Shown here: positions 1 to 40,517 of the stretch, in pieces
Layout: every line of letters starts with the position of its first letter
Numbering within the stretch: position 1 is the first letter of the stretch
Origin: a virus
Virus record (IMG/VR): IMGVR_UViG_3300042568_000311
Coordinates: 1 to 40,517 of that record
Length of the DNA: 40,517 nucleotides
Reading direction: 5' to 3' (one strand)
Made by a program: the position numbers and the translations under genes
Notes under the pieces: generated by a model
What the model was told of the DNA's origin: nothing
Databases searched by the model: none
What the model saw: the letters and a program-made list of their open reading frames with translations, nothing else

Positions 1-327
1 TAAAATAGGCGCCGTACCCCCTGAACAAAATTCAAAATCTGTAGTATCCGCAATATCCCAATTATTAAAATTACAAATACTAGAATTTGTAGATGAGGAA
101 AAAATTGTAACTCCGGGATTCAATACGTCTTCAAAAGACCACCCGTTTATTACGAAATTCCAATATATTATATAATTGTTTCCTGAATAACTACCAATAT
201 AATATGGTTTTTCACCATAACCTGTATTAATATAACCTTCTTGAAACAAATCGACGCTAAAAACGCTCTCATCAGAACATTCAAAACTTAATTTAAGACA
301 AACACAGGCACTTGATCCACCAGCCAT
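1..327 (-). CDS. Structural/fibre-type protein, N-terminal part only (cut by left edge)
   Basis: An ATG at 327 opens a frame that stays open for 109 codons to base 1, so the gene continues beyond the window. The protein begins MAGGSSACVCLKLSFEC and continues with a Tyr/Gly/Asn/Trp-rich stretch (GYGEKPYYIGSYSGNNYIIY) that looks like beta-strand-rich tail or fibre sequence. A CxC near the start (ACVC) and further cysteines resemble the Cys-rich ends of the preceding tail genes. It starts 25 bases after the stop of the upstream glycosyltransferase gene. I do not recognise the family. The structural role is inferred from composition and position at the end of the tail module. Confidence 0.7.
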   Translation of the reverse strand, partial: MAGGSSACVCLKLSFECSDESVFSVDLFQEGYINTGYGEKPYYIGSYSGNNYIIYWNFVINGWSFEDVLNPGVTIFSSSTNSSICNFNNWDIADTTDFEFCSGGTAPIL

Positions 328-352
328 ATAATTAAACTTTAATCATAAATAT

Positions 353-1333
353 TTAGTTTTCATTTTTAATTATGCTTTTCATAATTTCAATGTATTTTAT
401 TGTAGAACTATTCTTATCAATATAATCGAAATGATTAATATTTTGTTTTAATCTATCTAAAGGGTTGACATTAATATATTCTCCTTTATAAAATTTTTTA
501 CTTTTTAAATTTTCTGTCACACCCGCCATATGTAAAATTGGTTTTTTTTCATAAGTCTTAATGTCGTCAGTTGCCCAAGAAAAATCTAAACTATTATGTA
601 TTTTTGTTTCAAAACCAAAATACCATAAATTCCATAATAAAGACCACATTTCAGCTGTCCAAAATTGAATTTGTCCCGGATTAATTGGAAATCTTTTTTG
701 GTAATCTAACATTTGATTATACAAGGGAGTACAATCTGAATATATTTTTTCCCACATATCTTTGTTTGTGTTTTTTATAATATATTGACCTCCACCTGAG
801 TTTTCTTGATTACATTTTACACAATCAATAGTAATTCCGACAACATTAACCATTTCATCTAATAATTGTTCTTTATTTGAATTTGGGTGATGTTTTTCAT
901 ATCTGTCACAACAATCTTTTATGTAGTTGTAACCAATATAACCTATAGTATCGGATAAATAAATTATGTCGTCTTTTAATAAGTCATCATAATTTGGTTT
1001 TTCTCTAAAAACAATATCCGCATCGTGAAGAAAAAAATTTTTACCCAAACTAGGATATTGTTCTAACCATTTTGATATTAAAAATGGTTTTATACTGGGT
1101 ATATATTTTTTATCTTTTCTATCATCAATATAGTGATGAACGTTAACTTCATATTTTTTTAAATTAAGTGACCCTGTTGTGGGATTTTCTCTACCATTCT
1201 TTAACGCAAAGATAACGTGAATATTTTTTGGATTAATACCTTTTTCAATAAAATTATTTATGTAGATTTCTGATTGCCAATGGAAATAGGGTACATCGGG
1301 TTGTGCCGAAACAAATACTAAATCATTATTCAT
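353..1333 (-). CDS. Putative glycosyltransferase (GT-A fold type) in the tail-fibre cluster
   Basis: The 326-residue protein has an N-terminal Rossmann-like stretch (LVFVSAQPDVPYFHWQSEIY) and a clear DxD-type motif in FFLHDADIVF (D104/D106), the metal and nucleotide-sugar binding signature of GT-A glycosyltransferases. Downstream, NSGGGQYIIKN and PGQIQFWTAEMW resemble the acceptor-side segments of such enzymes. There is no signal peptide or membrane segment, so it should act in the cytoplasm. It lies directly downstream of the SprB-repeat adhesin and the 73-residue protein and upstream of another structural gene. Modification of a tail or fibre protein, or of a host glycan or phage DNA, are all possible and the sequence does not decide between them. 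The family call rests on the DxD motif and overall look, not on a database match. Confidence 0.65.
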   Translation of the reverse strand: MNNDLVFVSAQPDVPYFHWQSEIYINNFIEKGINPKNIHVIFALKNGRENPTTGSLNLKKYEVNVHHYIDDRKDKKYIPSIKPFLISKWLEQYPSLGKNFFLHDADIVFREKPNYDDLLKDDIIYLSDTIGYIGYNYIKDCCDRYEKHHPNSNKEQLLDEMVNVVGITIDCVKCNQENSGGGQYIIKNTNKDMWEKIYSDCTPLYNQMLDYQKRFPINPGQIQFWTAEMWSLLWNLWYFGFETKIHNSLDFSWATDDIKTYEKKPILHMAGVTENLKSKKFYKGEYINVNPLDRLKQNINHFDYIDKNSSTIKYIEIMKSIIKNEN

Positions 1334-1353
1334 AAATCAAATATATGAATAAA

Positions 1354-1575
1354 TCAAGAACAATAAAGTATTTCGAAATTTTCACATTCAGAACACACAA
1401 TTCTTAATAGTATTACGGGAGCGTAAATATATTGTGAAGGTAGATTAAATGAAACAGGAAAAGATGGTGTTGTGATTTGTCCTATTTCAACGCATTCCGT
1501 ATTATATATAGTACAAACATAAACACTACACGGAAATGAGTCGCCAGAAACGTTATTTATTTCAACTGATGTCAT
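1354..1575 (-). CDS. Small Cys-rich protein, probably a tail/fibre component
   Basis: This 73-residue protein starts immediately after the stop of the SprB-repeat adhesin (TAA then ATG with no gap), so translation is probably coupled. It has cysteines spread along its length, including a CxxC in the VCSECENF segment, and ends in YCS. Composition is beta-rich (Val, Ile, Thr, Ser, Pro). There is no signal peptide or convincing membrane segment. Similar CxxC signatures occur at the C-terminus of the adhesin (SCVSCD) and in the gpI/gp7-like protein (PCEPC). I do not recognise a family. A small cap, connector or chaperone of the fibre is possible but is inference only. Confidence 0.7.
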   Translation of the reverse strand: MTSVEINNVSGDSFPCSVYVCTIYNTECVEIGQITTPSFPVSFNLPSQYIYAPVILLRIVCSECENFEILYCS

Positions 1576-3987
1576 TTAATCGCAAGAAACACAAGAAATT
1601 AAATATTTAATTATCATATCGATTCTAACTTGAGCACCTCCCAAGTTGGACGCGATATCTTCGCAATCATTTTTAACTTCAATAGTATTGTTTTCACCGT
1701 CAATATCGACCGTTTGTATTCCATTATAACTTAATAACAATTCGGTTATTGTTTCATACCATAAATTGTTTGATGGATAATCGGTAATTGATGTCCCAGT
1801 GTAAAAATATTTTTGTCTAATATCTCCATTGATATTTGTTTGAGCAACGAATACTGATTCATTAATTATACAATCTGTATCTCCGCTAGTTAAATCGTTG
1901 AATCCTTCTATTAGAAGGGATTTAGGTCCTTTAACTAAAACAAATCCATTGTCGTCTAAATTAGAGTCACATATATTAAAAACTTCATAACTAACAACGT
2001 TACCTAAACCATTAACTCGTATTGTTTTTGTTTTAGTACAACCGCTACTATCAGTTACTTCCAAAGAATATGTACCCGCGGTTAAGTTTGTTATAGTTAT
2101 ACCTGTTTGACCATTAGCATTAGGACTCCAATCCAATATAAATGGAGGTGTTCCGTCAGTTATTAATGCCGTTATAGTTCCGTTACCACCTAAATTAGCG
2201 TCTGTGGCCACCAAACTAAAATCTACGGAGTTTGTGGATATAACACTAAAATTAATATTTTGACCACAATTAGTCGCATCTGTAACCGTACCAACATAAT
2301 TACCAGGAGTTAAACCTGTAAATGTATAAGTTAATCCTGTCGTTATTACAAATTGGTCATTTATTTGATAGGTGTACGGTTGAGTTCCTCCTGTACTTAT
2401 GGTTAATGTTACTTCACCTTCCGCAGAATCACATAAACTACCGATTGTTGTGGCACTTAAACCAAACTTACTAGTATTGTTAATTGTGAAATTATTATTA
2501 TATACACAAGTTCCAACCCCAGAGTCCTCAATTTGAATTGAGTATGTCCCTGACTTTAACCCTGTAAATGTGGCGTTTGGACTTGTCGCGGTTTGATTAT
2601 ATGTATTACCGCTCGAATCTATTATTGTAAAATTATATGGGGATGTACCTCCAACCAATGAAATTACTACTTTACCCGAACTATCGTTACAAAATGAATT
2701 TGTTGTAATAAAACTAACTAAACTAAATGAATTAGGGGTTAAAAGAGCAACGCTTTGCGTGAAAGAACATAATCCGGCATCAGTAACAATAACCGTAAAA
2801 TTACCGCTACCTAATCCTGTGAAAGTATAACTTTGTGAAAAACTAATAGCATTAATACCATTAGACCCTAAATAACTATATGGAGGAGTTCCTCCTATTA
2901 CGTTTACGGTTATTTCACCGTCACCAGCAAAACAACTTGGGGGGAGTAAATCAAATGATCCGAAACTTACGGGTTCAACGTCAACAACCGTAGCCCCGGT
3001 TACTTTAACGCAACCTACAGAGTCTTCAACCGTAACACTATAAACACCTGATGTAATTCCTGTTATATTTTGAGTGGTTTCTCCATTACTCCAAAGATAA
3101 GTATACGGAGGAGTTCCTGTTAATCCTGTTATATAAATTGCACCCGCGTTATCAACTGAACATCCGGCATTATTTACAACATAAAACCCATAATCTAAAC
3201 TAGTGGAAGGTCCAACTAAAAATGTCGCACTTTGTCCTGTACATCCTCCACCATCATCACCAATTACATAATAATAACCGCTTTCAATATCGTTAAAAAC
3301 ATATGTATCAGATAATAATGTTCCAGATGTTACATATGTGTTATCTTGTTTATATAATTGAAAAGTCGCTAATCCGTAGTAATTTGAGGTTTCTGCGGTA
3401 ACCGCCCCATTGGGTAAATCACATAAAGTGTTTTTAATCCCTGTTATGGATACGCTAGTTCCGCTTGAAATGTAAATATCAATAGGATATATGTTGTTTA
3501 TAGGTAAACAACTATCAATTAAATTTATTGTATAGGTTCCTGCCGATAAATTAGTTTGTGTGTATGCCGTTACTCCAGGACCTAATGGAACAATATCGGA
3601 TTCTTGTAATGAATCAACCGTTATTGTTATGTCATTAGTAGGACTTGACCCCCCAACATTACTTCCTAAAATAGTTAGTGAATCTCCAATTTGGTATCCT
3701 GTGCCTGGGTCGCTAAGATAAACCGTATATACCCCATATAAGTTGACAACATTAAACTTAGCGTCAGCCCCGCTACCGCCTGAAGCTCCTACATTTGAAT
3801 AGGTGTTATTGTCAATAACATTTCCGCCGCTTGACGTATCTGTAAACCCTGAAACTCCGGTTCCAGGATATAACTCTTGTATTGAATAATCCGGAGCACT
3901 TCCGTAAATTTCTATGGTATACGCACCTAATCCGGCGTTTCCACAATCACCCGTAACCGATAAACTATATGATAAAGCGCAAGACAT
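1576..3987 (-). CDS. SprB-repeat tail adhesin / receptor-binding fibre
   Basis: The 803-residue protein consists of about seven Ig-like repeats of 75-85 residues (roughly 5-168, 176-258, 260-335, 338-418, 420-503, 505-584, 586-659) followed by a distinct C-terminal domain (660-803). The repeats carry SprB-type signatures: GTPPYTYLWSNGETT, then a (L/I)xSGxYxVxVxD strand and a terminal GC. SprB is the large surface adhesin of gliding Bacteroidetes, and the repeat is common in that phylum's surface proteins. Most repeats have one cysteine near each end. Residues 46-130 are a Gly-rich foreign-looking insert inside repeat 1. There is no signal peptide, as expected for a virion protein. It starts at a TAATG overlap with the preceding gpI/gp7-like gene. 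Host recognition or reversible surface attachment is the likely role, inferred from repeats and position. Confidence 0.8.
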   Translation of the reverse strand: MSCALSYSLSVTGDCGNAGLGAYTIEIYGSAPDYSIQELYPGTGVSGFTDTSSGGNVIDNNTYSNVGASGGSGADAKFNVVNLYGVYTVYLSDPGTGYQIGDSLTILGSNVGGSSPTNDITITVDSLQESDIVPLGPGVTAYTQTNLSAGTYTINLIDSCLPINNIYPIDIYISSGTSVSITGIKNTLCDLPNGAVTAETSNYYGLATFQLYKQDNTYVTSGTLLSDTYVFNDIESGYYYVIGDDGGGCTGQSATFLVGPSTSLDYGFYVVNNAGCSVDNAGAIYITGLTGTPPYTYLWSNGETTQNITGITSGVYSVTVEDSVGCVKVTGATVVDVEPVSFGSFDLLPPSCFAGDGEITVNVIGGTPPYSYLGSNGINAISFSQSYTFTGLGSGNFTVIVTDAGLCSFTQSVALLTPNSFSLVSFITTNSFCNDSSGKVVISLVGGTSPYNFTIIDSSGNTYNQTATSPNATFTGLKSGTYSIQIEDSGVGTCVYNNNFTINNTSKFGLSATTIGSLCDSAEGEVTLTISTGGTQPYTYQINDQFVITTGLTYTFTGLTPGNYVGTVTDATNCGQNINFSVISTNSVDFSLVATDANLGGNGTITALITDGTPPFILDWSPNANGQTGITITNLTAGTYSLEVTDSSGCTKTKTIRVNGLGNVVSYEVFNICDSNLDDNGFVLVKGPKSLLIEGFNDLTSGDTDCIINESVFVAQTNINGDIRQKYFYTGTSITDYPSNNLWYETITELLLSYNGIQTVDIDGENNTIEVKNDCEDIASNLGGAQVRIDMIIKYLISCVSCD
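2011..3462 (-). repeat. Tandem protein-level SprB-type repeats (repeats 2-7 of the adhesin)
   Basis: Six consecutive repeats of about 75-85 residues follow the interrupted first one. Each has an N-terminal C-x3-G type segment (for example SCFAGDGEI, SFCNDSSGK, SLCDSAEGE), a central G(G/T)xxPYxY/F core and a C-terminal G(L/T/S)xxGxYxVxVxD segment ending near a cysteine. The last repeat (residues 586-659) lacks the N-terminal cysteine. The copies are well diverged in DNA and amino acid sequence, so this is an old duplication rather than a recent tandem expansion. Confidence 0.75.
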
Positions 3988-6900
3988 TAATTACAATCTA
4001 TATTAAATTCAACCCCAATGTTTATTTTAAAATTAATTTCTAAATCTGATACCGAACAAACTTCATTATATATTATTACGGTATCATCATCGGTTAAAAG
4101 ATAACCATATCCGTAATCATTTAAAGAGTCCAAACCATTAATCAAAGCATCTTTCCATTGTGAACTTGTTGGTGTGCTAAGATTAACTATGTTATACCCA
4201 TACCCTGTAAAAAAAGATTCACTAACTAATACCACATCGTCAACTCTTAAATCAACATACCAAACAGAAGATAATGAATTGGTGTTACAATCATTTAACT
4301 CATATCCGTTTAACACCAAATAATTATTTAAAGTTGTACTTAAAACGTTATTAAACGATACCCCAGGATATAATCCGCATTCAGTAGATTCGACAGGACA
4401 ATCTTTAGCGAAAACATTAGTTTTAAATGAACAAGGTTCGCAAGGAACCGGAACTAAATTACAACCTCTTTGTCTTCTCCAAGCGAATTTTTGTCTATGA
4501 AAAATAGAGTTTTCAAATCTAGAACCTGTATTCCATATTGTACTTGCAGGCATCATTTGTTCTACAAGTCTAATCCAATAATCCCCAATACCATTAACAT
4601 ATTCTGTCATAGTTTCATAGTTAAAATTATTGTTCTCTATTCCAACATTTTGTTCTGATTGTAGATATTTCCAATATATTGACTCCAACGTAGGATATCC
4701 CATAGTCTTACCATTTGTCGCATATTGTCTATCTCTAACATTAATCATATTCTTCCAAAATGTCTGAGCAAATTCGAAAAATGTTTTTTGTTTTGGTTGT
4801 GGATTTATTATTGTTTCGTCAATAGGTTTATAAGGGTAAGGTGCGTTTAAACTTAATGGTGTTGATGTTCTTAAACTACTAAGTAATGACGGAACTACCG
4901 TTGATGGTGTGAAATCTAAACCTGAGTTTGGTATAGGGTAATTAAATTCTCTAGACATATACCAAATATCGTATAATATACCTTGAGACGGATTTAAAAA
5001 TAAATCAACATTTTTAACATTTAAAACTAGTCGTTCGTCTGCGGTATAATATAAAGCATTGTAATTACCATCAAGATTTCTTCTATATCCGTTTTCACTA
5101 TCAGTCCAACTTTTGTTATTATCAATTTGTTGTGTTAGAAAATAACCTAATTTCATATAAGGGAAATTTCTAAACCTATCTAAATAATCTTGACCATAAC
5201 TATATGGCGCTAATGATGTTTGATAATTGGGATTTGACCCCGTAAATACATTACCGGTAAGATTTAATTGTTCAGGAGCTCTGTGTTGTGGAGTTTGTTC
5301 AAACCATCCGCTACCTGATTGGAAAAAATACGTATCTGTTTCGGGCGGTGTTGATGGGTATCCAAATTCATCAATAGGGTAGTCACTTCTTTCTGAATCA
5401 GCACTTAAAACAACTTCCTCAGTAGTAAATCCTGTATATTGAACTCCGTAAATTGTAAAAACTTCACTAGGATTCAACACAGGTATTTCTTCAACATATG
5501 TTCCTCCTGATATTCTTGCGAACTGAGTTTCAAATTGTTGTAAATTTATTTTTTGATCAGCAACATAAACATACTCATTAAAATCTATTAAAGCTTCAGG
5601 CGCCCCTATCAATTTCAATAAAATTTCAACAGACTTTCTAGTTCCTTTTGATTTGAAGAGGTACGCCGAGTTTAATACCAAATTTCTATAAAACTGATAA
5701 TTTAATTCGTCAGGAGTTTTAGGTATTGGTTCACCACTAAACTGAGATTTTTCAGAATTTGTTGTTCCAAAGACTGAATTTAAAAAATCTTCAGAACTTA
5801 TAGGTGAGATATTTGTTGACCAACCTAATGTTTGTGCTAAATTTTTAAGTAACTGAGATGGTATATCATTTCCAACGTTATAATTAACAGAGTTCATATA
5901 GGCCAAAGCATTTACAAATTTTTGAGTTTCATCAAAACTCCTACCGTAAATTTGTAAAACTTTCTCCATTTTTCTACCTACCGTATCGAACTCACTAAAA
6001 GCTCCCGTAGTTAAAAATCTTGACACTAAATTAGTTCTAAAGGTATCGAAAAATTCGCAAGTTTCATTTAATTTAACCAGATAATCTTGGAAATAATTTG
6101 ACGTTATATCCAAATTCCAAAGTCCATTCAAAGGCCAAGTTATCCCTACTTTTTCAGTAAAATAAGTCCCTTCACTATTTTCTTTCGGTACATTAAAAAC
6201 TGCGGTGTATATTGGGAATGATGTTCTATTCAATAGAAAGTTTTCGACTTCATCTAAATTTTCTTTAAAAACTTTATTAACTTCATAGTCATTAGGTCTT
6301 ATTAATATATCATTTGTTACCGAACTTTGACCGGAAAAAGGGTCTCCTTCAACATAAATTTTTAAATCACCACTACTTAAAGATTGTGTTGGGACTATCC
6401 CTTTAACCTGATATCCTCCACCATTAAAATATAATGAGTATTTTGAATATTCGGCCGTCATATTTCTGAGGGACGAAACCTCAATCTCTCTTAGAGATAA
6501 ATTCCTATCCGAATTTACCGTGAAATCAATACCTAAAGGATTTCTTATTTTAGATACTTGTAAAATAAACGATGTTTCATTAGTTGTTTCATTAAATGAA
6601 ATATTTTCGGCCGTATTTCCCGTAGAATAATCCGCACCAAAAAAATTACACTCCAATCCCGCAGGGAATTGACTAATTATTACCGTTATTGACGCTGAAA
6701 CTCTTTTAGATAGAGACCCATAAACCGTAAAATTTGTAACCTCACTTAAATCAAAATTTGGATAAACTTTAAAATTATTTTCAGCAATTGCTTTAGATTG
6801 ATTTACACTATCAATATTAAGTTTTTCAAGATTTATTGGTTCTGAGAAAACGCCTGTTATAAAATTCCTATTAGTTTTTTCACTAACAGATTGGGTAAAT

Positions 6901-7019
6901 TCAAAATTTCCTTGCGTAAGACCTCCTCCTTGAACTAGTTGTAGTCCTACTAAATTATCAGAAAATGTTCCTTTTCCCGAAGGTGTCTGGGGTGGGCAAG
7001 TATATTTATTATTCGCCAT
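3987..7019 (-). CDS. Baseplate wedge protein, gpI/gp7-like
   Basis: The 1010-residue protein contains, at about residues 373-490, a segment resembling the P2 gpI family: PSQLLKNLAQTLGW, then RNLVLNSAYLFKSKGTRKS followed by VEILLKLIG. In T4 the gpI counterpart is within gp7 (about 1030 residues), which joins gp6 in the wedge; the similar length fits. The N-terminal third is beta-rich and carries no recognisable domain. Near residue 860 the sequence changes to a Cys-rich stretch with CEPC followed by a small C-terminal domain. The gene overlaps its upstream neighbour through TAATG and hands over to the adhesin through another TAATG. The gpI-like core is a fair call from motif memory; exact equivalence to gp7 is inference. 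Confidence 0.6.
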   Translation of the reverse strand: MANNKYTCPPQTPSGKGTFSDNLVGLQLVQGGGLTQGNFEFTQSVSEKTNRNFITGVFSEPINLEKLNIDSVNQSKAIAENNFKVYPNFDLSEVTNFTVYGSLSKRVSASITVIISQFPAGLECNFFGADYSTGNTAENISFNETTNETSFILQVSKIRNPLGIDFTVNSDRNLSLREIEVSSLRNMTAEYSKYSLYFNGGGYQVKGIVPTQSLSSGDLKIYVEGDPFSGQSSVTNDILIRPNDYEVNKVFKENLDEVENFLLNRTSFPIYTAVFNVPKENSEGTYFTEKVGITWPLNGLWNLDITSNYFQDYLVKLNETCEFFDTFRTNLVSRFLTTGAFSEFDTVGRKMEKVLQIYGRSFDETQKFVNALAYMNSVNYNVGNDIPSQLLKNLAQTLGWSTNISPISSEDFLNSVFGTTNSEKSQFSGEPIPKTPDELNYQFYRNLVLNSAYLFKSKGTRKSVEILLKLIGAPEALIDFNEYVYVADQKINLQQFETQFARISGGTYVEEIPVLNPSEVFTIYGVQYTGFTTEEVVLSADSERSDYPIDEFGYPSTPPETDTYFFQSGSGWFEQTPQHRAPEQLNLTGNVFTGSNPNYQTSLAPYSYGQDYLDRFRNFPYMKLGYFLTQQIDNNKSWTDSENGYRRNLDGNYNALYYTADERLVLNVKNVDLFLNPSQGILYDIWYMSREFNYPIPNSGLDFTPSTVVPSLLSSLRTSTPLSLNAPYPYKPIDETIINPQPKQKTFFEFAQTFWKNMINVRDRQYATNGKTMGYPTLESIYWKYLQSEQNVGIENNNFNYETMTEYVNGIGDYWIRLVEQMMPASTIWNTGSRFENSIFHRQKFAWRRQRGCNLVPVPCEPCSFKTNVFAKDCPVESTECGLYPGVSFNNVLSTTLNNYLVLNGYELNDCNTNSLSSVWYVDLRVDDVVLVSESFFTGYGYNIVNLSTPTSSQWKDALINGLDSLNDYGYGYLLTDDDTVIIYNEVCSVSDLEINFKINIGVEFNIDCN

Positions 7020-7927
7020 TATTGAGTAATATTTGTAAAGTTTTTAGTAAAATCAATATTATCTTTTCTATCTTGTCTAACCTCGTAAAGTAATTCGTTG
7101 AATTGGTCTCTAATTTCGTATAGGTTATATTGTTTGTAAATGTTATTATTAGAGTCGTAAAGAGTATACATACCATCTTCCATAGATTTACTTTGATTAC
7201 CGTAAAGAGCAATTGCAAGTGTTGAGAAGTCGTGTTCCGCCATTTCAATGTCTAATGTGATAGGATTAAAAAATGTATTAGTAACTATGATGTCTTGATC
7301 AGGTTGTCCAATATAAGGGACTGCAATTGGTTTATTACTTGGTGCCGCTGATGGTGTTAATGTACAAAATATTAACCCTGTATTACTATCACTATATCTA
7401 TATCTGATAGCTTTTTGAGAACTATTAGTTAAATTTTGTACTACAGGTTCACAAAAAAAAGAAGAGGTAATTATTCTAAAGAAATTAGGTATTTTAGTCC
7501 CATTTGTATTTAAGTACTCGATTCTAAACCCTACAAGTCCCTGATTTACAAATTTATTTCTAAACTGAGTGGGGACATTATTTAAATCTATAACTAATCC
7601 TCTGACATTAGGTAATGCCGATAAAACGCCGCAATCTAGTATTTTTGTTCTTATTTCCGCCGGTCTAATTAATAATGTATATATTCCAATTTTATTGAAG
7701 ATGTCCGCCGGTAATTTTAAATTATATAATCCTCCCAATAATTCAATACCATTATTACCACCTGTACTATCATTGTTAAAATAAGGTTTTAAAATTGAGG
7801 GGGTATCTAATTTTGTTAATACAAAATTATCTGTATTATCCCTAGATGGAGTATAATTTAAAATTATATCAACATCTTCAGGGGAAACGTCCGCGGGTCT
7901 TATTGTTCCGTAAATTCCAACTGCCAT
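7019..7927 (-). CDS. Tail/baseplate protein of unknown fold
   Basis: The 302-residue protein begins MAVGIYGTIRPADVSPED and appears soluble and beta-rich, with a more helical, charged C-terminal stretch (about 255-302) that could be an interaction tail. I recognise no domain. It sits between the PKD-containing protein and the gpI/gp7-like protein, with a TAATG overlap to the latter, so co-translation and assembly in the same baseplate or fibre-attachment complex are likely. The start at 7927 is the first ATG after a 16-base gap. A TATAAATA-like sequence touches this ATG but is too close to act as its promoter. Confidence 0.7.
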   Translation of the reverse strand: MAVGIYGTIRPADVSPEDVDIILNYTPSRDNTDNFVLTKLDTPSILKPYFNNDSTGGNNGIELLGGLYNLKLPADIFNKIGIYTLLIRPAEIRTKILDCGVLSALPNVRGLVIDLNNVPTQFRNKFVNQGLVGFRIEYLNTNGTKIPNFFRIITSSFFCEPVVQNLTNSSQKAIRYRYSDSNTGLIFCTLTPSAAPSNKPIAVPYIGQPDQDIIVTNTFFNPITLDIEMAEHDFSTLAIALYGNQSKSMEDGMYTLYDSNNNIYKQYNLYEIRDQFNELLYEVRQDRKDNIDFTKNFTNITQ

Positions 7928-7943
7928 ATTTATAAATACTTAA

Positions 7944-9119
7944 TTATTCATTTATTATATTAAAAAACTTATACCCATATTTGGTTAAATCTCCAACATT
8001 ATCAACTTCTCCCAATCTTTGCAAACTTTCAAGTGCCGATATTTTACCTCTTTCAACCATTACATCACTTTGAATTAATGGTTCGTCAATAACATTTAAT
8101 AAAACCTCGTCTTTGGTTATTGCGGAACAAATTAACATATCTTGAGTATAACCGGATGATGATACCTCAAAAATTGTAGTTCCTCCTGAATAATCCTTAT
8201 ATGAAATGTCGTTTATTGTATATGATGTATAAGAATTATCTGAAGAAGGTCCGAAGAATGTACCAATACACCCTGAAGTTCCGGTAACTTGTATACCGAG
8301 TTTAAATTTACCAGCATATAAACTTGTTTTAGGTCCATATTGTTGTAAATCATTAACGGATGATGTTGTATATCCCGTAACTAAAAATGGTACCGTGGTA
8401 TAGTTACTACTAATTTGTGAGTCCGCATCACAATACGAATCTCCTGTAAAAATATAGTCGTAATTAACAGGTGTTGCCGACCAGTTACCCCCTTGAGGAT
8501 AAAAGGTTGCGGTTCCGTATGGGTTTGATATAACCGCATCTGTAAATGGTACTATTATATCTTTTTTTATTATATTAACCCCCCAAGGACTTACCCCCGA
8601 AAAGGTTATTGTAAAATTACCATTAGATCCGTAAGTATGGATATAATAATCAGGTGATGAAGTGGTTATTGTCTGTATTGGCGTTCCGTCACCCCAATCT
8701 AAATTAAAATCACTAAATTGTAAGTATTTTTTATCACTATCATAAGTGTTGTAAAAATAGTAAGTGTAAGGGTCTATAGTTGTTGATGAAAATAAAAAAT
8801 TTAACATCGTATCTTTTTGTAAAACCGCCCCATCAAAAACACTATAATAACCCAAATCAATTGTTTCTTGAGTTAATAATATAGGTATTGTTAACCCTGT
8901 TAACAATGATGTTTGTCCCGTCCCTCCCGATAAAACTTGCGTCATCGATGAATACACATAAGTTATACCAGTATACTTTGAGGTTGTGGTTGTTGTAACT
9001 ATATCACAACAAGGGTCATCAATAATATTAGGAAATATTTCACCATAACTATAAGTTACAGGATAAATAGTATTAACAACTTCAGGTGATATTTTTATAT
9101 AATATTTTCTATCTTCCAT
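7944..9119 (-). CDS. Tail protein with PKD-like domain
   Basis: The 391-residue protein has a PKD-type motif around residues 135-185: FNLDWGDGTP followed about 17 residues later by YIHTYGSNGNFTITFSG, matching the WxFGDG...HxYxxxGxYxVxL pattern of PKD domains, which are Ig-like folds in surface proteins. Before it, DPCCDIVTTTTTTSKY is a Cys pair plus a six-Thr run that looks like a linker. The C-terminal part (about 335-391) is more helical and polar. The gene starts on TAATG with the stop of its upstream neighbour. A fibre, fibre-attachment or baseplate decoration role is inferred from the domain and position. Confidence 0.7.
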   Translation of the reverse strand: MEDRKYYIKISPEVVNTIYPVTYSYGEIFPNIIDDPCCDIVTTTTTSKYTGITYVYSSMTQVLSGGTGQTSLLTGLTIPILLTQETIDLGYYSVFDGAVLQKDTMLNFLFSSTTIDPYTYYFYNTYDSDKKYLQFSDFNLDWGDGTPIQTITTSSPDYYIHTYGSNGNFTITFSGVSPWGVNIIKKDIIVPFTDAVISNPYGTATFYPQGGNWSATPVNYDYIFTGDSYCDADSQISSNYTTVPFLVTGYTTSSVNDLQQYGPKTSLYAGKFKLGIQVTGTSGCIGTFFGPSSDNSYTSYTINDISYKDYSGGTTIFEVSSSGYTQDMLICSAITKDEVLLNVIDEPLIQSDVMVERGKISALESLQRLGEVDNVGDLTKYGYKFFNIINE

Positions 9120-9949
9120 TAAGGATTAACATATTCATACCATTTTATGGGTTGAGTTGTTCCGACTCTATTGTTTGAATAATTAAAAACTTTATAAGTT
9201 TTTTTCGCTTTATCTAAAACAACTTTATAATAAAAGTATCTATCGGGTCTAAAGTTAAATTTATCCGATAAAGATGATTGTGGGGTGGTCATCATTTTCA
9301 CATACTCCCCTCTTCTTGCGTCAAAAAATTTTGCGGTCATATAGAAAGTATTAATATTTAAAAATCCACTATCTCTTAACCAATATATAAAAAAACCTTC
9401 TTTATCACCAATAAAATCCAAATTAAAATAAGGTTTCTTTATTTTAACGGGTGGTTTGTAAGTTGAGATTGTTTTAGTTTCAGTATCTCCTTGTTGTGTT
9501 GGTAATATTATCGTTAGATAATTAGTCTGTTTAGCGCTATCCGCACTATCATAAAAATCCAATTTAAAAAATGATTTTGTGAAAGGTTTTTCAAAATAAT
9601 ACACTTGTGAGGTTGAGAACCCGTCGCTAACATAACTATCAAAAACATAACTATTAACCCAATTTGAGGGTGATGTTGAAGCTGTCACAGGTGATGTTAT
9701 ATTATAAAAATTAAATTCGTATTTTATTTTTGTTAATGTAACAGGTTCAGCCCCGTTAGTGTAAGGATCGTGAGAATATCTACTAACCTCAAAATCTTCA
9801 GGAGCACCAACTATTTCTGTTACTACTTGGTCTTCATAAATTTCAATTAAATCGTCTTTACCCAAATAATCCCATTTTAACTCTATAGGAATATTAAAGG
9901 CGGTATCACCACTAGGTAAAGTAAAATAATATTTATCATTCACAATCAT
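9119..9949 (-). CDS. Tail/baseplate protein, unrecognised
   Basis: The 276-residue protein begins MIVNDKYYFTLPSGDTAFNI and is rich in Tyr, Phe and beta-strand-type sequence with no signal peptide or membrane segment. I see no catalytic motif and recognise no family. Its ATG lies 14 bases inside the end of the upstream gene and its stop overlaps the next start as TAATG, so it belongs to the same translationally coupled run of tail genes. A structural role in the outer baseplate is the simplest reading. Confidence 0.7.
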   Translation of the reverse strand: MIVNDKYYFTLPSGDTAFNIPIELKWDYLGKDDLIEIYEDQVVTEIVGAPEDFEVSRYSHDPYTNGAEPVTLTKIKYEFNFYNITSPVTASTSPSNWVNSYVFDSYVSDGFSTSQVYYFEKPFTKSFFKLDFYDSADSAKQTNYLTIILPTQQGDTETKTISTYKPPVKIKKPYFNLDFIGDKEGFFIYWLRDSGFLNINTFYMTAKFFDARRGEYVKMMTTPQSSLSDKFNFRPDRYFYYKVVLDKAKKTYKVFNYSNNRVGTTQPIKWYEYVNP

Positions 9950-11675
9950 CTATCGTAGGTTCGGCTATTATTGTCTGTTCATTATAATTAGTTCCTTCCG
10001 GTATTATTCTAAAAATAATATTAGTAAAAGGATAATGTTTACCATTTAAAAATGGATAATTAACCCCAATAAAATCACTATCAATAAAACCATAAGAGTA
10101 TATGTCTCTCCAAATAAATTTTTGTACGGTTGTTGAATAATATGAGTAATTAGGTATGTTAACTCCTGTTGTATCTCCCTCTTCAATATATGGTGAAAAC
10201 ACTCTAAGAGTTATTGGGTGATGTGGTTGATAATAATATCCTAAAGGGTTTGTGGGAATCACAGAATTAATTTTAAAATGTGTCCCGTTGAAAGTGAATT
10301 TATGATATATTTTTGATAACACTCTTTCTTGTTGTTCATAATCATTCCACTCGCAAAAATCGCCATCTATTAAATCCCCATTCTTTAAAGATTTATTATA
10401 TTTAAAAGGCCCTGAACCTAATGTTGTCGTATATGCGGATGTTTGTATTCCAGTATTTGACGCCGAAGATGGTGAACTTGTTTTATCCCACCAAATATTA
10501 GGTTGTAGGTTCGCAGGACTTAATGGTAAATTAAATTCCCAACCTTGTTTTAACCCGTCAGTCCATCCAAAATATCCAACCCAAATAGCGGTGAAAAATA
10601 ATTCCGTTATAGGTCTTTTTTGATTATCTAATAATTCACTAACGTCTATATCATTATTAAATGATAAAGTATAGGATTGTGAACCTTCAATTGTGGTTAT
10701 TTTTTCTTTATTGTCAGGTGTTAGTGACGCACTTTCATACTTTTTTTTAGTTCCAAATATATTTTGCTCAAAACCGGCCTTAACTAATATCGATTCAGAT
10801 AAATCTGTTAATATTTTATGTCTTTTAACGTAGTATTTTGAAGTGGTGTCTGTAGGATTATCTTTAACTACAACCCTTTTAGCTGTTCCGGTAACGTTAC
10901 TATTGAATGTTGTTCCCGTGTAACCAACGTTTATTATGTTAAAATAATATTCATCACTTCCTGAAGTTCCATTACCTAAAGAATCGATTTCAAATGTATC
11001 ATCACCGTCATAATCAATACTTAATTTAACCGCCTCTCCCACGGATAATCCGTGTTTAACAGGACATTTAAACGATATTATATTTATTCCATTCTCATTA
11101 CCCGTTTCAATTATAAATGGTATACCTTCAGAACAAATCCAATCAATTGTAACATTATTTTGATTTATATAGTATAATTTTCTTGTCGTTGAATTACTAA
11201 AAGGGTAGCTGAGAAAAAAATTCCAATTATAGGTTGACGCGCTTATATTTGAAAATTTTAAATGCTCGTCAGGTGGTTGTGTATACCCTTCAACATTATT
11301 ATCAGTTCTTATAAAGTCAAATTCATTATATAGTGGAAAACCGCTCCACGCAACACTTGGGTTAGGTGGACAAGAATCTATCGCAGATTGTTTAGCATTT
11401 ATATAGGATAAGTTATTCTCAAAAGGAGGGTAATTAGTAAAACCCGCGTACGAATTTTTAAATATCACACTAAATTTAGCCGCGGGTCTAAATATTGTCG
11501 ATTCTTGCCTTTCTTTGTCAAAAACATCCTGTAATCCGACAACAACACTTCTATCGTATTCGATTAAAAGTTTTGAAGTTTGAGCTAATGGTAATTTATA
11601 TTCGGAATCTTTTTTAGGCGCCGTTTTATACCTTAAATTAGGTAATACTATTCTATTTTCAAATCTGTTACCCAT
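9936..11675 (-). CDS. Tail/baseplate protein, unrecognised
   Basis: The 579-residue protein begins MGNRFENRIVLPNLRYKTAP and has aromatic-rich, beta-type sequence throughout (YPFSNSTTRKLYYINQ). There is no signal peptide, membrane segment or enzyme motif that I can identify. It follows the 1658-residue protein by one base and overlaps the next gene by 14 bases. Position downstream of gp6 and the giant membrane-segment protein would suit a wedge component such as T4 gp8 or gp10, but I see no sequence feature that proves this. Confidence 0.7.
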   Translation of the reverse strand: MGNRFENRIVLPNLRYKTAPKKDSEYKLPLAQTSKLLIEYDRSVVVGLQDVFDKERQESTIFRPAAKFSVIFKNSYAGFTNYPPFENNLSYINAKQSAIDSCPPNPSVAWSGFPLYNEFDFIRTDNNVEGYTQPPDEHLKFSNISASTYNWNFFLSYPFSNSTTRKLYYINQNNVTIDWICSEGIPFIIETGNENGINIISFKCPVKHGLSVGEAVKLSIDYDGDDTFEIDSLGNGTSGSDEYYFNIINVGYTGTTFNSNVTGTAKRVVVKDNPTDTTSKYYVKRHKILTDLSESILVKAGFEQNIFGTKKKYESASLTPDNKEKITTIEGSQSYTLSFNNDIDVSELLDNQKRPITELFFTAIWVGYFGWTDGLKQGWEFNLPLSPANLQPNIWWDKTSSPSSASNTGIQTSAYTTTLGSGPFKYNKSLKNGDLIDGDFCEWNDYEQQERVLSKIYHKFTFNGTHFKINSVIPTNPLGYYYQPHHPITLRVFSPYIEEGDTTGVNIPNYSYYSTTVQKFIWRDIYSYGFIDSDFIGVNYPFLNGKHYPFTNIIFRIIPEGTNYNEQTIIAEPTIDDCE

Positions 11676-11676
11676 C

Positions 11677-14600
11677 TTAATCTATTACATTATCACTATT
11701 TATCCATTTCCTATAAAATTTGTCAAATGAACTTCTACCTTTTTTAAGTCCAAAATAAAAATAATACGGAGCTCCTACCGTAATAACCCTTGGTAAGGGA
11801 TAATTACCGCTTTGTGAGTTAGGATTTGGGTCTAATTCTCCCGTTGAGGGGTTTCTTGAGAATATATATCCTTTAAAATAATCTGTAGTACTTCCATTAC
11901 CCCTAAAATACCTTGAGGATGCGTTGAGTCTATCTAAAGTCTGATACCTATAACTTAAAAACTTATTATCTATTTTATCAGAATACCATTCATTTTTTTG
12001 GGACCCAAAAATACTATCCCCTGAAGGATTTTGTTTAATCTCCCATTGATATAAAGGTATTTCTTGTGAAAAAGTTGGTATATTGTTAAATGAACATTGT
12101 TGTGTTATTGGTGCTGTAGTATCGATAATTTCTCTTCTTGGTGAAATAAAATCTCTAATTTGAGTATCTGATGAGAAAAATATTCCAAAAATTCCATCGC
12201 TAGAGTTACCATTATTAAAATATATAGGGTCTTGTCCTGTTGGATTGGTTGGATAATTTGCTGAATCAAATTCATTGACACCTAACTCGGAATTTATAGA
12301 AACCATTTGAGCGTAGTCAGCGTCAACAAATTTATTACTTCTACTAAAAAATCTAAGAATGTTAGTCCCTCCTATCATCTGACTTCCTATTGAGGTGTTT
12401 GCCAATCTAGATAAAACAAAAATATTAACAACATCTGAAACATCACCAAAAGTGGTTGTGTTTAGTCTGTTAAGAATATAACCATCATATTTATCGGAAT
12501 ATATAATTTCTTGTATATAGTTATTTCTAGGTCCCAAATCAATAATTGTTGTGGGATTTTTTAAATTTCTAATATTACCATCTTGTCCTGAAGATATTCC
12601 AATAAAATATTGTTCGCTGGCCCCCGAATAATAAGGGGTACTTCTGTAATAGAAGTTTTTATCATTATTATTAAGATAAATCATTTTAGTACAAATATCA
12701 CTATAAGGCTGATTGTTAGAATCAAAAAACCTTTCATTTTTAAATGAAGGTGCGTATAATGTACCGTTAATCCAATTATTTGTAAAAACGTGTGAAAAAA
12801 CATTTCTACACGCTGCGAATGTTATATTTGTTCTTGACATCCATTCGGTAAATAATTTAATATCGTCCACTATTGATAGAAATGGTCTGGTTACTATAAT
12901 ATAACATCCGTTATTAAAAATTTGTTTTCCCCCCATTTTTTGACAATCACCGTACTGAACATAAAACTCTCCATTTGAGTACCCATAACACCCCAAATTA
13001 ACACTTTTATCACAATTATTTAAACTTTCAACAACTTGACTATTTATTGCGGTTGTAGGGTCTCCGTCATAATTTCCAGGACTTGTTGATGGATTTGTTC
13101 CCGATATATTATTAGGAATAACCCCATCATCGGAAATTTTGTAAATTGTAAAGTTATCATTTTGTTGTAATAATAAAGACGTATCACAATTATCTATTTT
13201 ATTAGTCGATGTGGGTAATCTATCGGATCTCATAACAATTTTTCTTCCACTAATCCCCCCATCAAAGTACATTGGAGATGAAGTATCATATATTGGTGAT
13301 ATATAACCAGCATAAACTACAGGATTTAATGGTGACGTAGGATAAGGAATTGTTGCATCCATCATCATTAATGACCCCCCTTCAACTATTTCATTAATAT
13401 AATAACCTCTATTTTGGGTAGGCGTAAATATTATATTATTAAATTCAAATTTATAATATGTACAAGGAACCGTTTCAATAACGTTCCACTCTCTAGTAAA
13501 ATGATTGTTTATATTAACTCTAAGTCCATTAGAGCTTGTTTCCGCACCCGTAGATACCGATACAAAACAAGAGCACGATGGTGTAAATAAGGAATTATTA
13601 TTATCTAAATTAGAATAGTATTTTGGTAAAACACTATTAAATTGTAAGAAACTCGATGGTTGGTAATTAAAAGTATCATAATATAAATCCATATTTGAGT
13701 ATATGTCGTTGTCACTATTAGTGGCTAAACTATGTCTCACATTTTTAAATCCTCCGTTTATAGGTATATTTAACTTATAATTTCCTCTAAATTTAATAAA
13801 ACCAAAATTAGAATAACCAAATATTTTACTTAAATCATATTCAATATCGACTCTAGTTGAATATGGGTCTACCCCTCTTACCAGAAATAAAACTATCTGT
13901 TGTTGATACTCGGTATAGGACGTTAAAGGGTTATCGCTAGTATCTGTAACACAATTATTATTTGATGGGTTAGAATCGATATTAAGTCGATTAATCCTCA
14001 TATCATTATTAAGATATCTCTTGTTTAACGAATTATCTAACGATGTGTCACATTGAGAATTAAAATCGCTATATGTCATTGCGGTGATTACTTGAAAATA
14101 CTCAATGTCTGAAGGATATTTGCTGTAATTCGTGTCATTAGGGTTTGGCGGAGGGATTTGATAGGTAACACTGCCAGTTATCCCATTAGATTTTACATAA
14201 TTTATATTTATGTTTGTGTTATTTAAAGATGTCCCAGTAACCGCGTTATTACTAAAAGCGTTTTGGGTGGATCCGGTTAAATTCTTATCGGTACTTAAAT
14301 CAGGGTTTTGGAATGTCATTATCATTCCGGGGCTAATATAATCAATACTATATTTATCTAAAAGAATAACTAAAACATTATCGGTATGATAATCATTAGG
14401 GTCAGGATTTAATGTCGGTTCTATTCTAACTTTAATCTGGTTAACCCCCCCACCAGGATTTGTTGGCGAATTTTCGAAATATTTCGCCTTTGTGTTAAAT
14501 AAATTTATTCTTTCGGGTAATGTTAAACTACTACTAAAATAATAATATTGGTCAGAACCCAAAGAACCTTGATATATGTAGGGTATTTTTGTTTCACAAC

Positions 14601-16653
14601 TAGGTATTGTTGTGGTTGGGTATCCTCCTAACACGTTGTTAGTATTATTAATATTTTGATTCGCGGTTCCTTGATTATATGATGAACTATTAAAACTTAA
14701 AATTGTGATGGTCTCTAAATCGGTATTTAAATTAACACCACTAGGTATAAAATCGGAAGGGGTATTTATTGTTGGAGCACTTATTGAGGGGGAGTCGGAA
14801 CAATTACAAAATTCACATTGATCATATAATAATAATGGAATATTCAAACCCGACAATTTAGCGTCTTGTAATTTTTGGTAAAGTGCCACCAATCCAACCG
14901 CAACACCTATTTTAAAAACCCCACTAGCTAAAATATTCAAACCTAATAATAATGTCTGAAAATTAAAAGTGACAACAGGACCTGCTGGACTTATCCCTGT
15001 TGCCCACGCGGATGCTATTGTTGTTCCTCCATCAATTATCGATTGTACTCCCAAATATAGAAAAAAGGCGGCAACAATAATTCCAAAATTTTTAATAATA
15101 TCTAAGATAAAAAAAACTACGTGTATTACAAGTATTAAAGGTATTGCGAGTACTCTAGTAACTAACATTAGTAGTTGAAATAATAGAAATAATATATCAC
15201 TCCTATATACTGAGTCGTTTGTCGGGAACTTATTATGTTCGCTTTCACATCTATCATCAAGAACGTTTTTTATAGATACAAATCTATTTGGTAATGTTCC
15301 TGTTCTAAACCTATCAATCATTTGAGATACCGTATACACTTTATTATATACCATAGGGTAGAATGTGTCTTCGCAATCAATTGCCGATTGTGTGTCAGCA
15401 TAATCATCCCAATCAAGACTAAAAGAATAAGATTTTTGTTGTAAATTTACATCCACAGAATTTCCTGCGGAATCCCAACCATATTCTCTAATATTCGGTA
15501 CTAAAAAATACCCTCTTTTTATGTTTTCAGATAAAGATGGTGATTGATTCCATTTTACTTTAAATCTATATTTAGCAGTTGTTGGTACACCTATTTTTGG
15601 ATCGTTTGAGATTACTCTTTCTCCGAACTCATTTGTTGTTATATAATCCATATTCATTGGTATATCTAACAACCAAGTTCCGTCTTCATCTATTACTTGA
15701 CCCCCATTGTCCAAATCAAAACTTTCAAGTATTGGTCTACCATTTGAATCATCGAATATTGTTTGTCTTATCGCCAAAATTTGTCCGGGTCCTGCAACTA
15801 AATTACATAACTCACCTTGTTTAAATTTTGGTTTACAATTTTTTCTTAATGACAATGTTTCTAAGTCGGATATCATCGACCCCATAAAAATTGCTGTAGG
15901 TTGTATTGTAATATTCAATTCTTCAGATAAATCAAAATCAACTCTAGTTATACCTAAATTACATACTTCGGGTTGTCCCCATAACGGCTCAACATTTGTT
16001 TGTTTATCAATTGTTACAATTTGCGGTAATCTAGATAAATTAGACGCGGTTTTAAATTTAGTACCGGCGACTTGTTCTTCATTAGCAACACCAACCCTGA
16101 TTAAATCTTGTGGTGATTGTGAAAATTCTCCAATATCAGACAAGTCAACATCCATATGAATTTGTTGTTGTCCTACAGGAACACCAAAAATCATAAAATC
16201 ACCACTATCATTCGTTACTGAAGTATATTTATAATATTTGTCAAAAACCTCAATTATTGTTTGGTTAGTTAGTACTTCATCTTTTGTAAAAAAACTACCT
16301 GTCGGTGAATGTTCACTATATGATTTAACTTTAGGTAGGAGATTATATCTATAACCATCATCATTAGTATCCGTTAATTTTTTATAAGGATATAATTCGG
16401 TTATTACTGGATTGTTTTCATCTTCATCGGTTAATGGAACAAAGATAGAAACTTTAGAGTTAGGTATTCCAAACCCTCCATTAGTCGTAACTCTACCTAT
16501 AACAACTCCGTAATCTGAACATTGTCTTGTATAAATGTCTGTTTGACTAATTTTAAAAGACAAAACTTCTAAAAACTCAAAATCTTGGTCTAATAATACT
16601 TTAATTGATTTGTCCTTACCTACTTCGGTTCTAACCCTATATGAATTTGACAT
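11677..16653 (-). CDS. Giant baseplate-region protein with membrane-like segments
   Basis: The 1658-residue protein has an N-terminal region (about 47-172) resembling a carboxypeptidase-regulatory or transthyretin-like fold: GVVIGRVTTNGGFGIPNSKV, then DSGDFMIFGVPVGQQQIHMD. Residues 486-592 form a strongly hydrophobic block with three or four membrane-type segments (about 486-519, 523-541, 566-592), followed by a Cys cluster CEFCNC at 613-618. The long C-terminal two thirds are Asn/Ser/Tyr-rich and look like virion structural sequence. It is the next gene after gp6, where T4 has gp7, but the gpI/gp7-like core is found in a different gene here. Hydrophobic blocks of this kind are not known from T4 wedge proteins; a role in contacting or crossing the host envelope is inference. 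An 81-base gap with a possible promoter precedes it. Confidence 0.7.
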   Translation of the reverse strand: MSNSYRVRTEVGKDKSIKVLLDQDFEFLEVLSFKISQTDIYTRQCSDYGVVIGRVTTNGGFGIPNSKVSIFVPLTDEDENNPVITELYPYKKLTDTNDDGYRYNLLPKVKSYSEHSPTGSFFTKDEVLTNQTIIEVFDKYYKYTSVTNDSGDFMIFGVPVGQQQIHMDVDLSDIGEFSQSPQDLIRVGVANEEQVAGTKFKTASNLSRLPQIVTIDKQTNVEPLWGQPEVCNLGITRVDFDLSEELNITIQPTAIFMGSMISDLETLSLRKNCKPKFKQGELCNLVAGPGQILAIRQTIFDDSNGRPILESFDLDNGGQVIDEDGTWLLDIPMNMDYITTNEFGERVISNDPKIGVPTTAKYRFKVKWNQSPSLSENIKRGYFLVPNIREYGWDSAGNSVDVNLQQKSYSFSLDWDDYADTQSAIDCEDTFYPMVYNKVYTVSQMIDRFRTGTLPNRFVSIKNVLDDRCESEHNKFPTNDSVYRSDILFLLFQLLMLVTRVLAIPLILVIHVVFFILDIIKNFGIIVAAFFLYLGVQSIIDGGTTIASAWATGISPAGPVVTFNFQTLLLGLNILASGVFKIGVAVGLVALYQKLQDAKLSGLNIPLLLYDQCEFCNCSDSPSISAPTINTPSDFIPSGVNLNTDLETITILSFNSSSYNQGTANQNINNTNNVLGGYPTTTIPSCETKIPYIYQGSLGSDQYYYFSSSLTLPERINLFNTKAKYFENSPTNPGGGVNQIKVRIEPTLNPDPNDYHTDNVLVILLDKYSIDYISPGMIMTFQNPDLSTDKNLTGSTQNAFSNNAVTGTSLNNTNININYVKSNGITGSVTYQIPPPNPNDTNYSKYPSDIEYFQVITAMTYSDFNSQCDTSLDNSLNKRYLNNDMRINRLNIDSNPSNNNCVTDTSDNPLTSYTEYQQQIVLFLVRGVDPYSTRVDIEYDLSKIFGYSNFGFIKFRGNYKLNIPINGGFKNVRHSLATNSDNDIYSNMDLYYDTFNYQPSSFLQFNSVLPKYYSNLDNNNSLFTPSCSCFVSVSTGAETSSNGLRVNINNHFTREWNVIETVPCTYYKFEFNNIIFTPTQNRGYYINEIVEGGSLMMMDATIPYPTSPLNPVVYAGYISPIYDTSSPMYFDGGISGRKIVMRSDRLPTSTNKIDNCDTSLLLQQNDNFTIYKISDDGVIPNNISGTNPSTSPGNYDGDPTTAINSQVVESLNNCDKSVNLGCYGYSNGEFYVQYGDCQKMGGKQIFNNGCYIIVTRPFLSIVDDIKLFTEWMSRTNITFAACRNVFSHVFTNNWINGTLYAPSFKNERFFDSNNQPYSDICTKMIYLNNNDKNFYYRSTPYYSGASEQYFIGISSGQDGNIRNLKNPTTIIDLGPRNNYIQEIIYSDKYDGYILNRLNTTTFGDVSDVVNIFVLSRLANTSIGSQMIGGTNILRFFSRSNKFVDADYAQMVSINSELGVNEFDSANYPTNPTGQDPIYFNNGNSSDGIFGIFFSSDTQIRDFISPRREIIDTTAPITQQCSFNNIPTFSQEIPLYQWEIKQNPSGDSIFGSQKNEWYSDKIDNKFLSYRYQTLDRLNASSRYFRGNGSTTDYFKGYIFSRNPSTGELDPNPNSQSGNYPLPRVITVGAPYYFYFGLKKGRSSFDKFYRKWINSDNVID

Positions 16654-16699
16654 TTACTTAATAATCTTTTTTTTGATAAATAGTTTATGACCTATTTTT

Positions 16700-16731
16700 C
16701 AAAAATATAGTTTACGATTTAATAAAATAAA
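16700..16731 (-). promoter_or_regulatory. Possible promoter before the giant baseplate-region gene
   Basis: The 81-base gap between gp6 and the next gene holds TATTTTTG (16707-16700), an exact fit to the Bacteroidetes -7 element TAnnTTTG, with TTTA (16731-16728) 20 bases upstream, one mismatch from the -33 TTTG. A start site would fall about 40-45 bases before the ATG. In DNA this AT-rich such matches can occur by chance. This is the longest gap in the leftward tail module, which gives some support. Confidence 0.3.
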
Positions 16732-16734
16732 TTA

Positions 16735-18573
16735 TCAGGAGAAATTAACGGATTTTAGATTTTTAACTCTAATGTTAATATCTCTACTTGGAAATCTCAC
16801 TTGATATATTTGTGTTGGTTCCGCGAAAATCGTATCGTCTATTAACTCTATTTGTTTTGTTGCCGGGTTAGAATATCTTTGAGATGTTTGAGATGATGAG
16901 TATTGTCCTCCTACATTATTAAAAACTGAAATGTCTGATAAAGATATTACCCCGTTTTCACTTTGTATTTGTCTTCTTAATTCTGATATATTAACGTTTT
17001 TACCTAATTGCATATTGTCGGGTGAAAAATAATTAGTAACAAGATTGACAACACTTGATATTACGTTTCCTTGGTTTTGAGTGTTATCTAACACAATATC
17101 AATACCTAATGATAAATCAATAACTTTTGCGGTTTCAACTGAGATATAATCATTCATCATTCTATAATTAGATAAATAATTAGCAATATTACTTTTTAAA
17201 GTGTTTGAAACAATGTCTGTTAATACCCCATTTTCATCAAATGAAAGAATTTTTATTTTAATTTTATTATCTTCTTCAACAATAGCCACTTTAGCCGGAG
17301 CTCCGAATTGGGATGGCATTGTTCTTAAAATAGAATCGTAATCATTAACCGTAACTGCTCTATTTTGAGACGCGAAATTAAAACTAACTAAATTTCTAAT
17401 TTCTTCAAGTGTCGGTAAACCCGCACCCCCAATAGCTGCCGTCACATTATTACACCTTAAAGAATTGACAACATTAGCATTTACGCTTGTTGATGGTCCG
17501 TTTACAAAAAATGATACGGTTCCAATTTGAGTTATAACATTAACCCCTAAATTACTTGTAGTTCCTCCACCAATTCTATATTGAATGAATAGTGTTGAGT
17601 TAGGTTTTAGGGTACTGCCTAAGGCGAAATTATTTGAATATTTATATAAATCTAATTTATATCCGTTTCTCGCGAACTCTCTTAATTGTTCGTCAGCAGA
17701 TTGTGAACCGCCGCCAAAAGTTAGTTTACAAAAACCTTCAGGTGTATATTCGGTAATGAATTTATTATTCGCCGTTACGTATTTTCCAACTTTAATACCC
17801 GGATTGTCAGATGTTTTTGTAGGATCTTCAATAAAAACTCTATCTTCAGCAAGAGCTTTAACTTCGTACCACCTGTTCTCGGTATTTAAAAATTCTTGCG
17901 AATTAGGAACGTTCGCGTATTGTGTCCCATCCTTCAATATTACACTTGTTACACCTAAAACATTTTTTTCGGGTAAAAAAAGTTCGTAAAATGGTTTAAC
18001 TTCTTGTGGGGTAATAACTTTCTTAAATACTTTAGTAATCCCATTAACAACGGTTTCTCTTTTAGTTATCGTATAATTAACCAATCTATTAAAACTATCA
18101 AAATTTGGTATTTTTACTCTATTTGGATATCCTTCAGCGTTTGTTGGTGAAGTAAAGTCAATATCGTATACGGTTTCAAAAACTTGTCCTGCCCCAATAA
18201 CTTGAGATCCTCTTCGTAAAAGACCACAATACCTTAAATCCTCAGCATCACCATTTGCCGGAACCGTTATCGAAAAATCAACTAACGCGACTGATGGTCT
18301 TTGTCCGGGTATCTTTAATCCGTAAGTTCTTGCGATATTATATACTGAAGATTTTTGTTGTGCGTATTGTAGTACCGTTTCTTGTATACTCCTGTCAATA
18401 TTAAATTGTAGATTATCTGTTACCGCAGCATTTAAATCAATTAAAACTGAAAATATCGAGGCGTCATTGAAATTTTCTACTACTTCAGGATAATAAATTT
18501 TTGTAAAATTTATTAATTCTGTTCTTATGGAATCAAAATCTCTTGTAGTGTAGGATATTTTTTTATTTGCCAT
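16735..18573 (-). CDS. 6: Baseplate wedge protein gp6 (gpJ-like)
   Basis: The 612-residue protein begins MANKKISYTTRDFDSIRTEL and has the gpJ/gp6 N-terminal pattern: an early YTTRDFDSIR, then NFNDASIFSVLIDLNAAVTDNL and a block with IARTYGLKIPGQRPS. In contractile tails gp6 dimers join gp7 into the wedge ring around the hub and drive sheath contraction. Length is close to T4 gp6 (about 660). It follows gp25 by five bases, the usual gp25-gp6 partnership, since gp25 links the wedge to the first sheath ring. This is one of the firmest calls in the window. Confidence 0.88.
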   Translation of the reverse strand: MANKKISYTTRDFDSIRTELINFTKIYYPEVVENFNDASIFSVLIDLNAAVTDNLQFNIDRSIQETVLQYAQQKSSVYNIARTYGLKIPGQRPSVALVDFSITVPANGDAEDLRYCGLLRRGSQVIGAGQVFETVYDIDFTSPTNAEGYPNRVKIPNFDSFNRLVNYTITKRETVVNGITKVFKKVITPQEVKPFYELFLPEKNVLGVTSVILKDGTQYANVPNSQEFLNTENRWYEVKALAEDRVFIEDPTKTSDNPGIKVGKYVTANNKFITEYTPEGFCKLTFGGGSQSADEQLREFARNGYKLDLYKYSNNFALGSTLKPNSTLFIQYRIGGGTTSNLGVNVITQIGTVSFFVNGPSTSVNANVVNSLRCNNVTAAIGGAGLPTLEEIRNLVSFNFASQNRAVTVNDYDSILRTMPSQFGAPAKVAIVEEDNKIKIKILSFDENGVLTDIVSNTLKSNIANYLSNYRMMNDYISVETAKVIDLSLGIDIVLDNTQNQGNVISSVVNLVTNYFSPDNMQLGKNVNISELRRQIQSENGVISLSDISVFNNVGGQYSSSQTSQRYSNPATKQIELIDDTIFAEPTQIYQVRFPSRDINIRVKNLKSVNFS

Positions 18574-18578
18574 ATTAG

Positions 18579-19022
18579 TTAAATATTGATAATTACAAAA
18601 TCGCTAGCGTTAAATACACTATCAGTAATGATGTAATCTATTTTTATTTTTGCGGTATGTTCTTTAATACCTATATTTGGAACGGTATATACTCTTTCTC
18701 CATTGTCAACATAAGTCCCTTTATTTTCCTCATCCTCTGAAGCATCTTTTATTTCAATACTCGTTATTGTCATATTTGGTATATACTCTGAAACACTATC
18801 TCTAATTTCAGACTCTAATTGTGAAAATGTTGGTCCGTCTAATGGTTCAAAAATATATTCATATAATCTTGTTCCGAAATCAGGTAAATAATACCTTGTA
18901 CCCTTTCTAGTTAGTAATAAATGAACAAGATTTGACCTTATTTCCTCGTCTTGCGAATCCGATAAATCAAAATATGTTCCAACAAAAGAATCTCTAAATG
19001 GGAAGTTTATTCCGTAACTCAT
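18579..19022 (-). CDS. 25: Baseplate wedge protein gp25 (GPW/gp25 family)
   Basis: Starting at the ATG at 19022 the protein is 147 residues (T4 gp25 is 132) and begins MSYGINFPFRDSFVGTYFDL. The family signature is clear: EEIRSNLVHLLLTRKGTRYY followed by LPDFGTRLYEYIFEP, containing the conserved pattern around the EPR-type helix, then a beta-rich C-terminus. gp25 connects the gp6-gp7 wedge to the sheath and nucleates sheath assembly. A longer in-frame start at 19118 would overlap the nrdA end and run through its terminator hairpin, so the internal ATG is preferred. It is the first gene after that terminator. Confidence 0.88.
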   Translation of the reverse strand: MSYGINFPFRDSFVGTYFDLSDSQDEEIRSNLVHLLLTRKGTRYYLPDFGTRLYEYIFEPLDGPTFSQLESEIRDSVSEYIPNMTITSIEIKDASEDEENKGTYVDNGERVYTVPNIGIKEHTAKIKIDYIITDSVFNASDFVIINI

Positions 19023-19055
19023 AACTATTATTTTATTATAAATATAATATAATAC

Positions 19056-19094
19056 AAAAAATCCCGACATTATGTCGGGATTATTGTCGGGATT
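19056..19094 (-). terminator. Rho-independent terminator after nrdA, with duplicated stem arm
   Basis: On the minus strand a perfect 10-base-pair stem (AATCCCGACA / TGTCGGGATT, arms at 19082-19073 and 19069-19060, 3-base loop) is followed at once by a run of T (six As on the plus strand, 19056-19061). A second exact copy of the left arm lies just upstream at 19094-19085, overlapping the nrdA stop codon (19095-19093). The second copy could pair with the same right arm through a longer loop. Position between nrdA and gp25 marks the end of the replication/nucleotide transcription unit. Confidence 0.85.
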
Positions 19095-21522
19095 ATGATG
19101 AACATCCAAAACATTCAAATTCAGAATCTTTTGGTTTTTCAGGTAGATTCATTTTTGAGAAATCTACTTTAGGTTTTTCTATCGTTTTAGGTTTTTCAAC
19201 TTTAGATATATCAACCGCTAAGTGTTTTGCTCCCGTTGAAATTGCCTTTGTTCTAACATAATAACAAAGTGTTTTTAATCCTTTCTCCCAAGCGTGGAAG
19301 TGGGATGATGTTATTTTAGATATTGACGGATTCCCCATATAAATGTTCATTGATTGTGATTGGTCAATGAATGGGGCTCTGTCAGCCGCCATATCAATAA
19401 GTTCTCTTTGTGATATCTCCCAAATTGTTTTGTATTTAGGAATTAAATGCTCAATTCTCTTAACTTTCTTATGGTAATTTTTTTCTTCAGTATCCAAATA
19501 CTTGTTAAAGTTAATATTTTGAATTGACCCTTCATTTAATATAATTTCATTTTTTAAATCTTCACACCAAATTCCAAGTTTTTCAAAATCATTAATTAAA
19601 TATTTGTTAACAATCATAATTTCACCACCAACAACTCTACGATTAAAAATTGCCGAATGAGCCGGTTCTGTCATCTCATATGAACCTGTTATTTTAGCAG
19701 AACTCGCCACAGGCATTTGAGCCGTAAATAATGAGTTACAAACTCCATACTTTTTAACATTTTCTTTTAAATCCTCCCAAGGCCATCTTCCCGATAAATC
19801 TTGTTCTTTTAATCCCCACATATCAAACTGAAATACTCCTTTTGACATAGGTGAACCTCCAAAGAATTCATAAGGTTTATAGTTACCATCAATACAAAGT
19901 TTATTACTTTCTGAGATTGATGCGAAATAAATTGTTTCAAATATTTCTTTATTTAATTTACGAGCCTCATCGGAAGTAAACTTATAATCCATAATATAGA
20001 ATACGTCAGCCAAACCTTGTGTACCAATCGCAATAGCTCTTTGTTCAAGTCCACCTTTTCTACCTTTTTCTGTTGAGTAATTGTTAATATCGACAACTTT
20101 GTTTAAAGCTCTAACCACTTTTCTTGTTTCGTTATAAAGTAAGTTAAAATCAAATTTACCGTCAATAATAAAGTTCTTTAATACCATAGATGATAAAGTA
20201 CAAATAGCGGTTGTTCTTTCATCAGTATATTGATAAATCTCATTACATAGGTTTGATTGTTTAATTACACCTATATTTTGATGATTCGTCTTATTGTTTG
20301 CATTATCTTTAGAACATAAATAAGGAACACCTGTTTCTACTTGAGATTCTACTACTTTAGACCAAACATCTTGAGCTTTAACTTTCTTACCCAACCCCAT
20401 AGAAACCGCCTTGTCGTAATTTTCTTCATATTCTTGACCATAACATTCTTGTAGTGGTTTTATTCCCGCTCTTTTAATGTCGTTAGGACAAAACAAATAC
20501 CAATCAGAATTATTTTTAACCGCCCTCATAAAATTATCAGGAATCCAAAGTGCGGTAAATAAATCTCTCGCTCTTAATTCTTCGGCTCCCGTATTCTTTT
20601 TAATGTCTAACAAATCGAAAATATCTTTATGCCAAGGTTCTAAATAAATCGCGGCACTTCCAGGTCTTCTACCTTGTTGATTAAAGAATCTTAGTGATTC
20701 ATTAACTATTTTAAGATATTTTAAAAGACCTCCCGCAAAACCTCCTGATGATGATATTCTACTTTCTTTACTTCTTATATTAGACATAGATAAACCAATA
20801 CCTGCCGCGTCTGATGAGTATGTTGATATATCATTTAAGGTGTGTAATAATCCTTCTCTTGAATCTGAATTGTTATAATGTAATACACAAGAAGCTAATT
20901 GCGGAACTTTTGTTCCTGAATTAATCATTATTGGTGTTGCTGGTGAAATTAACTGATTAGATAATGAATTATAATAATCAACCGCCTCTTCAAATGTTTT
21001 AGTTACCCAAACCGCAACTCTCATATACATATGTTGAGGTCTTTCAACAACTTTACCATTTGGTAATTTTAAAAGATACATTTCTTGTAATGATCTCCAA
21101 GCAAAATAATCAAAATTATAATCGTTTTCGTGATTAATTACCTCATCAATCTTTTCTTTACCATAAAGAACCATAGTATCAATAAATTCATCATTAAGAA
21201 TTCCACTACGATGTAATTCCATCATAGTATCGTAAAAACTTGGATTAGTTTCTTTATGATAAGACGAAATCGCTACTGACGATGCTAGTCTTGAATAGTC
21301 GTGATGACTTCCAGTGTAAGCGGCGGCGATTTCATACACCAACTTGTCAAGTTCTTTTGTGGTGATACTACCTTCGACCGGTACTGATGTTATTACTTTA
21401 ATAAAAATCTCATCAGAATTAACACTAAGACCTTTTGAGGATCGTTTAATTCTATTATAAATCTTTTGTGGATTGAATGAAACTTCGTCCCCTGCTCTTT
21501 TTTTAATCTTCAATGACATCAT
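19093..21522 (-). CDS. nrdA: Ribonucleoside-diphosphate reductase large subunit (class Ia)
   Basis: The 809-residue protein reduces ribonucleotides to deoxyribonucleotides with NrdB. Residues 1-95 form an ATP-cone (allosteric overall-activity domain), beginning LKIKKRAGDEVSFNPQK. The active-site set is present: C212 (ASCVLHY), N424-C426-E428 (SNLCNEI) with the thiyl-radical cysteine C426, and C441 (TAICTLSS). The Tyr pair that relays the radical is visible in LCYYVRT. The C-terminus ends CFGCSS, a CxxC shuttle pair as in eukaryotic-type large subunits rather than the E. coli form. A GGAGG Shine-Dalgarno lies upstream and nrdB ends two bases earlier. All key residues seem intact, so it is probably functional. 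Confidence 0.96.
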   Translation of the reverse strand: MMSLKIKKRAGDEVSFNPQKIYNRIKRSSKGLSVNSDEIFIKVITSVPVEGSITTKELDKLVYEIAAAYTGSHHDYSRLASSVAISSYHKETNPSFYDTMMELHRSGILNDEFIDTMVLYGKEKIDEVINHENDYNFDYFAWRSLQEMYLLKLPNGKVVERPQHMYMRVAVWVTKTFEEAVDYYNSLSNQLISPATPIMINSGTKVPQLASCVLHYNNSDSREGLLHTLNDISTYSSDAAGIGLSMSNIRSKESRISSSGGFAGGLLKYLKIVNESLRFFNQQGRRPGSAAIYLEPWHKDIFDLLDIKKNTGAEELRARDLFTALWIPDNFMRAVKNNSDWYLFCPNDIKRAGIKPLQECYGQEYEENYDKAVSMGLGKKVKAQDVWSKVVESQVETGVPYLCSKDNANNKTNHQNIGVIKQSNLCNEIYQYTDERTTAICTLSSMVLKNFIIDGKFDFNLLYNETRKVVRALNKVVDINNYSTEKGRKGGLEQRAIAIGTQGLADVFYIMDYKFTSDEARKLNKEIFETIYFASISESNKLCIDGNYKPYEFFGGSPMSKGVFQFDMWGLKEQDLSGRWPWEDLKENVKKYGVCNSLFTAQMPVASSAKITGSYEMTEPAHSAIFNRRVVGGEIMIVNKYLINDFEKLGIWCEDLKNEIILNEGSIQNINFNKYLDTEEKNYHKKVKRIEHLIPKYKTIWEISQRELIDMAADRAPFIDQSQSMNIYMGNPSISKITSSHFHAWEKGLKTLCYYVRTKAISTGAKHLAVDISKVEKPKTIEKPKVDFSKMNLPEKPKDSEFECFGCSS

Positions 21523-21524
21523 AA

Positions 21525-22472
21525 TTAGAAATCCTCCGTAAAATTGATTGTTTCGTTTAACTTAGCTTTTTGATATTCAACGGTTCTTGATTCAAAGAAA
21601 TTGCCCTTTGTCTCAACCGCAATTTGTTCCATAAATTTAAATGGTTGTTCAACATTAAATTGTTTTTGACATCCCATTTTAATTAAAAGACCGTCAACAA
21701 CAAATTCAAGATATTGTTTCATTAAATTTGAGTTCATACCTATTAATGATACAGGTAAAGATTCTGTAATAAATTCTTTTTCAATCTCAAGTGCAGATAA
21801 TAAAATTTCTTTTATTCTTTTTTCGCTTGGTTTGTTTTCTACGTGATTATTTAATAAATGAATAGCAAAATCACAATGTAAGTTTTCATCCTTAAAAATT
21901 AAAGAATTTGCGTTACATAATCCTTGCATAACACCTCTCGATTTTAACCAAAATATAGAACAGAAAGATCCCGAAAAGAAAATACCTTCAACCGCTGCGA
22001 ACGCTACTAATCTTTCTTGGAAAGACGCATTATTAATCCATTCTAAAGCCCATTTAGCTTTCTTTTGAACCGCAGGTAATCTATCAATAGCATTAAAACA
22101 CTCATCTTTTTCTTTAGGATTTGATACGTAAGTATCAATTAATAAAGAATACATTAATGAATGAATGTTTTCCATCATTAACTGAAATCCATAAAAGAAT
22201 TTTGCTTCAGGGTATTGAACTTCTCTGTAGAAATTCTCCGCTAAGTTCTCATTAACAATTCCATCTGATGCTGCGAAGAATGAAAGGACATTTTTAATAA
22301 AAAATTGTTCATTCTCAGTTAATTTTTCCCAATCTCTAATGTCCCCTGTTAAATCAATCTCTTCAGCCGTCCAAAATGCCGCTTGATGTTGTTTGTAATA
22401 CTCCCATATATCGTGATATTCGATGGGGAATATAACAAATCGATTAGGATTCTCTTTTAAAATTTTTTCCAT
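21525..22472 (-). CDS. nrdB: Ribonucleoside-diphosphate reductase small subunit (class Ia)
   Basis: The 315-residue protein carries the diiron/tyrosyl-radical cofactor for NrdA. By comparison with mouse R2 the ligands are present: D70 ([13 protein letters not shown]), E101 and H104 (ENIHSLMY), E162 (VEGIFFSG), and E196 and H199 (KDENLHC). The radical tyrosine Y108 is kept, so this is a class Ia type protein rather than a Tyr-less class Ic. The C-terminus (NFTEDF) resembles the tail by which R2 docks on R1 in eukaryotic-type enzymes. It precedes nrdA by two bases and follows the helicase gene by seven, in one operon. Confidence 0.96.
21533..21537 (-). promoter_or_regulatory. Strong Shine-Dalgarno for nrdA
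   Basis: GGAGG on the minus strand lies 10 bases before the first ATG of nrdA (21522) and 13 before a second in-frame ATG (21519). It sits inside the last codons of nrdB. Most other starts in the window have only A-rich leaders, so a full GGAGG is unusual here and suggests boosted translation of the large subunit. Confidence 0.65.
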
Positions 22473-22479
22473 ACTTTAA

Positions 22480-23859
22480 TTAATTATTTTGTTGTCTTTG
22501 TTTTCTTTTTTCTAGTAAGTCTAGAACTCTTTTTCTATTTTGTTCTTCTTTCTGTTCCTCTAACCCTAAGAATGTTACGGAACTTTCTGTATCAATTTCT
22601 AACATTCCGTTATCAAATTTACAATTTTCAAAAACAACACCATCATCACCAATACGTGACTTAGTAATTGCAATTGTCGCCAATTTCATTTCTTTTTGTT
22701 GTAATGTTTTTGCTACGGATATGATAACGTGACCAACTTGAGCTTTCTTAATTGACCCTCCCATTTGGTCGGTTGTAACTACCTCAGATGAAATTGAACT
22801 TCTATTGCCTTGTGTTGCCGTCCATCCTACGATAGATAATTCGTGACACATCGCTTCAAAAGCTCTCATAACTGAACCTTCAGATTTCCATTCATCACCT
22901 AAATTCTTATCGGGTACCACACAATCAATATAATCCAATAAAACCATATCAATTTTAATACCATCGGCAATCATTTTTCTAATCTGATTTTTTATTTGTA
23001 ACATTGTCATCGTGTCCGAAGGTAGTTTCTTTAAAACTAACTTATTTGGCATAGTGTCTCTAATCTCTTGGACCTTATTCATAACTTCCTCCTTTTTGAT
23101 TGTTAACTCATCAGGATGTACTTTAGTCCAAAGTGTGATGTGTTTTCTTTGTATAATCTTAGGATTATCTTCAAAGAATATTTGTAACACATTGTGACCT
23201 AAATTATAAGCGTGATTAGATATTTTTGTTAAGAATGTAGATTTTCCTACACCTGTTGGCGCAAGTATCACTCCAATTTCTCCCTTAGCTAAACCACCTT
23301 TTAATAGTCTGTCAATTCCAGGTATACCCATTGGTATTGGGTGTCTGTAATCTTCATTTAAAACTTCATCTAAATTAAAGAATACGTCTGACATTCCATC
23401 TTCTCTTTCACCTACTTGTAAAGCCTCTCTAACCAAGGTTTCAAGTTGTTCGTAATTTTCAAACTCACCTCCATCAATAACTTTTTGAGCTTTAGTAATA
23501 GCCTTTTGAAGTTCTTGTTGTTTACAGAACTTCATAGCCTTATCTTGAACGAATAGACTTCCTTCAATTGGTGAATCTTTAATTTTAATAATCGTGTCTA
23601 ATACTATTTTTGACGCCAATTCTTGTTGTAACTCAGATTTAGTTATTTGTTCAAGTGTCTCAAAATTAGGAGTGTGTTCATATTTTGAATAATATTCTTT
23701 AATCATTTGGAAAATGATTTTGAAATATTTGTTTTCAAAATACTGAGTTTCCATCACGTCAATAATTGACCTTGAAAACTCTTTGTCCAGTATAATTTGA
23801 TTCAATAATTGTAGCTGAAATGTACTACCCAAATAATCGAAGTTTTTGTTTGTCGCCAT
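22480..23859 (-). CDS. 41: Replicative DNA helicase (DnaB/gp41-like)
   Basis: The 459-residue protein has an N-terminal helical domain (about 1-145) typical of DnaB-type helicases and a C-terminal RecA-like motor. The Walker A motif is APTGVGKST (200-208) and the Walker B is IDMVLLDYIDC (D309). ATQGNRSS and MGGSIKKAQVGHVIISV match the later helicase motifs. T4 gp41 is a hexameric 5'-3' helicase of about 475 residues that unwinds the replication fork and works with primase. The C-terminus is charged and Gln-rich (KRKQRQQNN). No separate primase or helicase loader is seen in the window. Function is secure; equivalence to gp41 rests on phage context. Confidence 0.92.
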   Translation of the reverse strand: MATNKNFDYLGSTFQLQLLNQIILDKEFSRSIIDVMETQYFENKYFKIIFQMIKEYYSKYEHTPNFETLEQITKSELQQELASKIVLDTIIKIKDSPIEGSLFVQDKAMKFCKQQELQKAITKAQKVIDGGEFENYEQLETLVREALQVGEREDGMSDVFFNLDEVLNEDYRHPIPMGIPGIDRLLKGGLAKGEIGVILAPTGVGKSTFLTKISNHAYNLGHNVLQIFFEDNPKIIQRKHITLWTKVHPDELTIKKEEVMNKVQEIRDTMPNKLVLKKLPSDTMTMLQIKNQIRKMIADGIKIDMVLLDYIDCVVPDKNLGDEWKSEGSVMRAFEAMCHELSIVGWTATQGNRSSISSEVVTTDQMGGSIKKAQVGHVIISVAKTLQQKEMKLATIAITKSRIGDDGVVFENCKFDNGMLEIDTESSVTFLGLEEQKEEQNRKRVLDLLEKRKQRQQNN

Positions 23860-23891
23860 ATTTTTACCCTTTTCGTATTTGATAAATATTC

Positions 23892-24356
23892 TTAAATAGT
23901 ATTAACTTCAAGGTAATTGTAAGTTAAATTTTCGGATGAAAAAATGTCAGTTAGACCCGAAAGAATACTTTTTATACGCGGGCGTATGTCTACGGTGTAT
24001 CTTATTTTAGGAGGATAAAGTTTAGCATCCATCCTTCTATGACAAATTGTCTTATCACCTTCTCTTAAAAAGATGTTAAAACTTTCAGGACCATCTGTAT
24101 AAGATGTGTTAAGAACTTCAGGGTTGTTCGCGATTTCATACTCGTTGTCCATCATATAAACAACCGTCTTCATTTTTAACTCATATTCGAGTTCACTTTT
24201 TAAATCTTTAATAAACTCATACAATTCGGCAGAATTTTTAGCCTTTGAATTGTAGTCTCTAACATTAAAGTATCTTTGAACGATAATGTTGTCATTAACC
24301 ATTAACACGAACTCTAATTTGGTTGCGTCTTGTTGTTCTTTCATATACATATTCAT
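23892..24356 (-). CDS. Unknown 154-residue protein between RNase H and helicase
   Basis: The ATG at 24356 lies two bases after the stop of the RNase H gene and gives a 154-residue protein beginning MNMYMKEQQDATKLEFVLMV. A longer in-frame start at 24431 would overlap the RNase H gene by 73 bases with a Lys-rich leader that looks out of place. The protein appears soluble and mixed alpha/beta, with a helical centre (SAELYEFIKDLKSELEYELK) and a segment HRRMDAKLYPPKIRY. I recognise no family. Its position in a compact replication operon suggests an accessory role in replication, which is inference. Confidence 0.75.
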   Translation of the reverse strand: MNMYMKEQQDATKLEFVLMVNDNIIVQRYFNVRDYNSKAKNSAELYEFIKDLKSELEYELKMKTVVYMMDNEYEIANNPEVLNTSYTDGPESFNIFLREGDKTICHRRMDAKLYPPKIRYTVDIRPRIKSILSGLTDIFSSENLTYNYLEVNTI

Positions 24357-24358
24357 TT

Positions 24359-25366
24359 TTATTTTTTTGTTTGATAGTTTTTCTTTTCTTTTCTTGTTAA
24401 TTTTAAAAATGGTTTTAAAAAGTTTACCCAAGCATCATCAGTTTTTGGTAAGAACTTAAAAAACCCATCTTCCATCATATATTTAATTAGGTTTCTATGC
24501 CCCCTACCTTCAGGATCCAACGTTTCTTTATAATAAAGTTCAACGATTTCTTTACCTTCTTCTGTGATAATTGGTTTTGATAAGTCGATAATTTGTTCGT
24601 TAATTTGAAAAAACTCATTACCATAAATTCCCGTTTTTGTTCTACCTGTTAGTAAATTCTTTAAAACTTTGTTTTCTTTGTCTTCTTTAAGGAGGAGTTC
24701 CGCCTTAATTAAAATATCGGTAAAAGAAACTTCTTTTTCAAGTATCTCGGGAAATAATTTTACTAAAGTTTTTTCACCTAAATAATAGATACCATCAATA
24801 TTGTCTGACTTATCACCCATTAATATCTTACAAACTTTAACATTTTCATGCGGAACCTCAATTTCATACAATTTAATTTTGTCCCCAAATTTATACAATT
24901 TTTTTGAATTTGGGGAATAAATTGAAACATTTTTAGAAATTAATTGTGATAAATCTCTATCACCTGAAAATATTGTAATTTGTTCGTTTTCAGATATTTG
25001 ACAATAATACGATATTAAATCGTCTGATTCGTTTTTATCAACAACAATCTGACGAATAAACATTTCCTCTAAGTATTGTTTTACTCTTTCTTTTTGTTGA
25101 CTAAATGATAATTCCTTTAACGGGTCATCACCACTTTTTCTGTTTTCTTTGTATTGGGGGTAAATTATTTTTCTTGATAGCGAATTTTGTTCTCCATCCC
25201 AAAAAACCAATACTTTGTCAAAATTATATTCTTCAATAAATTTACGTGTGGTGTTTAGAAAGTACCATATACCTCCTACGTGTTTTCCTTCGTGATAGAA
25301 ATCTTTGACTCCGTGGAACCCTATTTTCAGTAGGTTATTCCCATCAACAATAAGTGTTTTAATCAC
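24359..25366 (-). CDS. rnh: RNase H / FEN-type 5'-3' nuclease (T4 rnh-like)
   Basis: The 335-residue protein is a FEN-like 5' nuclease (T4 RNase H is 305 residues), which removes RNA primers from Okazaki fragments. Acidic metal-binding residues appear in the family order: D8 (LIVDGNNLL), D57 (VLVFWDGEQ), E113/D115/D116 (NESDDLISYY), D136/D138 (FSGDRDLSQ), and D185/D188 (MGDKSDNIDG), which opens the helix-3-turn-helix DNA-binding segment (GIYYLGEKTLVKLFPE). It lies 12 bases downstream of the UvsX gene and just upstream of a protein of unknown function and the helicase. Confidence 0.92.
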   Translation of the reverse strand: MIKTLIVDGNNLLKIGFHGVKDFYHEGKHVGGIWYFLNTTRKFIEEYNFDKVLVFWDGEQNSLSRKIIYPQYKENRKSGDDPLKELSFSQQKERVKQYLEEMFIRQIVVDKNESDDLISYYCQISENEQITIFSGDRDLSQLISKNVSIYSPNSKKLYKFGDKIKLYEIEVPHENVKVCKILMGDKSDNIDGIYYLGEKTLVKLFPEILEKEVSFTDILIKAELLLKEDKENKVLKNLLTGRTKTGIYGNEFFQINEQIIDLSKPIITEEGKEIVELYYKETLDPEGRGHRNLIKYMMEDGFFKFLPKTDDAWVNFLKPFLKLTRKEKKNYQTKK

Positions 25367-25378
25367 TTTTTAATTTTT

Positions 25379-26353
25379 TTAATTTTCAAAATCGTTTGAT
25401 TCTTCTAATGAAAAATCATTACTACCCATTTTTGTCGCCCAATAATCTGCATATTGTTTTTTGTACTCATCAATAGCCTCTTTTGTGTCGGGTATATACC
25501 CATTATGAACCGCTATAATCTTACCGTCCTTATATCCAAGACCATTTACGTGATTTTTTAATATTGATATTTTAGTTCTAATTGCGAATGATACTTTTCT
25601 ACCGTTCTTAGTTGCGTCAATATGATTAATTCCCGCCTTTTTTTGATTCCCAAATAAGAAAACCAATGCCGATGCTAACCATATTGCCTCACCCCCCTTA
25701 CTCTTAATCTCAGGTTGCCCAAATGGATTATCTGGTAACTCCACCCACGGTTGGTTGACCACCACCATAGTTGCGTAAAATGGAAAATCCTCTTTTTTAG
25801 TCTTAGATATTCTTGCCGAAATACCCATACCAATTTTATCAGCTAATGTCGCGGCATTATGTTGTTTACCTCCTTTACCATCGTATGTCATCTTACAAGG
25901 AATACTACCTATACTATCCCATAAAAATAAAATATCATATGGTATATCCCCTTTCTCTTGAGCATCTAAGACTTCGTTTATAAAATCTGTTGCTTGTTCA
26001 ATATAGTCGAACGAATCATTAAAGATGAATTGACCCTCCCATTCACCATTCTCGTTTTTTGACGCGTCTAACCCTAATTCAACCGCGTGTTCCCACGACC
26101 ATTTACGTTCGGTTATAATGAATACAGGTAAATGACCTTTTTTCTGAGCATCAACCGCCGCCAAAATCATTGCGGTTGTTTTAGAGGAATTTGAGTGTCC
26201 TAAATTCATATTGATTGCTCCCATAACAGGTCCCGGTAATCCGCAAGCCTCCATAAAAGCTTCACCACAATTATAAAATTGTTCAGGTTTGTATTTTGTT
26301 TTTGTGGAGAATTTCTCCTTAATTGATTTAAAATCTGTTTTTTTTATTGCCAT
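25379..26353 (-). CDS. uvsX: Recombinase UvsX (RecA-like)
   Basis: The 324-residue protein is a RecA/Rad51-fold strand-exchange ATPase used for recombination-dependent replication and repair. The Walker A motif is GHSNSSKTT (52-60), close to the T4 UvsX form rather than bacterial RecA, and the Walker B is DILFLWDSIGSI (D146). MVVVNQPW and KSKGGEAIWLAS resemble the L1/L2 region. It is shorter than T4 UvsX (about 390). The C-terminus is acidic (SLEESNDFEN). It starts one base before the end of its upstream glycosyltransferase neighbour's spacer and lies two genes from the gp32-like SSB, its natural partner. No UvsY mediator is seen. Confidence 0.93.
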   Translation of the reverse strand: MAIKKTDFKSIKEKFSTKTKYKPEQFYNCGEAFMEACGLPGPVMGAINMNLGHSNSSKTTAMILAAVDAQKKGHLPVFIITERKWSWEHAVELGLDASKNENGEWEGQFIFNDSFDYIEQATDFINEVLDAQEKGDIPYDILFLWDSIGSIPCKMTYDGKGGKQHNAATLADKIGMGISARISKTKKEDFPFYATMVVVNQPWVELPDNPFGQPEIKSKGGEAIWLASALVFLFGNQKKAGINHIDATKNGRKVSFAIRTKISILKNHVNGLGYKDGKIIAVHNGYIPDTKEAIDEYKKQYADYWATKMGSNDFSLEESNDFEN

Positions 26354-26354
26354 A

Positions 26355-27029
26355 TCATTTTAATTGATTATAATAATTATCGGTAAATTTTGGTTCTAAA
26401 TCAATATTTCCTTCTATTTTATCACATAATCTTCCAACCCACTCATTAACTCTTTCTTGCGAAATGTCTCCCATACCTGAAACGTGATATGTATTCATTC
26501 CCCACCTATAAATCATTGTTGGGTTTTCAACCGATTCGTGTATTTTACCATTATTTTTAAAAGTAATATCAAAATCTTCTCCAAAACTTTTATTAGTGAA
26601 TTTAACTTTATTTAAGTATTTTTTAGTATAAACGTTCCCATTATTAACATTACCTCCAACGTTTACAAATTTGTTATTAACAAAATAATAATGTTTATCT
26701 CTACGATAAATCTCATACCCGGGGTTTTCCTTAATCTGACTTTCAACTAAACTTAGGGCATTTGGACATAATAAATCATCATCATCTAATCTATAGATAT
26801 ATTCATATTTACATTGGTCAAATCCCCATTTTAATTTTTGAGATATATTATCGAACCTATTTTTTAAATTAAAGATTTTAACATTTTCACAATCTATGTT
26901 GTAAGTCGTATTTGGGTCATCATTAATAATGACCATTTCAGAATTTTCATAGTCTTGTTTTAAATAAGAACATATCGCTTCTTCTAATAAATTTTTTCTA
27001 CGATAAGTTAATGTTAATACGGATATCAT
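26355..27029 (-). CDS. Family 2 glycosyltransferase inside the replication operon
   Basis: The 224-residue protein has the GT2 pattern: N-terminal MISVLTLTYRRKNLLEEAIC, a nucleotide-binding VIINDDP, and a metal-binding acid cluster DDDD at 82-85 (YRLDDDDLLCPN). The centre has GEDFDI and the C-terminus a Trp-rich acceptor region. No membrane segments or signal peptide, so it is cytoplasmic. It overlaps the 77-residue gene by four bases (ATGA) and ends one base before uvsX begins, so it is cotranscribed with DNA replication genes. Transfer of a sugar to modified phage DNA bases, or to a host glycan, are possibilities. The sequence gives no acceptor. Confidence 0.85.
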   Translation of the reverse strand: MISVLTLTYRRKNLLEEAICSYLKQDYENSEMVIINDDPNTTYNIDCENVKIFNLKNRFDNISQKLKWGFDQCKYEYIYRLDDDDLLCPNALSLVESQIKENPGYEIYRRDKHYYFVNNKFVNVGGNVNNGNVYTKKYLNKVKFTNKSFGEDFDITFKNNGKIHESVENPTMIYRWGMNTYHVSGMGDISQERVNEWVGRLCDKIEGNIDLEPKFTDNYYNQLK

Positions 27030-27259
27030 ATACTTTCGTATTTAATAAACTTTTCCAAAGTTTGTAGTTTGTCGTTGGAATTCGCGATTTTTTCAATTAA
27101 TTTATCCATCTCTTCAATATGTTGTGGATGCTCTCCAATACCAACCGAATTATTAAAATAAACTAATAACGAAGCTTCCGCTGAAGCAACCTCAGACATA
27201 TATTTTAAACGCAATGCGTCGTACATTCTCAATCCAATAAGATTTAATTTTTTTTCCAT
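27026..27259 (-). CDS. Small 77-residue protein downstream of gp32
   Basis: The ATG at 27259 opens a 77-residue helical protein beginning MEKKLNLIGLRMYDALRLKY. A longer in-frame start would run back through the gp32 terminator and into gp32, with an implausible basic leader, so this ATG is chosen. Segments ASAEASLLVYFNNSVGIGEH and PQHIEEMDKLIEKIANSNDK suggest a helical hairpin. I have the impression that similar short proteins occur near gp32 in marine T4-like phages but cannot confirm this. It overlaps the glycosyltransferase by four bases. Function unknown. Confidence 0.75.
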   Translation of the reverse strand: MEKKLNLIGLRMYDALRLKYMSEVASAEASLLVYFNNSVGIGEHPQHIEEMDKLIEKIANSNDKLQTLEKFIKYESI

Positions 27260-27284
27260 TTTTATAAATTTTGTAAATTTTTTT

Positions 27285-27317
27285 AAAAAAAATGGACAGA
27301 TTAAAAATATCTGTCCA
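27285..27317 (-). terminator. Rho-independent terminator after gp32
   Basis: On the minus strand a perfect 9-base-pair stem (TGGACAGAT / ATCTGTCCA, arms 27317-27309 and 27301-27293) with a 7-base loop is followed immediately by eight Ts (As at 27285-27292). It begins 12 bases after the gp32 stop. This would let gp32 be made in excess from its own promoter, with some read-through feeding the downstream replication genes. Confidence 0.9.
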
Positions 27318-27329
27318 AATTTAACCATT

Positions 27330-28184
27330 TTAGAAAGGCATATCTTCGTCAGGTTCTTGATTTTCTTGTGGGTCAGAATATTTGTTAGATTTCTTACCTC
27401 CCATATCAATAGTTTCTGATGATGAAGATCCATATACGTATTTTCCTGAGTCTGAATCCCAACGTGGAGTTTCTCCTCTTGCGATAGCCTCAAGATATTC
27501 TTCAGGTTTTTTAGAATAAACATCTTCCCAAGTTAATTCATCATTAATCCAAGAATTTGAAGTTTCGATATCTGTGTGTACAGGTGCCGAATCATCATAC
27601 ATAATTGTTTGAATTACGGTGTATGTCGCTCCTTTTGGAGTTTTAGCCTTTGTAAGCTCAAGGATTAAGTCTCTTCCTTTTTCAGGGTCGGTAATATCTC
27701 CTTTGTTTCTCCAAATCGGAATAATCTTATCTAAGATTCCTTCATTTTTGTAGTTGTGTTTGAATCTCCAAAACTTAACACCATCCGATTCGTTATCTCT
27801 ATCAACAACTTTTACAATATAAAACTTACGAGGTTTATACGTTGATGCCAATTTTTTATCATTCTCCTTACCTGTCGCCATTAGTTCTTCGTAAACTTCA
27901 GTTAAAGGTGAACGCTCGTTATCGTTTTTACCTGGGTCATATAATTTAACCCATTTTCCGTCTACTTGAACTTCGTGAAACCACACTTCTTTAAAAGGTG
28001 ATGATCCGTCTTTTGTTGGTAAAATTCTTAATCTTTTTTGTCCTTGTTTTTCGTTGTCTTTAAGGATTGCTGCGAAGTATTTTTTCATCCTTTCGTCTTG
28101 TGACATTTTTGAGGTGGATGATGAACCTTGTTTTGATTGTTCGTACTGAGCCAGTACCGCGTCTAATGAATTGTTTGTCGCCAT
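27330..28184 (-). CDS. 32: Single-stranded DNA-binding protein (gp32-like)
   Basis: The 284-residue protein resembles T4 gp32 (301 residues), which coats ssDNA and organises replication, recombination and repair. The core has the gp32-type beta sequence: KRLRILPTKDGSSPFKEVWF, then KFWRFKHNYKN and EKGRDLILELTKAK. The N-terminus is polar and Ser-rich. Unlike T4 gp32, it contains no cysteine at all, so the zinc-binding subdomain ligands (His and three Cys in T4) are absent. The C-terminus ends PDEDMPF, an acidic tip ending PF like that of bacterial SSBs, used to recruit partner proteins. It has its own likely promoter upstream and a strong terminator downstream. Confidence 0.9.
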   Translation of the reverse strand: MATNNSLDAVLAQYEQSKQGSSSTSKMSQDERMKKYFAAILKDNEKQGQKRLRILPTKDGSSPFKEVWFHEVQVDGKWVKLYDPGKNDNERSPLTEVYEELMATGKENDKKLASTYKPRKFYIVKVVDRDNESDGVKFWRFKHNYKNEGILDKIIPIWRNKGDITDPEKGRDLILELTKAKTPKGATYTVIQTIMYDDSAPVHTDIETSNSWINDELTWEDVYSKKPEEYLEAIARGETPRWDSDSGKYVYGSSSSETIDMGGKKSNKYSDPQENQEPDEDMPF

Positions 28185-28209
28185 TTGTTATATAATTTAA
28201 TTGTTTATA

Positions 28210-28245
28210 CGAAAATATAAGTGTCAGCCTTTAAAAAGTCAAATT
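28210..28245 (-). promoter_or_regulatory. Promoter for the gp32-like gene
   Basis: In the 87-base gap upstream of gp32, the minus strand has TTGACT (28242-28237) and TATATT (28219-28214) separated by 17 bases, close to a sigma-70-type promoter. The same bases also fit the Bacteroidetes pattern: TTTG (-33), 20 bases, then TATATTTT, one mismatch from TAnnTTTG. The predicted leader is about 20-25 bases. The element lies directly after the hairpin that follows the upstream gene. Confidence 0.55.
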
Positions 28246-28246
28246 T

Positions 28247-28267
28247 GAGGTCACATTACGTGACCCC
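28247..28267 (-). terminator. Hairpin between the 229-residue gene and gp32
   Basis: Four bases after the upstream stop, the minus strand forms an 8-base-pair stem (GGGGTCAC / GTGACCTC, one G-T pair) with the 5-base loop GTAAT. It is followed by a broken T-rich stretch (AAATTTGACTTTTT) rather than a clean T run, so it may be a weak terminator of the tail-core unit. A role in control of gp32 translation, as the T4 gp32 leader pseudoknot does, is less likely because the predicted gp32 transcript starts downstream of it. Confidence 0.5.
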
Positions 28268-28271
28268 TTAA

Positions 28272-28961
28272 TTATCTAATTTTTTGGAAATTATCTTCAA
28301 TGTCATCTTTTCCTTGTTCAAAATCTCTAAAACTTTTTTTAATTTCAGATGGTGAATAATCCTCAACCTCATCTTTAGTTAAGATATACTCTTCTTTTCC
28401 AGTTTTTTCAAAATCTTCTCTTTTATCTTCAAAAAAATCTGAAAGTTTTTGATTAAAAGGTCCTGAATCTAAAGATCGTAATTCCAATTTTTCTTGCGAT
28501 GATTTAGGTCTATACTTTTCAACCTTAGCTTCAAGATCGTTTAATTTATTAACTATAGTGTCCATATCTGATAATTTATTTTCTAAATCATTTAAATGTT
28601 TAAATAAAGTATCAAAATATTCTTCTTGTTTTTTCTCAACCGTTTTTTGAGATTTAACTAAATCAGTAATTTCTAATTCTTCTTTACCTTCTTTTTCATC
28701 ACCAATTTTTTCAACATCAGGGTCAGTTGCGGTATCAACAGGTTGTGGGGTTGTATCAACTGGTGCGGGTGGAGGTGTTGCGGTTGCCGGATCAGCGGGC
28801 AATGCCGCGTCGTCAACAGGTGGTATTCCTGCGTCAGGTGGTGGGGGTAATGCAGGGTCTTCTGCGGGTGGAATCTCTTGTTCCGTTAAGTAGTTATTAA
28901 TTTGCTTATATCTACCTATCTCTTTTAATATTTTATCATCAATTCCCATATTTTTAACCAT
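28272..28961 (-). CDS. Unknown protein with Pro-rich linker and coiled coil
   Basis: The 229-residue protein has a short helical N-terminus (GIDDKILKEIGRYKQINNYL), an unusual Pro/Ala/Asp-rich linker (about 28-75, with runs such as DPALPPPPDAG and TPPPAPV), a Glu/Lys-rich coiled-coil stretch (about 95-150, with LNDLENKLSDMDTIVNKL), and a charged C-terminus. The layout resembles a scaffold, chaperone or flexible connector. The ATG at 28961 overlaps the preceding stop by eight bases; an alternative in-frame ATG four codons in (28949) avoids the overlap and is equally plausible. It is the last gene before the gp32 unit. No family recognised. Confidence 0.7.
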   Translation of the reverse strand: MVKNMGIDDKILKEIGRYKQINNYLTEQEIPPAEDPALPPPPDAGIPPVDDAALPADPATATPPPAPVDTTPQPVDTATDPDVEKIGDEKEGKEELEITDLVKSQKTVEKKQEEYFDTLFKHLNDLENKLSDMDTIVNKLNDLEAKVEKYRPKSSQEKLELRSLDSGPFNQKLSDFFEDKREDFEKTGKEEYILTKDEVEDYSPSEIKKSFRDFEQGKDDIEDNFQKIR

Positions 28962-29178
28962 TTAATAATTGTTTAATACCTGTTTTTGTTTCAACTTGTA
29001 TTTTTTTATTTGTATTTAATGTATTATCTACTCTCTCAATAAGACCATCTTTCATTCTTAAAGTATAACATTCTCCAGTATCTAAATCACAAACTTGTTT
29101 AGACCCATCACCTAAATCTTTTTCTGACATTCTTGTGTTTTTACCCAAGTAATTGTCTAATATTAATTTTGTATTCAT
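28954..29178 (-). CDS. Small unknown protein
   Basis: The 74-residue protein begins MNTKLILDNYLGKNTRMSEK and contains LGDGSKQVCDLDTGECYTLR, in which two cysteines flank a D-x-x-T-G turn. It looks soluble. It follows the hub gene by 27 bases and overlaps the next gene by eight. I recognise no family. Placement between a tail hub protein and a coiled-coil protein is compatible with a virion or assembly role. Confidence 0.65.
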   Translation of the reverse strand: MNTKLILDNYLGKNTRMSEKDLGDGSKQVCDLDTGECYTLRMKDGLIERVDNTLNTNKKIQVETKTGIKQLLNG

Positions 29179-29205
29179 AATTGTTTTTATATATAAATAT
29201 CTTAT

Positions 29206-32200
29206 TTATGGAGAAATTCCTTGTGACGCGGCATTAAATAAATCTATCGCTTTTTGTGTTAAATTATCCTCAATAACTGATAATTCTTCTTGACTAAATT
29301 TTTTATACACATCTTCATTTGGTTTAAATCCCGAATATATTATTAAAAATTTAGTAATTTCCGTTTTATCAATATTTTTAACTTTACCGATAGTATTTTT
29401 CCAATGATCTCTCAACATACTTATTAAGGCGTCTAAACTATTAAAACTTGACATAGGAGTCTCGCTGTATGAACAGAAATAATTAGAATTGAAATAATTA
29501 TTTCCTAATTGAGCCCAATTCTCGTTCAATCCTATAGACGCAAAATTGTAATCATACGCTTTAAAAATATTATTAGTATCATAACTATTAATATATATTG
29601 ACGCGAATATTGTTACTTTTAATTTTAAAGGATAATTTCCAACATTTAAAATTTCATTAATTTTTTCAATTATCTCTTTACTATTATATTTTCTAATTGT
29701 TGGGTTTATTTTTGTAAAGTTACTATATTTGTTGATTGGTTGGCAACTTTGATTAATAGATAAAGTGCTAGAGTTTTTACTAGTTTCTTGTTTAATTATC
29801 TTATCTTTTTCTGCAGTATCCGTATTGGATTGAGTATTTTCCTTATCTTTTTGAGTTTTAAAAGTGTCTTGAATTGATTGTAATAAATTCGCCTTTAAAA
29901 CTTGTAAAGGATCCACAGGAGGTACTTCTGAAGCGTTTTGTCTTACGCCTGTAAAACTTGTTGTAAATGTTCCGGGACTTATTTTATGAGTAACCTCAAG
30001 TATCATATATGAACCACTAAACATTGGTACATACCTTAAATTAAAATACATTGTTGGTTGTATCATAGCATTGCCCATCATACTCACACTACAACTATAA
30101 CTCCTATTTTTATATAAATTGTATAATGATGTACTTTGCGTTGACCCCGCTCTATTTCCTCTAAGATTTGCCATCTCATTTAAAATTTGTAAACTTTCTG
30201 TAGTGGCCTTACCCGCGGTTTGTCTCACGTTAAATCCGTTAAAAATTTGTTGATTTTGAGGTCCAATGTCAACATTAAACCCAACCACTCTATTAGATAA
30301 TGCGTGGTCTTGTTTATTTGTTGAGGTTTCTACCAAAGCATTATTAGTTTTACTAATGTCTAATCCATCGTTTCTATATCTGTAGTCAACATTATTTTTC
30401 AGATTTAAATGTTCACTAGGTTTATTAGAATAAAAACAAACCATTTTAGAAGATGAATCTCTGTAATCAACATTTAAAAACGTTCCAAATAAATTATTCG
30501 CAAATTCTGTAGTCCCTTCAAATTTAGGTATTGCGTTTTTTGTAACATCTTGTACATTATAAAAATTAATATATGAAGGAAGATTCATAATAACAAAATT
30601 ATTCTCAACTAAAATCGATTGAATAAAAGATAACATAGTTGAATCAGCATTTATATTTGTCAATCTATTTTTTAATTTATATATGTCTACTAATATCTTA
30701 TCTCCAATGTTTCTTGACGCTCTATCAACTAACAAAACATCTTCAAATAAAGTTTTGTTTTTAAAATCTGAACCTGAAATCCATTTATCATTTAAAGATT
30801 TTAAAGTGTCATAAATTTCATATTTTGTTTGGTTACCGTCAAGTTTTGAAAAAGTTCCAACATTAGTTGATACCGAAACATTAGGTAATTTATTCCTTAC
30901 ATTAGTAAAAACATTATTAAGTACCCTACCCAAAAATCTGTCATTTTTTAAAATGTACTCATTCATCGATTCTGTAAATTTTGACGGATTCAAATTAGGG
31001 TCTGATAATTTTTGTGTTGCGTATATTTTTATAATAGGATATAAATTTTTAATATTATTCACCGTAAACGCAATATTATTATCAATAAAAAAATCGGTAA
31101 TATATGAACCTGAATCTTTATAAGTCAATTCAACAATTTCACTAAAACCAACGTATAAGAATAATGCTTTCCATTCTTCTTGGTAATTTGCGAATGATTG
31201 TGAAAAAGTTACCGAGTTTGAAGTGGCCGGTAACGCGTTAGGTGTTAATATTGTATAATTATCCCAAACATATGGGTCAGAAATTTCAAACGTTGAGAAG
31301 GTATAAAACAACCTCTTACTATAGTTTGATGGATTTCCAAATTTAAATACGATATCAAAATTTAAAAAATTCTTAATTCTCTCAACGATATTGGCGGTTT
31401 GAGTTATCTGAACATTACTTACGTAATCCGTTCCTGTTTGTCCATTAACTTTAGATATCTTCATCATATCAATCATAAACGATTGAAAATTTAACATTTT
31501 CTTTTTAGATTCATCTAACGTTATGGTGTTAGAAATATTATTAACAACATCGTTAGTATTAGTATTAATGCCGTCCCCGGTATCGTATATTGACTTAGAA
31601 AAATTAAGAAACTCGTTTTCAAATGAATCTAATATGTCTTTATTAAAGGTACTAAATAAATCACTTATCGATGTATAATCGGACCCCCCTATTCTAGATT
31701 TAATATCAAAATTAGATTGGATATTACTATCAGGGTTTATAGTTTTTAAATACTCTGAGTAATATGGGGTCTCAAGTTTATTTGTGTTAAAATAACCATA
31801 ATTTGGTGCTGCCCAAAAATTTCTAACTGACCCATTATACATCGACTCATTATTAATTACCTCGGTTTTTAAAGAATTTGGTGTTTTCGTAATATCAAAA
31901 CACTCGTTTTTTGTCTGATTAATTAATGAACCCGCCGATGGAAATACAAATGAAAATTTGTCATCTAACGTATCAACCGTTACAGACCAAGGTATTATCC
32001 TTAGACTTCTTGTTTGTGAGGTGGGGTCAAATCCAGGACCCGTTGTTCCTGATCTTGGTAAATCAATAATGGCGTTATCGACATAATTTAAATTTACCCC
32101 TAGGGTAAACCCTGATTGAATGTCTAAACTAGTAAATCCTGAATATATGTTGAACCCTTGATAAAATACGTTAAAATCATTAATCAATTTAGGGTAAAAC

Positions 32201-35200
32201 CCTACATTAATTAATGTGAATTCCTCCCCTCCTACGAATGTATTATCTTGAAGTACAATATCTATTTGTGAACCATTAATAGATAAACTATAAATTTTTT
32301 CAGGGTTACTTGTCTCAGGATCATAGTTATCAACGTAACTAAACCCAGACCAAGACTTCTCTAATATGTCAACACCAGTATCATTATACTTTTTATATCT
32401 ATGCCAAACGGAACCTATTTTTAATATCCAAGCATATGGTACTTTGTGTATTGCTCCAAATTTTTTAAATGAAGACATAATATAATCAAGTTCCTCAATA
32501 TTAGGTTTAAGGTCTCCATTTGGGGTGTATGATTTATATCTCTCTCTTAGAGTTGCAACGGGTAAGCTATTTATAAAATAGTAAGCAGAAGAAACAAATG
32601 GATATTTTTCATAATTTCTAAAGTTAGAAACTCCTTCTTGAATTGAGTTAATAAAATAAGGGGTGTTTAAAACTGAAGTAGTTTGTTTGTATAATAAATT
32701 ATCCGTGTAATCAGAATAAATAACATTTCCTTCTGTTGGTAATTGATCCTCATTGTTTCTATTTTTGTAAAAATCTTTCAATAACGGGTAGTCCATATCA
32801 ATCAAACTAGGTGATATTACTTTACCAACCCAATTAAAATTAGTTATAGGTCTAATCTTTTCAGTATTAGTATTGTCTTTAAAATTAGTAATTGTTTTTC
32901 TGTCTTGGTCATAATTTAACACTTTAGTAGTGTTAAAAGCTTGTTTAGCAGTTCCAATATTTTTAGAATCTGCCATTTTAAATTTAATCCATTCTAAATC
33001 GGTTAATGGATATGTATCAGAAAAATCATACTCGTTAGATGTTGTTGATTCGTTAAAATACTTAGACAATTCATCTTGTTTTGATACCGATACTGATGGT
33101 GAACATATACTACTTGATAGTAAATCGGGATTAATGAAACTAAATTGCGAATTATTAATTAAATTTTTTAAATATGATGTATTAAAAACCCCTCTTAAAA
33201 AGTTTTGCCAACTTTCCCCAATACCATCATTAGAAAAATGTCTTAATATTTCTAAATAATTTATAGACGTAAATGTATATTCTTTTAACTTACTTAGAAG
33301 AAATGGACTATCATTCAATAAACTATTATTTATATTTGAATATTCAAACTCTGATAGTATAGTCGCAAATAAATCCGTTTCTATTACACTATTTGAAGAT
33401 CTTGATAACTTAGTATAATCAGAATATAAAGATATTCTTTCGTATATTTCAAAAAAATACTTTATTTCTTCTTTATTTGAAAAAACTTCATTATTTATTG
33501 GGAATTCTATGGGATTTAACGACGCCTTTGTAATATCTAAAGTTTCGTTTTTAATTGGTTCAGGATTTTTCTTAACTTCATCCCTTTTAGTTAAAGCGGT
33601 AATAAATTCCTCAACAAATTCTACTTCAGGCCAATAGGTGAAGACGTTAGTCTTATAATTACTTTGTAATACAAATTTACCGGGATATTCTAATGAATAT
33701 TTTTCATCTCCATTTTCATCTCTATTTGAGACAATTACTTGTGGCCAAGGATAAATAGGTGTATCTTTGTCGTACCCAGGTGTTGGGTTGTCCGTATTCA
33801 CATCTGACGCGGAAGTATTAAAAACCAATTTTTTTCTTTCCCTTGTTGCGTCCAAATCAGAATTTAAATTCCAAGCATTTGTGTGCGTATCATCTAATAG
33901 TCTTAAAAAAGCTTCTCCATTGGCAAAAATAACCGATAAAACATTTCTTATAGTCGGATTGAATCCGATACCATTATTTTTACTTTGTAAAATATCAGAT
34001 AAAGCGTCAGTTAACTTTGTTTCAATTTCTTTTCTGATTTCGGATAATTTTCTTCCTAGTTCGGAAGTGTACTCCATAAATGTGGTATTTGGTTTTAAAA
34101 TAAAAGATTTTGAATCTTTAATATTTCCATTTGGTTCAATTCCTGTAGTACCACTCTCAAACCTAAACCATTGAATTTTATACTTTTTACCGTTTTTAGT
34201 CTCGATACCTCCTAAAGAATTTTTTAATTTAAAATTAGATTCAGCTTCTGCGATTTCAGCACTTGTCGGTTTTTGTTTACCTTTTTTTCTTTTTAATATT
34301 GTTTGTTCAAAATCAATGTCATTTTCAGTAACACTATCAAATATAAATTGTTGTAGTGTTACGTTACAATTTATACTTGACGGAAAAGGTCCTTTACCTC
34401 CAACGGAGTATTGTCCATTTTTACCACAAACAGGATTATTATTTAATTTTTTATTATATTTGTCTATATATTCGTTTTCTAATTTACTTAACGCAGTTTT
34501 GTTTTTTGAAACGTCTTCATCTTTAAAAGTATATATTTCCCCACCATTATTCTTTAAAACGTAGAAATTTTCGGAATCCATAAAATCGCTAAACCAAGAA
34601 CCATTAACCGCCAAAAAAACATCTTTTCTATATTCATTTAATGTGTCCGAATAACTATCTAAGTTATTTAATGGTGCCAAATTTTCCTTAGTAAAAGTAT
34701 CTAATATATTATTAACAAAATTATCGATATTATTTCTTAATTCTAATATTGTTAATTCAGGCATATCTTCCGATATTAATCCTTTTGACTTATATTCACT
34801 ATAAATCTCTTTCATTTTCTGATACCCTCTTTCAACTACAGAATTTTTAGAATTTGTTAGTTGTGTCGAACCTCCTTGTTTCGGGGTTACTGAAATTGTT
34901 GAGGGAAACATATGTGGTGTCGCTAATAACGCACCCATAGTTAGATCACTAAGAACACTATATTTGTATGTGTAAAATTTTAAAGTTATATCGAAATTTT
35001 GACTTGAATAGTCGAAACTGGAGTTAAAGCTTTGTAACATTAATGGTAACCTTATCGCTTTACCATAATACCCTTTAATAGTAAGATAAAACATAGGATA
35101 TGGTAAATTAAAAAACGCCGCATAAGGTGAATTATCACCCAATTCAAATAACGCCCTACCTTTAATGTCCGTTAATCTAACCGTTATAACCGGCATAAAC

Positions 35201-35649
35201 GAAGTGTTTTGGGTGATGTCAATCCCTACAATACCTAAAAGACCAGTATCTAAAGATCCCGGTTTACCCCCTGTTAAGATTGTTTGTCTTAGAAAATCGG
35301 CACCAGGAACCGTCTCATATCCAGGTTGATTTACTCCTTGACCTTTAATAGTGTTTTTACCCGTAATACTATCAGTCCAATCGTTTTCTAAAAAAGATTT
35401 ATCTCCAGGTTTTAAAAAATTTATAGTTGCCAATGATATTGTTTGTTGTCTGTCGCTTGGAGCGACTCCAATCGCCAATTTAGTTCTTGGGACTAACTTA
35501 CACTCCAAATTGGCATACATTACTAAGTTTTCTTGTTTTACAAGTCTTTCCTTAGCGTTACCATTTTCATCTACGATTTTGTTTGGGTCTACAACTATAA
35601 TGTTGTTATAATCATACTCCACTAATATATTCTCTCCATCACCTACCAT
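29206..35649 (-). CDS. Giant baseplate hub protein (gp27/gpD-like) with C-terminal glucosaminidase-like domain
   Basis: The 2147-residue protein has hub-type segments at both ends of its core. The N-terminal part has VMYANLECKLVPRTKLAIGV-type sequence and PYPMFYLTIKGYYGKAIRLP, and near residue 1870 comes YVPMFSGSYMILEVTHKISP followed by GTFTTSFTGVRQ, the usual closing strands of gp27/gpD-type hubs (T4 gp27 is 391 residues). The long middle is Asn/Ser-rich with no recognisable domain. After a charged linker (about 1905-1965), residues 1985-2147 resemble a GH73-like glucosaminidase: YNFASIGLNENWAQLGNNYF, then SFNSLDALISMLRDHW. The expected catalytic Glu appears replaced (ASIYINSYD). T4 gp5 likewise couples hub and lysozyme functions. 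It overlaps the gp53-like gene by 11 bases. Confidence 0.65.
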   Translation of the reverse strand: MVGDGENILVEYDYNNIIVVDPNKIVDENGNAKERLVKQENLVMYANLECKLVPRTKLAIGVAPSDRQQTISLATINFLKPGDKSFLENDWTDSITGKNTIKGQGVNQPGYETVPGADFLRQTILTGGKPGSLDTGLLGIVGIDITQNTSFMPVITVRLTDIKGRALFELGDNSPYAAFFNLPYPMFYLTIKGYYGKAIRLPLMLQSFNSSFDYSSQNFDITLKFYTYKYSVLSDLTMGALLATPHMFPSTISVTPKQGGSTQLTNSKNSVVERGYQKMKEIYSEYKSKGLISEDMPELTILELRNNIDNFVNNILDTFTKENLAPLNNLDSYSDTLNEYRKDVFLAVNGSWFSDFMDSENFYVLKNNGGEIYTFKDEDVSKNKTALSKLENEYIDKYNKKLNNNPVCGKNGQYSVGGKGPFPSSINCNVTLQQFIFDSVTENDIDFEQTILKRKKGKQKPTSAEIAEAESNFKLKNSLGGIETKNGKKYKIQWFRFESGTTGIEPNGNIKDSKSFILKPNTTFMEYTSELGRKLSEIRKEIETKLTDALSDILQSKNNGIGFNPTIRNVLSVIFANGEAFLRLLDDTHTNAWNLNSDLDATRERKKLVFNTSASDVNTDNPTPGYDKDTPIYPWPQVIVSNRDENGDEKYSLEYPGKFVLQSNYKTNVFTYWPEVEFVEEFITALTKRDEVKKNPEPIKNETLDITKASLNPIEFPINNEVFSNKEEIKYFFEIYERISLYSDYTKLSRSSNSVIETDLFATILSEFEYSNINNSLLNDSPFLLSKLKEYTFTSINYLEILRHFSNDGIGESWQNFLRGVFNTSYLKNLINNSQFSFINPDLLSSSICSPSVSVSKQDELSKYFNESTTSNEYDFSDTYPLTDLEWIKFKMADSKNIGTAKQAFNTTKVLNYDQDRKTITNFKDNTNTEKIRPITNFNWVGKVISPSLIDMDYPLLKDFYKNRNNEDQLPTEGNVIYSDYTDNLLYKQTTSVLNTPYFINSIQEGVSNFRNYEKYPFVSSAYYFINSLPVATLRERYKSYTPNGDLKPNIEELDYIMSSFKKFGAIHKVPYAWILKIGSVWHRYKKYNDTGVDILEKSWSGFSYVDNYDPETSNPEKIYSLSINGSQIDIVLQDNTFVGGEEFTLINVGFYPKLINDFNVFYQGFNIYSGFTSLDIQSGFTLGVNLNYVDNAIIDLPRSGTTGPGFDPTSQTRSLRIIPWSVTVDTLDDKFSFVFPSAGSLINQTKNECFDITKTPNSLKTEVINNESMYNGSVRNFWAAPNYGYFNTNKLETPYYSEYLKTINPDSNIQSNFDIKSRIGGSDYTSISDLFSTFNKDILDSFENEFLNFSKSIYDTGDGINTNTNDVVNNISNTITLDESKKKMLNFQSFMIDMMKISKVNGQTGTDYVSNVQITQTANIVERIKNFLNFDIVFKFGNPSNYSKRLFYTFSTFEISDPYVWDNYTILTPNALPATSNSVTFSQSFANYQEEWKALFLYVGFSEIVELTYKDSGSYITDFFIDNNIAFTVNNIKNLYPIIKIYATQKLSDPNLNPSKFTESMNEYILKNDRFLGRVLNNVFTNVRNKLPNVSVSTNVGTFSKLDGNQTKYEIYDTLKSLNDKWISGSDFKNKTLFEDVLLVDRASRNIGDKILVDIYKLKNRLTNINADSTMLSFIQSILVENNFVIMNLPSYINFYNVQDVTKNAIPKFEGTTEFANNLFGTFLNVDYRDSSSKMVCFYSNKPSEHLNLKNNVDYRYRNDGLDISKTNNALVETSTNKQDHALSNRVVGFNVDIGPQNQQIFNGFNVRQTAGKATTESLQILNEMANLRGNRAGSTQSTSLYNLYKNRSYSCSVSMMGNAMIQPTMYFNLRYVPMFSGSYMILEVTHKISPGTFTTSFTGVRQNASEVPPVDPLQVLKANLLQSIQDTFKTQKDKENTQSNTDTAEKDKIIKQETSKNSSTLSINQSCQPINKYSNFTKINPTIRKYNSKEIIEKINEILNVGNYPLKLKVTIFASIYINSYDTNNIFKAYDYNFASIGLNENWAQLGNNYFNSNYFCSYSETPMSSFNSLDALISMLRDHWKNTIGKVKNIDKTEITKFLIIYSGFKPNEDVYKKFSQEELSVIEDNLTQKAIDLFNAASQGISP

Positions 35650-35965
35650 AATATAAAAAATGATTGTCTAATTGATTGTTGTAATCTTGTAATGAAGTTA
35701 TTAAAGGAAATGGAATAGTCAATACTGACCCGTCAGGAATATTCCATTCTCTACCTCCAAATTTTGGGTTGGCCATTAATATCAACCATCCGAATGTTGG
35801 TGTGTTATAATATTGTTGAGATATTATATCCAATCTACTTTGTCCCACCTTATAAATGTATTTCTTATCTGTGGTTTTAATCGGTAAATTAATATATGGT
35901 ACTACGGTTTGGTTTCCGTTTATAAGAAATTCATTATATCTCTGATATGATTGTCTTTTTGCCAT
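35639..35965 (-). CDS. 53: Baseplate wedge protein gp53-like (LysM-like)
   Basis: The 108-residue protein begins MAKRQSYQRYNEFLINGNQT and has a LysM-like core: KYIYKVGQSRLDIISQQYYN, then FGWLILMANPKFGGREW and IPDGSVLTIPFP. This matches the LysM-type fold of T4 gp53 (about 196 residues), which clamps neighbouring wedges around the hub. The protein is shorter than T4 gp53 and looks reduced to the core. It overlaps its upstream neighbour through TAATG and the hub gene by 11 bases, so all three are translationally coupled, consistent with joint assembly. Confidence 0.75.
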   Translation of the reverse strand: MAKRQSYQRYNEFLINGNQTVVPYINLPIKTTDKKYIYKVGQSRLDIISQQYYNTPTFGWLILMANPKFGGREWNIPDGSVLTIPFPLITSLQDYNNQLDNHFLYYGR

Positions 35966-38900
35966 TATGAATCTAATTTTGATTTTCCGTCAAATGTTGA
36001 TGTATTGGTATTAGTATTTGTTGTCGAATATATTTCAGATATGTTAGCCTTCTGAGTTTCTTCTTTACTTATATCGGGTACCGTTGTATATGTGAATTTC
36101 CTTACCTTACCTTTTGGATATAATAATGTTTCAATTCCTTCGGTATATTCTTTATATTCTTTTGTTTTTTTGAATTTATTATAGAACTTTTCTTCTTCTT
36201 TTATTTCGTTTTTATATTCGTCCGCAATGTCATTAACAATTTCTGTAAAGTTATTGACTAGTTTTGACGTTAATGATGATGAATTAGTTATAGTCTTAAT
36301 AAAATCATTTTTTTTATTTTTATCTGTCAGAATTCTAGAGAAAACCATAAAGAATCTTCTATTTTGTTCACTATCATTAAAATCTTTAGGGTCAGAAATA
36401 ATAAAAAAGTCGCCAGGATTTGGGCCGTAGGTATTAGTAACAATATCTTCTTGATATAAGAACGAATCAAAATCCCTTAAATAAAAATTAAAATTACCAT
36501 AGTCATATTTAAGTTCTTCCAATGTATTTGTTGGTACGATAGGTTGCGGAGTATTTTGTTTATTACTAACTTGGTCTGTTGGTGTTATATTATATACCCT
36601 AATAATACCTCCATCAAGTATTTTACCATCAGTATTTGTTGTTATTAAATTAATTTTTTGAATCGACTTTATAAGTTCTAACTCAACAAAAACTATTTCT
36701 TGTAAAATTGAATATATTCCACTATCAAACCCTAATTGTTTCGATAAATAACTAACTAAGTTACTTTTAACTATTCTCTTTTGATCATCAGTAAATAATC
36801 CTTTACCAAATAACTCACTAGTTATTGGGTCTAGTTCATTATTTATATCTATCTCTATTTGTTTTAGTAGTGATATTATATTTTCACTTAATTTTTCTCT
36901 ATTAACATTTCCGAAAATATTAGTTTTATCCGTATCAATAATAGTAGATGTTACCCCAGACGTAGTTCCTGACGTAAATAATCTTTCTTTAACCGTCAAT
37001 TGTAAAATTCCGTAATTATAAGATAATAAAATTTTTTCTAACTGATTAACTACCGTTTCCGAATACTTCTTGGTCGTTGTTATTAGGTCATCCATAATTT
37101 TTTGATAAGACGTTTCTCCTGTCTGACCGCCAGTAACAGGTATATTTGTTAAAATTTCACCTATTGTCGAACCTCCATCATTTTTTTGAAGATTTTCAAC
37201 ATTTTCAATTGTTGCGGGTTTCTCACTTTCGGCAATAGAATTGAATATCTCTTTATTTAGTTTTGTAACGTCCTCCGTCGCTACCGCTCTCTCATCATAA
37301 ATTTCGGTGTTAGCATAAAAATTAAATGATAACGCGTTTTGTAATTGCTCTACAGGTTTTGCTAATCCGTGCCCTCCTATCATATTGAACCCCATACTAA
37401 CACTAACAATCATTGGTTGTACACCAATACCTTCAGGGTTAAGGTCTAACGTTAGAGGGTCATATGTGAACGCCATACTTGTTGGAACAATTTTAGTGTG
37501 GTAAAAATCTCCGATTCTCAACACTAAAATTGGTGGGGTACCAAATGAAGTGTTTTGGGCGTTGTTATATACAGGTTTACCATCTTGTATAACAGGTATT
37601 GTTTCGCCAGGTCTTACGCATTGATTTAAAAAGGTAAGTCTAGCGTTTAATCCTTCAGGTGTCATTGAATGAAATGCCGGATTAAAGTATTTTATTTTTT
37701 GTTTTATTGAGTCATATATTGTTGGGTCAGATTCTTTAACGACCTCAAAATAATCACACTCAGTTAATAAATTTCTAAGTATTTTTTTACTAATACCTTC
37801 TTTTATTTTCTCAACTACCGTTTTTGTTGATTTTGGTTTTGATGGTTGTATTGTTACGGTGTCAATATTAGCAACAGGATTCTCAACATTTTTTTTCTCC
37901 ACCTTATCTTGTTTAGGAATAACACTAAGGTTAATCCTAACCTTTCTACAGGCCATAGCGTTAACCGCATATACCTGAGATTCTGGAGTAACTTTATTTG
38001 GTTTTGATTGGGTGCTACCTGTTATGTCTTGTCTACAATCAACTTCATCGAAAACTAAAGTACCTGCCTTTGGGGTTACAAATGTTTCCTCTCCAACAGA
38101 TGAATCTACAACGTTTATCACTTTATCTTTAAAAAGTTGGTCTAACTTAATACCTCCAACATCTTTTTGTTGTAGGAATGTTTTAACGCTTTGGACTCTT
38201 CTTTCTGATAATTTTTTATTGTAGTCTACAGAAGCAGTTGCGGAAGCCGATCCACTAAAAGTTATTGTTATTTTTTCTGCAACATTATCAGTAATAAGTT
38301 TATTTGTTGCGGTTATAAAGTTACCTAATCTACTATAATTCCATTCGATAACTTGATTAAAAAAATTACCAACTTCTTTTTGTTTTTTACAAAAATCAGG
38401 GTTTTTGGAACAATAGGACGATGGTATTGCTTCATTAAAAGCACTCACACTATTAGATGTGTATTTATCTTTATTTCCACTATTAACGTACTTATTATAA
38501 GTATCTTCATAATTTTCATCTCCACTTTTAGGGATGTCATTATCAAAATAAAACGTTAAATCACCAAATTCTTTAATATATTCGTCAATTGTTTTTTGGT
38601 TGTCGGTTAATTTAATTTCTTGTGTTACAACATCTATATTAGCTACTTGAATTTCTTTAGTAATTCCCTTTTTTTCCTCATCTGTTAATCTAGGATTTTG
38701 TAAAAGTTCTTGGTAAGTAACCAATTCGCTACGTTTTAATGTATTAAATTTTAAACCTAATTTATAAATGTCATATTTAACACATCCGGCAAAAAAAGAA
38801 TCCATTATTGAATTAGCCCTTTCCTTATTAACCCCTTTTAATTGTTTTTCAACAATTAAATTAGTTACAGACGGATTATCAACAATGATTTTGAAATTTA

Positions 38901-40517
38901 ATGTTCCAGATCTAGTGGTACTCTTATACGTATATATTGGTTCAGGTCTACCCATAAATTCTACCGGAGTAAAACTTGGCGTACTAGTGTCGTTAAATTT
39001 AATATCATAGGGTGGAAACCACATAATTCTACCTCCATTAGGTCCTTTTTCACACGCAGGTAAATCATCATAAGTAAAACCAGGTTTACTAGATGTTCTC
39101 CAAGCTAAATTCTCAATAGAGAACATATACTTTTTAACTTTACCGTCAACAATATTGGTAGAATCACTACCTTTTATTGGTGCTATATTTAAATTATATG
39201 TCTTGTCTAAAATTGAATTGGTAAATCTTCTACCTTCGGTAGTTATACCATCTGTTTTTTGTAAATCACCATAAGTATAATATGGTGTGTCTTTAGTAAA
39301 AACTCTACAATATTCAACTCCTTTTTCTGAACCATCGGTAAAATCTTTATAAGAAACTACTCTAGAACCCTTTGTTAATTCTTTATACCCATCATTAAAA
39401 ACTTTAGAGACTTGATTTATAGCGGTGCCTACGTGTTTTAATTTAGCAATACCCGAAACATTATCTGCCGAGTCTATTAATCTTTGTGTGTTATCTAAAA
39501 TAGAACCTCTTTTAAAAGTTATATTTGTAGATTGGTCTTTATTATATGATGAACTTATTTGATTAAATTCTTTATCTAACGAACCATTTCCTCCGCCTAT
39601 TACCGCTTTAAATCCCGCATTACCTTTGTATTTTGGTGATGTCCAAACAAATTGTCCTCCAATACCCCCACCATCTATAGTAGGTTTACCGTCCAATCCA
39701 AAATTTAATAAATTTCTATTACCTTCATATAAAATAGCCATTTCTGAAGGTCCGTAAACAGGTGTTTGTTCTTGTTGTCCGTAAGGGTTTACAGGAACTT
39801 GATTTGTCGGTGAATTTAATGTTGAGGGTTCTGAATTTCTACTTCCAACATAATAACTACTATTTATTGTGTCATTAGCGGAGTCTATTAAACTAGCTCT
39901 AAACTCAACACTATTTGGGTTATTTAGTAAAGATGTAACATCATCTTTATATAATGGTTTATATCTATTATATTCAATTGTTGAAAACAATATTGATTTT
40001 TGACCATTACCAGTATTCTCTAAAAATATTTCAGAGGGTTTAATTGTTTTTACGGGTATTGGACCAAAAGTACCACTCCTACCAAAAATATTACTAAGTA
40101 CTTGATTCGCTTGGTCAATCGCTCCTGAAACTTGTAATGTTAACGGAACATTTAAATTAATTTCTTGAAAATAGTCCCCAGGTATTGGTGATGTTGGAGA
40201 ATATACCCCTTCGATTCTAGATAATAATTTTTCATTATCTCTCTCCCTTTGCTCTGATGGTGAAGTTATTTTAAAATCATTATAATTAAATGATGTTGGT
40301 TTACCATTTATTAATAAATTAACACCCTTAATACCTTTAAATGTTTCGACCGAAATTCTATTCTCAAACGAACTTTTTAAAGTTTTTGCCCCCAATCTAG
40401 CAATAAACGAATCCTCGGATAAAGGTCCGTCACTACCTGTTGGGTTTTGTTTTGTTAATATATCATATGGTGAATAAGAAGAGGGGTTAAATATTGGAGG
40501 ATCCCAATACGGTAAAG
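35965..40517 (-). CDS. Very large tail-tube/baseplate protein with OmpA-like insert (cut by right edge)
   Basis: The frame stays open to the right edge: the 40 codons beyond 40395 read as normal protein (SYSPYDILTKQNPTGSDGPL), and the codon at 40395 is a TTG, so the true start lies outside the window. At least 1516 residues are visible. The stretch around 39000 (GPNGGRIMWFPPYDIKF, then GRPEPIYTYKSTTRSGTLNF) and the one around 37400-37540 (DPLTLDLNPEGIGVQPMIVS, then GFNMIGG) resemble tail-tube initiator/XkdP-type baseplate proteins. Between them lies an OmpA-like peptidoglycan-binding domain (37915-38345) with NKKLSERRVQSV. The N-terminal third is Asn/Gly/Ser-rich, and the C-terminal region is helical and charged. 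It heads the visible tail-core unit, upstream of the gp53-like gene. Confidence 0.65.
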   Translation of the reverse strand, partial: LPYWDPPIFNPSSYSPYDILTKQNPTGSDGPLSEDSFIARLGAKTLKSSFENRISVETFKGIKGVNLLINGKPTSFNYNDFKITSPSEQRERDNEKLLSRIEGVYSPTSPIPGDYFQEINLNVPLTLQVSGAIDQANQVLSNIFGRSGTFGPIPVKTIKPSEIFLENTGNGQKSILFSTIEYNRYKPLYKDDVTSLLNNPNSVEFRASLIDSANDTINSSYYVGSRNSEPSTLNSPTNQVPVNPYGQQEQTPVYGPSEMAILYEGNRNLLNFGLDGKPTIDGGGIGGQFVWTSPKYKGNAGFKAVIGGGNGSLDKEFNQISSSYNKDQSTNITFKRGSILDNTQRLIDSADNVSGIAKLKHVGTAINQVSKVFNDGYKELTKGSRVVSYKDFTDGSEKGVEYCRVFTKDTPYYTYGDLQKTDGITTEGRRFTNSILDKTYNLNIAPIKGSDSTNIVDGKVKKYMFSIENLAWRTSSKPGFTYDDLPACEKGPNGGRIMWFPPYDIKFNDTSTPSFTPVEFMGRPEPIYTYKSTTRSGTLNFKIIVDNPSVTNLIVEKQLKGVNKERANSIMDSFFAGCVKYDIYKLGLKFNTLKRSELVTYQELLQNPRLTDEEKKGITKEIQVANIDVVTQEIKLTDNQKTIDEYIKEFGDLTFYFDNDIPKSGDENYEDTYNKYVNSGNKDKYTSNSVSAFNEAIPSSYCSKNPDFCKKQKEVGNFFNQVIEWNYSRLGNFITATNKLITDNVAEKITITFSGSASATASVDYNKKLSERRVQSVKTFLQQKDVGGIKLDQLFKDKVINVVDSSVGEETFVTPKAGTLVFDEVDCRQDITGSTQSKPNKVTPESQVYAVNAMACRKVRINLSVIPKQDKVEKKNVENPVANIDTVTIQPSKPKSTKTVVEKIKEGISKKILRNLLTECDYFEVVKESDPTIYDSIKQKIKYFNPAFHSMTPEGLNARLTFLNQCVRPGETIPVIQDGKPVYNNAQNTSFGTPPILVLRIGDFYHTKIVPTSMAFTYDPLTLDLNPEGIGVQPMIVSVSMGFNMIGGHGLAKPVEQLQNALSFNFYANTEIYDERAVATEDVTKLNKEIFNSIAESEKPATIENVENLQKNDGGSTIGEILTNIPVTGGQTGETSYQKIMDDLITTTKKYSETVVNQLEKILLSYNYGILQLTVKERLFTSGTTSGVTSTIIDTDKTNIFGNVNREKLSENIISLLKQIEIDINNELDPITSELFGKGLFTDDQKRIVKSNLVSYLSKQLGFDSGIYSILQEIVFVELELIKSIQKINLITTNTDGKILDGGIIRVYNITPTDQVSNKQNTPQPIVPTNTLEELKYDYGNFNFYLRDFDSFLYQEDIVTNTYGPNPGDFFIISDPKDFNDSEQNRRFFMVFSRILTDKNKKNDFIKTITNSSSLTSKLVNNFTEIVNDIADEYKNEIKEEEKFYNKFKKTKEYKEYTEGIETLLYPKGKVRKFTYTTVPDISKEETQKANISEIYSTTNTNTNTSTFDGKSKLDS

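Follow-up and report, generated by a model that had tools for sequence, protein, structure and literature searches.

SprB-type repeats are best known from surface adhesins of the Bacteroidota. Secreted adhesins of this type bear a sorting domain of the type IX secretion system, T9SS (e.g. PMC7073777), and their ORFs reach ~4,100 aa with up to ~50 units. In phages, the crAssphage BACON tail protein likewise carries a stable tandem Ig-like array typical of Bacteroidetes surface proteins, for which a role in host binding has been suggested (PMC6949934), and a study that does not mention SprB showed that binding to epithelial cells increases when BACON or other Ig-like phage proteins are displayed (PMC13370021). 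A SprB repeat in a phage protein is already known as a UniProt name: entry A0A6J5LD72 ('SprB repeat', 714 aa, uncultured Caudovirales phage) is a database annotation only, without function or host, and full-text searches of the open-access literature brought up no publication on such repeats in phages. Two proteins of enterobacterial T4-like phages, Wac of coliphage RB43 (L129:1908-4193, +) and the 'whisker' of phiEap-3 (L130:2647-3705, +), also exceed the cut-off of the Pfam SprB model, beside Ig_3, and SprB-like units are thus present in that group.

Here, we report an analysis of a 40,517-nucleotide viral sequence (IMG/VR record IMGVR_UViG_3300042568_000311; hereafter, the window), in which one gene encodes a further member of the family of A0A6J5LD72 (Foldseek E=1.1e-61, 30% identity over the length). 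The protein has PF13573 and the canonical motif in common with the bacterial adhesins. Its array is of the SprB type and has no BACON match, in contrast to the crAssphage array of eight BACON units that arose from traced duplications. The nearest solved structures belong to the Aureispira grappling hook GhpA (9flp and others), a comparable Ig-like chain which is, however, a bacterial surface protein of thousands of residues with 16-20% identity. The RB43-like Wac whisker resembles the window protein in combining SprB and Ig-like units within a T4-like virion protein, but differs in its fibritin trimer domain and its enterobacterial hosts. The reading that we prefer, at a probability of roughly 0.6, is that the product is a virion fibre associated with the contractile tail of a Bacteroidota phage and consists of a seven-unit SprB-type rod and a C-terminal domain for the tail-tip junction or a tip. 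Phage tail proteins would thereby be known to incorporate two Ig-like repeats of Bacteroidota type, SprB in addition to BACON.

Repeat units and predicted structure

The gene is a single minus-strand ORF with an ATG start. The initial annotation had described seven Ig-like repeats carrying the SprB signature, and the Pfam SprB model (PF13573, curated cut-off 28 bits) bears out the family assignment for the whole protein (E = 1.2e-23, 82.8 bits), with no match in 14 control genomes. Taken singly, four of the seven units are detected, R4 (39.8 bits) and R6 (33.5 bits) above the cut-off by themselves and R5 (24.3 bits) and R3 (23.7 bits) at lower scores, and R1, R2 and R7 have diverged beyond what the model detects. 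All six other units nevertheless align to R3 in profile-profile comparison with 92-99.5% probability, and the count of seven therefore holds as homology but not as seven separate Pfam matches. Of the signature quoted in that annotation, the exact PPYTYLWSNGETT motif occurs in R3 only, and a G-x-[YF]...D...C ending is found in R2-R7.

Pfam searches of the protein gave no match to the CHU_C sorting domain, to Fibritin_C (PF07921) or to BACON, and Por_Secre_tail reached only 20.6 bits, below its own cut-off, over the internal repeat at residues 438-489. The C-terminal T9SS sorting domain of the gliding adhesin SprB was therefore not found in the phage protein, and its N-terminus (MSCALSYSLSVTGDCGN) shows, by inspection, no signal peptide: a charged segment leading into a hydrophobic one is absent.

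An AlphaFold2 model built from 24 window and locus sequences predicts a beads-on-a-string chain of Ig-like beta-sandwiches, with pLDDT values per block of ~72-92 for R2-R7. Confidence is good locally and poor globally (mean pLDDT 74.9, pTM 0.32), the low pTM being explained by the flexibility of the chain. The best solved matches of the model are pieces of GhpA (Foldseek E = 1.9e-19), and the Ig-like fold expected from the initial annotation was thus recovered in both model and structural neighbours. Most units have two invariant cysteines (e.g. 276/326, 352/407, 433/494 and 519/574), which suggests one bond per unit. Coordinates of the protein, its parts and the neighbouring genes are collected in Table 1.

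Table 1. Features of the SprB-repeat protein and its surroundings (window coordinates).
Feature	Position	Strand	Evidence
SprB-repeat tail-region protein, 803 aa	1576..3987	-	ORF; PF13573 E=1.2e-23; place kept in ~32 viral contigs
R1 (residues 8-170), split by insert	3478..3966	-	profile-profile to R3 93.8%; alignment A1
R1 insert, ~90 aa, GTGYQIGDSLTILG	3595..3861	-	alignment A1; low pLDDT
R2 (residues 176-262)	3202..3462	-	profile-profile to R3 92.1%; beta-sandwich
R3 (residues 265-338), canonical SprB motif PPYTYLWSNGETTQ, most conserved	2974..3195	-	PF13573 23.7 bits
R4 (residues 339-419)	2731..2973	-	PF13573 39.8 bits, above cut-off
R5 (residues 420-505)	2473..2730	-	PF13573 24.3 bits; Y_Y_Y E=3.8e-8
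R6 (residues 506-583)	2239..2472	-	PF13573 33.5 bits, above cut-off
R7 (residues 584-660)	2008..2238	-	profile-profile to R3 99.5%
C-terminal alpha/beta domain (residues 661-803)	1579..2007	-	hhalign to upstream neighbour's C-terminus; model
Copy of C-terminal domain in neighbour protein	3990..4418	-	hhalign
Baseplate-side neighbour, 1010 aa, kept in all relatives	3987..7019	-	without known family
Small protein, 73 aa; family directly after SprB gene in most relatives	1354..1575	-	
Probable glycosyltransferase within fibre cassette	353..1333	-	phrog_4417 E=2.7e-75; weak Nucleotid_trans
Start of further fibre gene (704 aa in contig L005)	1..327	-	weak SprB match
Baseplate wedge gp6 / J-like	16735..18573	-	phrog_219 E=2.4e-22; Baseplate_J
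Baseplate wedge gp25	18579..19118	-	GPW_gp25 E=2.4e-11

Genomic setting and variation among relatives

In the order of transcription, gp25 and the gp6/J-like wedge are followed by six genes without known families and then by the SprB-repeat gene; replication genes (ribonucleotide reductase, DnaB-type helicase, UvsX-like and ssDNA-binding proteins) lie in the middle of the window. The six adjacent upstream genes and the SprB-repeat gene keep their order in ~32 viral contigs, the compared flanks of which stop before gp6. Downstream, the relatives encode small single-domain proteins, glycosyltransferases and collagen-like tail fibres. Because the genes between gp6 and the SprB-repeat gene have no known family, the term baseplate block draws on gp25, gp6 and the gene order. 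This conserved place, which in the window comes after gp25 and gp6 and in relatives has fibre genes on its other side, makes a tail-associated virion protein likely and agrees with the earlier description of a tail gene; for the SprB-repeat protein itself, we infer presence in the virion, the site of attachment and the binding target. No solved structure similar to the baseplate-side neighbour was found, nor were relatives of this protein or of the next one (7019-7927) among isolated phages; the best-conserved neighbour gene of the lineage is one without a match in that set.

All 24 aligned relatives have the same seven units and C-terminal domain, except where a contig end cuts the row. Within these alignment rows, the R1 insert is confined to the window phage and L006. 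When the units were cut from the alignment and compared all against all, the best match was the same position in another phage for 166 of 167 units, with 52% identity at the same position versus 31% elsewhere. R3 has a mean pair identity of 65.5%, compared with 42-50% for the remaining units and 47% for the C-terminal domain. R3 is therefore more conserved than the body of the neighbour protein (59.4%), which suggests that this unit may have a specific role beyond that of a plain stalk.

The C-terminal domain recurs at the C-terminus of the baseplate-side neighbour (hhalign 95.4%, E=1.8e-8, versus 0.2% for an unrelated control) and has no significant fold match. In the families of both proteins it may be followed by Pro-Thr linkers and unrelated tips, with tails of 0-395 aa in the SprB-repeat family and 0-142 aa in that of the neighbour. 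The window phage has no tip on its SprB-repeat protein, and the 81% identical protein of L006 has one of 241 aa. Since many relatives continue beyond the shared domain with a Pro-Thr linker and a swappable tip, specificity probably resides in the tips and the repeats are probably mainly a stalk. This gives a defined and testable division between a constant rod and exchangeable tips.

The fibre cassette itself contains glycosyltransferases, namely the phrog_4417 gene of the window and PF11397 genes of the GlcNAc type in relatives (L011:16990-18189), which adjoin collagen-like fibre genes; these enzymes perhaps glycosylate Thr-rich linkers or fibres. A phrog_4417 gene adjoins the major tail protein gene in Enterococcus phages. 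Directly after the SprB gene, most relatives encode one to three small proteins, usually of 69-105 aa (window 1354-1575; L011:13318-13890), with 'TGGTPPYxFYVCD' starts and short repeated ends, e.g. 'FILTEDGFILTTEDGD' or 'FQDGxxFEFMDGxxYxFQ', which are possibly docking tags. Additional SprB-bearing genes (~540 and ~700 aa) occur in the cassette at window positions 1-327 and in the contigs of L019, L022, L023, L025 and L036, and the 229-kb contig of L025 has more of them at a second place.

Origin of the array and probable host

The initial annotation had offered acquisition of the repeats from host DNA as one explanation. A recent capture would account for a domain family common to phage and host, for closest prokaryotic matches that come almost exclusively from Bacteroidota adhesins (up to E=1e-47, an E-value relative to the candidate stretches) and for a gene GC of 35.6%, above most of the window. 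The GC excess, however, is attributable to a Gly/Ser/Thr/Asn content of 43.6%, as GC3 (0.211) equals that of the phage's other genes (range within the window, 0.165-0.295). The position-wise conservation described above and the greater internal uniformity of bacterial SprB arrays (mean identity 48%) also argue against recent capture, which we consider highly improbable and rejected on the strength of position conservation and GC3. Position-wise conservation and background-like third-base composition instead mark the array as an old, long-standing part of this phage group, as judged from sequence comparison.

A tree of 79 units places R3 and R7 with bacterial units, and R2, R4, R5 and R6 stand apart from them across a branch with support of 96/89. 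Monophyly of the full set of phage units is not rejected (AU p = 0.32). An old kinship between phage and bacterial repeats is clear from these sequences, and the tree, with 69 columns and a bacterial set fetched with phage peptides that included the motif of R3 and thus favoured R3-like repeats, gives no direction of exchange.

Of 99 Bacteroidota genomes, 16 had SprB arrays at E<=1e-10, compared with 1 of 150 genomes from another phylum, both counts including a centre genome picked for having SprB; the second phylum is that of a MAG titled Ectothiorhodospiraceae, and its lone positive MAG may be contaminated. As coliphage RB43 Wac (41.9 bits) exceeds the PF13573 cut-off, as does the phiEap-3 protein, SprB is a weak host marker by itself, and its use as the sole marker was rejected. 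Bacteroidetes have no Shine-Dalgarno sequences (PMC6847099). A Shine-Dalgarno motif precedes 4% of the family's genes versus 21% in the control stretch; the corresponding values are 6% versus 13% in Bacteroidota loci, and 50-60% of 5-6 genes in two T4-like phage loci. Together, the SprB arrays and the Shine-Dalgarno depletion make a Bacteroidota host likely, in line with the phylum first proposed.

Proposed function and alternative explanations

In the preferred reading, the seven Ig-like units would form a rod, and the C-terminal domain common to the baseplate-side neighbour would join it to the tail-tip network or bear a tip, many relatives having an exchangeable one after a Pro-Thr linker. 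The rod would push the contact points of the tail outward from the baseplate and might make a weak first contact with the cell surface, a role modelled on other phage Ig-like arrays and on the BACON arrays of crAssphage, and specificity would be a matter of the tips and of other fibre proteins encoded in the cassette. Points against this reading are that the shared domain has no significant fold match, that the genes between gp6 and the SprB-repeat gene belong to no known family, that R3 is conserved above the neighbour's body and that the window phage has no tip on this protein.

The protein could instead sit at the collar or capsid, as a neck whisker or head decoration like T4 Wac or Hoc. 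RB43 Wac combines Fibritin_C and Ig_3 with SprB and its gene comes after the gp11-gp12 tail genes, SprB/Ig units occur in proteins of Klebsiella-type phages labelled whisker or Hoc, and the A1 profile weakly matches the neck whisker protein gp24 (9occ, E=0.0017) and decoration proteins. We nevertheless regard this placement as unlikely, given that the window protein has no Fibritin_C match, shares its C-terminal domain with a neighbour encoded in the baseplate block and is followed by tail-fibre genes. That the array is simply a generic phage Ig-like one, with 'SprB' the label of a permissive profile, would fit the scores of the coliphage proteins, the Ig-like arrays described in phage tails (PMC6949934) and the single phage clade that the tree allows; the full-length motif, the nearest repeats in Bacteroidota adhesins and the empty control genomes make it very unlikely.

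The initial annotation had also proposed mimicry of the host adhesin to reach its surface glycans. In this reading the repeats, chiefly R3, would recognise the glycans or partners to which host SprB binds. R3 has retained the canonical motif, is the most conserved unit and lies among bacterial repeats in the tree, but four other units lie apart from these, and the way in which the bacterial set was fetched favours the placement of R3; as a reading of sequence, mimicry appears quite unlikely. The specific proposal that R3 is a working SprB unit, docking the phage to whatever host SprB touches (a glycan, one another or the gliding surface), is a long shot. If true, the phage would land on its host via the gliding adhesin's own contacts. 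The binding partner of R3 could reveal what SprB repeats themselves bind.

A different type of SprB protein was observed in LR756502.1 ('uncultured phage', 642 kb). The 1670-aa product (L131:5325-10337, +) has the form of a host-type secreted adhesin: it opens with a signal-like start, carries 13 SprB stretches and a PKD domain, and bears a CHU_C type IX secretion signal. The phage might make it for display on the surface of the infected cell, or its presence in this huge-phage genome may reflect mis-assembly.

Follow-up and report, generated by a model that had tools for sequence, protein, structure and literature searches.

The tail-knob protein gp9 of phage phi29 has internal loops that leave the particle after genome release and form a hydrophobic barrel of helices, by which the membrane is penetrated (PMC6542822), and a similar step has been proposed for phage Andhra (PMC9710869). 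Other virion proteins with access to the inner membrane, the tape measure protein of lambda and gp16 and gp20 of P22, are in conflict with membrane proteins of the host or of prophages: SNIPE acts close to the lambda protein and ManYZ (PMC13190303), and in P22 the conduit is blocked by SieA (PMC10883804). How the DNA of contractile phages crosses the last membrane has yet to be settled, and the phages of Bacteroidota have been little studied. In T4, the large baseplate protein gp7 is encoded directly after gp6. It has one membrane-like segment of 19 residues (886-904, mean 2.07), carries a note of a predicted integral membrane domain in its RefSeq record, and is reported as a monomer in solution among the isolated wedge proteins (PMC3004832); a single segment of this kind can therefore be buried.

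The stretch of DNA analysed here (the window) comprises 40,517 nt, positions 1 to 40,517 of the IMG/VR record IMGVR_UViG_3300042568_000311. The genes of its baseplate cluster referred to below are as follows.

18579-19118, minus strand: gp25-like baseplate wedge protein, preceding gp6
16735-18573, minus strand: gp6-like baseplate wedge protein (PHROG baseplate wedge and Pfam Baseplate_J)
11677-16653, minus strand: a protein of 1658 aa, here called BIG, encoded after gp6 and present as a single copy in each of the seven large relatives searched (129-322 kb)
9936-11675, minus strand: a protein of 579 aa (g579), the next gene after BIG, conserved, function unassigned
3987-7019, minus strand: a protein of 1010 aa, a better gp7-like candidate, matching large proteins of Microcystis phage Mel-JY01 and Flavobacterium phage immuto

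The preliminary description of this DNA had placed the BIG gene directly after gp6. This was borne out, with 82 nt between the two genes, and the position was kept in the cluster, for which the gene order gp25, gp6, BIG, g579, g276, g391, g302, the 1010-aa protein and an SprB-repeat protein, encoded downstream of BIG, was recurrent. Among the matches listed, the distance between gp6 and BIG was 100 nt or less in 139 of 157 loci, and 14 of the 157 had a gene between the two, the product of which combines N-terminal hydrophobic segments with an α/β-hydrolase core.

Relatives were collected in three scans of viral contigs, for which BIG itself, gp6 and a profile of BIG served as queries and which gave 7, at least 80 and at least 80 loci, respectively. 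The placement of the hydrophobic block was assessed in 114 relatives of at least 640 aa that differ from one another within residues 1-640, the comparison of 19-residue segments used 117 distinct relatives of at least 900 aa, and 108 were aligned for the residue and stripe analysis, copies with open 5′ ends and short and split copies having been dropped. The alignments comprised 43 full-length representatives (A1), 105 of 108 aligned copies (A2) and 92 of 101 aligned copies (A3). Counts across the family are not independent, because many of the loci are related and some overlap on the same contig.

No recognised relative of BIG was present in PHROGs, Pfam, the PDB sequences or the named phages, and two divergent relatives of BIG that were searched against the named phages gave no match. 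In a Foldseek search of viral models, the one true relative was a protein of Myoviridae sp. ctPuP5, uncharacterised and 34 % identical. Judged by titles and the openings of abstracts, none of the papers listed describes BIG or a block of this kind in a T4-type baseplate protein. BIG occurs throughout the family as a single copy, and the libraries searched contained no described relative of it.

BIG resembles T4 gp7 in being a large protein encoded directly after gp6 with membrane-like hydrophobicity, but T4 gp7 has one segment rather than a block of about 107 residues, and the two have no profile similarity: hhalign of the BIG profiles against T4 gp7 gave probabilities of 0.1-0.2 %. The claim in the preliminary description that segments of this kind are absent from known wedge proteins was contradicted by the segment of T4 gp7. 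No homology was detected between BIG and T4 gp7, T4 gp10 or the large proteins that Mel-JY01 and immuto encode a short distance after gp6. It was the 1010-aa protein that matched the latter two (E values of 3e-8 for Mel-JY01 and 2e-6 for immuto, from single comparisons), and these large proteins appear to be gp7-like by their size and position. BIG was thus rejected as a gp7-type wedge protein and is therefore regarded as an extra, lineage-specific component of the cluster.

The following parts of BIG were distinguished.

15214-16653, minus strand: residues 1-480 at the N terminus, where conservation is highest (mean majority fraction in stretches of 50 residues about 0.64-0.83; dN/dS over the pooled pairs 0.06)
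15898-16563, minus strand: residues 31-252, β-sandwich weakly resembling transthyretin and carboxypeptidase regulatory domains (VIA-align, Pfam)
14878-15198, minus strand: hydrophobic block, residues 486-592 (hydropathy, shuffles, placement in the family)
15103-15198, minus strand: helix 486-517, with one polar stripe (D486, 493, R/K-500, 504 and H511) and otherwise hydrophobic (alignment)
15121-15123, minus strand: H511, a histidine within the hydrophobic helix that 105 of the 108 aligned relatives share
15010-15195, minus strand: predicted 62-residue helix, residues 487-548 (AlphaFold2; 10-residue pLDDT means 64-93)
14962-15009, minus strand: predicted β-hairpin tip, strands 550-555 and 558-563 (AlphaFold2; poorly conserved beyond close relatives)
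14866-14961, minus strand: predicted return helix, residues 565-596 (AlphaFold2; absent from the shortest relatives)
14866-15048, minus strand: residues 536-596, the fastest-evolving stretch of BIG (pooled dN/dS 0.48)
14800-14817, minus strand: CEFCNC, residues 613-618 (CxxCxC in 104 of 108 relatives)
11680-14799, minus strand: C-terminal region, residues 619-1658, mostly β in the model (structure-library searches)

The hydrophobic block first noticed from the sequence corresponds exactly to residues 486-592 of the 1658-aa ORF (window 15198-14878). Three non-overlapping segments of 19 residues exceeded a Kyte-Doolittle mean of 1.6, namely 502-520 (2.84), 522-540 (1.90) and 574-592 (2.01), and all three were also favourable on the Wimley-White octanol scale. 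The other proteins of the window had at most one segment each that passed 1.6. The best mean over 107 residues was 1.64 in BIG; none of 10,000 shuffles that preserved its composition reached this value, the highest of them giving 1.01, which rules out chance or composition as the origin of the block; the best single 19-residue segment (2.84), taken alone, was reached in 19 of the 10,000. A 19-residue segment of at least 2.2 was present in 116 of 117 relatives of BIG and in none of 571 neighbouring products, representing eight gene families at the same loci. A 107-residue mean of at least 1.3 was found in none of 899 other ORFs of at least 150 aa, the median for BIG being 1.33. In a relative of 194 kb, of which 191 kb was covered and 161 ORFs of at least 100 aa were examined, no other listed ORF had a 107-residue stretch as hydrophobic as that of BIG, the ORFs listed being those of at least 450 aa or with a strong segment.

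Among the matches listed, 113 of the 114 distinct relatives carried the block in place, scored as one or more segments between residues 440 and 680, even where identity was as low as about 34 %. The sole exception, L131, was a split gene, the second part of which carries the block. The shortest relatives had only about 45 hydrophobic residues, without the return helix, and in the distant relative L091, which was 34 % identical to BIG over residues 4-550, the block region contained one hydrophobic segment only and CxxC was not found.

AlphaFold2 modelling of residues 1-680 with 105 sequences (mean pLDDT 78.9) predicted β domains followed by a helix, a β-hairpin and a second helix. Three or four spans of membrane length had been proposed for the block; three segments do pass on hydropathy, whereas the model contains a 62-residue helix, a β-hairpin tip and a 32-residue return helix. 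The placement of the hairpin relative to the body of BIG is uncertain because residues 446-481, just before the block, were modelled at low confidence. Residues 31-252 gave VIA-align Z scores of about 5-6.5, and their best Pfam score, for PF13620, was 21.7 bits, below the cut-off of 32.3. The model of residues 596-1658 (pLDDT 82.7) was mostly β. For this C-terminal part the best VIA-align Z was 2.2, a search in which families beyond the library may still match, and Foldseek found nothing among the viral models; against the PDB, Foldseek gave no convincing whole-domain match for BIG. The best structural look-alike of the hairpin was AhlB, a component of an α-pore-forming toxin (Z 8.8, 3.2 Å over 83 residues), at a level below that trusted for helical hairpins, which can reach such scores through their common arrangement. 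Only the hairpin of BIG aligned with the helical-bundle fold of the AhlB/ClyA type. BIG differs from the lambda and P22 proteins in being mostly β and encoded in the wedge cluster, and identity as a tape measure protein was rejected, as the models are mostly β outside the block and not long helical.

The polar residues of the first helix were unevenly distributed. When helix 486-517 was divided into nine sectors of 40 degrees, seven were 75-97 % apolar with at most 4 % charged residues, His, Asn or Gln, and the two remaining, neighbouring sectors formed one stripe containing D486, R/K-500 and H511. Tested relative by relative, the hydrophobic moment of this helix was significant in 87 of 106, and sequence entropy over helix 487-516 had no helical period (p 0.47). 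Residues 518-548 had no polar face in the aligned relatives. A narrow stripe with greasy sides all round is what is expected of a membrane-embedded oligomer. It corresponds to an inside-out helix, with the polar face towards other helices or a lumen and the rest towards lipid, the reverse of the broad polar face of a soluble amphipathic helix. The cysteine cluster reported after the block was confirmed as CEFCNC; C613, C616 and C618 were conserved in 108, 107 and 104 of the 108 aligned relatives, and three relatives without the third cysteine had an extra one about seven residues upstream of the motif. This conservation suggests a metal site or disulfides that might clamp the base of the hairpin.

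Conservation was lowest within the block, where the mean majority fraction was 0.20-0.35 compared with 0.64-0.83 upstream. The hydrophobicity of the block, rather than its sequence, is under selection. In 19 close pairs, hand-picked from 118 pairs with gp6 identity of at least 0.90, pooled dN/dS was 0.48 for residues 536-596 (95 % interval over pairs 0.31-0.67), 0.17 for residues 486-535 and 0.06 for residues 1-480; it was below 1 everywhere in BIG. Residues 1001-1060 formed a second fast spot, and the N-terminal part was kept nearly as tightly as gp6. Loci L121 and L123, with 98.8 % DNA identity over 16.5 kb, were 59 % identical in residues 536-596 and 98-100 % identical in the rest of BIG. 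Uncorrected pN/pS of the tip was about 1 or more in four of the 19 pairs (0.99 in L121/L123, 0.97 in L151/L156 and 1.17, from nine changes, in L070/L080; L105/L106 had 10 non-synonymous changes, its synonymous count before correction being close to 0). For the tip, clear positive selection was rejected in view of the pooled value, the pair L030/L060 with zero amino-acid changes there and two pairs with fewer than 10 sites in this stretch (L047/L049 and L041/L048), and the tip may be under relaxed constraint.

Allelic exchange was also seen. Compared with the window, L004 and L005 were near identical in gp6 and residues 1-250 of BIG and carried a different allele from about residue 300 to 1600, of which the block, at 53 % identity, was the most divergent part; the genes after BIG in L004 were again 97-99 % identical to those of the window. 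A chimeric assembly is unlikely, because the two contigs came from different metagenomes and were 100 % identical to each other over 5766 nt. Evolution that retains hydrophobicity and is otherwise free, together with a variable tip, fits a membrane hairpin, the tip of which may meet something that varies from host to host or that hosts attack.

The reading that we favour, tentatively and with a probability of roughly 0.45, is that BIG is a baseplate-associated virion protein whose hairpin enters a host membrane at infection. It is favoured because of the known targeting of virion proteins at the inner membrane, the phi29 and Andhra precedents and the properties of the block; presence in the virion, copy number, release of the hairpin and membrane entry are the parts that we infer. 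The conserved residues 1-480 probably dock on the gp6/gp25 wedge, and about six or more copies of BIG would therefore surround the tail tube. In the free virion the helical hairpin would be held back, and the change in baseplate shape would release it. Having entered a host membrane, it would point its polar stripe and H511 at other helices or at a lumen, and its greasy faces at the lipid. Inserted hairpins could then anchor the baseplate or line a hole for the tube or the DNA. With BIG in the wedges, the outer membrane would be the nearer target, and with BIG at the hub, the inner one. It is improbable, though conceivable, that a ring of hairpins released by contraction forms an α-helical collar in a host membrane, with a His-bearing inner stripe and a tip that evolves fast because it meets membrane proteins of hosts or prophages, making this baseplate component a hot spot of specificity and exclusion at DNA entry. 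If BIG is present in virions, the range of membrane-active tail elements would extend to baseplates of the T4 type, and this within an aquatic group that is abundant. The element has the build of a membrane hairpin and the evolution of a host contact, in a group that is apparently very common and uncultured.

Delivery to a membrane, or a channel, had already been proposed in the preliminary description. That proposal is strengthened by a block that is real and family-wide, by the selection on its hydrophobicity, by the polar stripe and by the gp25-gp6 cluster, and weakened by the T4 gp7 precedent and by another candidate channel protein: the 194-kb relative encodes a separate 638-aa protein with two hydrophobic segments, which might be the tape measure or channel protein instead. 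Pfam PhageMin_Tail (PF10145) was found in none of the seven large relatives. A straight helix of 62 residues is too long for one bilayer, and this counts against membrane entry of the hairpin. It would suit a hydrophobic helix bundle buried within the baseplate or where BIG copies meet, with no lipid involved and the stripe as a packing interface, as AlphaFold2 predicted a long straight helix and not bilayer-sized pieces. The T4 gp7 segment in a soluble monomer (PMC3004832) is in line with such a core, as is the (gp6)2-gp7 wedge of phage XM1 with its core bundle of helices (PMC10457771). We consider a buried core somewhat unlikely, since all faces but one stripe are greasy over 30 residues in 108 relatives and residues 518-548 lack any polar face. 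A core packed against conserved partners would be expected to be conserved itself, yet the block is the least conserved part of BIG, and none of the 571 neighbouring cluster products carries such a segment.

BIG could instead reside in the inner membrane of the host during morphogenesis, serve there as the platform on which the baseplate is assembled, and be absent from the virion or only passive in it. A segment this hydrophobic is expected to reach the membrane co-translationally, and membrane functions do occur at this spot, since 14 of the 157 loci encode the protein with hydrophobic segments and a hydrolase core between gp6 and BIG. The approximately 1500 residues outside the block nevertheless resemble virion material (β-rich and of no enzyme family), the N-terminal part is as constrained as noted above, and a fast-changing tip is unexpected for a pure platform, all of which makes this role unlikely. 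The exchange of alleles between near-identical flanks and the fast spot at residues 1001-1060 would also be compatible with an adhesin or specificity factor, in which the tip and residues of about 600-1250 bind the host surface or a membrane protein and the block is a mere linker. A linker need be neither greasy nor equipped with a conserved histidine, dN/dS stays below 1 throughout, and the downstream SprB-repeat protein is a better adhesin candidate, so that we regard this role as very doubtful. The phi29 precedent, for its part, differs in kind from the membrane hairpin proposed for BIG, because the tail of phi29 is short and non-contractile and the gp9 loop is rich in Gly, Ala and Ser and not strongly hydrophobic; the best 75-residue mean was 0.38 for that soft loop and 1.76 for BIG, where it has no match.

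The hosts are probably Bacteroidota, because SprB repeats are encoded downstream of BIG, because the contig carrying L091 belongs to a Paludibacteraceae MAG from yak rumen and because gp6 is similar to that of Flavobacterium phage immuto, among others. Moraphages were described as aquatic jumbo phages with gp25, gp6, a contractile tail and predicted Bacteroidota hosts (PMC12619734). BIG is unmentioned in the sections of that paper that were consulted, and the word 'transmembrane' does not occur in its main text. Likened by description, the two share large size, aquatic origin, gp25, gp6, a contractile tail and the predicted hosts, and the phages encoding BIG possibly belong to the same group as the moraphages.

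Part of BIG, the 1658-aa baseplate-region protein encoded after the baseplate wedge gene gp6, is exchanged as a recombination cassette. When two related loci from the viral-contig scans (L004 and L005) were compared with window positions 9000–19118, BIG residues ~300–1600 were found as a swapped allele, and the genes flanking the swap were 97–100 % identical. A second fast-evolving stretch of BIG was located at residues ~1001–1060 (window ~13474–13653), where dN/dS pooled over 19 hand-picked close pairs of BIG relatives reached up to 0.45.

Among the matches listed, 14 of 157 loci carried a gene between gp6 and BIG whose product (~300 aa) combined hydrophobic segments at its N terminus with an alpha/beta-hydrolase core; the core showed a GHSxG-type serine motif and a possible Asp and His. 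Four of these loci are named here, with further ones among the 14 (coordinates within locus):

L052:10894-11808, ~300-aa hydrolase-core protein, between gp6 and BIG
L104:2992-3903, ~300-aa hydrolase-core protein, between gp6 and BIG
L114:4640-5566, ~300-aa hydrolase-core protein, between gp6 and BIG
L143:8020-8913, ~300-aa hydrolase-core protein, between gp6 and BIG

Of four copies scanned, one (L052) passed the Pfam DUF900 cut-off. For a baseplate cluster, a membrane-anchored lipase or esterase would be unusual. At one locus, the gene between gp6 and BIG (L108:2409-3605) encoded a 398-aa protein with TnpB-like zinc-finger motifs.

L177 encodes a protein of 638 aa (L177:13339-15255, corresponding to 146339-148255 of a 194-kb relative) that contains two segments of strong hydrophobicity and is possibly a tape measure protein overlooked by family models. 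Its only family match was a weak one, to an Rz-like spanin; the adjoining gene, presumably gp5-like by its appearance, had no family match.

Other genes of the window were:

1576-3987, 803-aa protein, SprB repeats (Pfam, E 1e-23)
35965-40515, 1516-aa protein, incomplete where the window ends, weak OmpA-like match below cut-off (E 0.005)
353-1333, PHROG 4417 protein of unknown function (E 3e-75), beside tail genes

SprB repeats occur in Bacteroidota gliding adhesins, and the 803-aa protein is probably a tail-fibre or adhesion protein. The PHROG 4417 protein also gave a weak nucleotide-diphospho-sugar transferase match.
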